In this document: piece by piece, positions 1 through 64,000 of the stretch
Numbering within the stretch: the first letter of the stretch is position 1
Layout: every line of letters begins with the position of its first letter
DNA from: a bacterium HR19
Lineage (GTDB): Bacteria > Calescibacteriota > Calescibacteriia > Calescibacteriales > Calescibacteriaceae
DNA length: 64,000 bases
Assembly (NCBI GenBank): GCA_002898315.1
Contig: BEHV01000005.1
Coordinates: 62,001-126,000 of the forward strand
Reading direction: 5' to 3'
Notes under the pieces: model-generated
The model's database searches: none
Seen by the model: the letters and a program-made list of their open reading frames with translations, nothing else
Told to the model about the DNA's origin: nothing
Position numbers and translations under genes: made by a program

Positions 1-2
1 AA

Positions 3-404
3 AAGACATTCCCATCAATCTACACAGAGGAAGAAGGCACGGACCCGAGAGTCATTATAGATAAACTTTCGGAAGAGATTGAAAGACAAATAGATAGGTT
101 CAAGACAGAATTCTGGAAAGAAATAAGAGAGGAAATGCAGACAAAAAGAGAAATTTCCTTGGAACCAGCAGAAGTAAAAGCAGAAGAAGAAATCTCATAT
201 CAGGAAGAACCAGAAATAGAAAGAATAAGAGTGAACATTGAAAAACCTATGACCGTAGATGATGCGATAGCAATTATGAAAGAGAATGAGAAAAAAAAGA
301 GCGGAAGGAAAATTCCTGTCTTCGTTTTCAACGACTTTGACGGGAAGATAAAAATAATTTTCAAGCAAAACGAAAAAAAATTCTTACTTTTTGAAGTAGA
401 GTGA
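3..404 (+). CDS. C-terminal part of an unidentified protein, cut by the window edge
   Basis: The frame is open from the left edge to the stop at 404. The first ATG (135) lies mid-frame and is probably not the start. The visible 133 residues are very rich in Glu, Lys and Ile and look mostly helical. They include a charged stretch of alternating Glu and Lys and a short hydrophobic end (FLLFEVE). I recognise no domain. It ends about 105 bases before a chemoreceptor gene on the same strand, so it may be linked to chemotaxis, but that is only position. The real start lies outside the window. Confidence 0.6.
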
Positions 405-510
405 TTTTCAGCCATCTTCAAGAAATCAGAAAGAAAATCTGCTCAAAATTCACACAGATATAAAAAACGGAAATAAGATAAAAATTCTGAAAAATTTTAA
501 AATAAACTGT

Positions 511-1587
511 ATGTTAGGAGTTTTAATTGGAACATCTTTGATTTTGATAACCTTTATTGTATATGTAGTAGTAGCAGGTTTTTCTGTTGGAACACTTATC
601 ATAGCAATCGCAGGAATAATAGCAGTTCTCGGAGTGTTCCTTCTTCTAAAAATTGAGGAAAGAAGGAAATTTGAGAGGTTTATTGAAGACGCAAAGAGCG
701 AAAGCCCAAAAACCCAAAATGGTCAAAGAATAAAAGAACTCATAAAAGATATGATTGAAGCCGAGAAAAGAGCAATAGAATCAAAGATGATGTCTATTCA
801 GAAAGATTTTGACGAACTGGAGAAAAAGTTTGATAAATTAGAGAAAGATTTAGACCTGCAACTTAACAAGGTGAATGTTATAGTCACAGCTTCGGAGGAG
901 CTTTCTGCTTCCTCAGCAGAGGTAGCTTCAAGAATAGTTCTTATTGCGTCAACAGTAGAGGAAACCGCAAAATCTTCTCGTCAAGGCGTTGAAAAAATGG
1001 ACTCAATCGTAAAATTCATAAACGAAATAGCTACAACTATGGAGAATGTCATTGATATGGCGAGAAACCTTGAAAAAGAAACAAAAGAGATATCGGAGAT
1101 AATCTCTATAATAGAAGATATAACAGATCAGACAAACCTTCTTGCTCTGAACGCAGCGATAGAGGCAGCAAGAGCAGGAGAACAAGGTAAAGGTTTCGCT
1201 GTCGTCGCGGGAGAGGTGCGAAAACTTGCAGAAAGAACCTACGGTGCAGCAAGAGAAATAGCAGAAAAAATAAACCTTATCATATCAAGAGTTGGGCAGA
1301 CCTATGAGGCGATAGAAAAAGAATTTGAGGTGGTAAAAAGAGGTGTTGAGGCAGTTCAGGAAGGTAAGAAAAGTTTTGATGAAGTCACACAATCTACCGA
1401 TAAAATAAACACAGAAATAACAGCTATCTCTTCTGCAACAGAAGAGCAATCAAAAGTCACAGATGAAATTTCAAGAAACCTGCTCTCGCTTCTTGAAGGA
1501 GTTAAAAATATTGAATCAGAATATAAACAAGCAATGATATATATGAAAAAATTCAAAGAAGAACTTCTCAACTCAATGAAGAAATAA
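511..1587 (+). CDS. Methyl-accepting chemotaxis protein without a periplasmic sensor domain
   Basis: 358 residues. Two hydrophobic segments (about 2-24 and 26-47) form a membrane hairpin with almost nothing between them, so there is no periplasmic ligand domain. The rest is a long coiled coil with the conserved MCP signalling tip at about 206-243 ([20 protein letters not shown] and the following [16 protein letters not shown]). The tip binds CheA and CheW in this family. The short membrane hairpin suggests sensing within the membrane or cytoplasm, or through a partner; that is inference. No clear ribosome binding site precedes the ATG. Together with CheY (37843) and FliG (27795) it indicates a motile cell. 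The family assignment is secure; the stimulus is unknown. Confidence 0.93.
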
Positions 1588-1608
1588 ATAAATCTGGATT
1601 TATTTTTT
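1587..1608 (+). terminator. Possible terminator after the chemoreceptor gene
   Basis: An A/T-rich hairpin, AATAAAT-CTGG-ATTTATT, is followed by a run of T. It starts at the last base of the chemoreceptor stop codon and overlaps the stop of the convergent methyltransferase gene. The stem is weak because it has no G-C pair, so the call is tentative. Confidence 0.35.
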
Positions 1609-2352
1609 AAAGAACGGCGGGAGAACTTCAAGTTTATGCTTTACCCCTTTTTGACAAGCCAGAGCGAAAAAGTCAGCGCTTTTATCAAAAGAGTGATGGA
1701 AAAATCTGATGAAAACCGGTTTTAGTCGAAACTTGAAGAAGGTAGATAAAACCTCTCCTAACCTGTAAGATGGATACACTACAAAAACAAATCCTCTGTT
1801 TTTTACAAGACGTGAAGAAACTTCCGCAAAGGTTCTGAGGTTAAGAGTTATCTCCCATTTAGCAATAGCATATTTATCTGATTTTTTTCCTTCTTCTGGG
1901 GGGATGTATGGTGGGTTTGAAACTATAATGTCAAAAGATTCTGGTCTGAAAGGATAAAATCTTATATCACCGCAAACTGAAAAAGCTCTCACTCCATTAC
2001 TCTGAAAGTTAAGGAGAGATAAATTTGACATAAGCTTATCTATATCTATGGCGAAGAACTTATAGTTTTTCAATTCTCTTGCGAGCAAAAGTGTTATTAT
2101 TCCACAACCAGCTCCTATATCAACACAGAACTTCACATTACTGCTCCTTTCTATATTTTCGTTTCTTTCCTCGGTTTCTTTTTCTATTTTCCTGATTATT
2201 TGAATAACAAACTCAGAGAGAAAAACAGAGTCATCTGAAAAGTGCCAACCCTCAATAGGTTGAAATATTCTGAGTCCTGATATACTTGTTTCAAATATTT
2301 GAGATGGGGAGAGATTGCCAGATAAGCCGGTTTCTGTGTTTTTGGGTATCAT
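1600..2352 (-). CDS. TrmN6-like tRNA (adenine-N6)-methyltransferase; start overlaps rnpB
   Basis: A class I SAM-dependent methyltransferase. It has the SAM-binding motif DIGAGCGIITLLLA and the catalytic motif NPPYIPPEEG of N6-adenine methyltransferases. The N-terminal stretch FQPIEGWHFSDDSVFLSEF resembles TrmN6 (YfiC), which modifies A37 of a tRNA. The start is problematic. The frame runs upstream into the 3' end of the RNase P RNA gene, and between the RNA end (2306) and the conserved domain there is no in-frame ATG, GTG or TTG. The nearest ATG (2352, used here) and the next upstream start (2403) both lie inside rnpB. Translation therefore begins within the RNase P transcript or at a rare start codon. 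The function is probable; the start is uncertain. Confidence 0.8.
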   Translation of the reverse strand: MIPKNTETGLSGNLSPSQIFETSISGLRIFQPIEGWHFSDDSVFLSEFVIQIIRKIEKETEERNENIERSSNVKFCVDIGAGCGIITLLLARELKNYKFFAIDIDKLMSNLSLLNFQSNGVRAFSVCGDIRFYPFRPESFDIIVSNPPYIPPEEGKKSDKYAIAKWEITLNLRTFAEVSSRLVKNRGFVFVVYPSYRLGEVLSTFFKFRLKPVFIRFFHHSFDKSADFFALACQKGVKHKLEVLPPFFKK

Positions 2353-2742
2353 TACTCTAAGCGGCCTACCCGGGGGTAAATGGCGGTAAGGAGCGACCCG
2401 CAAGGAGAGAGAAGTGGAACAAGCTCAAAAACATTTTTATTTTTCTTCATCCTCTCTCTCCTTTCCCCCCTGCTTGGCCTTGCCCGGGGTGGGGTTTACC
2501 AAGCAAACCCGGTTGCCCGGGTTTCTGGTGCGCTCTTACCGCACCTTTTCACCCTTGCGGTATGTATGAAAATACATACCGCGGTATGTTTTCTGTGGCA
2601 CTTTCCAGCACTCTCATGCCCCCGCTCCACCCTAACGAAAAATAGGGCTTAACGGGCACCCCGCTCCTTATGGGACCGGACTTTCCTCACAGGGACTTCA
2701 AAAACGAAGTCCCTGCGCGATACCCTCTCGCAATCTCTCCCC
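2306..2742 (-). ncRNA. rnpB: RNase P RNA, bacterial
   Basis: The catalytic RNA of RNase P, which matures tRNA 5' ends. Read on the minus strand it begins GGGGAGAGATTGC (2742-2730) and ends with the exact complement GCAATCTCTCCCC (2318-2306), which forms helix P1. A perfect 9-bp hairpin follows (2691-2714). Then come the universal GAGGAAAGTCCGG (2676-2690), the conserved GCCACAGAAAA (2589-2599), GGTAAGAGCGCACC (2527-2540) and the 3' signature CAGAAACCGGCTTA (2323-2336). About 437 nt, slightly long for the family. It is strikingly GC-rich against an AT-rich background, as expected of a thermophile RNA. A TATATATA tract lies directly upstream of the inferred 5' end and may be its promoter -10 region. 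Confidence 0.95.
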
Positions 2743-2823
2743 TATATATATAAATCTAATCAATAAATCACATCTCTGATGAATTGTTCAAAACGTTAAT
2801 ACTCTACCACAGAAATAAACCTA

Positions 2824-4086
2824 CTATGTAAATAACTCAACATCTTCACTATCTTCCTTACCGCTCTCTTTTCGTTCATTTCTCTTTGTTATCTTCACAA
2901 GATTTATCTTATTTTTTGAAATATCAACAACTTCAAACTGATAGCCATCAAAATATATTTTCTCTCCCTTCTCGGGAAGCTGTCCCAGAACTGAAAGAAT
3001 AGTTGATGAAACCGTTGGATATTTTTCTGAAATTTGCAAACCAAGTTCTCTATTTATATCTCTTATAGCTGCCTCTCCTTTAACATATATGTTTTCTCCC
3101 GACACCCAGAAAAATTCCTTTTTCTCGGAGAACTCATCTTCTATGTCTCCTATTATTTCTTCAAGAATATCTTCAAGAGTTGCTATCCCTTCAAATTCGC
3201 CCCTATCGTTTATTATACAGACCATATGAGTTCTCCATTTTTTGAAGTCAGTAAGTTGTTCAAGTACAGATTTTGAAGGAGCAGAGATTCTCGCAGGGGC
3301 AACTATATCTGGATTCTCAAAAATCAAATCACCCAATTTCTTTTTGGCTATTTCACCGCTACCCCTTTGCTTAAACAGAAGTGGAATAAGATTTTTTGAA
3401 AGGCATATTCCGACGACCTTCCCATCAGATAATACAGGATACCTCGTATGCTTGGTTTTCTCTATAAGTTTTATAACTTCTTCCAATGTCATGTTAACAT
3501 CAAGAGTTCTCACCTCGTTGCGATGGATCATAATATCTTGGAGTTCAAGTTCTGCAAGACGAGAAACGCCTTCTACCATTTTTATTTGCTCTTTGCTGAA
3601 TCTATCTAAACTTAGTACAGCTTTTAGTTCCTCTGTTGAAGAAGTCCTCATTATCTTCTCTATTGGTTTGAGAAATGGGGAGAGAAATCTGTACGGTAAG
3701 ATGATGATCTTTATTATAATTTTTGCGAGCTCATATGAGTTTTTCAATCCCCAAGCCTTCGGTATAACCTCTCCAAAAAGAATTATACTGATTGTGACAA
3801 AAACTGTTGCTATCGCCACCCAGAGCTCACCTCCTAACTCCTTCGCCTTAGTCGTTATGATAACCGTGATAGATATGTTGAAGATGTTATTTAGTGCGAG
3901 AGTTGTTGAGAAAAATTTTTCTGGATTCTTCAGAAGTTCGTATAAATTTCTATCTTTTTCTTTATCTATGCTATAAAGGAGTTTCTTTCTTTCTGCTGAA
4001 TAGACCACCTCTGCAACAGAAGTGAAAGCAGAAAGAAATATAAAGATGAGAAAAACAATTAATACTGTGTAGATTTCAGCAACCAC
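2824..4086 (-). CDS. CNNM/CorC-type membrane protein with CBS domains
   Basis: 420 residues. An N-terminal DUF21 (CNNM) membrane region of about four helices includes LFGEVIPKAWG (about 103-113). A pair of CBS domains follows (for example TRYPVLSDGKVVGI and GEFEGIATLEDILEEIIGDI), then a C-terminal CorC/HlyC domain. Relatives are Mg2+/Co2+ efflux or magnesium-homeostasis proteins; some were misnamed hemolysins. The start codon is GTG at 4086 without a visible ribosome binding site. The gene stands alone. The family is clear; the transported ion is inferred from relatives. Confidence 0.9.
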   Translation of the reverse strand: MVAEIYTVLIVFLIFIFLSAFTSVAEVVYSAERKKLLYSIDKEKDRNLYELLKNPEKFFSTTLALNNIFNISITVIITTKAKELGGELWVAIATVFVTISIILFGEVIPKAWGLKNSYELAKIIIKIIILPYRFLSPFLKPIEKIMRTSSTEELKAVLSLDRFSKEQIKMVEGVSRLAELELQDIMIHRNEVRTLDVNMTLEEVIKLIEKTKHTRYPVLSDGKVVGICLSKNLIPLLFKQRGSGEIAKKKLGDLIFENPDIVAPARISAPSKSVLEQLTDFKKWRTHMVCIINDRGEFEGIATLEDILEEIIGDIEDEFSEKKEFFWVSGENIYVKGEAAIRDINRELGLQISEKYPTVSSTILSVLGQLPEKGEKIYFDGYQFEVVDISKNKINLVKITKRNERKESGKEDSEDVELFT

Positions 4087-4189
4087 TTTCTGTATTTCTT
4101 TTCAGAGAAATATATAATTTAATACGGGATTTTCTAAGAAGTTGATTTTTGGAAAATGGCTCTGTCGGAAAGCAAGTTTCAGTTTCTGC

Positions 4190-5137
4190 CTATTTTTTTC
4201 TACTCCTTATTTCTTTCAGCTCTTTCTCAATAAGGACATAAAAGTCCTTTATCTCTGGATTTGACTCTATGACTCTCTTTTTTATTTTTTCAAGAGCATT
4301 TTTTAGCTCTTCAATCTTTCTTGGGTCGTTTTCTACTCTGACCCTTTTAGAAAGTTCTTCCTGAGTTTGTTTTTCAAGTTTAACTATACCTTCCTCAACA
4401 GAGAGAGAGTTCTCAAGGATAAATTTTTCTCCCCTTCTTCTTGTTTCTTCTGGTATTTTATCCCATACATCTTTTCTGACAACTATTCCTGCAGAGTAAA
4501 TGTACTGTGGCATGGGTATATATGACTTTATGAATTTGCTCCACTGCAAAGCATGAAGAGCGTAAAAGGTATTGAAAACAGTATCAACAATTCCTGTGGC
4601 GAGAGCTTGGAGGACATCTATTATTTGGAGAGGTACTATTTTAAAAATACCTTGGAGTTCTTTTGCTTGGGCTTCGGCGAGAGTATCTCCTATCCATACC
4701 CATAAATTTGACCCCCATATATTCTCTGACTTTGAAAAGATATAGACAAAACCTATGGCAAAATGAGAAAGAAGCTTATAACCTTTTTTCTCGTATCTCC
4801 TTGCTAATTCGGGAAAAAGTTTTGTTCTCACCTCAAAAAACTCTTCCCAGGAGTTAAACACAAGAGGGATATCGTATGCTCTTATTTCGGGTGATATCAT
4901 CTCTAACCCGTGGCTTGTGAGTCCAGCGGCGTGAAGTTGCCCAATTCTCAATTTCCTAACTATATCTGCTTCGTCTCCCATAGCTGTTCCACTATATACT
5001 ACAATTTTTGTGGTCTGGTCTTTTTCAAGTTCTTGTTTAATTTTCAGAGCCATATCATACCAGAAAGAACCTTCGGGGGCTATTGATGCGAGCTTCACAG
5101 TAAGACCTACAAAAAAAAGATTTACCAGAAGAAGCAT
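4190..5137 (-). CDS. TRAP-type transporter solute-binding protein (DctP family)
   Basis: 315 residues from the ATG at 5137. The frame is open up to 5380, but that extension has no family similarity and would overlap the divergent gene. The start at 5137 gives a normal signal peptide (MLLLVNLFFVGLTVKLAS). The mature part has the DctP pattern: ASIAPEGSFWYDMALKIKQE, GTAMGDEADIVRKLRIGQL, and IYSAGIVVRKDVWDKIPEET. Proteins of this family bind carboxylates or other small ligands in the periplasm for DctQ/DctM membrane partners. No such partners are visible nearby. It faces a related binding protein (5336-6364), which suggests duplication. The ligand is unknown. Confidence 0.82.
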   Translation of the reverse strand: MLLLVNLFFVGLTVKLASIAPEGSFWYDMALKIKQELEKDQTTKIVVYSGTAMGDEADIVRKLRIGQLHAAGLTSHGLEMISPEIRAYDIPLVFNSWEEFFEVRTKLFPELARRYEKKGYKLLSHFAIGFVYIFSKSENIWGSNLWVWIGDTLAEAQAKELQGIFKIVPLQIIDVLQALATGIVDTVFNTFYALHALQWSKFIKSYIPMPQYIYSAGIVVRKDVWDKIPEETRRRGEKFILENSLSVEEGIVKLEKQTQEELSKRVRVENDPRKIEELKNALEKIKKRVIESNPEIKDFYVLIEKELKEIRSRKK

Positions 5138-5335
5138 AAATATATTATTATATTTATTTATAGAAGAGTAAAATTGAGATTGATTTTTTTTCAGCAAATA
5201 TCTTTCAGAAGATAAAATTACCTTGACGAAAAATTCTTTGAGCTTGAATTTCTTTCCATAAGAAAACGCGCATACAAATAAAAACAAAAAATTTTTTATT
5301 TTAAAATTTAAATTGAAAAAATATTTAGGAAAGGA

Positions 5336-6364
5336 ATGGTAATTTTGAATTTGAAAAAGATGTATTCCATTTTTTCTCATGCTGTACTTATCAATTTAAT
5401 TTCTATTGCAAGTGCTGGAGCTAACATAAAAATATCATGTTCTTCAATAGCTCCAAAAGGAAGCTTATTTGAAAAGATTTTACAAGAAGCTTCAAGTAGA
5501 ATAAAGCAGGAAACAGAAGTAGAGATAGTGTGGATTCCAGGTCAGGTTTTTGGCGATGAAATAGATATAGCAAGAGCTTTGAAAGAAAAAAAGATAGATT
5601 GCGCTGTTCTCACCGTAAATGGACTCAGAATTATAATACCCTACTTTTCTATTCTTGATATGCCGTATCTTGTGAAAAATTATGAAGAAGGCGATTTTAT
5701 AAGAAAAGAAGTTCTACCTCCGCTCTTATCAAAACTGCTTGAAAACGAAGAGTATATTCTCGGAGGATTGATAGAGATAGGTTTTGTACATTTTTATTCC
5801 AAGTATCCCCTGCGAAAAATTCAGGATTTTCAAGGCAAAAGCTTTTGGGCATGGCCAAAAAACATAATTCAAGAGGGAACTTTCAAACAGCTGAAAAAGT
5901 TTGGAGTAAAACCCGTATATGCGAATATATGGGATGTTGAAAAGCTTTCTCCGAACATAGACATAGTTTGGGGTCCGCACTATGCAGTTTTGATATATGG
6001 ATGGTATAAATATTTTCAATTTATCATAGATGAACCACTGATATATTTTATGGCTGGCGTGGTGATAAGAAAAGATACTATGAAGAAATTGAGCAAAGAG
6101 ACACAGGAAAAAGTCATAAACATAATTCGTGATTTCTCAAATAAAGCTTCTTACCTTATAAGAAAGGAAAATGAGAGAACAGAAAGCTATCTGCTCAGCA
6201 ATCATAAATATCAGAAGATAAGTTTTGAAGATTCAGAAAATTTGGAGAAAATTCTGAAAGATGATCTGTGGCAAGAATTAAAAAGCAAGTATAGCTTACC
6301 GGAGTGGCTCTTTTTATCACTGGTCAAAGAAGTAATAAAGTTCAGATTGAACATAAAAAAGTAG
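5336..6364 (+). CDS. Divergent TRAP-type solute-binding protein (DctP family)
   Basis: 342 residues with an N-terminal signal peptide ending near ISIASAGA. An AGGA sits 5 nt before the ATG at 5336. The mature part aligns by eye with the neighbour encoded at 4190-5137: SSIAPKGSLFEKILQE, GQVFGDEIDIARALKEKKID, and MAGVVIRKDTMKKLSKETQE. The central sequence has diverged strongly and is rich in Trp and Tyr (FWAWPK, WGPHYAVLIYGWYKYF), so the ligand may differ. No DctQ/DctM genes are near. The next gene downstream, a large lipoprotein with an esterase domain, is on the same strand 75 bases away and may be co-transcribed. Confidence 0.78.
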   Translation: MVILNLKKMYSIFSHAVLINLISIASAGANIKISCSSIAPKGSLFEKILQEASSRIKQETEVEIVWIPGQVFGDEIDIARALKEKKIDCAVLTVNGLRIIIPYFSILDMPYLVKNYEEGDFIRKEVLPPLLSKLLENEEYILGGLIEIGFVHFYSKYPLRKIQDFQGKSFWAWPKNIIQEGTFKQLKKFGVKPVYANIWDVEKLSPNIDIVWGPHYAVLIYGWYKYFQFIIDEPLIYFMAGVVIRKDTMKKLSKETQEKVINIIRDFSNKASYLIRKENERTESYLLSNHKYQKISFEDSENLEKILKDDLWQELKSKYSLPEWLFLSLVKEVIKFRLNIKK

Positions 6365-6439
6365 ATTTTCTTGAACTCATCACGATATAAAAATACAAGA
6401 GATATTAAACTTAAATTTATGATGTTTTGGAAAGAAAAG

Positions 6440-9001
6440 ATGAAGTTAAAAGAGACCACCTTTCTGAACTTTTTGATAATAGTTATGCTTTTGTTTTTCA
6501 GCTGTGAGAAAGAAAAAATAAAGGTAGAAAATCCATTATACGACACTGAAATATCAAGAATAATTGAAAAGAACTCTTTGCCTTGCTCTGATGAAGAAGG
6601 GAAAAATTATACCGGAGGGGAATTTGCTCTTATAAGAAATATAAAATACCATAAAAACCTATACGGAGACCTGTACTTACCCAAAGGAATAAAAAATTTT
6701 CCTGTTGCAATACACATTCATGGTGGGGGCTGGTCAGCAGGGACTCGTAGATTACCTATGGGGCAGTGGTGGGGAGAACTTTTTGCATGCAGTGGGATAG
6801 CTCTCTTTGATGTGGAGTACACACTCTACCCAAAAGCAAAAGTAAAAGACCAGATAAAGGAGTTGAAGTGTGCAATACTTTGGACACAAACAGAAGGAAA
6901 AAAGTTCGGTATAGGAGATAAAGTTATTGTTCTCGGAGGTAGCGCTGGCGGACATCTTACCGCAATGGTATCCTTCACAAAAGATGATTTCTTTCCAGAA
7001 GAATGCACATACGCAAACTATAAAAGAGAAATAAAAATATCTGCTGCAATACCCTTTTACGGAGTTTACGACCTTTCACAAGGATACATAAAAGATCTTG
7101 AAGTTTTCAGAAAAGAAAACGAAAATCTTTCCGAAACCATAACATCTCTCTCACCTATAAATTATGTTCAAAATGTAGATTTCCCAGTTCTTATAATACA
7201 CGGGCAAGCCGATTTTTTAGTCCCACTCAATCAATCTGTAAATCTCTGGAGAGAAATTTCAAAGCGGAGGGAAGATGCAGAGATATTTGTAGTAGAAGAT
7301 GGCGCGCACGGATTTGACGCTTTTCCACAAAACGAATACACAAAAAAAGCCAAAGGAAAAATTTTAGAGTTCTTGGAAAAACATAATTTTTTATCAGGCA
7401 TATCAGAGGAAAAAGTTCCCGAACACAATCACATAGAAAAAGGAAGGTATTACTTGAAAGAAGGTTTTCTCAAGCATGCATATTTAGAATTCTCAAAAGC
7501 AGGAGTAAAAGATTGTGAGACAGAATATGGAAAGCTTCTTGCAAAAACATTTGATTTGCTCTCTCTTACAATAAATCAAGCTCAATCAGGAATGCTGAAC
7601 TTACTTACTCCACAGCAAACGCTATCTTTCTCTATATCTTTACGCGGAAATAACTTTGCAAGCAGGATTTCGGACAAGCAGAACAGCTTTGAGTGGAAGC
7701 CAAACCTTAACCTTCTTTATGAAAACTACATAAAACCTACAGAAGATATACTGCAAGAGATACAATCCCTCGCTCTCTTCGTATATGAAAAAAGCTGTAC
7801 TTTTTATGAAGAAGATGGAATACCAATCTACACCGATGCTTTCACCTCAGAAGTAAGAATAGGTAGAAAGTTTGGAAAAGAATTTGCTCTCGCCTCTCTT
7901 ACCATATCTGAGATTGTAAAGCTTCTTCTTAACTTCTCTTTTTCACACGATATAAACTTCTCGCTAGAAGGTGAGAAAACCTCAAAATATCTTATACCCT
8001 TCTTTCTTACTGAGCAAGATGATATAGTAGGGTTAATAAGATTAGCAGGAATCTTATACCAAGAGAATCCGAATATTTTGGAATTTAAACGTCCTGAAAA
8101 ATACGAGAAGGTCAAGGGAAACTTGATCTCATCTCTTTCGTATGCTGAAAAATTTATAGATTCTGCACTTTTAGAAAATTGCGACTCTGATGTTCTCTGC
8201 TACAAGAACGGTAAAGTTTTGACAGGAAAGTTATCGGTAAATCCCCCTGATTTCCGAAACTCATTCGCAATTTTTCTTGACCTTATAGAAGTTGGTTCGT
8301 CATTTTTAAACAGAGCTTATTTTTCTGAACTGAAAGCATTTTTAAGCAACATCAGAGAAAAAATAAAGAATAACGAATACATAAATCTTTCAGAGTTCAA
8401 CTCGGCCATTCCTGATATTGTCAAAAATTTTGTTGGCAACATATTTCCTGATTTTATTTCAATAAATGTTGGAAAATTTTTAGATTCCAAAAAACCTCTG
8501 CGAGAGTTTCTTCCAGAAGTAGTTGAGACAGACATAATTCCCGATATGAAGGTATTAAGAGACATTGAACCCTCTTTTGAACCAGCTATAGCTTTGCCAT
8601 CTTTTTTAATTGAAGGAGAACTCGGAAAAATGAGCACCATTGAAGATGAAATCCCGAACCATGAAAACTGCTATGTGTGTTTGCCAGGGGTAAGATTCTC
8701 AAAGTATGATGGAAAAATATCAATTGACGGAAATAAAATAGAAAAACTCCAAGATGATTGTCTATCGCTTGATGGGAAATTTATTTTTGAAAAGTTCTCA
8801 ACTCAGAAATTGCCTCTCATATATGTGTACTTCAAAAACCCATCATTTGATGAAAGTTTATTTATAGGTAAAAATCCTTATGGATGCGGAGAGAATGAAA
8901 AAATTTCGGACTTCAAGCCAGCAAGTAATTTTACATTGAATAAATCTATAAGTTATTTTATCACAAAGTTAGATTCTATTTTGCGGATGTTAAATTTCTG
9001 A
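6440..9001 (+). CDS. Large lipoprotein: alpha/beta-hydrolase esterase domain plus unknown C-terminal half
   Basis: 853 residues from the ATG at 6440, which follows a GGAAAG and opens a lipoprotein signal peptide (lipobox LFFSC). Upstream starts (6371 TTG, 6419 ATG) would spoil that signal. Residues about 70-330 form an alpha/beta hydrolase of the acetyl-esterase/BD-FAE type: oxyanion motif HGGGW (94-98), nucleophile elbow GGSAGG with Ser168, Asp258 in HGQADFLVP, and His290 in DGAHGF. The remaining 500 residues match nothing I know. They start with a helical repeat-like stretch (KHAYLEFSKAG) and include the phrase PLREFLPEV. The combination suggests a surface or periplasmic esterase with an extra binding module. 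It may be functionally linked to the upstream binding protein. Confidence 0.8.
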   Translation: MKLKETTFLNFLIIVMLLFFSCEKEKIKVENPLYDTEISRIIEKNSLPCSDEEGKNYTGGEFALIRNIKYHKNLYGDLYLPKGIKNFPVAIHIHGGGWSAGTRRLPMGQWWGELFACSGIALFDVEYTLYPKAKVKDQIKELKCAILWTQTEGKKFGIGDKVIVLGGSAGGHLTAMVSFTKDDFFPEECTYANYKREIKISAAIPFYGVYDLSQGYIKDLEVFRKENENLSETITSLSPINYVQNVDFPVLIIHGQADFLVPLNQSVNLWREISKRREDAEIFVVEDGAHGFDAFPQNEYTKKAKGKILEFLEKHNFLSGISEEKVPEHNHIEKGRYYLKEGFLKHAYLEFSKAGVKDCETEYGKLLAKTFDLLSLTINQAQSGMLNLLTPQQTLSFSISLRGNNFASRISDKQNSFEWKPNLNLLYENYIKPTEDILQEIQSLALFVYEKSCTFYEEDGIPIYTDAFTSEVRIGRKFGKEFALASLTISEIVKLLLNFSFSHDINFSLEGEKTSKYLIPFFLTEQDDIVGLIRLAGILYQENPNILEFKRPEKYEKVKGNLISSLSYAEKFIDSALLENCDSDVLCYKNGKVLTGKLSVNPPDFRNSFAIFLDLIEVGSSFLNRAYFSELKAFLSNIREKIKNNEYINLSEFNSAIPDIVKNFVGNIFPDFISINVGKFLDSKKPLREFLPEVVETDIIPDMKVLRDIEPSFEPAIALPSFLIEGELGKMSTIEDEIPNHENCYVCLPGVRFSKYDGKISIDGNKIEKLQDDCLSLDGKFIFEKFSTQKLPLIYVYFKNPSFDESLFIGKNPYGCGENEKISDFKPASNFTLNKSISYFITKLDSILRMLNF

Positions 9002-9034
9002 AATCAATTGGTAAGGGAGAGAATATTAGGGGGA

Positions 9035-9997
9035 CTATGATATTATACCTATGCTTTCAAGGAATCGTTGAGCATCAAGCGCAGCCATACATCCTGACCC
9101 AGCAGCAGTTATAGCCTGCCTGTATCTATGGTCCTGAACATCTCCCGCTGCAAATATACCGGGTACAGAAGTTTGAGTGGTTTTATCCTTCGTTATTATA
9201 TAACCATTCTCATCCATCTCAACTTTACCTTTAAGGAATTCTGTGTTTGGTTTATGACCTATTGCGATAAAAACACCATCTGTTTCTAAGAAGTTTTTTT
9301 CTCCTGTGATAACATTTTTCAAAACAACACCGACAACTCTGCCTTTCTCTGCATCTAAAATATCTTCAACAACGGAGTTCCAAATGAAAGATATTTTGGG
9401 ATTTTTAAAAGCTCTTTCTTGCATTATTTTTGAAGCTCTGAGTTTATCTCTTCTATGTATTACTTTTACCTCTGATGCAAATCTTGTGAGAAACAGCGCC
9501 TCTTCCATTGCTGAATCTCCTCCTCCGACAACGACAACTTTTTTATTCCTGAAAAATGCTCCATCGCATGTGGCGCATGTAGAAACACCTCTACCAACAA
9601 GTTTTTTTTCAGATTCAAGACCGAGCATTTTTGCGCTTGCTCCCGTCGCCACAATAACGCTCCAGGTAAGAAACTCCCTCCCTCCATCTGTCTTGACTTT
9701 AAATGGAACTCTTTCAAGTGGATTTCCAAGCTCAATATCAACAACATTTTCATAGATTATTTCTGCTCCAAACCTTTCTGCCTGTCTCCTCATATACTCC
9801 ATAAGGTCTGGTCCCATCACTCCATCTGGAAATCCGGGGAAGTTTTCAACTTCTGTTGTGAGCATAAGTTGTCCACCGGGTTGAATACCGGCGATCACAA
9901 CAGGGTTAAGGAGTGCTCTTGCGGTGTAAATTCCAGCAGTATAACCAGCCGGACCAGAACCTATTATAACAACATTTCTTACTCCATCTTTTTGCAT
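9035..9997 (-). CDS. trxB: Thioredoxin reductase
   Basis: 320 residues, the usual size. It has an N-terminal FAD-binding motif VVIIGSGPAGYTAG, the redox pair CATC (Cys141, Cys144) in STCATCDGAFF, an NAD(P)H-binding motif VVVGGGDSAMEEALFL, and a C-terminal FAD motif GIFAAGDVQDHRYRQ. It reduces thioredoxin with NADPH, or another donor in some thermophiles, in the cytoplasm. It converges with the lipoprotein gene, leaving a 33-base gap. No thioredoxin gene lies beside it. Confidence 0.96.
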   Translation of the reverse strand: MQKDGVRNVVIIGSGPAGYTAGIYTARALLNPVVIAGIQPGGQLMLTTEVENFPGFPDGVMGPDLMEYMRRQAERFGAEIIYENVVDIELGNPLERVPFKVKTDGGREFLTWSVIVATGASAKMLGLESEKKLVGRGVSTCATCDGAFFRNKKVVVVGGGDSAMEEALFLTRFASEVKVIHRRDKLRASKIMQERAFKNPKISFIWNSVVEDILDAEKGRVVGVVLKNVITGEKNFLETDGVFIAIGHKPNTEFLKGKVEMDENGYIITKDKTTQTSVPGIFAAGDVQDHRYRQAITAAGSGCMAALDAQRFLESIGIIS

Positions 9998-10047
9998 AAC
10001 AAAATTTTAATTTGAATTGTTTTACATTTGAGAGAATTCTGAAATAT

Positions 10048-10935
10048 TCATATTTTCAAAATGTCAAATATCTTTCTCACATCTTCAAGTTGAGATGTTG
10101 TCATTGAAGCAATTTTTTCTTCTATTTTTTCTCTTATCTTGTTCTTCAAATTCTCTGATATATTTTTTTCGTTTTTTCTTATGAACGATAAAAGCGATTC
10201 AAGAGCTTCCTTTCTCATGTTTTCTTCATCAATAGCACTCAAAATATCGTCTATCGCGTTGAGATCAGATGATATGCCACAAGCTCTCAGATATACTCCC
10301 GCTATAATGGGGTCTTTCACATCATCAAACTTCTCTTTCAGGAGAAGATGGGCTTTATCATAATCTAACCTGATTATAGCTTCTATCAAGAACATCAGAG
10401 AGTAAAGATCGTCTTTTGAAACTTTTCTGAACAGCTCTATGATTTTGCTCAAAGAAGAAGTATCTCCAAGACGCGATAGATATTCAGCAGAAGAAACAAA
10501 AACATTGGTATCAGGATCATCAAGCCCTCGTCTTATAAGATCTGCATCTCCCAGCTCAAAAGCAATGTCAAGAGCAAATTTCCTTATATCTCTATCATGG
10601 TCTTTCATTAACCTTGGAAGGACTGATTTATCTCTGTTATTTATAATTATCCTTTGTGCAACACTCCTTATATATGCGTTATCTGACCAGAGAAGCTTGA
10701 CAACTTTTTCTTTAACTTTTGGGTAAAGAGCTGTCAGAATTTCTTCCGCCCTTTTTCCGGGAATTCCCTTTCTTTTTTCTAAGATTTTAACAAGAACATC
10801 AAAAAGTTCATTCAATTCCTGTTGGTTTAAGCTATGTAGTTTCAGCTCAATAACATCAAGAATATCTATAATTTTATCATCTTCTTCTGTTGAGAGGTCA
10901 ATCTTTTTCAGTTTCTCTATTTCTTCGTTTGCCAT
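10048..10935 (-). CDS. HEAT-repeat-like helical protein of unknown function
   Basis: 295 residues, entirely helical in appearance, with no signal peptide or membrane segment. Repeating patterns such as IRSVAQRIIINNRDKSVLPRL, DIRKFALDIAFELGDADLIR and VFVSSAEYLSRLGDTSSLSK look like HEAT or PBS-lyase-type repeats of about 30 residues. Such proteins usually serve as protein-binding scaffolds. It lies 50 bases upstream of trxB on the same strand and follows the ribokinase gene, so the three may share a transcript. No enzymatic motif is visible. Confidence 0.7.
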   Translation of the reverse strand: MANEEIEKLKKIDLSTEEDDKIIDILDVIELKLHSLNQQELNELFDVLVKILEKRKGIPGKRAEEILTALYPKVKEKVVKLLWSDNAYIRSVAQRIIINNRDKSVLPRLMKDHDRDIRKFALDIAFELGDADLIRRGLDDPDTNVFVSSAEYLSRLGDTSSLSKIIELFRKVSKDDLYSLMFLIEAIIRLDYDKAHLLLKEKFDDVKDPIIAGVYLRACGISSDLNAIDDILSAIDEENMRKEALESLLSFIRKNEKNISENLKNKIREKIEEKIASMTTSQLEDVRKIFDILKI

Positions 10936-10984
10936 ACAGAAAAATTAAAAAATCCGAAAAGAATTAAGATAGTAATCAATTTTT

Positions 10985-11899
10985 TTATTTCAAATTTTTA
11001 AGGAAGGAGAGAACTTCGCGGATTTCTGGTATTGATTTAACAGCACCTTCTCTTGATACACAAACAGCAGACGCAGCCTGAGCCAGATTTATAGATTCTT
11101 CTAAATCTTTACCTGCACTTATCATAGCAGAAAAATATCCCGCAAATGTGTCTCCCGCTCCTGTTGAATCAACGACATCAACCTCAAAAGCGGGAAAATG
11201 TGAAATTTTTCTTCCCTTTTCTGGATTCAAAAGAACAACTCCATCTTTTCCGAGAGTTATCATAACAGAGTTATGAAACGGATAATCTTTCAGGGCATTT
11301 ACAGCCGAATCTTTATCTTTCACATCTTTACCGAATATATGCTTTGCTTCAACCTCGTTCATAATAACAAAATCTGGCAGATGAATGATTTCTCTTATCC
11401 AGCTCTTGAAAGGAGCAGTGTTAAAAACAACAATAAAATTCAGCTTGTTTTTCATTTCCATAACTGTTTGAACCACATCAAAAGGAATTTCGCATTGCAA
11501 GACGACAAAATTTGGATTACTCTGTTCAAGAACATTTCTGACATGGTTGGGACTTAACATAGCATTAGCGCCGGGAGATACAACTATCTTATTTTTACCT
11601 TTCTCATTAACAAGTATGAAAGCTATACCTGTTGAAAAGTTATCATACACTTCTGGGAAGATAGTTAAATTTTTCTCGTTTTTCAGGTAGGTTTCAATAA
11701 AGTTCCAGAAAACATCGTTCCCTACTGAGCATACAAGAGAAGTTTTTTCACCTGCTCTTGCAGAAGCTACCGCTTGATTTAATCCTTTTCCTCCGGGAGA
11801 TTGAAAGAAGCTCCCATCTGTTATAGTTTCTCCTTCTTCTGGGAACCTCTTGACCTTTATAGTGAAATCTATATTGACCGATCCGACTACAAGAATCAT
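10985..11899 (-). CDS. rbsK: Ribokinase-type PfkB sugar kinase
   Basis: 304 residues, the size of ribokinase. PfkB family signature 1 is seen as SPGGKGLNQAVASARAG (about 34-50) and signature 2 as DSTGAGDTFAGYFSA, with catalytic Asp250. The N-terminus MILVVGSVNIDF is typical of RbsK. It phosphorylates ribose or a related sugar in the cytoplasm. There is no ribose transporter or RbsD nearby, so the substrate rests on sequence pattern alone. The gene starts 9 bases after the 3' end of tRNA-Val on the same strand and is probably transcribed with it. Confidence 0.85.
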   Translation of the reverse strand: MILVVGSVNIDFTIKVKRFPEEGETITDGSFFQSPGGKGLNQAVASARAGEKTSLVCSVGNDVFWNFIETYLKNEKNLTIFPEVYDNFSTGIAFILVNEKGKNKIVVSPGANAMLSPNHVRNVLEQSNPNFVVLQCEIPFDVVQTVMEMKNKLNFIVVFNTAPFKSWIREIIHLPDFVIMNEVEAKHIFGKDVKDKDSAVNALKDYPFHNSVMITLGKDGVVLLNPEKGRKISHFPAFEVDVVDSTGAGDTFAGYFSAMISAGKDLEESINLAQAASAVCVSREGAVKSIPEIREVLSFLKNLK

Positions 11900-11908
11900 T
11901 TTGACGAG

Positions 11909-11980
11909 TGGGCAGGGAGGGAATCGAACCCTCGACCTTTGGCTTGTAAGGCCAACGCTCTACCTCTGAGCTACCCGCCC
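11909..11980 (-). tRNA. tRNA-Val (UAC)
   Basis: A 72-nt cloverleaf on the minus strand. The acceptor stem is GGGCGGG/CCTGCCC with one G-U pair. The D arm is GCTC/GAGC, the anticodon arm TTGGC/GCCAA with loop CTTACAA (anticodon TAC), and the T arm GAGGG-TTCGATT-CCCTC. The discriminator base is A. The following bases are CTC, so the CCA end is not encoded and must be added. Confidence 0.96.
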
Positions 11981-12029
11981 AGAAAAGGAATTCCAAAACA
12001 ACAAAACCAAAAAATAGCTTAATATCTAT

Positions 12030-12074
12030 ATAAATTTGTTCTCTTTTTTCAGCAGAAATAATAAATTTGTTCTC
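12030..12074. repeat. Two direct copies of ATAAATTTGTTCTC between tRNA-Val and metG
   Basis: Identical 14-base copies lie at 12030-12043 and 12061-12074, 31 bases apart. They sit in the shared upstream region of the tRNA-Val/rbsK unit and metG. They could be protein-binding sites or simple AT-rich similarity; nothing else supports a role. Confidence 0.35.
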
Positions 12075-12128
12075 CTAAAATTCAATAAATTGTTTTTCTT
12101 TTTTCTGGCTTTTTAACTTGTAAAATAA

Positions 12129-12150
12129 ATACTCAAAAGCTTTTAAGTAT
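12129..12150. promoter_or_regulatory. Near-perfect 22-bp palindrome upstream of metG
   Basis: ATACTCAAAAGCTTTTAAGTAT is symmetric apart from one mismatched position per arm. It ends about 60 bases before the metG ATG. It has no following T-run on either strand. A dimeric regulator site is possible. T-box leader signatures were not seen. Confidence 0.35.
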
Positions 12151-12209
12151 CGGAATTTAACAGGAATTGAGATAATGAAGTTTTAAAAATAGCTTTGGAG
12201 GTGCAAGAT

Positions 12210-13730
12210 ATGAGCTACCAAAATAACATGAAATTTTATGTCACAACCCCTATATACTATGTAAATGATAAGCCACATATAGGACACGCCTACACGACTG
12301 TTGCAGCAGATATAATAGCGAAATTCAAAAGACAGCTTGGATACAAAGTTTTCTTTCTTACGGGAACAGATGAGCACGGGAGAAAAATAGAAAAAGCAGC
12401 AGAAGAAAGAGGAATCTCTCCAAAAGAGCTCGCCGATGAGATGCACCTTGTATTCAAAAAACTCTGGCAAACTCTCAATATCTCATATAATAAATTCATA
12501 AGAACAACAGATAAAGAACACGAAGAAGCGGTCATTTACTTCTGGAAAAAAATGAAAGAGTCGGGAGCTATTTATAAGGGAAAGTATGTCGGATGGTACT
12601 GTGTCCCATGTGAATCTTTTATTCCTTCTTCTCAGGTGGAAGATGTAAAATGTCCAACATGTGGGAGACCCGTAGAAATCCTTGAAGAAGAAAGCTACTT
12701 TTTCTCGGTAGGGAAATATAAACAAAAGCTCAAAGAATATATAGAGAACTCAGGTTTCGTAAAACCTGATTTTAGGAAAAGAGAGGTTCTAAATGCTCTT
12801 GAAGATTTAGGAGATATATCTATCACGAGGTCGCGCGAAAGAGTAAAGTGGGGAATACCTGTTCCAGATGATGAGAGATTCACAATATATGTGTGGGTTG
12901 ATGCTCTGATAAACTATCTTTCGGGGGTGGGATATCCTTCTCCCGAAGTGATGGATTTCTGGCCGGCTGATATTCACCTTATAGGGAAAGACATTTTGAA
13001 GTTTCACGCGATATACTGGCCCATGTTCTTGATGTCGGCTGGACTTGAATTACCGAAAATGGTTTTCGCTCACGGCTGGTGGAAAATCAAGGGAGAAAAA
13101 ATGTCAAAGTCGCTCAAAAATATCGTAGACCCATTTGAAATCGTAAGCGTATTCGGAGCAGATGCTTTGAGGTATTTTATGTTCAGAGAAACACCTTTTG
13201 GACAGGACGGAGATTTTTCAGAAGAAGGTTTGAGAGCAAGGTATGAAAACGAACTCGCAAAAGACATAGGAAACCTTTTCTTACGTCTGTCTAGGTTTGC
13301 TGAATCGAATTTTTCAGGTAAAGTGAGAAAAATTTCTCCCCCATCGTTTGACGGTATTGATATAGAAAGTTTATTTCTATCGTGGAAAAGTTCTATGGAG
13401 AATGTTGATTTGTTCAAGGCACTTGGTGAGATTTTCAATCTTGTTTCCTATGCAAATAGATACATAGACCAGAACGCTCCGTGGAGCAAAATAAAAATAA
13501 ACAGAGAAGAAGCAGAAAAAATAATATTCAACTGTGCATATCTCGTAAAGGTTATAGTGTTTATGCTTTATCCTTTTTGTCCCGAGACAAGCAAAAAAGT
13601 TGCGCAGAGTTTTGGAATAGAATGGATAGCAGACGAAAGTAAGCCGAAGACAAAAGAAGATGTTTTAAATCACAGCGATTTTTTTAACATAAAAAGCACA
13701 GGTATTCTGTTTCCGAAGATTGGTGGCTGA
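12210..13730 (+). CDS. metG: Methionyl-tRNA synthetase
   Basis: 506 residues from the ATG at 12210, which has GGAGGTG 6 bases upstream; an in-frame TTG at 12195 precedes that site and is rejected. The signature HIGH is at residues 23-26 and KMSKS at 297-301. The connective domain has a four-Cys zinc knuckle (Cys131, 134, 148, 151 in CVPC and CPTC). It charges tRNA-Met in the cytoplasm. The protein ends after the anticodon-binding helical domain and lacks the C-terminal EMAP-like tRNA-binding domain of longer MetG forms. Its last 61 bases overlap the convergent gene at 13670-14620. Confidence 0.96.
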   Translation: MSYQNNMKFYVTTPIYYVNDKPHIGHAYTTVAADIIAKFKRQLGYKVFFLTGTDEHGRKIEKAAEERGISPKELADEMHLVFKKLWQTLNISYNKFIRTTDKEHEEAVIYFWKKMKESGAIYKGKYVGWYCVPCESFIPSSQVEDVKCPTCGRPVEILEEESYFFSVGKYKQKLKEYIENSGFVKPDFRKREVLNALEDLGDISITRSRERVKWGIPVPDDERFTIYVWVDALINYLSGVGYPSPEVMDFWPADIHLIGKDILKFHAIYWPMFLMSAGLELPKMVFAHGWWKIKGEKMSKSLKNIVDPFEIVSVFGADALRYFMFRETPFGQDGDFSEEGLRARYENELAKDIGNLFLRLSRFAESNFSGKVRKISPPSFDGIDIESLFLSWKSSMENVDLFKALGEIFNLVSYANRYIDQNAPWSKIKINREEAEKIIFNCAYLVKVIVFMLYPFCPETSKKVAQSFGIEWIADESKPKTKEDVLNHSDFFNIKSTGILFPKIGG

Positions 13731-14620
13731 AACTCGCGCAGAACCCTGAAAAATTTTGCCGGCTCAACCCCGTTCCCATTCTTCCTTTTTCTTATCTTTT
13801 CAACCGACTTTTTAAGAGAATAAGAGATATATATTGATTCTATTCCGGTTGGATCAAAATCAAGAAGTTTTGACCTTTCAAAGTTCTTTATGAACTCCTC
13901 AGATGTTTTTCTTGCCATATCAGCATATTCAGATATGATGAAGGAAAGAAGGTTATCAGTTCTCAAAAATTTGATTATCTTTGACCTTATTGATTCCTTT
14001 ATGATGTTCAGAGTTAGAGCTTTTTCGTATATTTTTCCGTTAGCTCTTGCAGAGCTTATTATTGTACCTTTCAAATTCTCTTCAAGAAATCTTTCGCATA
14101 ACTTGTTATCTGGAAGAGATTTAAGCTCGCTTATTTTTTCCCATGTCTCCCGGGGGACAAACTTTTCTGCTTCGGCTTCAACTTTGAGGTGGAGCAAAGA
14201 AATTCCGCCCCGTAATCTTGGAGAAAAAGCGCTAAAAAGTATAAAATCTGGAACCATAAAATTATGAGCTATAATGTCCTGAGCGAGATGAACCATATAC
14301 CCTATCATAAACGCCTTTAAGAAATCTTCTTTTGCCTTGTAAAATATTCGCAATATAACTTGCCAATTGTGAGGATGGTAGTCCCAGTTTGACAAATTTT
14401 TTCCTATTATCATATCTGCCATGAGACTTCCCCAAACGAAGTTATGGTAATACTTACCACAAAGCTGTGCTATGGAACTTGATATTTTAGCAAGTGGTAT
14501 AGACATTGTGATAAAAGAATGCATACCAGGACCCCAAGCAAAAGAGCAATCTACAAGAAAGAAAAGAAGGAAAAGGACAAATGATATAAAAGTCACAGTA
14601 AGAGGTATTACAAAGCCCAT
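13670..14620 (-). CDS. Zinc-dependent phospholipase C-like protein, secreted or membrane-anchored
   Basis: 316 residues. A hydrophobic N-terminus (about 3-28) works as signal peptide or anchor. The mature sequence starts WGPGMH (29-34), the N-terminal zinc-ligand motif of the zinc-dependent phospholipase C/S1-P1 fold. More His/Asp ligands follow: a conserved Asp-Met, DYHPHNW, and GYMVHLAQDIIAHNF. Relatives hydrolyse phospholipids or are uncharacterised bacterial proteins of this fold. The C-terminal third is charged and has no known domain. It overlaps the end of metG tail to tail by 61 bases. Substrate unknown. Confidence 0.75.
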   Translation of the reverse strand: MGFVIPLTVTFISFVLFLLFFLVDCSFAWGPGMHSFITMSIPLAKISSSIAQLCGKYYHNFVWGSLMADMIIGKNLSNWDYHPHNWQVILRIFYKAKEDFLKAFMIGYMVHLAQDIIAHNFMVPDFILFSAFSPRLRGGISLLHLKVEAEAEKFVPRETWEKISELKSLPDNKLCERFLEENLKGTIISSARANGKIYEKALTLNIIKESIRSKIIKFLRTDNLLSFIISEYADMARKTSEEFIKNFERSKLLDFDPTGIESIYISYSLKKSVEKIRKRKNGNGVEPAKFFRVLREFQPPIFGNRIPVLFMLKKSL

Positions 14621-14706
14621 TATGTTAAATTTTATAAAAAGATGTCTTTGCGATGAAATTCCAAAATCTTTTGCACGAAATAGATAGAAGCTGGCTTATG
14701 AAAAGC

Positions 14707-17418
14707 TCAATCAAGCTCACTCCATCTTTTTCCGACCTTAACATTAACTTTGAGAGGAATAGAAAAACCGATCTCCTGCTCAAACCTCATCTGATCCTCC
14801 AGAATCTGCTTTACTTTTTCTGCTTCCTCTTCTGGACACTCTACAATAAGCTCATCGTGGATCTGCATTATAATCTTTGACTTTGGGCTTTCTTTCTTCA
14901 ATCTCTCCGAGACCCTTATCATTGCTAATTTCATTATATCAGCAGCGGTTCCCTGAATTGGAGTATTGATAGCTTTCCTCTCGCCTTCCATTCTTGTGTT
15001 CTTATCATCTGATCTGAGTTCTGGAATATACCTTAACCTTCCTGAAAGGGTTCTGACAAATCCTTTCTTTTCAGCTTCCTTTATTATTTCCTCTCTCCAC
15101 GCTTTAACTCCCGGGAACTTCTCAAAATATGAATCTATGAGTTTTTGTGCTTCTGTTCTTGATGGAATTTTCGCCTGAACTTTGAGTCCGTGAGCGCTTA
15201 TACCGTATATTATGCCGAAATTTACTATCTTGGCAATTCTTCTCATATCTTTTGTGACATTTTCAGGTGCAATGCCGAAAAGAAAAGACGCAACCTGTGA
15301 GTGAATATCAAAATCGTTCAGAAAAGCTCTCTTCAACTCTTCGTCTCCGCTGAAATGAGCAAGAACTCTGAGCTCAATCTGTGAGTAATCAGCAGAAACA
15401 AGAACATTTCCCTCCTCTGCAATAAATCCATCTCTGATTTTTTCTCCCTCCTCTCCCTTTGATGGAATATTTTGCAAGTTCGGATCAGAAGAAGAAATTC
15501 TGCCGGTTGCGGTCTTTGTCTGATTGAAAGAGGAGTGAATTCTTCCCGTCCTTGAATTTATAAGAGAAGGAAGCGGTTGAACATAAGTTGAAAGGAGCTT
15601 TTTGAGCAATCTGTATCTTAAAAGAAGTTCTCCTATTTTGTATCCGGCACTTGCTATTTCTTGGAGAACCTCGTTATCTGTTGAGTATGATTTCGTTTTC
15701 TTTGTCCTTTTTATCTCTTCAAGCTCTATTTTCATCTTCTCAAAGAGGATATATGATAGTTGTTGAGGAGAATCTATGTTGAACCTTGAGCCAGAAACAC
15801 TATATATTTCTTGTGAAAGACGGGAAATCTCTTTCTTCAATTCTTCCGCAAATTCCAAGAAAAACTCTTTATCTATCTTTACACCGCTTATTTCCATTTC
15901 AGCGAGGACTGGTATTATTTTGAGTTCTATATTGTAGTATGGTTCAAGTAAATTCTTTTGTGCAAGCAAGTTTTCTAACTTTTGGCATAAAGACAGAGCA
16001 ACGAGAGAATCTTCGCATGAGTAATCTTTTGCTCTTTCAACATTGACATTCTGAAAAGATATTTTTCCTCCTGCGGTCAGTTCAGAGTAAGATGTTGTTT
16101 TATGTCCAAGATATATCAGAGAAAGCTCATCAATTCCCACTTTTGTCCTATCTGGATTAAGTAGCCATGCCTGAATCATTGAGTCCCCCGAAATTCCTTT
16201 CACTTCCACTCCGTAGTTTCTCAAAACTGCTATATCATACTTTATGTTCTGCCCGACTTTCTTATATTCCTCACTTTCAAAAAACTCCTTGAGAATTTCA
16301 AGTATTTTCTGGGTGTTGTTTCTCAAAAGGTCAATGTAGTAAGATGTGCCATCTCTGAAAGCGAAAGATATACCAACAAGTTTTGCATTCACAATGTCAA
16401 GAGAAGTAGTCTCAGTATCAAAAGCAAAAAATTTTTCTTGTTTTATCTTGTTTATCAGCTCGGCAAATCTCTGCTCATCTGAAACAAGAAAACACTTTGA
16501 CTTATCAATTTTAGAGAAAAGGTAAGGATACATATCAGATATTTCTTTGAGGTAGGAAGAAAATTCAAGTTCTTTGAAGATTTCGATGAGAATTTCTATT
16601 TTAGGTTGTTTGAGAGCGAGGTTTTGAATATCAAATTCAAGGTCATCTATAACTTTGAGCTTTGCAAGTTCTTTGTAGAGCATGACAGATTGTCTTTCGC
16701 CTGCAAGAATTTTTCTGAACTTCAATTCAAGAGATGAGAAGTTATCAAAAATTTCCTCAACAGAAGAGAACTTTTCGAGGAGTTTTTTGGCTCCTTCTGG
16801 ACCTATTCCTTTTACACCGGGTATGTTATCAGATTGGTCTCCGACAAGAGCGAGATAATCTGGAATCTGCTCAGGTTTTACACCGAACTTTAAAAAGACC
16901 TTCTGAGGGTCATAGAAAGCATCGCTCTCATCTTCTGCTCTTGGGTCAAAAACCCATGTGTTGTCATCTACGATCTGCATTATATCTTTATCTGATGTGA
17001 CTATGAGTATTTTTATATCTTGATTTTTCTCTCTGACTTTGTGTTTTATTGTGGCAATTATGTCATCTGCTTCATAACCTTCATATTCAAAGTTTGCAAT
17101 TCCGTATGCATCTATTATTTTTCTTATATAGGGTATTTGAGTCCTCAGGTCATCGGGCATTTCTTTTCTGTGGAGTTTATAATCTTTGAACTTTTCAGAG
17201 CGAAATTTTTTGTGGGAATCCCATGCAACCGCAAAATACTTTGGAGAAAAATCCTTTATTATCTTCCTTATTATATTTGTAAAGCCATAGATAGCCCCTG
17301 TCGGAAGCCCCATTGAGTTTATCAGTGTTCTGAGCTGGAAAAAAGCTCTGTAAAACTGCGATGATCCATCTACAAGAATCAAAGATGGATTAAAAACTTT
17401 CCTCTCCCTCTTTATCAT
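14707..17418 (-). CDS. polA: DNA polymerase I with intact 3'-5' exonuclease
   Basis: 903 residues, full length. The N-terminal 5' nuclease spans about 1-300 (EGYEADDIIA, TSDKDIMQIV, GDQSDNIPGVKGIGP). The 3'-5' exonuclease retains its acidic residues (Asp334 and Glu336 in FDTETTSLD, Asp395 in NIKYDIAVL, and Tyr/Asp in KDYSCEDSL). Polymerase motif A is DYSQIELRVLAH (Asp677), motif B RRIAKIVNFGIIYG with Phe734, and motif C QIHDELIVE (His854, Asp855, Glu856). It fills gaps and removes RNA primers. Unlike Taq polymerase, proofreading appears intact. Confidence 0.97.
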   Translation of the reverse strand: MIKRERKVFNPSLILVDGSSQFYRAFFQLRTLINSMGLPTGAIYGFTNIIRKIIKDFSPKYFAVAWDSHKKFRSEKFKDYKLHRKEMPDDLRTQIPYIRKIIDAYGIANFEYEGYEADDIIATIKHKVREKNQDIKILIVTSDKDIMQIVDDNTWVFDPRAEDESDAFYDPQKVFLKFGVKPEQIPDYLALVGDQSDNIPGVKGIGPEGAKKLLEKFSSVEEIFDNFSSLELKFRKILAGERQSVMLYKELAKLKVIDDLEFDIQNLALKQPKIEILIEIFKELEFSSYLKEISDMYPYLFSKIDKSKCFLVSDEQRFAELINKIKQEKFFAFDTETTSLDIVNAKLVGISFAFRDGTSYYIDLLRNNTQKILEILKEFFESEEYKKVGQNIKYDIAVLRNYGVEVKGISGDSMIQAWLLNPDRTKVGIDELSLIYLGHKTTSYSELTAGGKISFQNVNVERAKDYSCEDSLVALSLCQKLENLLAQKNLLEPYYNIELKIIPVLAEMEISGVKIDKEFFLEFAEELKKEISRLSQEIYSVSGSRFNIDSPQQLSYILFEKMKIELEEIKRTKKTKSYSTDNEVLQEIASAGYKIGELLLRYRLLKKLLSTYVQPLPSLINSRTGRIHSSFNQTKTATGRISSSDPNLQNIPSKGEEGEKIRDGFIAEEGNVLVSADYSQIELRVLAHFSGDEELKRAFLNDFDIHSQVASFLFGIAPENVTKDMRRIAKIVNFGIIYGISAHGLKVQAKIPSRTEAQKLIDSYFEKFPGVKAWREEIIKEAEKKGFVRTLSGRLRYIPELRSDDKNTRMEGERKAINTPIQGTAADIMKLAMIRVSERLKKESPKSKIIMQIHDELIVECPEEEAEKVKQILEDQMRFEQEIGFSIPLKVNVKVGKRWSELD

Positions 17419-17500
17419 AATAAAAAATGTTAGATTTCTCTTAATAGATTACAACTTTTTTGTCTTGTTCCAAGCTTATCAAGCAAGTTAAAAAGTTAAA

Positions 17501-17857
17501 TCATTTTTCCTTTACAGCGGTTTCTCTGAGGTATATATAGGCGAGGAAAAGAACTGTGAAGAAGAACATAATTTCAAAAAATCCGAATTTTCCCAGATCT
17601 CTGACAAGGGGGACATAAGGGAAAAGCAGCGCAACTTCTATATCAAATATGAGGAAAGCAAGGGCATATATGTAGAATTTTACTGGCAGACGATTGTAAG
17701 CGGGCTGGAGCGGTTTCATTCCACTTTCAAACGGAAGATACTTATCTTTTTCAACCATCTTTGGTTTTTCGGAAAGTATGATATGAAGGATGACTATGGC
17801 AACACCGATCAAAACAGCCAAAAAGAAGTAAATCAAAACGAAAATTATCTTATCCAT
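17501..17857 (-). CDS. nuoA: NADH-quinone oxidoreductase subunit A
   Basis: 118 residues with three membrane helices. The conserved core PFESGMKPLQPAYNRLPVKF and FDIEVALLFPYVPLVRDLG is diagnostic of NuoA, a small membrane-arm subunit of complex I at the quinone-site loop. The other nuo genes are not beside it; the only other complex I-like gene in the window is the NuoG-like gene at 25110. Assignment is secure. Confidence 0.95.
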   Translation of the reverse strand: MDKIIFVLIYFFLAVLIGVAIVILHIILSEKPKMVEKDKYLPFESGMKPLQPAYNRLPVKFYIYALAFLIFDIEVALLFPYVPLVRDLGKFGFFEIMFFFTVLFLAYIYLRETAVKEK

Positions 17858-17976
17858 AACAAAAGAGAAATTTTATCAGATGGAGTAAAACATAGGTATT
17901 TTCACTTTTTTTGAGGGTCATTCTTTCAGGTTATTACAGCGCAACTAAAACTGAATACAGAAAAAATAAAGCATTT

Positions 17977-18546
17977 TCACTCCTTTACGCAGATGACTTT
18001 GTAGTGTGATGGATTTAACTCTCCGTACTTGTGGATTGAAAGTTTTACGTCTTTACAGAACTTTATAACCTCTTCCTGAGATAACCTCTCTTCATAAGGA
18101 GGACCCCACTCTTCTACCTGCTTTTTCCAATCAAGTATAACTATTTTTCCTCCGGTTTTAGTTATTCTCTTTACTTCCTCAAGAAATCTTATCGGGTCTT
18201 TGTTTTCATGTAAAACAAATGCACACAGAGTGAAATCCCCTGTTTCATCTTCTATCGGAAAATCATAATCACTTTTTGCAAGCAGAATGACAACATTTTC
18301 GGGAACTCCATTTTGTTTGAGGATTTCAAGCATCTCCTGCTGAACATCAATTGCATAAACTTTGCCGTTCTTCCCTACTATTTTTGAGGCAGGAAGTGTA
18401 AAGTAGCCACTCCCACAGCCGACATCTATAAAATTCATCCCTTCTCTCAAACCAAGAGATATTAAAGTTTCTTCCGGGGGTAGGAGCTTTTTTCTCCTCT
18501 CATCATGAAGACGAAAAGCGTTCTTCGGGTCAAATTTCTTTCCCAT
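17977..18546 (-). CDS. SAM-dependent methyltransferase, class I
   Basis: 189 residues. The SAM-binding motif is FIDVGCGSGYFTLPASKIVG, the ribose-binding acidic strand VYAIDVQQEML, and a later motif GDFTLCAFVLHE. The overall pattern is Methyltransf_11/UbiE-like, as in many small-molecule methyltransferases. No substrate domain is visible and the neighbours give no clue. The gene starts 28 bases before the stop of the monoheme protein gene upstream and is on the same strand, so the two may be co-transcribed. Confidence 0.8.
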   Translation of the reverse strand: MGKKFDPKNAFRLHDERRKKLLPPEETLISLGLREGMNFIDVGCGSGYFTLPASKIVGKNGKVYAIDVQQEMLEILKQNGVPENVVILLAKSDYDFPIEDETGDFTLCAFVLHENKDPIRFLEEVKRITKTGGKIVILDWKKQVEEWGPPYEERLSQEEVIKFCKDVKLSIHKYGELNPSHYKVICVKE

Positions 18547-18573
18547 AGCCCAGAAAATAAAATTTTTATATTG

Positions 18574-19128
18574 CTACCGCTCTTTCAATTCTATTTTCAC
18601 ACTAACAGCTCCTCTGAAATCTCCTTCCTTGTATCCAATAGCTTTATCTTCGGGATACCTTCTCTTCAAAAAACTTTTTATTTCATCTGATAAAAACTTT
18701 TGATCTCCGTGGCATGGAAGACACATCGGCTGAATTACAATCGGACTGAAATATCTCAAATAAGTTCTTCCACCTTCTTTTACTACTTCAAAGTATTCCT
18801 TCGGGAGTTTCCCGTCTTTGCTCATTTTATCTAACTTTTTGAGTATTTCTAACTCGTATGTGTCCGGAGAATTCAACTTATTTCTGGGTTTTTCGCTCAC
18901 TCTTCTCACATATAAGCTATATTTTTCCTGATATTTTTTTGTAATTTCCTGAGCCATGTCGGAGCATACACTTATAGCATTTTGATACCCGCCTTTGCTT
19001 ATTTCTTCTGTGAGAACTTGCAACAAACCCTTTTTTAAGTCATCAGCAGCACTTCTCGCTAAATCAATATATTTTTGATTCACCTCCTGAGACACAATGA
19101 AAAGAGAAAAGAAACATAAGTGTAGCAT
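18574..19128 (-). CDS. Secreted monoheme protein of the DUF3365 (Tll0287-like) family
   Basis: 184 residues from the ATG at 19128, which opens a signal peptide (MLHLCFFSLFIVSQ); the longer frame to 19200 adds an unlikely leader. It shows the DUF3365 features AISVCSDMAQEI and FSPIVIQPMCLPCHG, with heme site CLPCH (Cys136, Cys139, His140 from this start). Tll0287-like proteins are periplasmic single-heme domains, often sensory and often attached to kinases. Here the domain stands alone. A role in redox or gas sensing is inference. Confidence 0.82.
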   Translation of the reverse strand: MLHLCFFSLFIVSQEVNQKYIDLARSAADDLKKGLLQVLTEEISKGGYQNAISVCSDMAQEITKKYQEKYSLYVRRVSEKPRNKLNSPDTYELEILKKLDKMSKDGKLPKEYFEVVKEGGRTYLRYFSPIVIQPMCLPCHGDQKFLSDEIKSFLKRRYPEDKAIGYKEGDFRGAVSVKIELKER

Positions 19129-19243
19129 AATAATATAAAAAGATATTTCACTTATGTTCGGGTTTTCAATCAGCAAAAAAGTTCGAACAAAGTTTTGCAA
19201 ATTTTTGAAATAAAAGATGATAGATTAAATTAAAAAATAATTT

Positions 19244-19654
19244 ATGAGAGAATCTTTCTTCTATCTGATGATAATCTTGCTTTTTTTCATTTTTTTCATT
19301 CCAAGAAGTTTTAGCAAAGATATAACCGTAGACGAGCTGAAAAGATTGCTTGAAGAAAGAAAAAACAGGAAAGAAAAATTTATCCTAATTGATGTGAGAA
19401 CAGAGGAAGAGCATAAAGAAGGTCATATTCCTGGAACCGACCTTAACATACCACACGATAAAATTGAAGATATAAATAACATAGTGCGGGACAAACAGAC
19501 AAAGTTGATTTTGTATTGCAGATCTGGAAGAAGGTCAGAGATAGCCAAAGAAACCTTGAAAAAACTGGGGTATAAAAATGTTATCAACGCAGGAGGAATA
19601 AAAGATTGGAAATACGAGATTCAAAAGGGGAAATCAAATAACTTTTTGCGGTGA
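19244..19654 (+). CDS. Periplasmic rhodanese-like sulfurtransferase
   Basis: 136 residues: a signal peptide (about 1-24, ending SFSKD) and one rhodanese domain. The CDC25-like features are ILIDVRTEEEHKEGHIPG, the active-site loop YCRSGRRS with catalytic Cys92, and NAGGIKDWKYEI. It resembles PspE-type periplasmic thiosulfate sulfurtransferases. It diverges from the monoheme protein gene across a 115-base gap and ends 3 bases from the convergent protease gene. Confidence 0.88.
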   Translation: MRESFFYLMIILLFFIFFIPRSFSKDITVDELKRLLEERKNRKEKFILIDVRTEEEHKEGHIPGTDLNIPHDKIEDINNIVRDKQTKLILYCRSGRRSEIAKETLKKLGYKNVINAGGIKDWKYEIQKGKSNNFLR

Positions 19655-19657
19655 TTT

Positions 19658-22600
19658 TCACAAACCTAAACCTATACCGAAGTATATTCTGAAAGGAGCT
19701 TTCAGAGGGTCCTGAAAACCGCGCGATATTGCAGAGTATAAAACAAACTGATAAATATAAAAAGCACTTCCATAAAAAGACATAACCGCAGAACCCGAAC
19801 ACCAAAATCCGCTATCTGAACAAAAAGTAAAGTCAAAGCTCTCGTTCTTCTGCCTGAACTGAAAAGAATTGAAAATAAAACCAAGAGAAAATTTGTGAAA
19901 AGAAAAACCAGAAAATAAAGGTATGTATCCATACCATACATCAAAAGAAGAAATAAAATCACCCTGCAAGAATTTATCTCCAAAGAAAACTTGGAGATAA
20001 CCTAAATATGCATCTTTAAACTCATCAAAAATATCAACATTTCGGAAAGTATATCCGCCCAGGAACTGCAAACCCAAAAGTATATTTCTCTGGAAACCTA
20101 TCGGAAGAGAGTATGATGCCCCTAAAACCCCCAATAAGTTCTGCGAGAAATAATTAGACGATTTTAAAATTTCTCTTAACTCAAACTGCTGAAAAGATTC
20201 TTCAAAAGTTGTATAGAAAGCTTGAGATTCCAGAGAGAAAAAAAGCTGGAAAGGTCCCAAAGGAGATGGGATAGGAAAAGAAGAAGATAAACCACCAAAA
20301 ACCCTGCCGGAACGAGCAAAAAATTCTTGAGAAAACGGAGTAATAACCAAACCGCTCAACTTAGCACTTACAGAATAAAATTCTCCGAAACTACCCAGGA
20401 AAAATTGAAAAGATGGTCTTCTTGGTCCAAGTATAACAGGAAAAACTGTTTGTCCCCCAAAAAGTAGGTCAAATATGCTGTATGCTTGTGATATGTTCAG
20501 AGATGTTCCTGATACCACAGGCACAGCTTTTATATTTGCTGCACCAGCGAAAATTGAAGGAATAAAACTCCTGAAATGATAAGAAGAAAGCTGAGCAGAA
20601 ATCTGCCATGAACCGCGAAATCCTAAAAATCCCACTCCCGCAAGGTCAAACCTGCCTAACCTATCAATTGATTCACCCTGCAAAGATACCCCAAAAATAT
20701 CAAGTGGAATAAAAAAATTCTGTGAAGTAGATGTAAGAAGAGGAGATAAAGAAAGCCCGAAAATAGGAAATATAAGAGGGGACGAGAGTTTCAAAGGTCC
20801 TACTTTTTCTCCTCTGTATTCAGATAATTTTTCGGGCTCTTCTTTGTTTTCTGCATCAGATTTAGATAATTCTGATGTAGCTGATTCCTCTCCGTCCGAG
20901 TTCAAAGAAACGAGGTGGAAATCATCATTTGGAGCATAAACAAGTATCCAATTTTCTCTTCCGGGTTTTAGTTTTCTTACTCTAAAACCTTCTGGTTCAA
21001 AGGAAACATAGAAAAGCTCGTTCGAAGAAAAGCTGAACGAAGGGAACAAGGCACCTGAAATCTCTTCGGTAATTTTCCATAAATCTCCCGACACTATGTC
21101 TGTCACATAGATATTGAAGACCCCATCCTCTCTATCTGATGAAAATAAGATGAGATTATCTGAAATGAAGATAGGTTCTCTTTCCTCATATATATCTTGA
21201 GTGATAAAAGTTAATTCATTTTCGTCTTTTATGTTTCTCTTTGATGAATCTATGAGAACTATATTCTGAGCTTTACCATCAAAATATGCTGAAACAATAA
21301 ACCTACCATCTTGTGAAAAAGAAGGAAAAGTAAATTGTTTTCCATCGTGAAAATCTGTAATTCTCTCCTCCTTACCTGATTCAAGGTCGTAGATGAAAAT
21401 GTTTCTCGAATCAAGCTCGTTTTTCACATAAAGAAGTTTTTTTCCGTCGGGAGAAAAAGCCGGATGGGAAGCTCTTTTAGCCACATCTTTTAAATCCTTT
21501 ACCTTGACTTTTAAAGTTCCATCTTTTTCTTCATATTCTAACCTGCCCACCGATAGCTGAAAATATGACTCCGGAACAGAACCGAAGAACAAAAATTTTC
21601 TTGTAGGTTTTGAAAAAGATATTGCTATCTGCGTACCACTTAAAGCGTAAGAATCAACATTAAAAAAGATTCTCTGCGCCTTTGAACCGGGAGAATCATA
21701 AAAGGTAAGGAATCTATCCTGAACCACAAAAAATCCAGTAGTATAAGGTTTTGGATAAGAAACATAGTATATATTTCTTTTGTAAAGACCTATTTTTTGC
21801 TTTTCAAGCGGAACGACTTCACCTCTGAATTTCCCCTGACTTTCTTCAAACCTCTTTATTTGCTTCCTGTATCTTTCATAGAGCCAATCTCTCCATTCTT
21901 TCTCAAGTTCTTCCATCTTTTTAGATGTAGCATACTCAAAAGCCGATTCGTAAGAGAAATTGAAAAAACCAGATGAGTAATCCATAACCTTTCTCAGCGC
22001 ATCCCATCCATACCTATCTTTTATGAAGTTGAGGAAAGAAAATCCGTGATTGTAGACAATTTCTCCTTCCCATGCTGTCTTCGCTTCAAAGTTCCAGAGT
22101 TTATTAAGCGGATAAAGTTTTCCGTAATAAAGCAGAGTTCTCAAAAACATATCTCTGTAAGAATCAAGAGAATCATACCCAAGTTCCTGTGTGACAAGCT
22201 GAGCTATGCCTTCTGTGAAGTAAGATGGTTCAGAATATGGAACCTGTCCGAAAACAAATCCACCAATAAGTGTAGGTTTCCCCTCTATATTTCCGATAGA
22301 ACAGCCCTTGTATATAGCACAGAATAATCCTCCTTGAATCAAAAAAGAGGGAAAGTATCTTGAAGTTTTTTTGACTTTTCTCAGCGCGACTATGTGAGCA
22401 AACTCGTGAGTTAAAACTCCTTCAAGCCATGGATGCCTTCCCCTCAAAGGCACATAGTAAATATCCGCAGCAAATATAAAAATCTGGTCCAAAATCTCAA
22501 GAGCAAAACCATTACCTATATCATCTATATCTATAATTACCACATGCGTTTTTCTGTCAAGTGGATTTCCAAGAATAGAAGTCACTTTTGGATAACTTTC

Positions 22601-22801
22601 TTGCTCAAGAACATCAGCAGCTCTCCGCGCAAAATTTTCAAGTCCATCATAATAGTATATCACAAAATGAGTTGTCTCAATGCTGTACCATGTCTTTACA
22701 AGATTGAAATTCAGAAAAAGGTAAAGTATGAAAAAAGACATAACCAGAAAACAAAAAGTAAATATGAACAAAATCAATACGAGAAAATCAGCTAAGTTCA
22801 A
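19658..22801 (-). CDS. Giant envelope protein: zinc metalloprotease, beta-propeller and predicted outer-membrane barrel
   Basis: 1047 residues in three parts. The first part has an N-terminal membrane segment (about 5-32) and a gluzincin-like peptidase domain with THEFAH (His132, Glu133, His136) and the third ligand Glu197 in YFTEGIAQ. The middle part (about 330-640) has TolB-like propeller blades such as ASHPAFSPDGKKLLYVKNE and FPSFSQDGRFIVSA. The third part, from about 700 to the C-terminal IYFGIGLGL, alternates Phe/Tyr/Ser/Gly like a beta barrel. The start is TTG at 22801, overlapping the upstream stop in TTGA; an ATG at 22741 is the alternative. This looks like a self-anchored surface or periplasmic peptidase. 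Substrate unknown. Confidence 0.78.
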   Translation of the reverse strand: MNLADFLVLILFIFTFCFLVMSFFILYLFLNFNLVKTWYSIETTHFVIYYYDGLENFARRAADVLEQESYPKVTSILGNPLDRKTHVVIIDIDDIGNGFALEILDQIFIFAADIYYVPLRGRHPWLEGVLTHEFAHIVALRKVKKTSRYFPSFLIQGGLFCAIYKGCSIGNIEGKPTLIGGFVFGQVPYSEPSYFTEGIAQLVTQELGYDSLDSYRDMFLRTLLYYGKLYPLNKLWNFEAKTAWEGEIVYNHGFSFLNFIKDRYGWDALRKVMDYSSGFFNFSYESAFEYATSKKMEELEKEWRDWLYERYRKQIKRFEESQGKFRGEVVPLEKQKIGLYKRNIYYVSYPKPYTTGFFVVQDRFLTFYDSPGSKAQRIFFNVDSYALSGTQIAISFSKPTRKFLFFGSVPESYFQLSVGRLEYEEKDGTLKVKVKDLKDVAKRASHPAFSPDGKKLLYVKNELDSRNIFIYDLESGKEERITDFHDGKQFTFPSFSQDGRFIVSAYFDGKAQNIVLIDSSKRNIKDENELTFITQDIYEEREPIFISDNLILFSSDREDGVFNIYVTDIVSGDLWKITEEISGALFPSFSFSSNELFYVSFEPEGFRVRKLKPGRENWILVYAPNDDFHLVSLNSDGEESATSELSKSDAENKEEPEKLSEYRGEKVGPLKLSSPLIFPIFGLSLSPLLTSTSQNFFIPLDIFGVSLQGESIDRLGRFDLAGVGFLGFRGSWQISAQLSSYHFRSFIPSIFAGAANIKAVPVVSGTSLNISQAYSIFDLLFGGQTVFPVILGPRRPSFQFFLGSFGEFYSVSAKLSGLVITPFSQEFFARSGRVFGGLSSSFPIPSPLGPFQLFFSLESQAFYTTFEESFQQFELREILKSSNYFSQNLLGVLGASYSLPIGFQRNILLGLQFLGGYTFRNVDIFDEFKDAYLGYLQVFFGDKFLQGDFISSFDVWYGYIPLFSGFSFHKFSLGFIFNSFQFRQKNESFDFTFCSDSGFWCSGSAVMSFYGSAFYIYQFVLYSAISRGFQDPLKAPFRIYFGIGLGL

Positions 22802-24129
22802 TAATCAAACACAGCAATAGATATTCCTTCTGTTTTGGATTTCCAGTTCGGGACGAAGAGTTTCTTTCCGTTTAGTTCAAGTTTTACAGACCTTCTGAGA
22901 TCTGTTCCAATAAAATAATCTATCTCTTCTAAAAGAGGGAGATTTGAAAAAGCTCCTCTACTGAAACTTGTTTTTCCATCTTCATCTATATCTCTGAAAA
23001 AGAATGCTACTGTTGTTTGTTCTGGCAGAATGCTTTCATCAGGCAAAGGATTATCATCTATAAAAACTTTATCTCTTCCAAGATATACCGCTTTATTAGA
23101 TGAAAACAGGACAACGATAGAATAATTATCTGAAAATTTTGCTTGGGATTTTATTATATTACCTATAAACCCTTCTCCGCGTCCTAATGTTCTCATATAA
23201 ACTGTAAAGTTTGAGCGCAAAAAAGGTTGTCTGTAATAGTGATACTTTACTCCACTATATTCAAAGTAAAATTCGTAGTATTTTTCTTTTTCCGCTTTAA
23301 AAACTCCCCAACGCCCCTCTGAATCTGTGATGAAACATGCAACAGGATTTTCAGACAACCTGAAACCTGTATTTTTATCTACCTCATAAATGTAAAGAGC
23401 TACCTGTGTTATAGGTTCATTTTCTGCAAGCGATATGATCTTGCCACTCAAGTAAACATATTTATTCTCTTCCTCTACTATATCTATTTTCTCTGGAGTT
23501 GAACCATCGTTGAAGAACTCAAAGACATATCTGAATGCTTCCGCAGATGATACAACCTCAAGGTGGTCTCCTCCCTCTATGACCACATTTTTGGCTCCTT
23601 TTATCTCTCCCTGACCAATAAGAGCGTCAGAGCCACCCCATAGAGCCATTACACTTATTTCAGCGGGAAATGAAACATTTCTGAAACTTCCGGCATGGAC
23701 ATAATGAGCGATCTTATCTTTGTTCTCTTGAAGATAAAGAGAGCAGAGAGCTCCACCGAGCGAATGACACACAAGATCTACCGACTTCTCTTTCCTCTCC
23801 TCCAAAACTTTATTTATTTTCTCTGTAAGTTTGGGAATAGCAGATCTGACATCTGAGCTTGAAGTGTTCCAATCAAAAATAATAAGGTCTTTCTGGCAGT
23901 ATCCGTTTTCAAGGAACCTCTGAATCATATTTGAGAAGTTGTCGCCTCCACCCATAAAGCCGTGGACAAAAACAATGGGTCTTTTACCACTTCGGCACTC
24001 CGGCTCTTTTTCTGATAATCCTACCTTACAAAATTTCCCACTATCTGATGAGATTGAACTCTTTTCTTGACAAGATAAAATATGAATAAACAGAAGAATC
24101 AAAGATGCAAACTTAAGACAATTCACCAT
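22798..24129 (-). CDS. Lipase-like lipoprotein with alpha/beta-hydrolase domain
   Basis: 443 residues with a lipoprotein signal (HILSC, Cys20). The hydrolase domain shows PIVFVHGFMGGGDNF (oxyanion) and VCHSLGGALCS (nucleophile Ser123), and His in GGDHLEVV is a likely catalytic residue. This matches triacylglycerol lipases and related hydrolases. From about 225 the sequence changes to beta-rich modules (YVYLSGKIISLAENEPITQ, GRWGVFKAE) like carboxypeptidase-regulatory or Ig-like folds. The stop overlaps the start of the protease/barrel gene by 4 bases, so the two are translationally coupled. Confidence 0.83.
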   Translation of the reverse strand: MVNCLKFASLILLFIHILSCQEKSSISSDSGKFCKVGLSEKEPECRSGKRPIVFVHGFMGGGDNFSNMIQRFLENGYCQKDLIIFDWNTSSSDVRSAIPKLTEKINKVLEERKEKSVDLVCHSLGGALCSLYLQENKDKIAHYVHAGSFRNVSFPAEISVMALWGGSDALIGQGEIKGAKNVVIEGGDHLEVVSSAEAFRYVFEFFNDGSTPEKIDIVEEENKYVYLSGKIISLAENEPITQVALYIYEVDKNTGFRLSENPVACFITDSEGRWGVFKAEKEKYYEFYFEYSGVKYHYYRQPFLRSNFTVYMRTLGRGEGFIGNIIKSQAKFSDNYSIVVLFSSNKAVYLGRDKVFIDDNPLPDESILPEQTTVAFFFRDIDEDGKTSFSRGAFSNLPLLEEIDYFIGTDLRRSVKLELNGKKLFVPNWKSKTEGISIAVFDY

Positions 24130-24273
24130 AATCGCAGAGCAAAAAATTCAGCAAATTTTTAATAAAATAATAATCAATACGAAAAAATTAATCATAGCAC
24201 AGAATTCTCTCAAATTTTAAAGTAATGAAGAAAAATTTTTTGGCAATAAAGATAAACCTTTAAGAATAAAAAA

Positions 24274-25056
24274 ATGGAATATGGCATAGCAAAAATTAAC
24301 TTTATATTTGGTATAATTTCTGTTGTATCAATTTTTGTTTCAGTAATATTTTTTCTTTTGTCAGGGGAAAAGGAGTTAAAAGAGGAAGATATAAAGAGGA
24401 TTGAAAGAGAAAAATCAAGTTTTTCTGAGCACTTTCAGAAAATATATGATATTTTAGGGAGCTGGATCTACTGGATAGCGAATAAGATGAGCTTTGCCTA
24501 CAACCTTAATCCCAACTTTATCTCACTTTTAGGACTTCTGGCAGGAATAATCGGCTCTCTTCTTATAATCCCCGGCTTTTTCTCAATAGGGGGAATTCTC
24601 ATAATTTTGGGGGGAATTTTTGATGTAGTAGATGGGAAAGTTGCGAGGGAAAAAAGGCAGGAGAGAAAAACAGGTGCATTGACTGACTCAGTTCTTGATA
24701 GAATAAGTGAAATATTCATGTTCTCCTCACTTCTTGTATTTTTTGAACTCAGAGGAAGCACAATTTTTACTGTCTTATCTGCTCTGAGTATGGCTTTTTC
24801 TTTACTTGTAAGCTATGTGAGAGCAAGAGGAGAATCACTCGGAGTGAAAGTATCAGAAGGAAGAATCAGAAGACCCGAGAGAGTAACAATTCTCTCTATT
24901 TCTCTCCTTCTTGAATCGTTATCTCACTTCATCACAGGTGAAATAATTTTTATCCCTCTTGCTCTGATAGTAATTTTCATCGGTTCAATTGTAACCTCAA
25001 TAGATAGATTCAGAAAGGTCTTCAAAGAACTTGAAAGAGGAGAAAAAGATAAATAA
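24274..25056 (+). CDS. CDP-alcohol phosphatidyltransferase
   Basis: 260 residues with several membrane helices. The family motif D-x2-D-G-x2-A-R-x8-G-x3-D-x3-D is complete (Asp117, Asp120, Gly121, Ala124, Arg125, Gly134, Asp138, Asp142 in FDVVDGKVAR and GALTDSVLDR). The enzyme transfers an alcohol to or from a CDP-diacylglycerol-type lipid in the cytoplasmic membrane. The long N-terminus with an extra helix (about 8-30) before the domain is unusual. Whether it makes phosphatidylglycerol, phosphatidylinositol phosphate or another lipid cannot be read from sequence alone. Confidence 0.88.
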   Translation: MEYGIAKINFIFGIISVVSIFVSVIFFLLSGEKELKEEDIKRIEREKSSFSEHFQKIYDILGSWIYWIANKMSFAYNLNPNFISLLGLLAGIIGSLLIIPGFFSIGGILIILGGIFDVVDGKVAREKRQERKTGALTDSVLDRISEIFMFSSLLVFFELRGSTIFTVLSALSMAFSLLVSYVRARGESLGVKVSEGRIRRPERVTILSISLLLESLSHFITGEIIFIPLALIVIFIGSIVTSIDRFRKVFKELERGEKDK

Positions 25057-25109
25057 GAAAAATTTTTCAGATATATAAAAAAAGAATTGAGGAGATAAAA
25101 TAAATTGAT

Positions 25110-26603
25110 ATGCCTATATTGAAGATAGATGGTAAAGAGGTAGAGGTTGAGAAGGGAACGAACCTCGTTCTTGCAGCTTTGAAAGCAGGGGTTTATATTC
25201 CGCACTACTGCTACCATCCGCTCTTGCCGGTTGTTGCACAATGTAGAATGTGTCTTGTGAAAATAGAGGGAACCCCAAAACCAACACCAGCTTGCACCGT
25301 TTATGTAGATAAAGATATGTCTGTTGATACTCAAAACGAGCAGGTGAAAAAGTTAAGAAACACAGTTCTTGAACTTCTGCTTCAACATCATCCCGTAGAT
25401 TGTCCCGTTTGCCCGAGGTCAGGAGAATGCGACCTCCAAAACTTCACATATATATGGGGACCAGAACAAAAAAGATACGACGGAGTGAGGAGGTTGAAGG
25501 GGTGGTCAAGAGTTTCAGAAAAAATTCTCCTCTTTAAAGAAAGATGTGTTCTATGTACAAGATGTGTGAGATTCCTTGAAAAATACTCAAACAGTGAAAT
25601 TCAAGTGACAAGAAGAGCTTTCGCATCAGACCTCATGATATTTCCCGAGAAATTTGCAGGGAGTAATTATTCCGGGAACATAATTGATCTTTGTCCAGTA
25701 GGAGCATTAGTAGATGAAGTGAGCAATTTTATGCCTCGCGCTTGGAGAGTAAAAAAAGCTCTCACAAGATGTGCGCTCTGCGAAAGAGGATGCAGAATAA
25801 TCGTTGAATCATGGAAAGGAGAAATAGTAAGAGTGAAAACATTTGACAACATGTTAGATAAGGCAGAAAACCATCTATACTCAAAAGTTGAACTCGTCCA
25901 ACCAGCATACGAAGAAATAGAAGGTATAGAAGAAATAGGAGAACACTCTTATGAGAAACTCTACTCCGAAGACCTTATGATATGTGATATAGGAAGGTGG
26001 GGATGGAGAGAGTTTTTCTACCCACGAGACACAAAAATAATGGTAGCAGAGAACGGAGAAAAAAAAGAAATAGATTGGGAATCTTGCAAAAAAATTTTAA
26101 AGGTGTTTGCAGAACATGAAAAGAAAGCTATTTTCATCACTCCTTTTGCGACAAACGAAGAGATGAGAGTTTTTTCAGAGCTTGCAGAAAAGTCAAATTC
26201 TAAAATCTCTCTTTTACCACCAATAATCAAACAAGGAGATAAAATACTTCTCAAAGATACAAGAGCTCCAAACTTAAAAGGTGGAGAAAAAATAATAGGA
26301 GGAGTAAAACAGGAGGTAATTGACGGCGCGAAAAATGGGGAATTTTCCGCTGTGCTGTTTTACGGTCTTGGAGCAGATAAAACCAAACTTAATACAGAAA
26401 ACATAAAAGCAAAGTTCCTGATCATAATTGACAATAAAGCTCCGGAACCAAATGGAAATCAGTTTATTTTTATCCCGGCAACTCTACCATATGAGAAAAG
26501 AGGAACTTACGAATTTGAGGGAAATTCCAAAAGAATCTACCCTGTTGTTGAGAGGAGACCAAATGAAACAGAGATTGCAAAATTCCTCATTTCTATTTTA
26601 TAA
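25110..26603 (+). CDS. nuoG: NuoG-like iron-sulfur subunit of complex I, short form
   Basis: 497 residues, roughly half of typical NuoG. The N-terminal [2Fe-2S] ferredoxin domain has Cys34, 45, 48 and 62. The His-Cys cluster is His94, Cys98, Cys101, Cys107 in HHPVDCPVCPRSGEC. Another [4Fe-4S] site is Cys146, 149, 152 with Cys195 (CVLCTRC and CPVGAL). A further motif CALCERGC (Cys221, 224, 228) resembles the N7 site, but I see no fourth Cys in the expected place. The molybdopterin-like C-terminal region is shortened and degenerate. It would carry electrons from NADH or another donor to quinone. It is not beside other nuo genes. Confidence 0.9.
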   Translation: MPILKIDGKEVEVEKGTNLVLAALKAGVYIPHYCYHPLLPVVAQCRMCLVKIEGTPKPTPACTVYVDKDMSVDTQNEQVKKLRNTVLELLLQHHPVDCPVCPRSGECDLQNFTYIWGPEQKRYDGVRRLKGWSRVSEKILLFKERCVLCTRCVRFLEKYSNSEIQVTRRAFASDLMIFPEKFAGSNYSGNIIDLCPVGALVDEVSNFMPRAWRVKKALTRCALCERGCRIIVESWKGEIVRVKTFDNMLDKAENHLYSKVELVQPAYEEIEGIEEIGEHSYEKLYSEDLMICDIGRWGWREFFYPRDTKIMVAENGEKKEIDWESCKKILKVFAEHEKKAIFITPFATNEEMRVFSELAEKSNSKISLLPPIIKQGDKILLKDTRAPNLKGGEKIIGGVKQEVIDGAKNGEFSAVLFYGLGADKTKLNTENIKAKFLIIIDNKAPEPNGNQFIFIPATLPYEKRGTYEFEGNSKRIYPVVERRPNETEIAKFLISIL

Positions 26604-26646
26604 ATCCATACCTCAAAATGTTTTAGATAGAAAAAGAGATAAGTGT

Positions 26647-27795
26647 TCAGACGACATCTGCTTCTCCTCTGGGAACTACTATTTCCCCTTGCTGTTCCAA
26701 TCTTCTTATAACCTTCAAAATTTCCTGCTGTGCTTTCTCTACATCAATTCTTCTCACAGGAGGCATTGTCTCAAGTTCCTCTATCATAACTTTTCTCGCT
26801 CTTTCACTCATAGCTCCCAAAATCTTCCTCTTTACAGTTTCCGAAGCACCTTTCAGTGCCTTCAAAAGAATCTCTCTATCAACCTCCCTCAGAATTAAGC
26901 TTATATACCTATCGTGAATTTTGACTATATCATCAAATGTGAACATTCTCTGTTTTATCTCTTCGGCAAGCTCAGGATTTTGCTTTTCAATCCTGTCAAG
27001 AAGTTCTTTCTCAAGCCCAGGAGGAGCATTCATGACAATTTCTGCAAGAGCATTTACTCCCCCTACCCTTTTTGTAGCTCCTATGGTTCTATATTCTTCG
27101 TCAAGAACAATTCCTATTTCATCTACCACACCCGGAGCTAATCTATCTAATTTTGCCATCCTTTCAAGAACTTCTCCGTAAATATCTTTTGGCAAGAATT
27201 GAAGGACTTCTATCGCTCTTTTCGGGTCAAGGTAAGCTAAAACAACAGCCATAGTTTGAGGGTGCTCCTTCTTTATAAAATTAGCAATAGATTGAGCATC
27301 AAGGTCGTGGAGAACTCCTAAACCTGTATCTCCCCCACTGATTTTCAAAAATATTTTCAGACGCTCCATTATTGCAGCTGCTTTCGCTGGACCAAAAACA
27401 TTTGTGAGAAGTTTCTGAATGAACTCCAACCCAGAACCCGCTAAAACATCTTGCCTCGTTTCCTTTATGAAATCATCTAAAACTTCCTTGACAAGCTTTT
27501 TCGGGATAACATCAAGAGAGATCATCTCCTCTGTTATCTTCTGAATTTCTTCTTCTGTGAGCATTTTTAGAATCTCAGATGCTTGCTCCTCTCCAAGAGC
27601 TCTGAGCAAAATTGCAACTTTTCTCGGTCCCTTTATCTTCCTGCCCTGTGAGATTTTTTCTTCAGCTTTCACTTCCTGTTTTTCATTTTTTTTCTCTGTA
27701 TCATCTTTTGGTTTGGTCTGTGTCTGAGCGGTATTTGCAGGCGTTGTCTCCTGCTTGGTTTTCTGAACGGGTCTTTCCTCTTCCAAAAGCTTCAT
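26647..27795 (-). CDS. fliG: Flagellar motor switch protein FliG
   Basis: 382 residues. The first 52 are low-complexity, rich in Lys, Glu, Thr and Gln, and are not part of the family. From about 53 the sequence is a full FliG: GPRKVAILLRALGEEQASEILK, the EHPQTMAVVLAYL motif, and a C-terminal motor domain MFTFDDIVKIHDRYISLILRE with conserved charges for the stator interaction. FliG forms the rotor switch ring with FliM and FliN. No other flagellar gene is nearby. The TnpB element lies directly upstream of its start. Confidence 0.95.
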   Translation of the reverse strand: MKLLEEERPVQKTKQETTPANTAQTQTKPKDDTEKKNEKQEVKAEEKISQGRKIKGPRKVAILLRALGEEQASEILKMLTEEEIQKITEEMISLDVIPKKLVKEVLDDFIKETRQDVLAGSGLEFIQKLLTNVFGPAKAAAIMERLKIFLKISGGDTGLGVLHDLDAQSIANFIKKEHPQTMAVVLAYLDPKRAIEVLQFLPKDIYGEVLERMAKLDRLAPGVVDEIGIVLDEEYRTIGATKRVGGVNALAEIVMNAPPGLEKELLDRIEKQNPELAEEIKQRMFTFDDIVKIHDRYISLILREVDREILLKALKGASETVKRKILGAMSERARKVMIEELETMPPVRRIDVEKAQQEILKVIRRLEQQGEIVVPRGEADVV

Positions 27796-27890
27796 ATATT
27801 TAAATTTTAATCATTTCTTATCGGTTTTTATTAAGGAGAGATGAATAGCACATTAAAAAATTTATTAAAATTATATAGGACGAATTGACA

Positions 27891-29147
27891 ATGGAAAAGG
27901 CAGAGAAAATAAAAAAATCTATAGAAGAAACAAAACAGGTGAGAAAAAATCAAGTTATTCGTGTTTTTGAATTGAAACTTCAAAATTTATCAAAAAGAGA
28001 CATAGAAAAATTTGAGAGGCTTTTTCTGGAAGCTAAATGGCTCTATAATTTTATAATTGCAGATATTGAAAATCGGTTGAATGATAATGCATGGAAGTTA
28101 AAAGAAGTTGAAATAAAAACTCCTGATGGACTGGAAAAGAGAGAAATAATAACACTTTCTTCTCAAATGCGACAGGGAATAGTTGAGAGAATTAGAGATT
28201 CGCTAAAAGCTCTCAAAAAAGCAAAGGAAAAAGGAATAAAAGTAGGTTCCCTTAAATTTAAAAGCGAAGTAAGAAGTATTCCTCTGAAACAGTATGGTAT
28301 TACCTACAAAATAATCAAGGACAAAAACAAAGTTAAAATTCAGGGAATAAAAAAGAAATTCAGGATTCTTGGTCTTCATCAGATTAGTGAAAATGCAGAA
28401 ATAACATATGGTGTTTTGATTAAAAAGCCGGATGGATTTTATCTTCATATAACCTGCTGCTTATTTAAAGATGAACTTTTAAAAAAGATTAAAGAAAAAC
28501 AGAGAAACTCCGCTGTAGGCATAGACCTAGGCGTAAAATACCAAATCACTTTATCAAACGGAGAAAAATTTGAATGGTTTATTCCTGAAACAAAGAGGGT
28601 TAAAAAACTTTAGAAAGTTTTATCCAGAAAAAAGAAAGGAAGTAAGAACTACCTGAAAACAAGACGAAAACTTCAGAAGGGATGGGAGTATGTAAAAAAC
28701 AAAAGGAAGGATACTCTTAATAAAGTGATCAGTTATCTCAAAAGGTTTTCTTTAATAGCAATTCAAGACGATTCAATAAAGGGCTGGCATGAAGGATGGT
28801 TTGGGAAACAGATTCAGAACACGGGGATAGGAGGAATAACTGCAAGGCTGAAAAGTCTTGCGACTCTTATCCCTGTGCTCTTTGTAGATAGATATGAACC
28901 TACTACAAAAACTTGTTCTTTTTGCGGTTATAAACAAGAAGTTTCTTTATCTGAAAGAGTTTTTAGATGTAAAAATTGTGGTAAGAAAATTGATAGAGAT
29001 GTTAATTCAGCAAGAAACATTTTGAAAATAGGATTAAGCAGGATGGCAGACCCTGTAAAGTCTGCCCTACCCGTGGGCTGCGGGGAAGTAACGCCTGTGG
29101 AGAGGACAGCAGTCCTCGCTGAAGCAGGAAGCTCCTCACTTCAGTAA
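27891..29147 (+). pseudogene. tnpB: TnpB (IS200/IS605 family OrfB) interrupted by one in-frame TAG
   Basis: One reading frame from ATG 27891 to TAA 29147, about 418 codons, broken only by TAG at 28611-28613 (codon 241). A single change of CAG to TAG would explain it, because the frame continues correctly on both sides. RuvC-I is GIDLGVKYQITLSNG (Asp212), RuvC-II reads AIQDDSIKGW, and the zinc ribbon is CSFCG and CKNCG, followed by RuvC-III DRDVNSARNIL. TnpB proteins are RNA-guided DNA nucleases. In RuvC-II an Asp stands where related proteins usually have Glu. No tnpA accompanies it. Probably inactive, unless readthrough occurs. Confidence 0.9.
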
Positions 29148-29160
29148 GGAGAGGAAGTCA
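29045..29160 (+). ncRNA. Likely right end and guide-RNA region of the TnpB element
   Basis: The 3' end of tnpB and the bases after it form three hairpins: GGCAGAC/GTCTGCC (29045-29066), GAGGAC-AGCA-GTCCTC (29102-29117) and CTCCT/AGGAG (29132-29151). The tail GGAAGCTCCTCAC followed by AGGAGAGGAAGTCAC matches the usual look of IS605-family right ends, where the omega RNA overlaps the tnpB 3' end and terminates at the element boundary. The boundary at about 29160 is inferred. RNA production is not shown by sequence alone. Confidence 0.55.
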
Positions 29161-29901
29161 CTTACCCACAATTTTTCTGATCAGCATCTTTATTGGGTCA
29201 AAATATCTATCTGCAACTCTTTCTTTCATAGGAATTATAGCGTTGTCTGTTATGTGAATTTCTTCTGGACAAACCTCGGTACAGCACTTTGTTATATTGC
29301 AGTACATTATACCCGCTTCTTCTTTGAGCCAGCTTATTCTATCAACGGAATCCATTGGATGTGTTTCAAGGTAAGCGGAAAAAACAAGATATGCGGGTCC
29401 CACAAATTTTTCAAAGAGTTGATGTTCTCTGAGAACATGGCAGACATCAAGACACAGAGCGCACTCTATACATTTTCTGAACTCCCTGCCCTTTTCAATA
29501 TCTTCATCTTTCATAATCCACGAGGCGTCTTTACGTGGTTTAAAGCCGACATCTTTTATTATTTTCCTCCGAGTTCTCAAATTCCATGATGTATCAGCAA
29601 CAAGGTCTTTTATGTGAGGATATGCACGCAGAGGTTCAACCTTTATGGGCTGAGATAAATGCTCTACCCTCGTTTTACACATTAAAGATGGCTTACCGTT
29701 TATTTCAGCTGCACAAGAACCACACTTTGCCGCCTTACAATTCCACCTTACAGATAAATCTCCTTCAAATCTGCTCTGTATATATAGAACACCATCAAGA
29801 ACAACCATTCCCTCCTGATATGGTACTTCATATTCTTTGAAAGTTCCTTCCCCTCTCTCCCCTCTGAAAATAAGAAACTTTACCATCTCTTTGTTGTTCA
29901 T
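29158..29901 (-). CDS. sdhB: Succinate dehydrogenase/fumarate reductase iron-sulfur subunit
   Basis: 247 residues from the ATG at 29901, which has GGGAGGG 7 bases upstream; an in-frame TTG at 29907 is too close to it. Ligands are [2Fe-2S] Cys in CKAAKCGSC and SLMC, [4Fe-4S] CIECALCLDVC, and [3Fe-4S]/[4Fe-4S] CNITKCCTEVCPE. The subunit passes electrons between the flavoprotein and quinone. Neither the flavoprotein nor the membrane anchor gene is nearby. The direction (succinate oxidation or fumarate reduction) cannot be told. The C-terminal KIVGK stop abuts the TnpB element. Confidence 0.93.
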   Translation of the reverse strand: MNNKEMVKFLIFRGERGEGTFKEYEVPYQEGMVVLDGVLYIQSRFEGDLSVRWNCKAAKCGSCAAEINGKPSLMCKTRVEHLSQPIKVEPLRAYPHIKDLVADTSWNLRTRRKIIKDVGFKPRKDASWIMKDEDIEKGREFRKCIECALCLDVCHVLREHQLFEKFVGPAYLVFSAYLETHPMDSVDRISWLKEEAGIMYCNITKCCTEVCPEEIHITDNAIIPMKERVADRYFDPIKMLIRKIVGK

Positions 29902-30041
29902 TTTCAAGCCCTCCCGTAAAAAAATGAAATCGTTTTTATTTTATCAATACCGCAATTTTTTAAGTTATGAACTGAAAATTTTCCCCACGCTCAACCCCAA
30001 ATTTCCTGAAAACCCCAGTAATTTTAAAATTTTTATATGGA

Positions 30042-30989
30042 ATGCCAAGAAAGGAAAAACTAAATAAGAAAACAGAAAATCAAAATGAGATAGAAAGAGA
30101 AGACGATGATAAGAACAAAGAGATTTTTGAGAAAATTCCTTATGTTGTTGAATTTATCAGCTATATCTCAGCAAGAAATTTTTCAGATAACACAAAGAGA
30201 GCTTATATATCTGACCTCGTAGATTTTTTCAAATTTATCAAGAAACATATTGAAAACATCAGAACAGAAGATATAGAAAACTACATAAAGTATCTTGTAG
30301 AATCAGGGAAAGAAGATACTACTGTGGAAAGAAAACTCGCAACTCTGAAATCATTTTTCAGATTCCTTGAGGAGAAGAATATAATAAAATTCAATCCAGC
30401 AGAAATAATCCCTTTCAGAAAAAGGAAAAAGAAAATTCCAGATTCACTAGATGAAGATGAAGCACTTGAAATTATTGAAGCCGAGAAGAAAAGAGATAGA
30501 GCTATTTTAGCTATGCTTTATGGATGCGGACTCAGAATATCGGAACTTGCCAACCTTAAAAAAGAAAACATAATGGGAAAATTCCTGAAAATCAAAGGTA
30601 AAGGAGGAAAATGGAGAGTGATACCAATACCAAACACATCAAAAGAAATTCTTGAAGATTACATAAAAGAAAGAGAGAAACTAAATCCGAGAACTGATTT
30701 CATATTCTTGAACAAATTCGGTCAAAAACTTTCAGAAAGGTATATAAGAGAGATAGTCAGATTAAATGGAGCTTTAAAAACAGGAAAGAGGGTATGGCCC
30801 CATCTTTTACGCCACTCATACGCCACTCACCTTCTCAAAAACGGAGTAGATATAAGAATAATTCAAGAGCTACTCGGACACTCCTCAATAAATACAACTC
30901 AAAAATACACACACGCAGATATAGATTATATCATGAAGGTTTATAGGAACTTCCATCCGCGCGAGAAAGAAGATAATCAGAAAGATTAA
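30042..30989 (+). CDS. xer: Tyrosine recombinase of the XerC/XerD type
   Basis: 315 residues. An N-terminal SAM-like core-binding domain (about 30-115) is followed by the catalytic domain with all active residues: Arg165 in GLRISEL, Lys187 in KGKGGKWR, His254 and Arg257 in HLLRHSYATHLL, His280 in LGHSSINTTQ, and nucleophile Tyr289 in TTQKYTH. The size and motifs fit chromosome dimer resolution. The first 30 residues are a charged extension not seen in most Xer proteins. There is no sign of a neighbouring integrated element, which argues against an integrase. It is the only such gene in the window. Confidence 0.9.
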   Translation: MPRKEKLNKKTENQNEIEREDDDKNKEIFEKIPYVVEFISYISARNFSDNTKRAYISDLVDFFKFIKKHIENIRTEDIENYIKYLVESGKEDTTVERKLATLKSFFRFLEEKNIIKFNPAEIIPFRKRKKKIPDSLDEDEALEIIEAEKKRDRAILAMLYGCGLRISELANLKKENIMGKFLKIKGKGGKWRVIPIPNTSKEILEDYIKEREKLNPRTDFIFLNKFGQKLSERYIREIVRLNGALKTGKRVWPHLLRHSYATHLLKNGVDIRIIQELLGHSSINTTQKYTHADIDYIMKVYRNFHPREKEDNQKD

Positions 30990-31014
30990 ATTCACAAAAG
31001 CTCTGGCTAACAAA

Positions 31015-31431
31015 TTATTTTCTTCTCGTCAGAGAAATCGGCCATGGTTCAGGAATAGCGAGGAAAATAAGAGCAGACCCCATAAGTCCCATATTTTTCA
31101 TAAACTGAATCATCTGCATCATCTTCATCTGTGGGTCTTGCTCAGCCCAGAAGTTATGCATAATCAAAGTTACAGGAATAAAGAAAGCGACAAGCGAGAG
31201 GACTCCAATCCACGGCATAAAGCCGGTGAGGATGGTAAAGCCACCAACAATAAGCAGTATTCCGGCAACAATCACTCCCGCTTCCGGCATAAAACTGAAC
31301 TTTGAGGCAGCATATTGGCTCATCATCTTGAATTTAGTGAAGTGTTGTACCCCAGCCATGATGTAATATAAACCCAATATTATCCTTCCGATCAGAAACC
31401 CTACATTTTTTAACCATTTTAGTCCTTCCAT
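31015..31431 (-). CDS. DoxX family membrane protein
   Basis: 138 residues with four predicted membrane helices and the DoxX pattern: RIILGLYYIMAGVQHFTKF, VAGILLIVGGFTILTGFMPWIG, and a last helix MGSALIFLAIPEPW. The family is linked to redox and thiol stress but has no single known reaction. It follows the Crp-type regulator and CDGSH genes on the same strand and is probably part of that operon. A Met-rich loop (QMKMMQMIQFMKNMGLMG) is notable. Confidence 0.85.
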   Translation of the reverse strand: MEGLKWLKNVGFLIGRIILGLYYIMAGVQHFTKFKMMSQYAASKFSFMPEAGVIVAGILLIVGGFTILTGFMPWIGVLSLVAFFIPVTLIMHNFWAEQDPQMKMMQMIQFMKNMGLMGSALIFLAIPEPWPISLTRRK

Positions 31432-31463
31432 ATTTCAACTGCCTCCTTTCAAATCTTGACACT

Positions 31464-31679
31464 TTATCCTTCCTTGATTTTTTCTATTTTTACCTCGTAT
31501 CTTTTTCCATCTTCGTCGTAAAAGTATAGTTTTCCTTCTTGCTCGACTCTTGTCTTTTTGTGTTTTCCAGAGCAGTAAGGTGGATTATCTGTCAGACCGC
31601 ATCTACATATCCACACACTTTCTCCACCTACCTTTATCTCTATTGGAGAATTGTCTTTTCTTATTATTATTCTTGCCAT
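31464..31679 (-). CDS. CDGSH iron-sulfur domain protein
   Basis: 71 residues. The cluster motif is complete: Cys25, Cys27, Cys36 and His40 in CRCGLTDNPPYCSGKH, as in [2Fe-2S] CDGSH (mitoNEET-type) proteins. It binds a redox-active, labile [2Fe-2S] cluster. No membrane anchor is visible. Its start overlaps the end of the Crp-type regulator gene by 13 bases and DoxX follows, suggesting an operon responding to redox or oxygen state. Confidence 0.93.
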   Translation of the reverse strand: MARIIIRKDNSPIEIKVGGESVWICRCGLTDNPPYCSGKHKKTRVEQEGKLYFYDEDGKRYEVKIEKIKEG

Positions 31680-32263
31680 AGCAGTTTTTTATTTTTATCA
31701 TTCTCTAACTCTTTTTCTGTGATATATAACACAATCTTCTTTCTTTTTCTTTTTACTTTTCCTTTATCTTCAAGAACTTTGAGAGTTTTTGTAACACACT
31801 CACGGGTTGCACCTACAAAAGACGCTATCTCTTCATGAGAAAATGAAAGCTCAACATATTTGTGACTTTTTTTACCCAGCTTTTGAGCTATGTAATAAAT
31901 TATCTCCTCCGTCCTCTCCTCAAGAGGTAAAAAAGAGAAATCTCTTATTCTCCTTTTGTATAGGTTGTTCTTCTTTATAAGGTTTTCAATTATGATAGCA
32001 CTTATACTTGGCTTTAACTTCTTTATCTCTTCTTTTGAGATAAAAACAATTTTGCAATCTTCAACACATTCTGCCCATTCCTCGGAGAGTCCGTCAAATC
32101 TTCCAAAAACCTCTCCCTCCGAAAGAATATCAATAGATATTTCTTTCCCGTTCTTATCTAAAAAGTATATTTTCACTTTCCCTTCCTTTATAACCATCAC
32201 TCCTTCTATTTCATCATAAGGTGTATAAACGAGTTCTCCCTTTCTGAAACTCAAAACTTTCAT
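31667..32263 (-). CDS. Crp/Fnr family transcription regulator
   Basis: 198 residues. An N-terminal cyclic-nucleotide-type beta-roll (EGVMVIKEGKVKIYFLDKNGKEIS, SEGEVFGRFDGL) is followed by a dimer helix and a winged HTH (LSFSHEEIASFVGATRECVTKTLKVLEDKGKV). It lacks the four-Cys cluster site of Fnr, so it would not bind an oxygen-sensitive [4Fe-4S]; heme/NO sensing (Dnr type), cyclic nucleotide or direct redox control remain possible. The first gene of the operon with CDGSH and DoxX. Confidence 0.9.
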   Translation of the reverse strand: MKVLSFRKGELVYTPYDEIEGVMVIKEGKVKIYFLDKNGKEISIDILSEGEVFGRFDGLSEEWAECVEDCKIVFISKEEIKKLKPSISAIIIENLIKKNNLYKRRIRDFSFLPLEERTEEIIYYIAQKLGKKSHKYVELSFSHEEIASFVGATRECVTKTLKVLEDKGKVKRKRKKIVLYITEKELENDKNKKLLWQE

Positions 32264-32326
32264 TTCATTTAAATTTTATATGAAGAAGTAGAAATGTTTT
32301 GTCGTTCAAAAAAGTGTAGAAAATCA

Positions 32327-33559
32327 TCATCTCAGAATTTGATTTTTCTCTCTGATGAGCTTGATGTAAAAGATAAAAGAAAATATAATTGCAAGAAACA
32401 GAGGAGAAGATGTAAATAGCCAGAACTCCGAAGGTGAATTTTTGAACATATCAAACATAGCTCCACCAAAATACTTGCCAACCGACCATCCGACTGTCTC
32501 AATAAATTCAGAGAATCCAAGGTATAAACCTTTCCTGCCCGTTGGGGATTCATCCATAACTATGATAGATGAGAAAGTCATAAAAATTATCTCTCCAAGG
32601 GTTAGTATAATCACGCAGAAAGCAAGCCAGAAAAAGCTCTTAAAAACCGCAAAAAGATTAAAAGAGGCAAAATAAAATATTATTCCAGCACACATAGCTT
32701 TGAGTTTATCTCGTCTTTCCTTTATCAGGTATTTTAAAATAAAGTTTATGATTGGGAACTGAAACAAAACAACAAAAAGTCCGTTTATTGTGAAAAAATA
32801 TCCGATTTCCCTGTTTGAAAATCCAATAAAGCTCGCATAAACAGGAAAGGAGTTCAAAAATTGTGAGACGACAACAAAAGAGAAAAATAAAGAGATAAAA
32901 AAAGGCATAAAAAAGGTGTCAGAAATAGGAGAAAACATCTCAACAATAAAAGATTTTTTTAACTCGTTCAAATGCTGATACCCATTTTCTGCTGATGAAG
33001 ATTTTGGAAAATTTTCCACCTCAACTTTTCTCAATGGAATCAAACAGAAGATAAGAAGAAAAGAGAGAATAGATGAAATGAAAAATAAGAGAGAAAAAGA
33101 GAACTCTGAAATAAAACCTCCTAAAATAGGTCCGAGCGAAAAACCTATGTTTATTCCGACTCTCACAATACTCAAAACATAAGGTTTCTTTTCCTCGTCA
33201 AGATGGCTTATTATAGTGTTAGAAGAAGTTACTATCAGCGAAAAACCAAAGGAATTGAGAATGAGCGGAACCTGAAAATATATGAGATGAGCGGAAAAGT
33301 GTATAAGAAATGCAACAGAGAGCAAAGCAAAAGACCTCATAACTATTCCTAAAAGAAGAATCCTCCTCGCCCCCACTTTATCTGATAAAAAACCAGAAGG
33401 AATTCTGGCAATAGCTCCGATAAGAGTTGATATTCCCGTCAGCAGACCAACACTCCCCATATTGTATCCACTGCCAAAAAAATATATGTTCAAGAAAGGA
33501 AGAGATACAGAGAACACAGCAGCAGATAATCCTCTCAAAAAAGCAAGAGCTAAAACCAT
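32327..33559 (-). CDS. Major facilitator superfamily transporter
   Basis: 410 residues from ATG 33559; an in-frame TTG at 33595 would add a weak leader. About twelve membrane helices. The loop motif GFLSDKVGARRILLLG (motif A) after helix 2 and the pattern RVGINIGFSLGPILGG after helix 4 identify an MFS drug/H+ or metabolite exporter-like carrier. Substrate unknown. It follows the DppB-like gene on the same strand, with a gap of 58 bases. Confidence 0.88.
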   Translation of the reverse strand: MVLALAFLRGLSAAVFSVSLPFLNIYFFGSGYNMGSVGLLTGISTLIGAIARIPSGFLSDKVGARRILLLGIVMRSFALLSVAFLIHFSAHLIYFQVPLILNSFGFSLIVTSSNTIISHLDEEKKPYVLSIVRVGINIGFSLGPILGGFISEFSFSLLFFISSILSFLLIFCLIPLRKVEVENFPKSSSAENGYQHLNELKKSFIVEMFSPISDTFFMPFFISLFFSFVVVSQFLNSFPVYASFIGFSNREIGYFFTINGLFVVLFQFPIINFILKYLIKERRDKLKAMCAGIIFYFASFNLFAVFKSFFWLAFCVIILTLGEIIFMTFSSIIVMDESPTGRKGLYLGFSEFIETVGWSVGKYFGGAMFDMFKNSPSEFWLFTSSPLFLAIIFSFIFYIKLIREKNQILR

Positions 33560-33617
33560 GATTATATAGCAAGCAAAAATAAATACAAAAATCAACTGAA
33601 AATCTTTGACAAAAATC

Positions 33618-34520
33618 CTATCTCATTCTCGGATCAAGCATTCTTATAATCTTATCAACTGTGAAGTTTATCATAACCCATAAAGATGATATAGTAAAAA
33701 CGCAAGCGTATATCAGAGGGAAATCACGAGAAATAACCGATTCAACAGTAAGCAGTCCTATCCCCGGAAAAGAAAAAAGCGTTTCGGTTATAACAGTTCC
33801 AGAAAGCAAAACACCCGCCTGTATTCCAATAACAGTCATTATTCCGGGCATGATAAATCTTATTATGTGGAAGATTCTCCTCCATCCACTTACTCCCTTC
33901 GCCTTCAGAAAAAGGTAAAAATCGGAGTTCAAAAATTCGTCTGAAAGGTTTTTCATGAACCTGCCAGTAACCACAGAAAGAGATACGCTCAAAGTCAAAG
34001 CCGGAAGGAATATACCTCTCGGTGAATCAAATCCAGAAACAGGGAAGATTTTCAGTTTCACAGATAAAACTATAATAAGCATCAGACCAAGCCAGAAGTT
34101 AGGAATAGACCACAAAATAGTTGTTATAGTGGTGATTATATCTTCGGCTCCCCTGAACTTGAAATAAAGTAAAAATATAAATGTTCCAAAAATCAGAGCG
34201 AGTGATATAGATGAAAATGCGAGAATAAAGGTATTTTTCAATCTCTCTTTCAATATGTCTTTTACTTTTTGATTTGTGTAAAGCGAATTACCGAAGTTAA
34301 GTGTAGCAACACTTATGATGGTTTGAATATACCTTTGGAGGAGCGGTTTATCAAGGTTGAGTTCTTTTCTTAATTTTTCTACTTCTTCTGGGGGAGCGAA
34401 ATCTCCTGCTATAAGCCTAGCGGGGTCTCCCGGCATAGCAGAAATTATGAAAAAAACAGCGGTTATTATAAGAAATAGAGTCAAAACCGCCTTGAAAACG
34501 TCTCCTGCAAATTTTACCAT
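33618..34520 (-). CDS. ABC transporter permease of the DppB/OppB family
   Basis: 300 residues with six membrane helices. DppB features are the N-terminal SAMPGDPARLIAG and the lone-pair helix, plus the EAA loop FLKAKGVSGWRRIFHIIRFIMPG that docks the ATPase. It would form half of a peptide or nickel permease. The partner DppC, binding protein and ATPases are not adjacent. Substrate unknown. Confidence 0.87.
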   Translation of the reverse strand: MVKFAGDVFKAVLTLFLIITAVFFIISAMPGDPARLIAGDFAPPEEVEKLRKELNLDKPLLQRYIQTIISVATLNFGNSLYTNQKVKDILKERLKNTFILAFSSISLALIFGTFIFLLYFKFRGAEDIITTITTILWSIPNFWLGLMLIIVLSVKLKIFPVSGFDSPRGIFLPALTLSVSLSVVTGRFMKNLSDEFLNSDFYLFLKAKGVSGWRRIFHIIRFIMPGIMTVIGIQAGVLLSGTVITETLFSFPGIGLLTVESVISRDFPLIYACVFTISSLWVMINFTVDKIIRMLDPRMR

Positions 34521-34558
34521 ACAAATTGAAAAATAGGTTTATTTTAATAGAATTTTAC

Positions 34559-35818
34559 TCAGTTTAACTTTTTCAAAATCACAATGTATTCATATTTCAT
34601 AGTTGAGTCCTTTATTCCTCTTATGTTTGATGGAGAATTTTTGTGTGGCATTCTCTTGCGTGATATTTCCCTGATGATTGTTATTTGATGTTCAAATCCC
34701 TCGGCGGAAAAGAAATCCACCGAAATTTTATCCGTTGGTAGTTCCAATCCTTTGACCTTTCGGTTGCCTACTACAAAGCAGACGAGACCATCTCTCTTTA
34801 CCTTTTGAGATATGATACGAATAGAATAGTATAAATCTTCGTAATACGAAAAAACTTCTTTCGCCCTTTTTCTATCTTCAATCGCTATTTTCTCTATATA
34901 CTTATAGAGGATTTCAGAAGGCAAATTATAGTGGATTTCCCTGATTTTCGCTCCGAGTGATACTTTATCTACATCTTTTTCTATACCTAACCACCTTAAA
35001 GGCAGTTTTGAAAATTGACCATATGCAACAGTTGTTCTTGAGTCACCATAAGGCGGAGAAGTAATTACAAGGTCTATTGATTCATCTTCTAATGGTATTC
35101 CGTTTAAGATGTCTCTTTCTTCTAATATCAGAATAGTTTTGGTGGGAGGAAAATTTTCATAAAACCGCACGAGCAATCCGATATTTTTTAGAGCAATTTC
35201 TTTGAATATCTTCAGAACTCTTATACTATTGTTTTCCCTTTTTCTCACCAACTTGAACTCGTCATATCTGGCTTTTGAAACCCTTCTTACCGTATCTGAA
35301 AAAACTACCTTGAAAAAATCTCTTGCCACACTATCCTCTATTTTGAATATTGATTGTCTTAGACGTGATAAATCTTTTACTACTTCTTTATCAAACCAAT
35401 AATAAATATTATCAAACTCAAGAAATTCTGGCTTTTGATTCTTGAAATCTTGAATAATGTGTTCTAACACTTCTAAAAGCAAATTTGATTTAATCGGGGT
35501 TGTTCTTACTTTTGCAATCAGCACTGCCAAAGGGTTTATATCATATCCTATAAAGTTTCTTCCACTGATTAGGCATTCAACTGCGGAAACTCCCGAGCCC
35601 ATAAATGGGTCCAGCACAAAATCACCTCTTTTAGAAAACTCTTTAAGGAGTTTTCTTACTACCAAAAAATGAAACATAGCAGGGTAAGGATGTATTCCAT
35701 AGACGCCTGAACTTGCAGGTATCTCTTTAAAATCAAAACTTTCATCTCTAAATCTCTTAAAAGTTAATTTTGCATACTCTTTATCTATACCTTTGCGAAA
35801 AAGCTCTATCTGCCTCAT
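34559..35818 (-). CDS. DNA methyltransferase, probably N4-cytosine or N6-adenine type
   Basis: 419 residues from ATG 35818, which overlaps the upstream stop as ATGA with AGGA nearby. SAM motif DPFMGSG (70-76) precedes the catalytic motif TSPPYGDS (253-260), a Ser-Pro-Pro-Tyr typical of N4-cytosine methyltransferases. The frame open to 35848 is rejected as the start. No restriction endonuclease is recognisable next to it. Its partner may be the small gene upstream. An orphan epigenetic role, a fused or lost restriction partner, or a phage-type enzyme are all possible. Confidence 0.88.
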   Translation of the reverse strand: MRQIELFRKGIDKEYAKLTFKRFRDESFDFKEIPASSGVYGIHPYPAMFHFLVVRKLLKEFSKRGDFVLDPFMGSGVSAVECLISGRNFIGYDINPLAVLIAKVRTTPIKSNLLLEVLEHIIQDFKNQKPEFLEFDNIYYWFDKEVVKDLSRLRQSIFKIEDSVARDFFKVVFSDTVRRVSKARYDEFKLVRKRENNSIRVLKIFKEIALKNIGLLVRFYENFPPTKTILILEERDILNGIPLEDESIDLVITSPPYGDSRTTVAYGQFSKLPLRWLGIEKDVDKVSLGAKIREIHYNLPSEILYKYIEKIAIEDRKRAKEVFSYYEDLYYSIRIISQKVKRDGLVCFVVGNRKVKGLELPTDKISVDFFSAEGFEHQITIIREISRKRMPHKNSPSNIRGIKDSTMKYEYIVILKKLN

Positions 35819-36051
35819 AATTTTCCTAACTCCTGAAATTCTATCCAATATTTAGCGAGTTTTTCCAGAGATTTCCTTTCATATATCATATATATTTCGT
35901 TTGCCTTTCCTTCAAAGCGAATCAGAGCAGAACCAAAATTTCTTTCTACAAAATCTTTATCAAAATTCAATTCATTCCAAGCTTGTTCTAATATCTCATC
36001 TACCGAAGGAATTTCAGATTTTGCTTTCTCTAAAATATCCTTACTTCTCAC
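35815..36051 (-). CDS. Small protein coupled to the DNA methyltransferase
   Basis: 78 residues, acidic and helical (EKAKSEIPSVDEILEQAWNE), with no recognised domain. It ends in the ATGA shared with the methyltransferase start, so the two are translationally coupled. It could be a subunit, an accessory protein or a regulator of the methyltransferase. No catalytic motif of a nuclease is visible. The size is too small for a restriction enzyme. Confidence 0.7.
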   Translation of the reverse strand: MRSKDILEKAKSEIPSVDEILEQAWNELNFDKDFVERNFGSALIRFEGKANEIYMIYERKSLEKLAKYWIEFQELGKL

Positions 36052-36065
36052 CTATCAAAATATAA

Positions 36066-36863
36066 TTATTTCCTACCCGAAAATTTGACTTCATACTTTG
36101 AAGAATATCCTCGTGGAGTAAGCATGATTGAGTTTTTGACAAAAGTTGTTGAGTTCCCAATTATAACAGTGGTAAGCATACCCAAAATTGAGTCATCACC
36201 AAGTTCCCCGAGCGTTGTAATTTTTACTTTTTGCCCCTCCCTGAAAGCGCTCTTTATAAGAGCTACGGGAGTATCAGGACTCCTGTACTCCAAAATTATA
36301 TCCCTCGCTCTTTCTATCTGCCATGTTCTCTTCTTGCTTTTTGGATTATATATAACTATCACGAAATCTCCCTCAGCAGCAGACCTTATTCTCTTTTCAA
36401 TTACCTCCCACGGAACAAGAAGATCGCTCATTGATATTACCGCAAAGTCAAGCGAAAGCGGGGACCCTATAAGTGCAGCACAGGCGCTCGCAGCAGTAAT
36501 CCCCGGAATAACCTCAACGTCAGGATTATCACCCGGCTTCCAGTCAGATTCAAGCAGAGCTTCATAAACCAAAGCTGCCATACCATATATACCAGCATCA
36601 CCAGATGATACAATAGAAACTATCTTACCTCCACGAGCTTTTTCTATTGCAAAATGAGCTCTATCTATCTCCTCTGTCATTCCCGTCTCAAAAATCTCTT
36701 TATTTTTTATCTTATCAGGAATGTTTTCCCTGAGAAGGTCAATATATGTTTCATAACCTATTATGACCTCGCTTTCTTCTATCGCATTCATAGCCCAGAA
36801 AGTCATATTTTTGAAGTCCCCCGGACCTATTCCTACAACATAAAGTTTTCCTTTCCCGTCCAT
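36066..36863 (-). CDS. cobJ: Precorrin-3B/cobalt-factor III C17-methyltransferase
   Basis: 265 residues from ATG 36863, which has GGAGGTGA 5 bases upstream; the ATG at 36878 contains that site and is rejected. It has the tetrapyrrole methylase motifs YVVGIGPGDFKNMT, SSGDAGIYGMAALVYEA, FVIVIYNPKSKKR and IIGNSTT. These match CobJ/CbiH, which contracts the corrin ring by C17 methylation. No other cobalamin gene is near. Assignment to CobJ against other corrin methyltransferases is likely from the YNPKSKKR motif. Confidence 0.9.
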   Translation of the reverse strand: MDGKGKLYVVGIGPGDFKNMTFWAMNAIEESEVIIGYETYIDLLRENIPDKIKNKEIFETGMTEEIDRAHFAIEKARGGKIVSIVSSGDAGIYGMAALVYEALLESDWKPGDNPDVEVIPGITAASACAALIGSPLSLDFAVISMSDLLVPWEVIEKRIRSAAEGDFVIVIYNPKSKKRTWQIERARDIILEYRSPDTPVALIKSAFREGQKVKITTLGELGDDSILGMLTTVIIGNSTTFVKNSIMLTPRGYSSKYEVKFSGRK

Positions 36864-36962
36864 AAAATTCACCTCCATTTTCTATGAATAACCTGATCTT
36901 ATTAGAATTTACAAGAGCAATTGAAAAAAATTAAATTAGTGAATAAATTTATTTTCTGTTAG

Positions 36963-37733
36963 ATGGAAGTGAAAATACTGGGAGCTTTTGGCTCAAAGTT
37001 CAAAGGTAAGAAGATGCTATCAATCCTGATTGAGAACAAAGTAATCATAGACGCGGGAAATATCGTAGAGTCGCTCGGAGAAGAATCATTCAAAATAAGC
37101 GATATACTCATCTCCCACCTTCATCTTGACCACATAGCAGACATACCGTTTCTGATAGCAGAATCATTCCCCGTGAGAGAAAAGCCACTCAATATATGGG
37201 CGCAGAGAGAAACTCTGAACGGACTGAAAAAATACATAATGAATCAGAAGGTCTGGCCAGATTTTACAAAAATAAAACTCAGGTCAAATGTATCATCTAT
37301 AAATTATCTTGAACTCAAAATAAACGAAGTAATAAACATCAATGGACTGAAAATACTCCCTTTCAGGTCTAATCATACGGTTCCAACACTTGGCTTTATG
37401 GTTATGAAAAACGATAAATCATTTATATTTTCAGGAGATACCTATAAAAACAACGAAATTTGGGAAACAATAAACAGAGATGAAAAAATAAAATCTCTAT
37501 TTATAGATGTATCTTACCCTAAAAGAATGGCAGAACTCGGAAAGGTAGCAAAACATCTCTCAACAGATGCATTTGAAGAAGAGCTCAAAAAGCTGAAAAG
37601 AAAAATAAAAATATTTGTAATCCATGTAAAACCTGTATTCTTCAAAGAAGTTAAGAAGGAAATAAAAGACATATCTTCAAGAACCGGATTAGAAATAGAG
37701 GTGCTTGAAGATGGTGATGAGATAAAAATATAA
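36963..37733 (+). CDS. Metallo-beta-lactamase-fold hydrolase, class II phosphodiesterase-like
   Basis: 256 residues. The zinc motif is SHLHLDH (His52, His54, Asp56, His57), with a later His in RSNHTVPTLGF, Asp in FSGDTYKN and His in FVIHVKP. The overall pattern, including the ISHLHLDHIADIPFLI stretch, resembles class II cAMP phosphodiesterases and tRNase Z-like proteins. The reaction is not certain. It is followed 110 bases later by CheY on the same strand. No ribosome binding site is obvious before the ATG. Confidence 0.72.
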   Translation: MEVKILGAFGSKFKGKKMLSILIENKVIIDAGNIVESLGEESFKISDILISHLHLDHIADIPFLIAESFPVREKPLNIWAQRETLNGLKKYIMNQKVWPDFTKIKLRSNVSSINYLELKINEVININGLKILPFRSNHTVPTLGFMVMKNDKSFIFSGDTYKNNEIWETINRDEKIKSLFIDVSYPKRMAELGKVAKHLSTDAFEEELKKLKRKIKIFVIHVKPVFFKEVKKEIKDISSRTGLEIEVLEDGDEIKI

Positions 37734-37842
37734 CAGAATAAAATCATAAAAGGTCAAAGATTTTACTGACAACAAAAAATTTTTGATGTTAAAAAAGCAA
37801 AAAGAAAAATAGAGGAGAAAAACGAATAATTTTTATGTGTAT

Positions 37843-38211
37843 ATGAAGATACTCGTAGTAGATGACCATGAGCCGATGAGAAGAATAATAAAAACAATAC
37901 TGCGACAGGCAGGATTTTCAGATTCTGAAGAAGCAGTAGATGGTAAAGATGCTATAGCAAAACTCAAAGAAAAAAAATTTGATGTAGTCCTTCTTGATCA
38001 AAATATGCCGGGACTCACAGGTATAGAAGTCCTCAAAATAATAAAACAAGACCCTGAACTCAAAAACATTCCGGTAATAATGGTGACCGCAGAGACATCA
38101 AAAGAAAAGGTTATGGAGGCAATTCAACTCGGAGTATCAGATTACATAGTCAAGCCATTCACAGCAGAAATCCTTAAAAAGAAAATAGAAAGCGTGGTAA
38201 ATAAAAAATAA
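37843..38211 (+). CDS. cheY: Single-domain response regulator, CheY-like
   Basis: 123 residues from ATG 37843. All receiver residues are present: Asp7/Asp8, phospho-acceptor Asp52 in LLDQNMPG, Thr82 and Lys104 in VKPF. There is no output domain. In motile bacteria such a protein can bind the flagellar switch (FliG/FliM/FliN), but it may also work in another phosphorelay. No kinase is next to it. Confidence 0.92.
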   Translation: MKILVVDDHEPMRRIIKTILRQAGFSDSEEAVDGKDAIAKLKEKKFDVVLLDQNMPGLTGIEVLKIIKQDPELKNIPVIMVTAETSKEKVMEAIQLGVSDYIVKPFTAEILKKKIESVVNKK

Positions 38212-38263
38212 ATAACCCTGAAAAATCTCAAATCAGATAAAAATCGTTAATAAATTATCAAAA

Positions 38264-39028
38264 ATGGACGAAAAAAAAGAGAAGAATGAAGAACAGAACT
38301 CAAACCAAAAAGAAAAAAAATTAAAGTATAGAAGAATTCTTCTGAAACTTTCAGGTGAAATATTCGGCGGGGAGAAAAAATTCGGATTAGAACCATCTGT
38401 CTTTTACGAAATTGCAGATGAAATAATAGAAGCATATAACCTCGGAGCAGAAATTTCAATAGTCGTAGGAGGAGGAAATATAATAAGAGGGATAACAGCA
38501 GAGAAAACAGGTATAGATAGAACAACCGCAGATTATATGGGAATGCTCGCCACAATAATAAACGCCCTTTTCTTACAAGAAATACTGGAAAAAAAAGGAT
38601 ACCAGTGCAGAGTGATGAGCGCAGTACATACTCCAGCCCTTTGCGAACCCTATATAAGAAGAAGAGCTATAAGACATCTTGAAAAAGGAAGAATCGTCAT
38701 ATTCGCTGGTGGAACGGGAAATCCCTATTTCTCAACAGATACAGCCGCATCTTTGAGAGCATCTGAAATAAAGGCAGATGTTATACTCAAAGCTACAAAA
38801 GTAGACGGCGTATATGATTCTGACCCTCTCACAAATAAAGAAGCAGTCAAGTTTGATGAAATCTCATATGCTGAATTCCTGCGACTCAACCTGAAAATAA
38901 TGGATGCTACTTCCGTGACACTCTGTATGGAAAGAAAAATACCTATAATAGTGTTCAACATATACCAAAAGGGAAATATAAAAAGAATACTCCTCGGAGA
39001 AAAAGTGGGAACACTTGTCCACGCATAA
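38264..39028 (+). CDS. pyrH: UMP kinase
   Basis: 254 residues. From about 20 the sequence is a full bacterial UMP kinase of the amino-acid kinase fold: RRILLKLSGEIFGG, IVVGGGNIIRG, DYMGMLATIINALFLQE, FAGGTGNPYFSTDTAASLRA, and KVDGVYDSDP. It phosphorylates UMP to UDP with ATP. The first 20 residues are a charged extension. It is usually next to frr and tsf; here it precedes a lipoprotein phosphoesterase. Confidence 0.96.
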   Translation: MDEKKEKNEEQNSNQKEKKLKYRRILLKLSGEIFGGEKKFGLEPSVFYEIADEIIEAYNLGAEISIVVGGGNIIRGITAEKTGIDRTTADYMGMLATIINALFLQEILEKKGYQCRVMSAVHTPALCEPYIRRRAIRHLEKGRIVIFAGGTGNPYFSTDTAASLRASEIKADVILKATKVDGVYDSDPLTNKEAVKFDEISYAEFLRLNLKIMDATSVTLCMERKIPIIVFNIYQKGNIKRILLGEKVGTLVHA

Positions 39029-39042
39029 ACCAAAAAATAAAA

Positions 39043-40143
39043 ATGAAAGACATCATTAAAAAAAGAAAATCTCATCTATATGTGATTACTGTAATTTCAA
39101 TCCTCTTGCTTCAAAACTGCAACAGGTTCTTCTCTTTCTTCATAACAAAAAACCTCCCACTAATATGCCACACCGAGATAAACGAGGAAAATAAAATAAC
39201 CCTTTTCGTATCAGAAAATCCAGATGAAAACTGCTTTGAAATATACATAAACACAGAAAAGAAAGATAAAAGATGTGAAAGAAAAATAATTCTCGGAGAT
39301 ATTGATGACATAAAATCAGATGTAAAGTATTATATCTATCATAAAGAGAAAAGTATATGCTCTGGAAAAATAAAGCCAATCGGAGAAAAAATAAAGCTTG
39401 CGGTAATAGGTGATACATCTTATAAGACAGGATACTTAAAAAATATGGTAGAAAAAATAGTGGAATTTCAACCTGATTTTACCTTTCATGTCGGCGACTT
39501 TCAGTACGATACACAACTTGATAGATGGGATGAAATACTGAAAATCTTTGAACCAATTTTTCAAAATTCTTTCTTCTTTCTCTCTGCGGGAAATCACGAA
39601 TACGAAAGCGAAACAGATGAGAAAATATTGAAAAAGTATTTCCCCGAAGAAGGATTTTTCGCTTTCAAAATCAGAGATATATGGTTCGTCGGAATCAATA
39701 TGTTTTCAGAAAAATTAGACGAATTTTTAGAACATATATCACAAAAGATAAATTATCCTGCCATATTTTTCTTACACAAACCTTTCGTCTCGCTCGCAAG
39801 AGGAGAAAAGTTAGAACTATCTTACAGAAACATATTTTTAAAGATAAAAGATAAGGCACTTTTGATTTTTTCTGGACACGACCATCTGTACGGAAAAGTA
39901 AAAATAGGTAATGCATTGCAGATAATATCAGGCGGAGGAGGAGCAAGAATATACCCCTGCTCAAAGAAAAACGGCTCAGAAACGGTTTTTATAGATGATA
40001 GCGAAACTGAGATCAAAGTTGAAAAATGTGTTGAAGAGTTCAACTTTATTTTATGTGAAATTGAAAATCAGAAGGTCTTCTGCAAAGCAGAATCACCTAC
40101 ATCTGGCAAAATAGATGAATTTTCTTCTGAAATCACACGTTGA
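39043..40143 (+). CDS. Metallophosphoesterase lipoprotein
   Basis: 366 residues with a lipoprotein-like signal (ISILLLQNC, Cys26). The calcineurin-like motifs are in order: GDTS (123-126), GDFQYD (151-156), GNHE (183-186), a His in FFLHKPF and GHDH (278-281). This is the dimetal centre of the family. The residues 27-110 before the domain form an extra beta-rich segment, as in purple acid phosphatase-type proteins. The substrate is unknown. It begins 14 bases after pyrH and probably shares its transcript. Confidence 0.87.
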   Translation: MKDIIKKRKSHLYVITVISILLLQNCNRFFSFFITKNLPLICHTEINEENKITLFVSENPDENCFEIYINTEKKDKRCERKIILGDIDDIKSDVKYYIYHKEKSICSGKIKPIGEKIKLAVIGDTSYKTGYLKNMVEKIVEFQPDFTFHVGDFQYDTQLDRWDEILKIFEPIFQNSFFFLSAGNHEYESETDEKILKKYFPEEGFFAFKIRDIWFVGINMFSEKLDEFLEHISQKINYPAIFFLHKPFVSLARGEKLELSYRNIFLKIKDKALLIFSGHDHLYGKVKIGNALQIISGGGGARIYPCSKKNGSETVFIDDSETEIKVEKCVEEFNFILCEIENQKVFCKAESPTSGKIDEFSSEITR

Positions 40144-40292
40144 GAAGAAGGTGGATCAAAATTTCCATCACTATTATGTTCAATTCTTTTTAACTCATCT
40201 TTATTATCTTCTTCTGACAATTTAATATTTTCACTGCCTTTGCTAACATTAGCAAGACACAAAAGTAAAATAAGACCTAAAATCCTTCTCAT
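40068..40292 (-). CDS. Possible small secreted protein
   Basis: 74 residues from ATG 40292. The first 20 form a convincing signal peptide (MRRILGLILLLCLANVSKGS), and the rest is polar and acidic. Codon use (AGA, AGG, GAA) resembles genuine genes here. It overlaps the end of the phosphoesterase gene antisense by 76 bases. It fills most of the otherwise empty 40144-40448. No known family. Medium support only. Confidence 0.45.
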   Translation of the reverse strand: MRRILGLILLLCLANVSKGSENIKLSEEDNKDELKRIEHNSDGNFDPPSSQRVISEENSSILPDVGDSALQKTF

Positions 40293-40391
40293 TATCAAAG
40301 AGTTTAAACAAGGGAGAAAAATTCAGAATATTTTCTGCTTTTTAATTAGCTCACAGACAAAGATTTCAAAAGATTCCCGAACCTTTTTGTT

Positions 40392-40420
40392 TTGAATAAA
40401 AACAGAACTTTGTATATAAA
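40392..40420 (+). promoter_or_regulatory. Promoter of tatA
   Basis: The -35 hexamer TTGAAT (40392-40397) and -10 hexamer TATAAA (40415-40420) are separated by exactly 17 bases. Transcription would start near 40427, just before the AGGAGGTGA that precedes the tatA ATG. A good sigma-70-type match for the tatA-cinA-prmC unit. Confidence 0.65.
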
Positions 40421-40448
40421 ATTTAATTTATAGGAGGTGAAAGTTCTG

Positions 40449-40697
40449 ATGGCAGGCATAGGCATAGGATTTCAAGAACTCCTTGTTATATTCCTTATAA
40501 TAGCTCTGCTATTTGGAGCAAAGAAAATCCCAGAACTCGCAAGAGGTCTCGGACAAGCGATGAAAGAATTCAAAAAAGGTATGAAAGATGAAGAAAGCAA
40601 AGAAGAGTCAAAAACAACAAAAGTTGAGAACTCAGAAGAAGAAAAATCAAAAATATCCTCCCCCGAAGTCATAAAAACAGCTAAAAAAGAAAAATAA
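40449..40697 (+). CDS. tatA: Twin-arginine translocase subunit TatA
   Basis: 82 residues from ATG 40449, with AGGAGGTGA about 8 bases upstream; an in-frame GTG at 40437 lies inside that site. A short N-terminal helix ends at the family hinge: [24 protein letters not shown]. An acidic, Lys/Glu/Ser-rich tail follows. TatA forms the pore for folded proteins. TatC is not next to it. The gene leads cinA and prmC. Confidence 0.93.
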
Positions 40698-40711
40698 AAT
40701 CAACTCAAAAA

Positions 40712-41944
40712 ATGAAGGTTTCTTTCTTAGCAATAGGAGAAGAGATAATATCTGGATTCAGAGAAGAAAAAAACATACGGAACTCTTCTCCTTATCTTTA
40801 CTCTCTTGGATTTTCAATTTATATTCAGTGTGTAGGAGATAAAAAAGAAGATATAAAGTTTGCTCTAAAACAAGCAGAAAGTTTTTCAGATATAATAATA
40901 TGCTCCGGAGGTCTTGGTTCAACCGAAGACGATTTAACAAGATTTGCAGTATCGGAGTATTTCAACGTACCACTTGAAGAAAACAGAGAAGCTCTTGAAG
41001 ATATGAAAGCAAAAATCAAAGCAAGGTCAGGAAAAGATGATATTCCTGAAATTTTGAAAATACAGTGCCTATTGCCAGCAGGTTCAAAACCAATACTCAA
41101 TAAATCTGGCTCCGCTCCGGGCTTCAAAATTGAAAAAAATGGAAAGGTCTTCTACTTCCTCCCGGGAGTTCCTCAGGAGTTTTCAGAAATGTTTCAGAAC
41201 TTCGTTCTCAGAGAAATAAAAGAAAAGTTCTCTCATATAAAACCACTTGAAGAAAAGGTTTTCAAAATCTTTGGATTGACAGAAACACAAATACAAAAAT
41301 ATCTAAAAGATATAGGCATACCAGAATGCGTAAAAATCTCATATCTCCCGTCATCTCCAGAAGTAACCATAAGAATAACAGGAGAGAAAAACGAAAGATT
41401 TTCTCAATTTTGCAGCAAGGTGAAAGAAGAGCTGAAAAACTTTATTTACTCGGAAAACGAGAAAGATAATATAAGCAAAGTGGTAGGACAAATTCTTAAA
41501 GAGAAAGGATTTTCTGTTTCAACCGCAGAATCCCTCACGGGGGGAGAACTCGCAAACTTAATAACAGACACTCCCGGCTCCTCCAACTATTTCAAAGGCG
41601 GTGAAATAGTTTATTCAAATGAAGCAAAGATTCGGCTCGGAGTAAAAAGAGAGATTATAGAAAAATTTGGTGCGGTATCTTATGAGTGTGCAGAGGAAAT
41701 GGCAAAATCTGTAAGAGAAAAATACGGCTCAGATTTCGGACTATCTACAACAGGAGTTGCAGGACCAGACCCACTTGAAGGAAAACCCCCGGGACTCTTC
41801 TACATAGGATTTTCATCAAAAAATGAAACGGCCGCTTTTGAATTCAAATTCAATATCGGAAGGAAATACATAAAAATCTTATGCTCTCACATAGCCCTTA
41901 AAATCCTTCTTGATAAAATAAAAGATAACGGCAAAAACAGATAG
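40712..41944 (+). CDS. cinA: CinA-like protein with MoCF and nicotinamide-nucleotide amidase domains
   Basis: 410 residues. The N-terminal MoCF-type domain shows KVSFLAIGEEIISG and IICSGGLGSTEDDLT, with PGVPQEFSEMF. The C-terminal PncC/CinA domain shows STAESLTGGELANLITDTPGSS and STTGVAGPDPLEGKPPG. CinA hydrolyses nicotinamide mononucleotide and/or ADP-ribose for pyridine nucleotide recycling. It starts 15 bases after tatA. Confidence 0.95.
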   Translation: MKVSFLAIGEEIISGFREEKNIRNSSPYLYSLGFSIYIQCVGDKKEDIKFALKQAESFSDIIICSGGLGSTEDDLTRFAVSEYFNVPLEENREALEDMKAKIKARSGKDDIPEILKIQCLLPAGSKPILNKSGSAPGFKIEKNGKVFYFLPGVPQEFSEMFQNFVLREIKEKFSHIKPLEEKVFKIFGLTETQIQKYLKDIGIPECVKISYLPSSPEVTIRITGEKNERFSQFCSKVKEELKNFIYSENEKDNISKVVGQILKEKGFSVSTAESLTGGELANLITDTPGSSNYFKGGEIVYSNEAKIRLGVKREIIEKFGAVSYECAEEMAKSVREKYGSDFGLSTTGVAGPDPLEGKPPGLFYIGFSSKNETAAFEFKFNIGRKYIKILCSHIALKILLDKIKDNGKNR

Positions 41945-41963
41945 CATAAAAACTATTCAAAAA

Positions 41964-42659
41964 ATGGAAGAAAAAAAGGTCTTTTTCTTTGAAGATTATT
42001 TTCTCGCCCCTGAATATGTTTTTCAACCGAGACCTGAAACTGAACTTCTCGTTGAGATAGCAATAGAACATATAAAAAAGTACCTTTATGAAATTTCAAA
42101 ACCAAAGAAAGAAAAATTCATTCTCGCAGATGTAGGAACAGGAACTGGATGCATAATTATTTCAATATACAAAAAAATAGAAAAACTGCTCAACATCCTT
42201 GAAATTCCGTATAAGATGATAGGCATAGATATTGACATGAAGACCTTAAAAATTGCAGTTCATAACTCAAAAATTCTGAACTCTCGTGTAGATTTTGTTC
42301 TTGGAAATCTCCTTGAGCCCATAAAACAAGCCGATTTTATAGTTTCAAACCCTCCGTATGTATCACTAAAAGTGAAAGACAAAATAAGTATTCCTGACCC
42401 TCCACATACTATTTTTGGAGGAGAAAAAGGATACGAAACCATTCTGAAACTGATAGCTCAAGCATATTCTGTACTGAAAGAAAATGGTTTCCTGCTTATT
42501 GAAGTAGGATACGATGACCTGAAATTTTTTGACCTTGAAGAATTAAAAAATGAATACAAGAAAGAGATTTTTTCTTTTGCAAAAAATCTTGGATTAAAGC
42601 TCTTCCCTCCTGTGAAGGACTACAACAAACTTGAAAGGATTCTCATTTTTCAGAAGTAA
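41964..42659 (+). CDS. prmC: PrmC-like release factor glutamine methyltransferase
   Basis: 231 residues. The methyltransferase core has VFQPRPETELLVEIA, SAM motif LADVGTGTGCIIIS, GIDIDMKTLKIA and the catalytic VSNPPYVSLK. PrmC methylates the Gln of the GGQ motif in release factors RF1/RF2. The usual helical N-terminal domain is reduced to about 15 residues. It starts 20 bases after cinA. Confidence 0.88.
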   Translation: MEEKKVFFFEDYFLAPEYVFQPRPETELLVEIAIEHIKKYLYEISKPKKEKFILADVGTGTGCIIISIYKKIEKLLNILEIPYKMIGIDIDMKTLKIAVHNSKILNSRVDFVLGNLLEPIKQADFIVSNPPYVSLKVKDKISIPDPPHTIFGGEKGYETILKLIAQAYSVLKENGFLLIEVGYDDLKFFDLEELKNEYKKEIFSFAKNLGLKLFPPVKDYNKLERILIFQK

Positions 42660-42740
42660 GGTATATTTTCAAAAAAGCCAATTTTTTAAAAATGACTTTA
42701 AAATGAAATCATAAGAATTTCAAAAGGAAGAGGATGAACT

Positions 42741-43346
42741 ATGGCAATATCGGGAACAGCAACAAGAAGATACAAAAACAGAGCAAAAGAAATTCTTGAA
42801 GTAGCGGCAAAACTTTTCAGAGAAAAAGGTTTCAAATCAACATCAATGCAAGATATATCAAAAGCTCTTGGACTTGAAAAAGGCGCTATATACTACTGGA
42901 TAAAAAACAAAGACCAGATCCTCTACCTCCTTATAGAAAACGAAGGTAAAGAATTTCTCAAAATGATAAACAAACTCGTGAAAGAAAACTCGCCCCCAGT
43001 AGAGAAGTTGAAAAAGTTCATTGAAAACCACATAAAAATTATGACCGAAAATATAGATAAATCTGCGGTATTTTTCAGCGAATATAAATTCCTACCTGAA
43101 AAATGGAAGAAAAAGGTTATAAATTTCAGAGATGAATACGAATCAATGCTGATTTACATAATCAAGGAAGGACAAGACAAAGGATTTTTGAGAAAAGATA
43201 TAGAACCAAAACTTATCGCCTTCGCAATACTTGGAGTTATAAACTGGGTATATATATGGTTCTCACCAGAAGGAAAATACAAAGCAGAAGAAATAGCGAA
43301 AAACTTTTCAGAGATAGTATTGAACGGAATCTTAAACAAAGCTTGA
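42741..43346 (+). CDS. TetR family transcription regulator
   Basis: 201 residues. N-terminal HTH: ILEVAAKLFREKGFKSTSMQDISKALGLEKGAIYYWIKNKDQIL. The ligand domain shows the pattern of fatty-acid or acyl-CoA-responsive regulators, but the ligand cannot be assigned. A purine-rich GGAAGAGGA precedes the ATG. It follows prmC after 80 bases. Its target may be elsewhere; no transporter or hydrolase is adjacent. Confidence 0.9.
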   Translation: MAISGTATRRYKNRAKEILEVAAKLFREKGFKSTSMQDISKALGLEKGAIYYWIKNKDQILYLLIENEGKEFLKMINKLVKENSPPVEKLKKFIENHIKIMTENIDKSAVFFSEYKFLPEKWKKKVINFRDEYESMLIYIIKEGQDKGFLRKDIEPKLIAFAILGVINWVYIWFSPEGKYKAEEIAKNFSEIVLNGILNKA

Positions 43347-43374
43347 AGGAGAAAAAAATCACAATGAAATTTGC

Positions 43375-45456
43375 TTATGATTTTTCTTTTCTGTTATTTC
43401 TGTAATAATAGTAGTAATAGTTATTTTTTGCAATAGGAAGTTCTGGTGCGAATTCACGAGATAGCTTATTGACAACAATCTTTATATCTTTTGCTCCCAC
43501 ATCTTTTAAAGTTTCAATGAGACGCTTTAAAGTTTTCCTTCCCGTAGAAGTTATATCAAAAACAACAAGAGCCAAATCAAACTTACTCACAATTGGTAAA
43601 ACATCAGGCAGTATCAGAACGGGAGAAGAATCAGCAATAATGACATCAAACCTTTCAGAAAGCTCTTTCAAAAATCTCTCAAAAGCAGGAGAAGATAAAA
43701 TGTCTGGGGAGAAAAAACCACGCTGGGAACCAAAAACAAAAATGTTCTCCCTGAACTCAAAACCGGCTTTTTTAATAACATATAAAGGTTCATACTCGGA
43801 AGCAATTATGTCAAATAAACTTTTTTCTTCTGGTAAAACAACTGTTTGCGACAACACAGGATGCGATAAGTTCAAATCTAAAATAGCAACTTTCAAACCT
43901 GTTCCTTGAAACGAAAGACCAAGATTCAAAGATACAAATGTTTTGCCCTCGTTATCTGATGAACTTGTAATTAATACTGAAAATCTTTTCCCGTTGCGTA
44001 TTTGTAGAGTCACTCTGATCCTCCTCATACTTTCAAATGTAGCAGGATTATCTTCTGCGAGGTAAGACGAAATCTTTTCAAATTTTGGAACAAATGCAAT
44101 AGGACTGACTTTTACATAACTCTGAATCTCATCTACATTCTTAAACCTCATATCTATACTTTCAAGAATGAGAGCAATAACTATTCCAGAAATAAAAGAA
44201 GCAATAAGCGAAAGAATAAGATTTATTTTCAACCTGCTAACAGGATTTTGTGGCAGAGAAGCCCTTTTATAAATTTCAGAAAAATACGACCACATTCCCA
44301 TAGTCATCTTGAGTTCTGCAAGATTGTTGTAATAGTTTTCAAAAATCTTGTTCAGAAGGTCAATATTGTTTGAGATATAAAGATACTCTGAGATATTCTT
44401 TGATATATAACCTATATTTTTTCTTGCTTCATCAATTTCTCTCATAGCGCTCTGGTTCTGCGACCTAAGGTCTGCGAGCAAAACTTTGAGATTATAAACT
44501 ATATTGCTGAAAATGTCTTCTATCTGCTTATCTATCTCTTTAACTTTCGGATGGCTCTCGCTGTATTTTGAAAGAAGTTCCTTCCTCTTATCTTCAAGCT
44601 CAAGATATTTTAAGTAGTATGACGATATTGATTTATCTATTGAAAGAAGGCTGGCAGCTTTTGATTTGACTTTCTCTACCATCTCCTTACCTTCCGGAAT
44701 ACTGTCTTGCATAAACAAAGATTCTAAATTTCTGAGCGCCTCAGATGTCTTCTGTTTATTTCTAGATACATCTTCAAAGAACCTCTCTATCATGTTTATT
44801 TTCAACTGATTCTCATAAATTTTGGTCTGTAAATCTTTTATTCTGTTTATCTCCTCTTTTATCTGCAGGTCAGGATCAACTATACCAGTGTTTTGAGAAA
44901 ATTCGGAAAGCTTTGAATAAGAATCTTTTAATTTCTGCGATATCTCATCAGAAGATTCTTTCAAGAAATTGAGAGCGTTTTCTATGGATTGATGAAACCA
45001 CTTTTTTGAATTTTTGACATACGCTTCAGCAACGGCGTTAGCAACCGCCTGAGCTTCGTAAGGTGAAGAAGAGTAAGCAGAAATGTTTATTATACCGTTC
45101 CTTTCAGATGATACTTCTAACATATCTCTTAGTTTTTTTATGTTCTGCTCACTCTCTTGCCATCCCAAAATAGCTAACGCTTCTTTTAGGTTCTCCTCAG
45201 ATTTGACCTTTATTACTTCCTCTTCCAAGTTAAACTTTATGGGTTTTATGTCTATTCCAATATCTCGGAGTATTACGGGTATGTAAGATGTTTGAGATAC
45301 TCTGCAAGATGCGGTGGCTTTGTAAACTTTTTCTCTTTCTCCGCTCAGCTGTTGAAGTCCAAAAACAATGCAGAACATAATAAGCGATGTCAGAACAACA
45401 TATTTTCTCCATTTGTATATGGAGTTTAAGAAATCTCGTAATGTGAGTTCTTCCAT
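43375..45456 (-). CDS. Wzc-like tyrosine kinase and polysaccharide chain-length protein
   Basis: 693 residues. The N-terminal Wzz-type domain spans two membrane helices (about 19-37 and 410-430) with a long coiled coil between them. The C-terminal bacterial tyrosine-kinase domain has the Walker A variant SSSDNEGKT, Walker A' VAILDLNLSHP and FDVIIADSSPV. It ends in a run of six tyrosines (680-685) as autophosphorylation sites. Such proteins control polymerisation and export of capsule or exopolysaccharide. The next gene upstream is GalU. No other polysaccharide genes are visible in the window. Confidence 0.9.
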   Translation of the reverse strand: MEELTLRDFLNSIYKWRKYVVLTSLIMFCIVFGLQQLSGEREKVYKATASCRVSQTSYIPVILRDIGIDIKPIKFNLEEEVIKVKSEENLKEALAILGWQESEQNIKKLRDMLEVSSERNGIINISAYSSSPYEAQAVANAVAEAYVKNSKKWFHQSIENALNFLKESSDEISQKLKDSYSKLSEFSQNTGIVDPDLQIKEEINRIKDLQTKIYENQLKINMIERFFEDVSRNKQKTSEALRNLESLFMQDSIPEGKEMVEKVKSKAASLLSIDKSISSYYLKYLELEDKRKELLSKYSESHPKVKEIDKQIEDIFSNIVYNLKVLLADLRSQNQSAMREIDEARKNIGYISKNISEYLYISNNIDLLNKIFENYYNNLAELKMTMGMWSYFSEIYKRASLPQNPVSRLKINLILSLIASFISGIVIALILESIDMRFKNVDEIQSYVKVSPIAFVPKFEKISSYLAEDNPATFESMRRIRVTLQIRNGKRFSVLITSSSDNEGKTFVSLNLGLSFQGTGLKVAILDLNLSHPVLSQTVVLPEEKSLFDIIASEYEPLYVIKKAGFEFRENIFVFGSQRGFFSPDILSSPAFERFLKELSERFDVIIADSSPVLILPDVLPIVSKFDLALVVFDITSTGRKTLKRLIETLKDVGAKDIKIVVNKLSREFAPELPIAKNNYYYYYYRNNRKEKS

Positions 45457-45621
45457 TTTTTAAATTTTATTCTTTTATTAATTTTTTTTGTTATATTTTT
45501 GAAAAATTTCTTTTTTTCATAATTTAGAAAAAATTAAAAAACTATTTTCATTAGCTTTACTAACTTTTTATTTCCAAATAAATCCCCCATAAATCATCAA
45601 AAAATTTCCCCCTTATAACAC

Positions 45622-45636
45622 TTTGTTTTGAACAAA
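45622..45636. repeat. Short palindrome in the gap between galU and the Wzc-like gene
   Basis: TTTGTTTTGAACAAA has 6-base arms around 3 bases. It lies in the 236-base gap 45457-45692, between the stop of galU and the start of the Wzc-like gene on the same strand. A similar string (TTTGTTTTGAATAAA) occurs upstream of tatA at 40386-40400. Whether it is a binding site is unknown. The rest of the gap is AT-rich and shows nothing else. Confidence 0.3.
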
Positions 45637-45692
45637 AATCAAGGTAAAATTCAATAGTAATCACCCAAGATAATTTTAGAAAAAGTGAAAAA

Positions 45693-46586
45693 TTATAAAA
45701 CCTTATGTTTATTTTTCATCACAAAAATGTTAGCCCTTACATATCCTTCTGGCGAACCTATATCAAGCCATTTTCCACGAACTATAACTCCAATAACAGA
45801 ATTATCAGAAATCTCACTATAGGACGCTTTACCTATCGCACCGGCAAGCTGAATTTCTCCTCTCTCGTCAGGTTCTTCCATCTCAATATACCTGAAGATT
45901 TCGGGAGAAAAGACATATCTGCCGACCACGGCGAAATTAGACGGAGCAGATTTAACACTTGGTTTCTCCACCACTCCGCTTATGATAACCTCATCAACTC
46001 CAGCTCTCTTTGAAAAAGAAATAATTCCGTATTTTTCTACTTCTTTTTTTTTCACGCGTTGGAGAAGGACAACTCCCACCCTTGGTCTTCTCTCCAAAAA
46101 CTTATCTACAAGGTGTAAGATAGCCGGCTTCCCGTCATATGGGAAAAATATATCATCTGGAAGGAGGACAGCAAAATTTTCATTTCCGACTTTATCTTTC
46201 GCGCAGAGTATTGCATCACCTAATCCCCTCTGCTCCCTCTGAATAACATAATCTATCTCTATATTTTTGAAAACTTCAAGCGGTGAAAGAAGATGCAGTT
46301 TCCCTTTTTCACTCAAAAACTTCTCAAGCTCTTCATCTCTTTCAAAATACTTCAAAATGTCCATCTTTCTATGGGATAGAACGAAAATCACTTTTTTTAT
46401 CCCAGATTTTACACATTCAAGAACAGTATAATGAATAGACGGTCTATTGTATATCGGGAAGAGTTCTTTTGATATCACCTTTGATGCGGGAAGAACTCTT
46501 GTGCCAAATCCAGCAGACGGAATAACTGCCACCTTGACCTGATCTTTCACTGAAATTTCAAAGTCGCTCTTGGTTGTGGTACTCAT
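45693..46586 (-). CDS. galU: UTP-glucose-1-phosphate uridylyltransferase
   Basis: 297 residues. GalU motifs: VAVIPSAGFGTRVLPASKVISKELFPI near the start, QREQRGLGDAILCAKD, and VVEKP for substrate binding. It makes UDP-glucose for polysaccharide or glycogen synthesis and can be grouped with the Wzc-like gene downstream and GlgA (63417). It starts with a 20-residue polar extension. Confidence 0.95.
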   Translation of the reverse strand: MSTTTKSDFEISVKDQVKVAVIPSAGFGTRVLPASKVISKELFPIYNRPSIHYTVLECVKSGIKKVIFVLSHRKMDILKYFERDEELEKFLSEKGKLHLLSPLEVFKNIEIDYVIQREQRGLGDAILCAKDKVGNENFAVLLPDDIFFPYDGKPAILHLVDKFLERRPRVGVVLLQRVKKKEVEKYGIISFSKRAGVDEVIISGVVEKPSVKSAPSNFAVVGRYVFSPEIFRYIEMEEPDERGEIQLAGAIGKASYSEISDNSVIGVIVRGKWLDIGSPEGYVRANIFVMKNKHKVL

Positions 46587-46601
46587 AGACCAAACAAAAC
46601 T

Positions 46602-47012
46602 TCATCTGCCCTTCTCTATTTCTTCAAGGAGCTTTTGATATTCTTCTGGCGAAAGAAGTTGAAAGCCGTCCCCTTCTCCTTCAATCTCAATCTTAAATAT
46701 CCAACCATCTCTGTAAGGAGATTTATTTATCAAAGATGGTTCTGATTCAAGTTTTTTATTTACATCTATTATTTTGCCGGAAACAGGTGAGAAAACATCA
46801 GAGACCGCTTTGACTGATTCAACAACGCAGACCACTTCTCCACTTTTGACTTTCTTTCCAACCTGCGGGAGTTCAACAAAGACAATATCAGATAAACTTT
46901 TTTGAGCGTAATCTGTTATACCACAGGTGGCAATTTTTCCATCTATTTTCACCCATTCGTGTTCAGAAGTGTAGAGAAGGTCAGGGAGAACTTCATATTT
47001 TCCAGCACTCAT
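46602..47012 (-). CDS. gcvH: Glycine cleavage system H protein
   Basis: 136 residues from ATG 47012, which has GGAG just upstream. The frame is open to 47156 but that part has no family similarity. It shows LLYTSEHEWVK near the start, GITDYAQKSLSDIVFVELP and the lipoyl-lysine motif ESVKAVSD (Lys68). The H protein shuttles the aminomethyl arm between P, T and L proteins. No other gcv gene is near. Confidence 0.94.
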   Translation of the reverse strand: MSAGKYEVLPDLLYTSEHEWVKIDGKIATCGITDYAQKSLSDIVFVELPQVGKKVKSGEVVCVVESVKAVSDVFSPVSGKIIDVNKKLESEPSLINKSPYRDGWIFKIEIEGEGDGFQLLSPEEYQKLLEEIEKGR

Positions 47013-47079
47013 AATCTCCAAAATTATGAAAAATAAATTTAAATTCCAAAATTCCTTTAATTTTTCTCTGAACCTCAAA

Positions 47080-47915
47080 ATGCGTGCAAAAATAAAAATC
47101 TTTCTTAAAGATATATTGGAGTTGTCAAAGTATAAAATAGCTCTTGCAAATGCCATTTGCGGGCTTTCCGGTTTTTCTCTCGCAGAAGGAGAGATAATCT
47201 CTTTGAAGTCGTTTTTTGTGTTCTCTGGAATTTTTTTTTAGCTGGCTCGTCGGGAGCGTTAAATCAAATATTAGAAAGAGAACAAGATAAATTGATGAAA
47301 AGAACTCAATCAAGACCTATCCCCTCGGGCAGAATAAGTGTGAAATTTGCATCAGTTATAACTTCGCTCTTTCTTATAGCAGGTTTCACACTTTTATATT
47401 TCGCTGGGAAAAAGACCTTGCTCACAGCAGTTTTAGCTCTTTTCATTTACGATTTTTTATACACACCTTTGAAGAAGATTTCAGGAGTATCTGTTTTTGT
47501 GGGCGCTTTTGTCGGTGCATTACCACCTGTCAGCGGATACCTATCAACAAAAGATAAAATTGACGAGATAACTATAATTCTTTCTCTCTTCATGTATATC
47601 TATCAGATACCTCATACTCTATCTCTGTTTTATGTCTTCGGATGGGATGAATGGGAAAGAGCTGGGTTCAAAACACTTTCAAGGTTAGGTAGAGAAAAAA
47701 TAAGAAAAATCATCATTACAACCCTTCTGCTATCGTATATAATCGGATGTGTTTTTATTGCAAAATTAATCTTACCCGCTGTTTTTCCCTTTTTAATCTT
47801 TTCCATATTTGGCATGATAAGAGCAGTTAAAAACCCCCGTGAAATCTTCTACAGCTTGAACATTTTTATGCTTGGAGTAATTCTCACACCAATTGTAAAG
47901 TCTATCTTCTCATAA
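47080..47915 (+). pseudogene. ctaB: Heme O synthase, frameshifted at a run of nine T
   Basis: Two pieces of one gene. The first frame (from 47080) carries the N-terminal helix LELSKYKIALANAICGLSGF. At 47231-47239 a run of nine T shifts the frame, and a stop follows at 47241. The second frame continues with AGSSGALNQILEREQDKLMKR, the prenyl-binding motif, and later YDFLYTPLKKISGVSVFVGA and GALPPVSGYLS. One extra T would restore a full gene of about 278 residues. The enzyme adds a farnesyl group to heme B to make heme O for heme-copper oxidases. The gap could be a real mutation, slippage or an assembly error. Confidence 0.88.
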
Positions 47916-47941
47916 AGTATTTTGAACGCAGTCCAAAAATC

Positions 47942-49003
47942 TCAAACCTCAATGTCTTTATACTTGTTTTCCCATTCTTCCCAATCAGGAGTGAAATATC
48001 TCAATCTTACCTTTTTATATTCTTTTGTTGATACGAGACCGGCAAAATTCTTTACCCCTGTCTCGTTTGACATTTTTTCTATTATTTTATCTGCTTCCTC
48101 CTTATCTCTTGCGTGTATCATTGTAAAGATTGAGTATGGCCAAGATGGATAAGTTGGTCTCCGGTAGCAATGACTCACACTCCTGAAAGATGCGAACTTC
48201 ATTCCAATTGAATCAATATATTCGTCAGAACCATTTACTTCCCAAACAGCCATAACGTTATATGTGTATCCTGCCCTTTTGTGATATAGTATTGCAGCAT
48301 ATCTTCTTATTTTTCCTTCTGACTTGAACTTTTCAAACCATTTTTTTAGCTCCTCAAAGGAAAATCCATATTTATCGCATATAAAATCAAAAGGTTGTTT
48401 TTCGGGCATTATATTTTCTTGCAGAGCTAGAATCGCTGGAATCTCTTCTGGTTCAACACCTATAACTTTTCTTTCCTTCTCTGTATAGAATTTATATTTA
48501 TCTTCTCCTGTGAGGTCCTCTTCTCCGGTCATATCAAGGACAACTCCTATTTTGTAGAGTTTTATCGTGGGGAGCATTATCATCTCGTCTGCGGAGCTTA
48601 TTTTTTCAAGAATTTTAACAGTTCTTTCAAGTCCGATTTTTGAGTTTGGTGGAACCGCTATTGTGAACCACAGATTGAAATCGTGATTTCTTCTGTAGTT
48701 ATGACTCACTCCGGGGTGAGTATTTATAATTCTCGCGCACTCTTCTTCAAATTCTTTCTTCACCTTTGCTGCAACGAGCATAGATTTATATCCCAAAGAC
48801 CTTGTATCAAAAATAGCGCAAATCTGCCTTATAATCCTTCTTTCAAAGTATTCCTTAACTATATCTATAACTTCGTCTTCAGATAGAGAAACGGTTTCAG
48901 CTATTTTTTTAAAAGGTCTTCTCTCAAAAGGGAGGTCCGCCTGAATCAGATTCAAAACACTCTTTTTTGCCAGCTCTTTCTTCTCATCAGACACAACCAA
49001 CAT
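47942..49003 (-). CDS. Fused siroheme decarboxylase AhbA-AhbB/NirDL-type, Lrp-like fold
   Basis: 353 residues made of two similar halves. The first has PGVSHNYRRNHDFNLWFT (His101, Tyr103, Arg104, Arg105), the second SVSHCYRRPTYPSWPYSI (His278, Tyr280, Arg281, Arg282). These are the diagnostic sites of siroheme decarboxylases (AhbA/AhbB, NirD/L/G/H). The enzyme removes acetate carboxyls of siroheme toward didecarboxysiroheme, on the route to heme (Ahb pathway) or heme d1 (Nir). Usually two separate proteins form a complex; here they are one chain. It converges with ctaB, 26 bases apart. Confidence 0.9.
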   Translation of the reverse strand: MLVVSDEKKELAKKSVLNLIQADLPFERRPFKKIAETVSLSEDEVIDIVKEYFERRIIRQICAIFDTRSLGYKSMLVAAKVKKEFEEECARIINTHPGVSHNYRRNHDFNLWFTIAVPPNSKIGLERTVKILEKISSADEMIMLPTIKLYKIGVVLDMTGEEDLTGEDKYKFYTEKERKVIGVEPEEIPAILALQENIMPEKQPFDFICDKYGFSFEELKKWFEKFKSEGKIRRYAAILYHKRAGYTYNVMAVWEVNGSDEYIDSIGMKFASFRSVSHCYRRPTYPSWPYSIFTMIHARDKEEADKIIEKMSNETGVKNFAGLVSTKEYKKVRLRYFTPDWEEWENKYKDIEV

Positions 49004-49053
49004 AAAAGAAAATTTTAAACGAAAATATTCAATTTGTAATATTTTGAATTTGT

Positions 49054-49977
49054 TTAGTTATACGAACTTATTATTTGAAGTATCTTTTTAGAGATAATTT
49101 CGGAGACATTTTTTGGTATAGAAAAATTTGCAAATTTTGTTTTTTCTATTATTTCATAGGCGACATCTAAAAAATCACGGGTTCCTCTTTCAAACCATTT
49201 AGCGACATCAATTCCCAATATCTCTCCTGCTTTTTTTAACCTCAATATAGATGCGGTGATGTGAAAAGTCCATTCAAGCTGTTTTAAGAGGATTCTTATC
49301 TGCTCAAGATATGAGATTTTATTTATCACTTCTGGGAGATATTTTCTGGCAAATCCAACATGTTTTGCCTCATCACGAGCCATATAATCTAAAAGCCCTT
49401 TTAATATGGGTTCTTTGTAGCACTCTTTTAAGGCGGTGAAAAGGTAGTATGCAACAGTTTCTGTAAGCAGATGAAGTCCGACCATTTTCAGAGCGACCGA
49501 ACGAGTTCTCAAAACATCGTCTAAAACACAGCGGGAGTTCGGGTCTATTTCTGGTATATTGCCGAGCATAGAAAGATACTTCTGATATGCTGTGACATGT
49601 TTTGCTTCTTCTATGACCTGTGCGGAGAGCACTTTTTTTGCATCCATATCTTGAACCATGTTGAGAAGCTGGGAAGCAACAAGCATAGCAACAATTTCTC
49701 CGTAGTATATTATAGAAAGGATTTTGAGGAGCGCATCTTTTTCTTCTTGTGGTATATGAGGAAATCCATATTTTTCAAGCAGTGAGTTGAAGACCTCAGT
49801 ATCATCCCAGAAATGTTTTTTTGAAAGTTCGTAAGATTTATCAAGGAGTGGGTACTTAACTTTCAGGTTCTCATAAGAGTAAGGGTTAAATTCTATTTTG
49901 GGAGCGAACTTTTGGAAACCGAGTTTGCCTTTTGCCAAGTATAAACCCAACTTATCTATAATCTGTCCGACAGACAT
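49054..49977 (-). CDS. Ferritin-like di-iron protein, R2-like/oxygenase type
   Basis: 307 residues from ATG 49977 (a GTG at 49980 precedes it). Helical, with two ExxH-type metal helices: Glu95, Glu125, His128 (EEAKH) and Glu174, Glu204, His207 (DEAKH), numbered from the GTG. This is a complete carboxylate-bridged di-iron site, as in RNR R2-like, AurF-like and related oxidases or ferritin-like proteins. There is no Tyr radical motif I can identify. It may oxidise a small substrate or scavenge oxygen. It follows two tandem operator-like repeats (50005-50050). Confidence 0.8.
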   Translation of the reverse strand: MSVGQIIDKLGLYLAKGKLGFQKFAPKIEFNPYSYENLKVKYPLLDKSYELSKKHFWDDTEVFNSLLEKYGFPHIPQEEKDALLKILSIIYYGEIVAMLVASQLLNMVQDMDAKKVLSAQVIEEAKHVTAYQKYLSMLGNIPEIDPNSRCVLDDVLRTRSVALKMVGLHLLTETVAYYLFTALKECYKEPILKGLLDYMARDEAKHVGFARKYLPEVINKISYLEQIRILLKQLEWTFHITASILRLKKAGEILGIDVAKWFERGTRDFLDVAYEIIEKTKFANFSIPKNVSEIISKKILQIISSYN

Positions 49978-49987
49978 CACAATAATA

Positions 49988-50050
49988 ATTATAATAATTC
50001 TATCTACCAGATGGTAAATTTTTGAATAAAAAACTACCTACTATATGGTA
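49988..50050 (-). promoter_or_regulatory. Promoter and tandem TACC..GGTA repeats upstream of the di-iron gene
   Basis: Two inverted repeats, TACC-AGAT-GGTA (50005-50016) and TACC-N8-GGTA (50035-50050), are each followed by A(A)TTTTT on the plus strand and start 30 bases apart. On the minus strand a TATAAT (49993-49988) could be the -10, and the -35 position falls in the first repeat, 50016-50011. The arrangement suggests a regulator binding at or over the -35. The regulator is unknown. Confidence 0.45.
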
Positions 50051-50087
50051 ATTTTTCACCCCGAAAAATGGCGAGCAAAACGATGAA

Positions 50088-51467
50088 TCATCTGCACCTT
50101 TTAATTCCGTATTTTTTGATGAGACGGTATAGTGTAGAACGGGGGATGCCAGATAACTGCGAAGCTTTCTCTAAATCTCCATCGGTCTCATCAACCAATT
50201 TTTTGATGTAATCTCTTTCAAAATCTTCAATTACTTTTCTTCTCAATTCAAAGAAAGAATTTGAAAAATCAGGAGAATCTGTACCGGGGCGAGCAGGTTC
50301 AGAGAAAACTATATTATCTGGCAAATCATCTATTGTTATGATGTTCTTTTTTGAGAAAACCACAAGCTTTTTCATAAGGTTTTGGAGTTCTCTTACATTC
50401 CCGGGCCAGTTATAATTTTTCAGAGCTTCAAGAGCTTCATCGTCAATCTCAATCTTTCCCTTATTTAATTCACGGGAATATTTTTCAAGAAAATAATTTA
50501 TAAGCTCTTCAACATCTTCTTTCCTTTCTCTCAAAGGTGGTATATGTATTCTGAAAGCACTTATTCTCCACCAGAGGTCTTCTCTGAACCTACCTTCTTT
50601 TACATCTTTTTCTATATTTCTGTTTGTAGCGAAGATTATTCTGACATCAACTTTTATCTCCCTGTTCCCTCCGAGCCTTCTTATTGTTTTATCTTGCAAG
50701 AACCTGATGAATTTGGCTTGCATCTGATATGGCATTTCTGTAATTTCATCTAAAAAAAGAGTTCCTCCTTCCGCCCATTCAGCAATTCCCACTCTTGATG
50801 ATACAGCTCCTGTAAAGGCACCTTTTTCATAACCAAATAATTCTGCTTCAAAGAGGTCAGGAGGTATAGCAGCGCAGTTTAAGGCAACAAACTTTTCCCT
50901 TCCAGAAAGCTTATGTATATATCTTGCTATAAGTTCTTTTCCTACACCTGTCTCACCTGTTATGAGGACATCAACATTTATTTTAGCCAAGTCCTTTGAT
51001 ATATTTATTACTTCTTCCATCTTTTTGCTTCTGAAAACTATATCTGTGTACTCGTAGTCCGATATTTTGAGGATTCTGTATCCGTTTTTCAGGTCAAGAA
51101 GCTCAAGCGCCTTTTTCAATGTGAACTTAAATTCATCAATATGGAATGGTTTTACAATAAAGTCATAGACATGTAGTTTCAAAGCTTTCAGAGCACTTTC
51201 AAGAGAAGGGAAAGCAGTCATGATTATAACCGTTGTATCAGGTGAGATTGATTTTATCATCTTTGTCAGTTCTATCCCGTCCATTTCAGGAAGTTTCAGG
51301 TCGCACACAGCAATATCAAAGAAAATTTTTTTGACTTTCTCAATAGCTTTTGAGGGACTGCTCTCAACAAAAACCTCTATCTCTTTTGAATCAAAATCTG
51401 ACTCAAGTTCTGATTTCAAGACAGAGAGCAGATCTTCATCGTCATCTACTATGAGAATTCTTCTCAT
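50088..51467 (-). CDS. NtrC-family sigma-54-dependent response regulator
   Basis: 459 residues from ATG 51467; the frame open to 51542 is inside the kinase gene and adds an unlikely leader. The receiver domain has phospho-acceptor Asp56 (CDLKLPEMDG). The AAA+ domain has Walker A GETGVGKE (171-178) and the sigma-54 contact loop GAFTGA (216-221). A Fis-type HTH ends the protein (EKASQLSGIPRSTLYRLIKKYG). It activates transcription from sigma-54 promoters. It overlaps the kinase gene by 26 bases and is the last gene of the nos region. Confidence 0.95.
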   Translation of the reverse strand: MRRILIVDDDEDLLSVLKSELESDFDSKEIEVFVESSPSKAIEKVKKIFFDIAVCDLKLPEMDGIELTKMIKSISPDTTVIIMTAFPSLESALKALKLHVYDFIVKPFHIDEFKFTLKKALELLDLKNGYRILKISDYEYTDIVFRSKKMEEVINISKDLAKINVDVLITGETGVGKELIARYIHKLSGREKFVALNCAAIPPDLFEAELFGYEKGAFTGAVSSRVGIAEWAEGGTLFLDEITEMPYQMQAKFIRFLQDKTIRRLGGNREIKVDVRIIFATNRNIEKDVKEGRFREDLWWRISAFRIHIPPLRERKEDVEELINYFLEKYSRELNKGKIEIDDEALEALKNYNWPGNVRELQNLMKKLVVFSKKNIITIDDLPDNIVFSEPARPGTDSPDFSNSFFELRRKVIEDFERDYIKKLVDETDGDLEKASQLSGIPRSTLYRLIKKYGIKRCR

Positions 51468-52788
51468 AAGGGAAATATATATAAAATGTAGTTCCCTTTC
51501 CCTTTTGGGACGAAAATTCAATTTTTCCGCCATATGACTCAACTATTCTTTTGACAGAAGATAAACCTATGCCTGTTCCTTCTTCTTTTGTCGTGAAGAA
51601 TGGTTCAAAAATTTTGTCTTTTATATCATCTGGAATGCCCTCGCCCGTATCTTTGACTTCAATAACAACAGAATCGTACTTATCATAAAATCTTATTAAG
51701 ATAAATTTCTGCTCTGTTTTTCTTACCGCATCTATTGAGTTGAGGATAAGGTTCAAGATGATATGTTCTAAGTCATTTTGATTTAACGGTAGAAATTTTG
51801 ATTGTGTCAGAATCTCGCATTTTATATCTATTTTAAGTTTTTCTAATTTTCCTCTCACAAGGTAAAGGACTTCATCCACTGCTCTGTGAATATCGGCAAG
51901 TTCTTCTTTCATTCCCATCTCTACACCCTTTCTTTTTCTCACAAAAGAAAGAAATTTTGAGACCGAGGAGAAAACCTTTTTCACCTGATTTTCAAGAAGA
52001 TCAAAATCTTTCTGCATCTCGGGGGGAACCTTTGTTTTCAATCTTTCTACCTGCGAGAGAAGAACAGTCATAGGAGTGCTAACATCGTGAAAAAGCTGAG
52101 AAGCTATTTCTCCAGCTGTAGCAACCTTTGAACTTTGAATAAGCTCTAATCTGAGTTCCTTCTCTTTCCTTATTTTTTCTTTCAAAAGTTCAGATAATTT
52201 GAAAGCAAAGTACCACGAAATTAAGATGACTATGGAAAATGCAAAGAGCCATCCTAAACCTACAAAATGATGAGAGAGCTTTATATCAAAAAGCGGAATA
52301 ACATCAAAAGAGATGAGAAAAGTTATGAGTGAAAAGATGAAAATGACTGAAAAAACAACGAGCAATGAGATTTTCCGGGGAAAAATAACACTTGCTATAA
52401 ATATATGAAATAAATAAACCGAAAGGAATGGGTTCTTATACCAACCGGAAAAATAAAGCATAAGAGATAAAATTATGAGGTCCGAATACATCTGAAAAAT
52501 GAGGTGATATGAAGGTTTCAGTTTCATCTGAATTCTGGAGAACAAGATATTTGAAATACCTACAATAGCGCAGAGAACAAAGAGAATCAAACTGTTTAAG
52601 GGTTGAACTAATCTGAAAATTGTAGAAAAAAATATAAGAGTTGTAGAAGACGCAAAAGCTAACCACCTTAAATTTATAAACCATCTGACAATTTCTCCTT
52701 CTTCCTCTTGTGATAGGTCTGGAACGAGTTTAAACTCCATAAGTCTCATAAAAGAATGAATTTTAAATTGCAGGTAGGAAAATAGCAT
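51442..52788 (-). CDS. Membrane histidine kinase
   Basis: 448 residues. Six membrane helices in the first 200 residues are followed by a HisKA-type dimer domain with His234 in LFHDVSTPM, and an ATPase domain with NDLEHIILNLILNSIDAV, DTGEGIPDD and GTGIGLSSV. There is no periplasmic or PAS sensor domain, so the stimulus is likely read inside the membrane, as in quinone-sensing kinases such as RegB; that comparison is inference. It phosphorylates the adjacent NtrC-type regulator. It starts 6 bases after nosY. Confidence 0.93.
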   Translation of the reverse strand: MLFSYLQFKIHSFMRLMEFKLVPDLSQEEEGEIVRWFINLRWLAFASSTTLIFFSTIFRLVQPLNSLILFVLCAIVGISNILFSRIQMKLKPSYHLIFQMYSDLIILSLMLYFSGWYKNPFLSVYLFHIFIASVIFPRKISLLVVFSVIFIFSLITFLISFDVIPLFDIKLSHHFVGLGWLFAFSIVILISWYFAFKLSELLKEKIRKEKELRLELIQSSKVATAGEIASQLFHDVSTPMTVLLSQVERLKTKVPPEMQKDFDLLENQVKKVFSSVSKFLSFVRKRKGVEMGMKEELADIHRAVDEVLYLVRGKLEKLKIDIKCEILTQSKFLPLNQNDLEHIILNLILNSIDAVRKTEQKFILIRFYDKYDSVVIEVKDTGEGIPDDIKDKIFEPFFTTKEEGTGIGLSSVKRIVESYGGKIEFSSQKGKGTTFYIYFPYEKNSHSR

Positions 52789-52794
52789 TACATC

Positions 52795-53637
52795 TTAAAA
52801 ACTTTTGAATTTGAAGATGAAGAATGAAAGAGATAAGATAGAGAATCCTATAAATAGCATGGAAAAAAATGAGAAGGGAATAAGCCATTTGCCCAAAATT
52901 GAGTAAATATACATCCCGAAAGGTCCTAAAATATCAAGAGATTGAGAAAAGAGAGAGATAGTTGAAATCCTGAAAATTTCTGTTGGGTTCAAGAAAACAC
53001 ATAGGAAAAAAATGAAATTTGGAAGGGTTGAGACCTGAATCACCCCAAGTATCCCAATTTCACCACCTACCGTGAAGATAAACCACAAAATAATAGCCAA
53101 AGCTATGGCAGACGATTTAGAGGAAGTAAGGGAAGAAATCAGAAGCCCTAAGCTTACGAAGACAAAAGATAAAGCAAGTATAAAAATCAAGATAATCATA
53201 AAGTTCATAAAATCTTCCGCGCCGGGTCTTATGAAAAAAGAAACAAGCGGAAAAACAATAGCTGGCGGAATAATATTCGCCGAAAAAGAAGATAAAAAGC
53301 TTGAAATGAAATACTCTGCTCTACTCAGAGGGAAAGAGAATACATATTCAAGAGATAGATTTTCTCTCGCTCCTGCAATAGATAAACTTGAAGGGAGGAT
53401 AGAAAAAAGAGGGACAAAGATGATAGATATATTTATAAGCGTAGCCATAAGCTTTCCAAAACCCTTATACCCGTATAGCCCTTGATTTACGCCAGCATAA
53501 CCAAATCCCAAAGCCAGCAGAGAGAATGTGAGAACATAGATAAAAAACAAACGGGAACGAAGGATTTCTTTAAAACCGATACTAAAAAGTGATTTTATAA
53601 CCGGGAATCTCAAAGATGATATTTTTTCTTGATTCAT
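52795..53637 (-). CDS. nosY: NosY-like ABC permease for N2O reductase assembly
   Basis: 280 residues with about six membrane helices. The region IAGARENLSLEYVFSFPLSRAEYF is characteristic of NosY. With NosF (ATPase) and NosD it forms the complex that supplies sulfur to NosZ copper sites. It lies immediately upstream of the kinase gene. The order F-L-Y is conserved in clade II clusters except for the position of nosL. Confidence 0.92.
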   Translation of the reverse strand: MNQEKISSLRFPVIKSLFSIGFKEILRSRLFFIYVLTFSLLALGFGYAGVNQGLYGYKGFGKLMATLINISIIFVPLFSILPSSLSIAGARENLSLEYVFSFPLSRAEYFISSFLSSFSANIIPPAIVFPLVSFFIRPGAEDFMNFMIILIFILALSFVFVSLGLLISSLTSSKSSAIALAIILWFIFTVGGEIGILGVIQVSTLPNFIFFLCVFLNPTEIFRISTISLFSQSLDILGPFGMYIYSILGKWLIPFSFFSMLFIGFSILSLSFFIFKFKSF

Positions 53638-53655
53638 ATCAGCTAAACTTTGCTT

Positions 53656-54120
53656 TCAATCTTCCGCTTTTTGTTTTACACGCTCCAAAAATTGTTTGAA
53701 GTCCATACATTCGCCTTTACATCTTGATCTTTCAAAAGCAACAAATCCATAGTTCATAGGAGTTGTAAAACCGGAGGAAAAGAGAGCAGAATTTTCGGCA
53801 TCAAGCCACTCTCCTGTTTCAAAATCAACAACCCATACTTTCTTGATATTTTCTTTTTCTTCAAGGTAAGATAAGGCAAGACAACCAAGGTCATCAAATT
53901 TTTTCACCTTGCCGTTTTTCAGAATGTATTCTCCTGCATACTTTTTTTCTGTAATGTGCATTTTACAGTATGAACAAGTATCACCCGGCAGAAAATCAAC
54001 GGGTTTCTCGCCGTTTTTTGGACACTTCCCAAAGACCAGAAAGAGAAAACCAAAAGATAAAAGAATGTATTGCGTTCTCAGACCCGCATATTTTTTATTT
54101 ATCCTCCCTTTCTCGCTCAT
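53656..54120 (-). CDS. nosL: NosL copper chaperone
   Basis: 154 residues. A membrane segment precedes Cys33, and the copper-binding motif CSYCKM (Cys49, Cys52, Met54) follows. Then come FDDLGCLALSYL and TPMNYGFVAF, all typical of NosL, which delivers Cu+ to NosD/NosZ in the periplasm. The lipobox around Cys33 (FGKC) is not ideal, so the anchor could be a lipid or an uncut helix. Cys-rich C-terminus RCKGEC is unusual. Confidence 0.93.
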   Translation of the reverse strand: MSEKGRINKKYAGLRTQYILLSFGFLFLVFGKCPKNGEKPVDFLPGDTCSYCKMHITEKKYAGEYILKNGKVKKFDDLGCLALSYLEEKENIKKVWVVDFETGEWLDAENSALFSSGFTTPMNYGFVAFERSRCKGECMDFKQFLERVKQKAED

Positions 54121-54146
54121 ACCTTAATTTATCTAAAACAATTTTG

Positions 54147-54827
54147 TCAGATTATTCTATCATTTTCAATTTTGTAGTTTTCTAAAAATTCTTTATATCC
54201 TCCGTCAAATTTTATTTTTCCTTGGTTCATATAAATCACCCTTGTAGCAAAAGATACATCTTGTAATCTATGTGTAGAGATGATTTGAGTTGATTCAAGT
54301 TCTTTGAGAAAATCAAACAGTTTTTTCTGAGCTGAAACATCAAGATGAGAGAATGGTTCATCAAGGAGGAGAATTTTTGGTTTCCCTGCAAGAGCAAGAG
54401 AGAGAAAAAGTTTTTGTCTCATACCTCCTGAAAGTTCGGTTAATTTTTTGTTCTCAATTGACGAGAGTTCAAGCTCAAAGAAATCAAACATCTCTGAAAA
54501 ATTTGAAAGAGGAATACACTTTGAAACAGAGACAAAATTTATAAGGTCCTTTACTTTTACGGACCATATAGGGTGAACCTGAGGGCAATAGCTCAAATTT
54601 CTTTTATCATAATAATTCGGTTCCTTTGCATTTTTACCAAAGATTTTAATTTGGCCTTCAAAACTCAAAAATCCCATAATACACCTCAGAAGAGTTGTCT
54701 TTCCTGATCCGTTATATCCGAAGATGACGACCTTCTCCCCTTCCTTGATATATAAACTTATGTTTTCAAGGACTTTTTGTTCCTGAAAACTTTTGCTCAG
54801 GTTCTCTATCTCTAAAGCAAAGTTCAT
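54147..54827 (-). CDS. nosF: NosF-like ABC ATPase for N2O reductase assembly
   Basis: 226 residues. Walker A GYNGSGKTT (37-45), signature LSGGM (132-136), Walker B LLLDEP with Asp156 and Glu157, and His in STHR. It is the ATPase of the NosDFY complex. The Q-loop region YCPQVHPIWSVKV is a good family match. It lies between nosD and nosL. Confidence 0.93.
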   Translation of the reverse strand: MNFALEIENLSKSFQEQKVLENISLYIKEGEKVVIFGYNGSGKTTLLRCIMGFLSFEGQIKIFGKNAKEPNYYDKRNLSYCPQVHPIWSVKVKDLINFVSVSKCIPLSNFSEMFDFFELELSSIENKKLTELSGGMRQKLFLSLALAGKPKILLLDEPFSHLDVSAQKKLFDFLKELESTQIISTHRLQDVSFATRVIYMNQGKIKFDGGYKEFLENYKIENDRII

Positions 54828-54845
54828 CGTTTTTATTATGGAAAA

Positions 54846-56195
54846 TCAATGAGCAAAAATATCAATATTCTCTCTAATTTTATTTACAAGTTTAGGTTTT
54901 ATTTTTCTTTGTTTTTTATCCCAACCGAAAAAATCTGGATTCATTTTTGGTCTCACATCTGAAAATACGGGAGGTGGATTAAAAATAGGAAGCACGCGCG
55001 AAATTATATCTATAGCCGTTCTCAGAGGAGAAAAGTATATGAAAGATAGTTCTGGTTTCTTCGCAATAACTTCAAGGAACAGAGATGAATATTCAAACGG
55101 GAAGTCGCCATATCCATCTTTATCTTTATCGTATCCTCGGTATGTATCGAAGTAATTTGAGTACCAGAAATTTTTATCTTGAAGGACCTGCTCAAATTCT
55201 ACGATAAATAAATTTCCTACAAAAGTGTTATCTGATATTAGGTTAGGAAAGGATGGTGGAAGTACTCTTACCGCAACTATATTGAAAGCAAAGACGTTTC
55301 GTTTGATTATATTGCCAAATCTCCTCTTTGATAAAATATCATCTTCTCGTATGTCTTCACTTATCGTTTCCCCTCTGAACTCAGGAGAATTAGCAAGATA
55401 AATTCCAACGGAGTTATCTATTATGAGATTTTCTGTAAGGACGATATATGAAGCATCTTTAAATCCGACCCCAATTCCTGTAAGATATTTTGAGCTTCCA
55501 AAAACATTTTTTCTGATGAGAATTTGTTTTGAGAACATCAGAAAAGCCCCGACAACATTACCATAAAACTCATTACCTTCAAGAATATTACCATCGCTAT
55601 ACATGTAGTGCAATCCGTATCTGCTGTTTATAACATAGTTTCCAATTGTTTTCACATCGCTTGAATACCAAATAACCATATCTCTCATATTTTCCATATA
55701 GTTTTTTTCTATCATGACTCTTCTTGAATACCAGAGGCGAATTCCATCACCTCTGAACTGAAATGGTTCTCTTTCATCTCCCAAAATAACATTCCCCTTT
55801 ATAATAACATCTTCTGAATTTTTGAGATAAATACCAAAGAGGGTATTTTCAATTCTGTTTCCTTCAAGATAAACACCAGTTGCATTTTCAACCATAATTC
55901 CCGAATCCTCATGAAGAAGGTCTCTTCCAGAATTCCTCACTATCAAGTTCTTTATGGTGCAGGGGGATTTTATATAAATAACATGACCTATACCACCACT
56001 ATCCACTGCTGATATTCCTTGACCATCTATATAGATGTTTTTATCTATGATTATGTTTCCCTTGTATGCTCCACCTTGAAGGATTATTTTATCGCCATCT
56101 TTCGCTTTTTGCAGAACCTGACCGAGGTACGAAGCATCTACTTTAAAGATAGAAGAAGAAATTAAGAAGGGAAACATCAAGAAAATCTCCCCCAT
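54846..56195 (-). CDS. nosD: NosD-like periplasmic beta-helix assembly protein
   Basis: 449 residues with an N-terminal secretion signal (about 1-20). The body is a right-handed beta-helix built of short repeats such as GIMVENATGVYLEGNRIE and NTLFGIYLKNSEDVIIKGN. The NosD-specific regions FRGDGIRLWYS and RYGLHYMYSDGNILEGN are seen. It delivers copper and sulfur to NosZ from the periplasmic side of the NosFY channel. Note the gap of 98 bases to the small gene upstream, which holds a strong hairpin. Confidence 0.93.
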   Translation of the reverse strand: MGEIFLMFPFLISSSIFKVDASYLGQVLQKAKDGDKIILQGGAYKGNIIIDKNIYIDGQGISAVDSGGIGHVIYIKSPCTIKNLIVRNSGRDLLHEDSGIMVENATGVYLEGNRIENTLFGIYLKNSEDVIIKGNVILGDEREPFQFRGDGIRLWYSRRVMIEKNYMENMRDMVIWYSSDVKTIGNYVINSRYGLHYMYSDGNILEGNEFYGNVVGAFLMFSKQILIRKNVFGSSKYLTGIGVGFKDASYIVLTENLIIDNSVGIYLANSPEFRGETISEDIREDDILSKRRFGNIIKRNVFAFNIVAVRVLPPSFPNLISDNTFVGNLFIVEFEQVLQDKNFWYSNYFDTYRGYDKDKDGYGDFPFEYSSLFLEVIAKKPELSFIYFSPLRTAIDIISRVLPIFNPPPVFSDVRPKMNPDFFGWDKKQRKIKPKLVNKIRENIDIFAH

Positions 56196-56219
56196 CGCAA
56201 TAAATTTTAGGTAAAAATA

Positions 56220-56270
56220 GAAAGGGAGGGGCTTTTTAGGATTCTGATGGCAATTTTACCCCTCCCTTTC
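56220..56270 (-). terminator. Hairpin terminator or attenuator between the nosZ half and nosD
   Basis: GAAAGGGAGGGG (minus strand 56270-56259) pairs exactly with CCCCTCCCTTTC (56231-56220) around a 27-base loop, and TATTTTT follows. A 12-bp, GC-rich stem like this stands out in the AT-rich region. On the minus strand it should stop part of the transcription or protect the upstream mRNA 3' end. The loop is longer than in a usual terminator. Confidence 0.7.
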
Positions 56271-56292
56271 TTGAAGTTGAGATTTTGGTTAT

Positions 56293-56676
56293 TTACTTCA
56301 AGCCGGCTGCTCTTCCGGCATTTATAGCTGCTGTTGCAGTTTTAACGAGAAGTTGCCAAGCCCAGTTAGCTGTGTTTGCACATTCTTTCCAGTTATTTTG
56401 AGAACACAGTTTTTCAGCTTTCTCAAGTTCTTTTTTAGCCTGAGCAAGCCACTCGTTAGCAGATTTCCATTCGCTCCCAATAGCTGGGTCAAACTTAGCT
56501 TTTTCTTCTATTCCTTTCTGAATGAGTTCTCTTGCAACCTGTTCAACTACATTCAGAGTATCACGGGCGTTTTTAAGCCATTTTTCGGCATCTTCCTTAG
56601 TTTGAGCAAATAATGGAAAAGAACCTAAAAGTAAAGAAGATATAAAAGTAATAGTTGCTATTTTTTTACTGCTCAT
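56293..56676 (-). CDS. Small secreted helical protein between nosZ and nosD
   Basis: 127 residues from ATG 56676, with GGAGG upstream overlapping the end of nosZ; an ATG at 56682 is too close to it. A clear signal peptide (cut near LFAQ) precedes a helical body. Repeating features include EDAEKWLKNARDTLNVVEQ and EWLAQAKKELEKAEKLCSQN, with two Cys (LCSQNNWKEC). I recognise no family. Coupling to nosZ and a following terminator suggest an abundant periplasmic helper or structural partner of NosZ. No metal motif is seen. Confidence 0.8.
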   Translation of the reverse strand: MSSKKIATITFISSLLLGSFPLFAQTKEDAEKWLKNARDTLNVVEQVARELIQKGIEEKAKFDPAIGSEWKSANEWLAQAKKELEKAEKLCSQNNWKECANTANWAWQLLVKTATAAINAGRAAGLK

Positions 56677-56691
56677 AGTCATTCACCTCCT

Positions 56692-58686
56692 TTATTTTTT
56701 AGGTTTCACAATTAAATAACCAGCCATTTCAAGATGAAGAGCCGAGCAGAACTCGGAGCAGTAGAATGGGAAGACACCTGGCTTTGAGGCAACAAACTCT
56801 ACAACTCCTACTTCTCCGGGTTCAATTGAAAGGTTAATGTTGTATCCACCAAGAGCGAAGCCATGAGTGGCGTCACGTGCTCTTTCAACATTAGTGATAT
56901 ACATCACTACCCTATCTCCCTCGTTTACCTCTATTATTTCAGGAGTAAAGTGGCTTCGTATCGCTGTAGCATAAACGTAAACTGTATTGCCTTTTCTCTC
57001 AATCCTCTCTTTACCTAACTCAGTACCATAAGGAGATTTTTTCTGCACCACAGGGTCCCAACCAACCTCTGGATAGACAGTCCAAGGTTTCAGTTTATCT
57101 GCCTTTATTATTTGTGCGTAGTGAGGTTCTCCAAGTGGGATCGGCATATCATAAACAAGCTTCATCTTATCACCAGATATATCTATGAGCTGGAAGTTCT
57201 GAGGATGAAGGGGTCCAACAGTAGCAAATCTATCAATAGACCACTTGTTGAGGGCAACAACCCACTTCCCATCAGGTGAAACGGTATCGCCCTCAGCAGC
57301 AGCTATGTGTCCTATGTTGTAGTGGACAGGAAGCTTTTCTACAAGTTTCCAAGTTCCAACCTGCCACTTTGCAACAACAGATTCAATAAAAACTGATGTA
57401 TATGCAAAACCTCTGTTGTCAAAGACCGTATGGAGAGGTCCAAGTCCTATTGGAACCTGAGCTTCAACAGATTTTTTGAAGTCAATTATCGGAACACCGA
57501 ATCTATCTTTACCAGCAAAATCTCCTTGCTCTATTGCTTTTTTGATTTTCTCTATTGAGTAGACAGTAGCGTGAGTATCAAGTTTCCCTCCGACTACTAT
57601 CCATTTTCCATCAGGAGAAACATCTACTCCGTGCGGTGATTTGGGTTCGGGAGTAAAGACAAGAATTCTCTCTTTGGCAGCGATCTCGAGAGGGATAACT
57701 TTAAATTTGAATCCGCCTATACCGACAACTTCTTTGAAGTTTCCTTTGGCAACAAGTTCTTCAGCTTTTTTCCAGTTGACTATATGGAGGTAGTCCATAT
57801 CGTTTTGCGATGCGCCGATTTCAAAGAATGGATTGGGACTTCCCACTGGCTTACCTGTTGCCATCTCTGAGTTGAAAGAGTTGCAGAAAGCATAGCCATA
57901 GCTTGCGAGTTTTCCAGCATCGCAGAGGTCTTGCCAGTAAGGAGGTACCTCAACAGCAAAGGATTTTTCTGGAACTATACGCCCCTGCTTCCTATCAAAG
58001 TACCAGAATGTAATATACCCCCTATATTTTTCAGCGTACTCAGAAAGTGGAGCATACTTGCCCCCTTGCGGAACAGCATATTGAGAAGGTTCAATTATGT
58101 ATTCAGAGTTAGGAGTCACAAAAGCTGCACCGTGATTTGAATACCCAAGAGGATTGCAGACAACCTGTTTTGTTTCAAAGTCCCTTAGGTCTATCACAGC
58201 CAGACGAGAATTAGCTTTATCTCCTATGAAGAGGTATTGACCATCGTAATCTCCATTTGTTTCGCTCAGAGCAGGATGGTGAGTATCTGCCCAAGTAAGC
58301 TTTGCTCTGAGTTCGTCGCAATAGGTTCCTTGAAGCACTTTTTTGTTTTCCGCATCAAAACCCCAACCCTGCCAAGGTTCAGGAGTAAAGACGCCGATAT
58401 ACTTCAGTATTCTCATAGAAGGGATACCTATGACTATAACCTGCCCGGAATGTCCCCCCGATGAGAACATAATATATTCGTCTTTAACACCCGTCGGGTG
58501 ATATGTTTTGAGAGCATTTTCAACTGCTTCCGGACTGAGACCGCGAGCTTTTGCTATTTCAAGAGCTTTATCAAACGGTCCCTGTGCTACAATATTGCTT
58601 ATAAAAAGGGAACCAAAAATAACTCCAACAAAAAACAAAGTTAAGCCAAATAAGTTTCTTTTTAGTTTTGTTTTTATCCTACCCAT
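56692..58686 (-). CDS. nosZ: Nitrous oxide reductase, clade II (Sec-type)
   Basis: 664 residues. The N-terminus has an ordinary Sec-type signal without a twin-arginine motif, as in clade II. All seven CuZ histidines are visible: His136 and His137 (DTHHP), His185 (SNHGAAF), His352 (PKSPHGVDVSP), His419 (GLGPLHT), His460 (NIGHIAAAEGD) and His522 (GEPHYAQ). The C-terminal cupredoxin has CuA ligands His608, Cys643, Cys647, His651 and Met654 (YCSEFCSALHLEM), with Glu645 as in clade II. It reduces N2O to N2 in the periplasm. A GGAGG lies about 10 bases before the ATG. Confidence 0.97.
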   Translation of the reverse strand: MGRIKTKLKRNLFGLTLFFVGVIFGSLFISNIVAQGPFDKALEIAKARGLSPEAVENALKTYHPTGVKDEYIMFSSGGHSGQVIVIGIPSMRILKYIGVFTPEPWQGWGFDAENKKVLQGTYCDELRAKLTWADTHHPALSETNGDYDGQYLFIGDKANSRLAVIDLRDFETKQVVCNPLGYSNHGAAFVTPNSEYIIEPSQYAVPQGGKYAPLSEYAEKYRGYITFWYFDRKQGRIVPEKSFAVEVPPYWQDLCDAGKLASYGYAFCNSFNSEMATGKPVGSPNPFFEIGASQNDMDYLHIVNWKKAEELVAKGNFKEVVGIGGFKFKVIPLEIAAKERILVFTPEPKSPHGVDVSPDGKWIVVGGKLDTHATVYSIEKIKKAIEQGDFAGKDRFGVPIIDFKKSVEAQVPIGLGPLHTVFDNRGFAYTSVFIESVVAKWQVGTWKLVEKLPVHYNIGHIAAAEGDTVSPDGKWVVALNKWSIDRFATVGPLHPQNFQLIDISGDKMKLVYDMPIPLGEPHYAQIIKADKLKPWTVYPEVGWDPVVQKKSPYGTELGKERIERKGNTVYVYATAIRSHFTPEIIEVNEGDRVVMYITNVERARDATHGFALGGYNINLSIEPGEVGVVEFVASKPGVFPFYCSEFCSALHLEMAGYLIVKPKK

Positions 58687-58754
58687 GTTTAAAAAACCTC
58701 CTTTCTTTTTTTATTTTTTAATAACATTTCTCCCTACAACATATTTTTACTTTT

Positions 58755-59498
58755 TCAGTCATTTTGAATACTTCTTAAAATTTTTGCTCTCTCGAGCATT
58801 CCTGCTTTTTCAAACTCCTCTGGTTTTGCCGGCCATTTTGGAAGATTCGGACATAAGATAGAACATCTCTCTTTCAACGGGCAAGCGTTACATACACCCA
58901 AGCGTAGAACAAACGAAATGAAAATCAACACAAATGCTAAAGTGGCAAGATAAAATCCTAATCCAAAAGTAGCAAAAGTTTGAAACTGGGCAACTTGACC
59001 GACACCAAAAATTTTCGGAGTAAAAGGGGAAATTTTTATCGGGGCTTCGGGGTTAAGCTCATGCCCGTATTTATATAACCAGAAGAACATATCAGCAAAA
59101 AAAGCAACCGGTAAAAGCAAAGGAGGTATGACAAAAAGCACCGCTCCTTTTCTGCCCGAAAAGAGGAAAAAGAGCGCAACAAGTGATACAGCTATAATAC
59201 CGAAGAAAGCTACTTTTCTCTCAAATTTAGCAGCTTCTTCCATTTTTTTCATACCTATGTAGTGGTTTAAAATATCAAGTTCCTGCACATCTCCCTTTAA
59301 CTTATTGAGATATACGGTAACACGAAGACCCTGCGGATACTGTGGAGCAACAAGGGTAAACTTCCACCAGGGCAGAAAGAAAGAAATAAAAATCAGTACA
59401 GAAGCAGAAATAGCTAAAAACGCTACGAGCATTCTCCTTTTTGTCTGAATCATCGGACCTGGGATAAGTTTTTCTATTTTTTCAACTACCTGAACCAT
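58755..59498 (-). CDS. NosB-like membrane protein of clade II nos clusters
   Basis: 247 residues from ATG 59498 (GAGGTG 7 bases upstream; a TTG at 59504 is too close to it). A helix (about 24-44) precedes a periplasmic loop with LPWWKFTLVAPQYPQGL and LDILNHYIGM (78-83), then three more helices. The QYPxGL and NHYIGM phrases are typical of a membrane protein that recurs in clade II nos clusters (often called NosB). The C-terminal CNACPLKERCSILC with four Cys is unusual and could bind a metal. Its function is unknown; requirement for N2O respiration is inferred. Confidence 0.8.
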   Translation of the reverse strand: MVQVVEKIEKLIPGPMIQTKRRMLVAFLAISASVLIFISFFLPWWKFTLVAPQYPQGLRVTVYLNKLKGDVQELDILNHYIGMKKMEEAAKFERKVAFFGIIAVSLVALFFLFSGRKGAVLFVIPPLLLPVAFFADMFFWLYKYGHELNPEAPIKISPFTPKIFGVGQVAQFQTFATFGLGFYLATLAFVLIFISFVLRLGVCNACPLKERCSILCPNLPKWPAKPEEFEKAGMLERAKILRSIQND

Positions 59499-59522
59499 AA
59501 CCAATCACCTCTACTTTTTTAT

Positions 59523-59538
59523 TGCAAAATCTGTTCCA
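59523..59538 (-). promoter_or_regulatory. Sigma-54-type promoter of the nosB-like/nosZ unit
   Basis: On the minus strand TGGAACAGATTTTGCA has GG and GC separated by exactly 10 bases, the -24/-12 pattern of sigma-54 promoters (consensus TGGCACG-N4-TTGCA). The predicted start near 59512 lies just before the GAGGTG ribosome binding site, giving a very short leader. The NtrC-type regulator of the same cluster makes the call sensible. Confidence 0.6.
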
Positions 59539-59601
59539 TCTGAAAGTTTCTTGGAGAACAAGAAATAAAGAAAAAAAACAGCTTTCTCTCTAACATTTTT
59601 G

Positions 59602-59634
59602 TTTCATTTTTGAGAAACTTTCTCACTTTTGAGA
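59602..59634. promoter_or_regulatory. Two direct repeats upstream of the sigma-54 promoter, possible activator sites
   Basis: On the minus strand TCTCAAAAGTGAGA (59634-59621, an inverted repeat) and TCTCAAAAATGAAA (59615-59602) are two copies of one motif, 19 bases apart. They lie about 65-100 bases upstream of the -24 element, the usual place for sites of NtrC-type activators. A related string, TCTCAAAAAATCAGA, occurs at 61160-61174 upstream of the cytochrome gene. Binding is inferred. Confidence 0.5.
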
Positions 59635-59639
59635 CATCT

Positions 59640-60740
59640 TTAAAATTCTACGCTAAAAAGTATTCTCATAAAGTCATCTTTTATCTCCTTCCCTTCCAAT
59701 TTTTTAACATACTGAATCTGAGAAAGGAAAATTCCTCTGCGATACATGAGGGCGAAATTAAAAGCAAATTCATCGTTCTCATCTTTTGTTTTTGTGTCGT
59801 AAAAAGGATAGCTGTAATTCTGAAAGGTTTTCGCTCCCACAATAAATCTGAAAAAAAGATTGAAAGGAAGTTTGTAATCTATTCTGAGGTAATTTGCATA
59901 GTGGTAGTAATTTCCCACCGTCTGACGATTTCCAACAACATTCATATAGGCAAAACCGAGTTTTAGCGATAAATTTTTAAAAAATGGTATAAAGCCGTAA
60001 GCTCCCACAAAATCTGCACCCCACATAAAAAGGTCATAGTGAGGAGCGTATCTCACCCAGTAAGTAGAAGCATAAGCGGTAAGTAAAGAGTAACCCAACT
60101 TGATTCTATCACCCACTGCAAAATTTGAAGGAGAACCCGCACTTATAGTCATAATTTTTTCTGGATCACCCGAAGGACCATTGACAACATAAAAATCATT
60201 CGAAAGGAGAATTTTTTCGGTTCTGAGTATATGAGAGTTAAAGACACCACCGAGTTCAGACCATATGAAAGGAACAAACTTCTGGTCAAATCCCGTCAGC
60301 CCACCGTAATTGTGATGAAAGAGAGGGTCAGCTCCAAAAGGTACAAGCACTCTCCCGAATTTCACCGAAAACCTCGGGAATCTCACTCCAAATTCATAGA
60401 ATACTCTTTCTATCACTTCCGCTGAGAAAAAGAAATTATCTTCTGTTGTTCTTCTTGAAATGAACAAGAAATGATGGTAATTTACCAACGAATACTTACC
60501 TTCAAGTGGATTAAAATTGAAGTTTCTTGATTCAAGGGAAACATCAAATTTCGCATTTATAATCAGTCCCAAGTAATTAATATTCAGCATGCTTTCTGAT
60601 TTTCCTTCTTGATATTCTGAATCAGCATATATGATATTTGAATCAAAGAGAAGGAAAATCAAGACGAGGATAAAAAAGTTTTTTGTTTTTCTTTCTATTT
60701 CATTAAGCTCGGGGACATAGTATTTCTGTTCTCTTTTCAT
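59640..60740 (-). CDS. Predicted outer-membrane beta-barrel protein of the nos region
   Basis: 366 residues. A hydrophobic signal segment (about 22-40) is followed by alternating polar/aromatic strands typical of a porin (for example FSVKFGRVLVPFGADPLFHHNYGG and LSLKLGFAYMNVVGNRQTVGNYY) and a terminal Phe in ILFSVEF. Charged residues before the signal form a long N-terminal extension; the start is ATG 60740. It starts 12 bases after the triheme cytochrome gene. It could pass N2O, metal, or other small molecules, or be structural; nothing in sequence tells which. Confidence 0.72.
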   Translation of the reverse strand: MKREQKYYVPELNEIERKTKNFFILVLIFLLFDSNIIYADSEYQEGKSESMLNINYLGLIINAKFDVSLESRNFNFNPLEGKYSLVNYHHFLFISRRTTEDNFFFSAEVIERVFYEFGVRFPRFSVKFGRVLVPFGADPLFHHNYGGLTGFDQKFVPFIWSELGGVFNSHILRTEKILLSNDFYVVNGPSGDPEKIMTISAGSPSNFAVGDRIKLGYSLLTAYASTYWVRYAPHYDLFMWGADFVGAYGFIPFFKNLSLKLGFAYMNVVGNRQTVGNYYHYANYLRIDYKLPFNLFFRFIVGAKTFQNYSYPFYDTKTKDENDEFAFNFALMYRRGIFLSQIQYVKKLEGKEIKDDFMRILFSVEF

Positions 60741-60751
60741 TTTCGTTTTTT

Positions 60752-61141
60752 TCAGTGATGGCAGACCTCGCAGTCCATATCATCAATATTGAGAGAAATT
60801 TTTCCGTTGTGGCATGCCCCGCAAAACTTGCCTCTATCAAAATCGTTATGTGTCATAAAATTCCTTCCGTATCTGAAAGTGGCAGGATGGCATACATAGC
60901 AGTAAAACATTTCTTGATGAAAAAGGTGAGGGAAAACAGCGGGTGGTTCATCAGCTTCCTCTGCAATATCAGGGGGTCGCTCAATCTTAACGAAAGAAGG
61001 AGTTTGATACGAAAAAGCTGAAATAACAAAAACCCAAACCAAAAAAACGAAAAGAATGAAAATCAAAATATCATAAGCTCTAATTTTGGTTTGCGCAATG
61101 CAATTGAATTTCACTTCAACAAAATTATTCCTAAATCTCAA
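60752..61141 (-). CDS. Membrane-anchored triheme cytochrome c (c7-type)
   Basis: 129 residues. One membrane helix (about 25-43) anchors a periplasmic part with three CxxCH heme sites: CYVCH (81-85), CGACH (107-111) and CEVCH (124-128, at the very end). Extra His in PHLFH and MTHNDF could be axial ligands, as in c7-type triheme domains. The start codon is unclear (TTG 61141, or GTG 61114). It begins the nos region and could give electrons to NosZ in place of the usual NosC or NosGH path; this is inference. Confidence 0.85.
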   Translation of the reverse strand: MRFRNNFVEVKFNCIAQTKIRAYDILIFILFVFLVWVFVISAFSYQTPSFVKIERPPDIAEEADEPPAVFPHLFHQEMFYCYVCHPATFRYGRNFMTHNDFDRGKFCGACHNGKISLNIDDMDCEVCHH

Positions 61142-61214
61142 AAATTAGCTTTACTATTTTCTCAAAAAATCAGAAAAAAAGGAAAATTTAAACGCACGTT
61201 CAAATTTTCTCAAT

Positions 61215-62003
61215 ATGTACGAGACGATAAAGGTGGAAAAGAAAAAAGATAAAGTAGCGTGGCTCGTTCTGAACAGACCTGAAAAAAGAAACTCAATATC
61301 TCCAAAGATGACCCAAGAGATCCTCCAGGCACTCAAAGAACTGAACGAAGATAAAGATGTTTTTGTCGTAGTTATGACAGGAGAAGGAGACAAAGCATTT
61401 TCCGCCGGCGGAGATCTTTCCCCAGACCCATCAGGTCCAACCGCATTTTTAGATAGATACGAAAGTTCAAGATTGTTTGCAGAGATATTCAGAGTTATGG
61501 AGAGCTTCAAAAAGCCGATAGTTGCAAGGGTAAATGGCGATGCTCTGGGCGGAGGTTTTGGACTTGTTGCAGCATGCGATATAGCAGTAGCGTCAGAAAC
61601 CGCAAGGTTCGGAACCCCAGAAATCAACGTGGGTCTATTCCCATACATAATACTTGCAACTCTCATAAGAGTGACATCAAACCCAAAAAAAATTCTTGAA
61701 CTTATGCTTACAGGAGAGAGAATTTCTGCCGAAGAAGCTCTGAAACTTGGATTCATAAACTATGTTGTTCCACAAGACCAACTTGATAGCAAAGTAGATG
61801 AAGTTGTAAATAAACTTCTTGAAAAGAGTCCCGCAATACTTCGCATGGGAAGAAGAGCTTACTATACCGCAAGAGAACTTGAATTTTCAAAGTCGCTTGA
61901 ATTTCTCTCTGCTATGCTCTCTCTGAACACAATGGCAGAAGACCTAGTGGAAGGAGTTATGGCTTTCTTCCAGAAAAGAAAACCAGAATGGAAAGGAAAA
62001 TAA
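61215..62003 (+). CDS. Enoyl-CoA hydratase/isomerase family protein
   Basis: 262 residues with the crotonase pattern: LNRPEKRNSISPKMTQEI, FSAGGDLSPD (oxyanion), VARVNGDALGGGFGLVAACDIAVAS, and FGTPEINVGLFPYIILATL. The usual second Glu of hydratases is not clearly placed, so it could catalyse isomerisation or another crotonase reaction. It diverges from the cytochrome gene across 73 bases. No other fatty-acid gene is near. Confidence 0.9.
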   Translation: MYETIKVEKKKDKVAWLVLNRPEKRNSISPKMTQEILQALKELNEDKDVFVVVMTGEGDKAFSAGGDLSPDPSGPTAFLDRYESSRLFAEIFRVMESFKKPIVARVNGDALGGGFGLVAACDIAVASETARFGTPEINVGLFPYIILATLIRVTSNPKKILELMLTGERISAEEALKLGFINYVVPQDQLDSKVDEVVNKLLEKSPAILRMGRRAYYTARELEFSKSLEFLSAMLSLNTMAEDLVEGVMAFFQKRKPEWKGK

Positions 62004-62019
62004 GTATGCAAGAGAAAAA

Positions 62020-63417
62020 TCAAAGCCCTGTAAGTTCTCTGTATATCTGAAGGTATTTTTTTGCCATACTATCGCTTGAAAAGTCTAATCTCATACAATC
62101 TTTGACAGCAGATAAAAATTTCTTTCTGTTATAAAAAAGGTCTATTGCTCTTTTTATAGCACAGAGCATCTCTCCCTTTGATGGATTGTCAAAAACTATA
62201 CCCCACCCTTCTTCTGATATATCTTTTACTGTCTCCTCAAGACCGCCAACCTTTCTCACTATCGGAACGCACCCGTATCTCATACCTATCATCTGAGTTA
62301 TACCGCACGGCTCAAATATAGAAGGCATAAGCATAAAATCAGAAGAAGCAAACAACCTGCGAGATAAAGTATCATCAAAATCTGTGATAGATACTATGTT
62401 GTCATAAATTCCCGATATTCCCCTGAAATGCTCCGCATACTCTCCTGAACCGAGAAAGAAAAAATTCGCTCCGAGATAAGATAGTTCCCTGATTGATTCA
62501 AGAATGAGTGTAACTCCTTTCTGGTAAGATAACCTGCTTATGAATGATATGAGCGGTTTTTCAAAATCAAGATTGAAAACCTCACATAGCTTTTTCTTAT
62601 TCTCAAACTTTTTCTGGATGTCAGCGTGAGAGTAATTTACCCATATAGCTTTGTCTTTTTTCGGATTCCATGTATCATAATCTATACCGTTGAGGATACC
62701 CCGTAGCTTGAAGCTGTATTTGTTTAGAACTCCTTCAAGTCCCCATCCATAGTCCTGAGTGAGAATTTCTTTCGCGTACTTTTCACTAACGGTAGTGACG
62801 AAGTCAGAGAAAATTATTCCGCCTTTGAGAAGATTAACCATACCCCAGAACTCCAGTGCTTCCATATTGTAAAGGTGTGGGGGGAGATGCAATCTATCTA
62901 TCATCCATCTATCAAAGTATCCCTGATATGCAAGGTTGTGAATTGTGAAGACAGTTTTGACAGAAGATTTGAAAACCTCTTTGAGTATAACAGGTATGAG
63001 AGCGGTCTGCCAGTCATTTGCATGAATGACATCTGCTGAAATCAGTCCTTCTGCAACAGCTTTTGCAACAGCCCACGAGAACCCCCCAAACCTTATATCG
63101 TTATCATGATAAGATTGACCTGCTGGACCGTATATATGCTCCCTTCCGAAAAGTTTTTCATTATAAAAAAAATATGTATCTTTTGATTTGAAAATTTCAA
63201 AAGTATATTCTCGTGAATCCAGAATCACAGATACAGAAAGTCCTGTGTTTTTTATTTTGAACTTTTCTATATCAACTGACTTGTAAAGTGGAGTAGCACC
63301 CATTGCATCTATGCCTTCTTTTTCTCTAAGTGATTTTATCAAGCTATGGCAAAAATCCGCAAGTCCGCCCGTCTTTGAATAAGGATATATCTCGCTTGAC
63401 GCTAAAAGAACTCTCAT
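62020..63417 (-). CDS. glgA: Glycogen synthase (ADP- or UDP-glucose dependent)
   Basis: 465 residues, GT5 family. It starts MRVLLASSEIYPYSKTGGLAD, with the nucleotide-sugar motif KTGGLAD (15-21), and has FISRLSYQKGVTLIL, FEPCGITQMIGMRYG and VRKVGGLEETV. It extends the alpha-1,4-glucan chain of glycogen. Its donor could be UDP-glucose (from GalU) or ADP-glucose. It stands alone between an enoyl-CoA hydratase and hslU. Confidence 0.95.
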   Translation of the reverse strand: MRVLLASSEIYPYSKTGGLADFCHSLIKSLREKEGIDAMGATPLYKSVDIEKFKIKNTGLSVSVILDSREYTFEIFKSKDTYFFYNEKLFGREHIYGPAGQSYHDNDIRFGGFSWAVAKAVAEGLISADVIHANDWQTALIPVILKEVFKSSVKTVFTIHNLAYQGYFDRWMIDRLHLPPHLYNMEALEFWGMVNLLKGGIIFSDFVTTVSEKYAKEILTQDYGWGLEGVLNKYSFKLRGILNGIDYDTWNPKKDKAIWVNYSHADIQKKFENKKKLCEVFNLDFEKPLISFISRLSYQKGVTLILESIRELSYLGANFFFLGSGEYAEHFRGISGIYDNIVSITDFDDTLSRRLFASSDFMLMPSIFEPCGITQMIGMRYGCVPIVRKVGGLEETVKDISEEGWGIVFDNPSKGEMLCAIKRAIDLFYNRKKFLSAVKDCMRLDFSSDSMAKKYLQIYRELTGL

Positions 63418-63504
63418 TTGCTTTGAGATTACAGAATAGAGAAAACTTTTTAGCTTTTTCAGAAAATTTCTGAGTTCAAAGAGCTAATCCTTAAAATATT
63501 CAAA

Positions 63505-64000
63505 ATGCTTGCTCCTGAACACGAACCCGGCGAAACAGAAATAAAAAAAGTTGAACAAGAAGAACTAACACCAAGAGAGATTGTATCTTATCTCTCGAGG
63601 TATATAGTGGGACAAGACGAAGCAAAAAAAGCAATAGCCATAGCCCTGAGAAACAGAATAAGAAGAATGAAACTTCCAGAACACCTCAGAGAAGAGATAA
63701 CACCGAAAAATATCCTCATGATAGGTCCAACAGGAGTCGGTAAAACAGAGATAGCAAGGAGAATATCAAAACTCATAGACGCTCCCTTCATAAAAGTAGA
63801 GGCAACAAAATACACCGAAGTAGGATATGTTGGAAAAGATGTCGAGTCAATAATAAGAGACCTTGTAAATGTAGCGATATCTGAAGAAAAATCAAAGGCA
63901 AAAAAAATGATGAGAAGAAAGGCAGAAAAAATCGCAACTGAGAAAGTGATAAACGAGATAATGATTCAGAAAAACATTCCACCTGAAAGAAAGGGAGAGA
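63505..64000 (+). CDS. hslU: HslU (ClpY) ATPase, N-terminal part cut by the window edge
   Basis: The frame from ATG 63505 stays open to the end of the window. It encodes [22 protein letters not shown], Walker [18 protein letters not shown] and [18 protein letters not shown], all diagnostic of HslU, the unfoldase of the HslUV protease. The start carries an extension of about 20 acidic residues. HslV is not just upstream, where it is usually found; the preceding gene is the opposite-strand glgA. Confidence 0.95.

Follow-up and report, generated by a model that had tools for sequence, protein, structure and literature searches.

Tandem palindromes upstream of sigma-54 promoters point to a regulon for nitrogen-oxide respiration in Calescibacterota

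The window, a stretch of 64,000 nucleotides, carries a nitrous oxide reductase (nos) gene cluster on its minus strand (Table 1). It belongs to genome G000 (1.88 Mb, 22 contigs, 82% complete; G002 and G003 are near relatives), one of five Calescibacterota genomes (G000 to G004) that we compared; these span three genera, are each 82-86% complete, and all contain nosZ. NosZ and NirS were reported earlier from this group (PMC4791363, PMC5877337), and the accessible portions of those reports do not take up nos/nir regulation. The first gene of the unit encodes a nosB-like membrane protein with no Pfam match, whose homologues adjoin nosZ in all five genomes. In G000 it is followed, with tight spacing or overlaps, by nosZ, a gene for a small secreted protein, nosD, nosF, nosL, nosY, and the genes for a membrane kinase and an NtrC-type regulator. 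The initial annotation had ended the cluster with such a kinase and a complete, GAFTGA-bearing NtrC-type activator, and the domains of both proteins were confirmed. Terminator-like sites between nosB and the regulator gene showed no excess over chance, and a nos operon that includes the kinase and regulator, with positive feedback, is plausible.

Two further features of the locus were recorded. The protein of about 129 residues encoded between nosZ and nosD is probably all-helical, gave a weak HEPN match only, and occupies this gap in all five genomes. The region downstream of the regulator (47942-49980, minus strand) encodes a fused NirDL-like siroheme decarboxylase, which probably serves haem d1 of nitrite reductase, and a ribonucleotide-reductase-small-chain-like diiron protein.

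Table 1. Features of the nos locus, in the order in which they occur on the minus strand.
Feature	Position	Strand	Basis or remark
Candidate upstream activator site 1, TCTCA-AAAG-TGAGA, exact palindrome, TCTCAAAAGTGAGA	59621..59634	-	conserved position in 5 genomes
Candidate upstream activator site 2, TCTCA-AAAA-TGAAA, one mismatch, TCTCAAAAATGAAA	59602..59615	-	
Sigma-54 (-24/-12) promoter, TGGAACA-GATT-TTGCA, TGGAACAGATTTTGCA	59523..59538	-	perfect match to TGGNACNNNNNTTGCW
nosB-like membrane protein, first gene of unit	58755..59498	-	ATG 59498; listed ORF opens at TTG 59504
nosZ, nitrous oxide reductase, clade II type organisation with nosB	56692..58686	-	PF18764 nos_propeller and COX2 copper domain
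Small secreted helical protein, between nosZ and nosD	56293..56682	-	conserved
nosD	54846..56195	-	PF05048
nosF-type ABC ATPase	54147..54827	-	ABC ATPase motifs and position in nos cluster
nosL	53656..54120	-	PF05573
nosY-type ABC permease	52795..53637	-	PF12679
Membrane sensor histidine kinase, GWYKNPF motif	51442..52788	-	HisKA/HATPase; probable start 52749
NtrC-type response regulator, proposed regulon activator	50088..51542	-	PF00072, PF00158, PF25601, PF02954; probable start 51467

Reading along the minus strand, two palindromes precede a -24/-12 element, which is followed by the start of the nosB-like gene. The element TGGAACAGATTTTGCA fits the GG-N10-GC core inside TGGCAC-N5-TTGCW and is the sole zero-mismatch match within the 64 kb to TGGNACNNNNNTTGCW, which, with no mismatch allowed, served as our strict sigma-54 pattern; the same pattern reversed served as control. 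A GG-N10-GC element directly ahead of the nosB-like/nosZ unit had been proposed in the initial annotation, and its coordinates and letters proved correct. Transcription from a sigma-54 promoter begins about 12 bases downstream and requires RpoN, and nosB transcription is predicted to start near 59512. The annotation had named absence of rpoN as grounds for rejecting its proposal; the genome encodes a single, full-length RpoN of 484 aa, with the activator-interacting (PF00309), core-binding (PF04963), and DNA-binding (PF04552) domains all in one protein. Genome-wide counts, obtained from pattern searches together with individually retrieved stretches, gave 18 strict matches in G000 compared to 2 for the reversed control, and 83 compared to 14 summed over the five genomes. 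The nosB element is intact in G000, G002, and G003, and was counted as intact in G001, which departs from consensus at one base of the -24 block (TGGTATAAGTTTTGCT), while in G004 the G at -13 is replaced by T (TGGAACAAATTTTTCC). The distance from the element to the ribosome-binding site is short and similar in the genomes read by eye.

The two upstream repeats described in the initial annotation are real, and their coordinates and letters are correct, but they are two copies of the palindrome TCTCA-N4-TGAGA rather than direct repeats. Relative to the nosB promoter they begin 96 and 77 bases upstream, with 19 bp from centre to centre. Loose single matches to the repeat pattern are common by chance (34 found in the window, 26 expected), so the evidence had to rest on pairing, position, and conservation. 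Under a strict pair pattern, paired palindromes were found in four of the five genomes and none in the control. A search for the repeats before nosB/nosZ in related genomes, which the annotation had called for, detected two or three copies ahead of nosB in each of the five: two copies in G000, two exact copies in G003 (including the counterpart of site 2), two in G002, three exact copies in G004, and three imperfect copies in G001.

All eight exact palindromes of G000 could be placed. Five lie inside ORFs, and each of the three intergenic ones is upstream of a sigma-54 promoter, before the nos, nir, and Mo-reductase genes, respectively. More generally, the intergenic exact palindromes that we examined all precede regulon-type genes, with the remainder inside ORFs. 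In some genomes, counts of single exact palindromes were only modestly above control; single copies within ORFs were dismissed as chance. A palindrome pair at G003:C66 was dropped because it sits within an ORF, and a -12-like match inside an ORF of G002 (L160/L190), accompanied by a one-mismatch palindrome, was omitted as probably due to chance.

Palindromes combined with a strict promoter were also observed upstream of other genes. Before the nirS operon of G000 and G003 there are three palindromes, 21 bp apart; in both genomes the operon encodes an Alginate_exp porin, cytochrome cd1 nitrite reductase (NirS; PF02239, E 3e-127), a second cd1-domain cytochrome (NirN-like), a NirJ-like radical SAM protein, and a NirF-like protein. 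The nirS operon of G002 has the strict promoter, and its contig stops before the activator-site region. Two palindromes, 21 bp apart, and a strict promoter precede a Tat-type molybdopterin oxidoreductase operon in G000. This Mo-enzyme (G000:C3) was not accepted as a nitrate reductase, scoring far below every equivalog cut-off, and it matched thiosulfate/arsenate/DMSO-type enzymes weakly. The same combination was found in G000 before two genes, the first encoding a CxxCH protein and the second of no recognised family, and in G001 before a Porin_O_P gene. In G002, a PKD-domain lipoprotein cytochrome with eight CxxCH motifs (L127:1065-3143, plus strand) has paired palindromes and a degenerate -12 element (TGGAACAAATTTTGTT).

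We assembled 22 intergenic sigma-54 promoters from the five genomes and counted palindromes with at most one mismatch within 260 bp upstream, using first-order shuffled upstream regions and in-ORF sigma-54 pattern matches as controls. At least one palindrome was present at 9 of the 22 promoters (shuffled mean 0.385) and at least two at 8 (shuffled mean 0.0025), compared to 2 and 0, respectively, of 70 in-ORF matches (Fisher P 2e-5 for at least one copy, intergenic promoters against in-ORF matches). A background estimated from the retrieved loci was discarded because these had been picked for carrying palindromes. In an unsupervised scan of every 5-base half-site with spacers of 0-10 upstream of the 22 promoters, TCTCA-N4-TGAGA was the commonest exact palindrome, with seven copies at six promoters and three for the runner-up; in 200 shuffled sets, the highest count for any word was 2.85 on average and at most 6. 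No palindrome was found at the flagellar and glnA sigma-54 promoters, and the motif thus marks one functional class of gene, as the binding site of a single activator would. The promoter, the palindromes, their conservation, their link with this class, rpoN, and the domain structures can all be read in the sequence, and together they appear to outline a Calescibacterota-wide sigma-54 regulon for nitrogen-oxide respiration, larger than first proposed. The initial annotation had envisaged a sigma-54 pathway dedicated to the nos cluster. Its components, namely rpoN, conserved repeats, and a canonical cluster-linked activator, are all present, but the system is not confined to that cluster: the same palindromes and promoter also stand ahead of nirS and further respiratory operons, and the regulator gene lies in the nos cluster in only two of five genomes (G000 and G003).

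The nos-linked regulator has a receiver, a Sigma54_activat AAA+ domain with GAFTGA (GAFTDA in the G001 and G004 orthologues), and a Fis-type helix-turn-helix (HTH_8). Each of the five genomes has exactly one orthologue, and these form a single clade (support 96/95) with similar recognition helices, (I/V)(P/S)(R/K)xTxYR, so that palindromes and regulator co-occur in all five. Outside G000 and G003, the gene is on the nosZ contig, 18-84 kb away, and in G001 it abuts a sigma-54 promoter for mobA. We found nine activator-domain matches in G000, six of them strong, and the genome encodes five or six NtrC-type activators. Besides the nos-linked one, these comprise activators of the GAF type (beside glnA), the FHA type, and the PAS type, a probably flagellar response regulator, and a protein typed as RtcR-like from its sequence only. 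The GAF and flagellar types have their own promoters without the palindrome, and G001 and G002 yielded no FHA type. The nos-linked regulator is the most likely of these to bind the palindromes and activate the regulon.

One genome complicates this assignment. In G004, the regulator gene (L132:9854-11215, minus strand) is interrupted by one in-frame TGA, which falls on the Walker A glycine, and we found no orthologue of the kinase in this genome. The stop is consistent with recent decay, along with that of the degenerate nos promoter, or with an assembly error. The palindromes at nosB nevertheless remain perfect, which leaves room for another binder. The sigma-54 regulon could then be real and its palindromes bound chiefly by the PAS-type activator (group D), with the nos-linked system controlling something else. 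All five genomes encode group D, whose recognition helix is conserved (S-R-V-T-x-W-R), and in G002 and G004 its gene is preceded by one-mismatch palindromes. However, group D genes show no conserved association with genes for respiration, in contrast to the nos-type regulator with its positions in the nos cluster, beside the mobA promoter, and on the nosZ contig, and we consider binding by group D unlikely.

The kinase encoded next to the regulator resembles RegB-type proteins, for which a GGxxNPF-like motif is expected. A hydropathy scan gave six segments in G000 and six or seven windows, some overlapping, in the other three orthologues. Three of the four orthologues have GWYKNPF or, in G002, GWAENPF; that of G001 reads SGGVESP. 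Alignment to the ActS/PrrB/RegB model NF033792 was full-length, with a score of 92.6 bits that is far below the cut-off of 350, and the alignment contained no conserved redox cysteine in the transmitter or near the phosphorylated histidine. We hypothesize that the kinase may respond to a signal from the quinone pool or respiratory chain. Two further observations weigh against the model set out below: the kinase/regulator pair (42-49% identical between G000 and G002) is much less conserved than NosZ (88-89%), and no palindrome with up to two mismatches was found directly before the kinase gene.

From these elements we infer binding of the palindromes by the nos-linked regulator, operon structure, signal, expression, and the direction of regulation. 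RpoN-RNA polymerase would wait at the -24/-12 elements before nosB-nosZ, nirS, the molybdopterin reductase, and the porin/cytochrome genes, unable to start alone. The adjacent RegB-like membrane kinase, reporting how reduced or oxidised the quinone pool or respiratory chain is, would phosphorylate the regulator. The phosphorylated regulator would then bind the tandem TCTCA-N4-TGAGA palindromes, which lie 60-220 bp upstream with a spacing, in most cases, of 19-21 bp, or two helix turns. The bound regulator would form an AAA+ oligomer, loop to the promoter, and open the complex through its GAFTGA loop. In the genus of G000, the kinase and regulator genes would sit in the operon that they activate, giving positive feedback. 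We estimate a probability of roughly three in four that this explanation as a whole, a sigma-54 regulon for nitrogen-oxide respiration with a nos-linked two-component activator on tandem palindromes, is correct. A more ambitious version is tentative, and we rate it as possible rather than probable: a RegB-like redox kinase and an NtrC-type activator would form a master switch for nitrogen-oxide respiration that replaces Crp/Fnr, directly activates nosZ, nirS, and porin/cytochrome genes through sigma-54, and is autoregulated in the nos operon of one genus.

Alternatively, a regulator of the Crp/Fnr type or another of the sigma-70 class could use the palindromes as operators, and the sigma-54 element would then be incidental or of secondary importance. 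Every genome encodes a Crp-family protein (31667-32263 in the window), and the 5-4-5 layout of the palindrome resembles that of Fnr boxes. The recognition helix of this protein, R-E-C-V-S/T-R/K, is of the classical kind expected on GA-containing half-sites, however, and TCTCA is not one; its gene partners doxX, not nos. At nosB, we detected neither a sigma-70 promoter-like site on the coding strand nor a TTGAT-N4-ATCAA-like Crp/Fnr box with up to two mismatches (59500-59760). The palindromes also lie upstream at varying distances, as far as 220 bp; this is the usual arrangement of enhancers, unlike that of class I/II sites. We therefore regard Crp/Fnr-type operators as quite improbable. That AT-rich intergenic DNA yields such words by composition has a negligible chance of being the explanation, since, common as loose single repeats and slightly elevated single palindromes are, the pairs and their co-occurrence with promoters far exceed shuffled expectation, are conserved across three genera, and have functionally coherent targets.

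The Crp-family gene and the DoxX-family gene that follows it (31015-32263, minus strand) form a pair conserved in all five genomes. A second DoxX-family gene lies right before the nir operon and has its own sigma-54-like promoter, without the palindrome (L124:4069-4084 and L126:9194-9209; TGGAATACTTTTTGCA and TGGAATATTTTTTGCA).

The proposed sigma-54 regulon shares parts with several known systems. Like it, the NorR regulon has an NtrC-family activator and tandem palindromic sites, in three copies in known cases, by sigma-54 promoters of nitrogen-oxide metabolism genes (PMC1274295). NorR, though, senses NO as a one-component protein through its GAF domain and recognises GT-N7-AC sites mainly at NO detoxification/NO reductase genes, whereas the Calescibacterota regulator is a two-component receiver protein, with TCTCA-N4-TGAGA as its putative site and the nosZ and nirS operons as putative targets; against the NorR equivalog it scored 309.5 (cut-off 476), with the receiver in place of GAF. 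DVU0621 of Desulfovibrio vulgaris, assigned to the nitrite stress response, is also a two-component sigma-54 activator, but controls DVU0624-0625 in a sulfate reducer and no denitrification operon (PMC4641369). NtrYX of Paracoccus and other Proteobacteria, tied to nitrogen oxides less directly, couples a membrane kinase to an NtrC-family regulator that influences denitrification genes; it differs in its NtrX box (CA-N10-GC) and in its effects, reported under iron limitation, and the accessible part of the source does not describe tandem palindromes with a -24/-12 element (PMC9409073). RegB/PrrB/ActS kinases have six hydrophobic segments and an xGxxNPF-like motif, features that the Calescibacterota kinase may share; the latter is without the redox cysteine and is partnered by an NtrC-type activator instead of RegA. 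In Crp/Fnr-type control (DNR, NnrR, FixK2), one palindrome likewise coordinates nir and nos operons, but through TTGAT-N4-ATCAA-type boxes and no sigma-54 promoter (PMC1274295, PMC6710368).

Whether denitrifiers give off or take up a greenhouse gas depends on how N2O reductase is regulated, and to our knowledge the regulation of clade II nosZ outside Proteobacteria is hardly known. In hot-spring Calescibacterota, nos and nir genes appear to be switched on via sigma-54 and a two-component activator instead of the usual Crp/Fnr-type control, which suggests that core denitrification genes can be wired directly to sigma-54. Sigma-54 promoters stay silent until an activator acts on them, so a single signal would keep tight control over transcription of nos and nir in these thermophiles. 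With the conserved palindrome as a sequence handle, the regulon can be defined and its signal sought without cultivation. Our literature search, with most subscription papers outside its coverage, found no description of direct sigma-54 control of nosZ or nirS, and a large comparative survey of sigma-54 regulons mentions neither these genes nor denitrification (PMC12316311).

Among 25 nos loci outside the phylum, none had a strict sigma-54 site with palindrome pairs, and one, L046 from a Nitrospirae genome, had an NtrC-type regulator beside nosZ. There (6978-11872), genes for a GAF-kinase and the regulator lie directly upstream of nosZ, with a sigma-54-like element (AGGCACGCAAATTGCA) between, and given this arrangement in Nitrospirae, the sigma-54-nosZ wiring may have arisen more than once. 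A protein similar in size to that encoded between nosZ and nosD in Calescibacterota also follows nosZ at L046.
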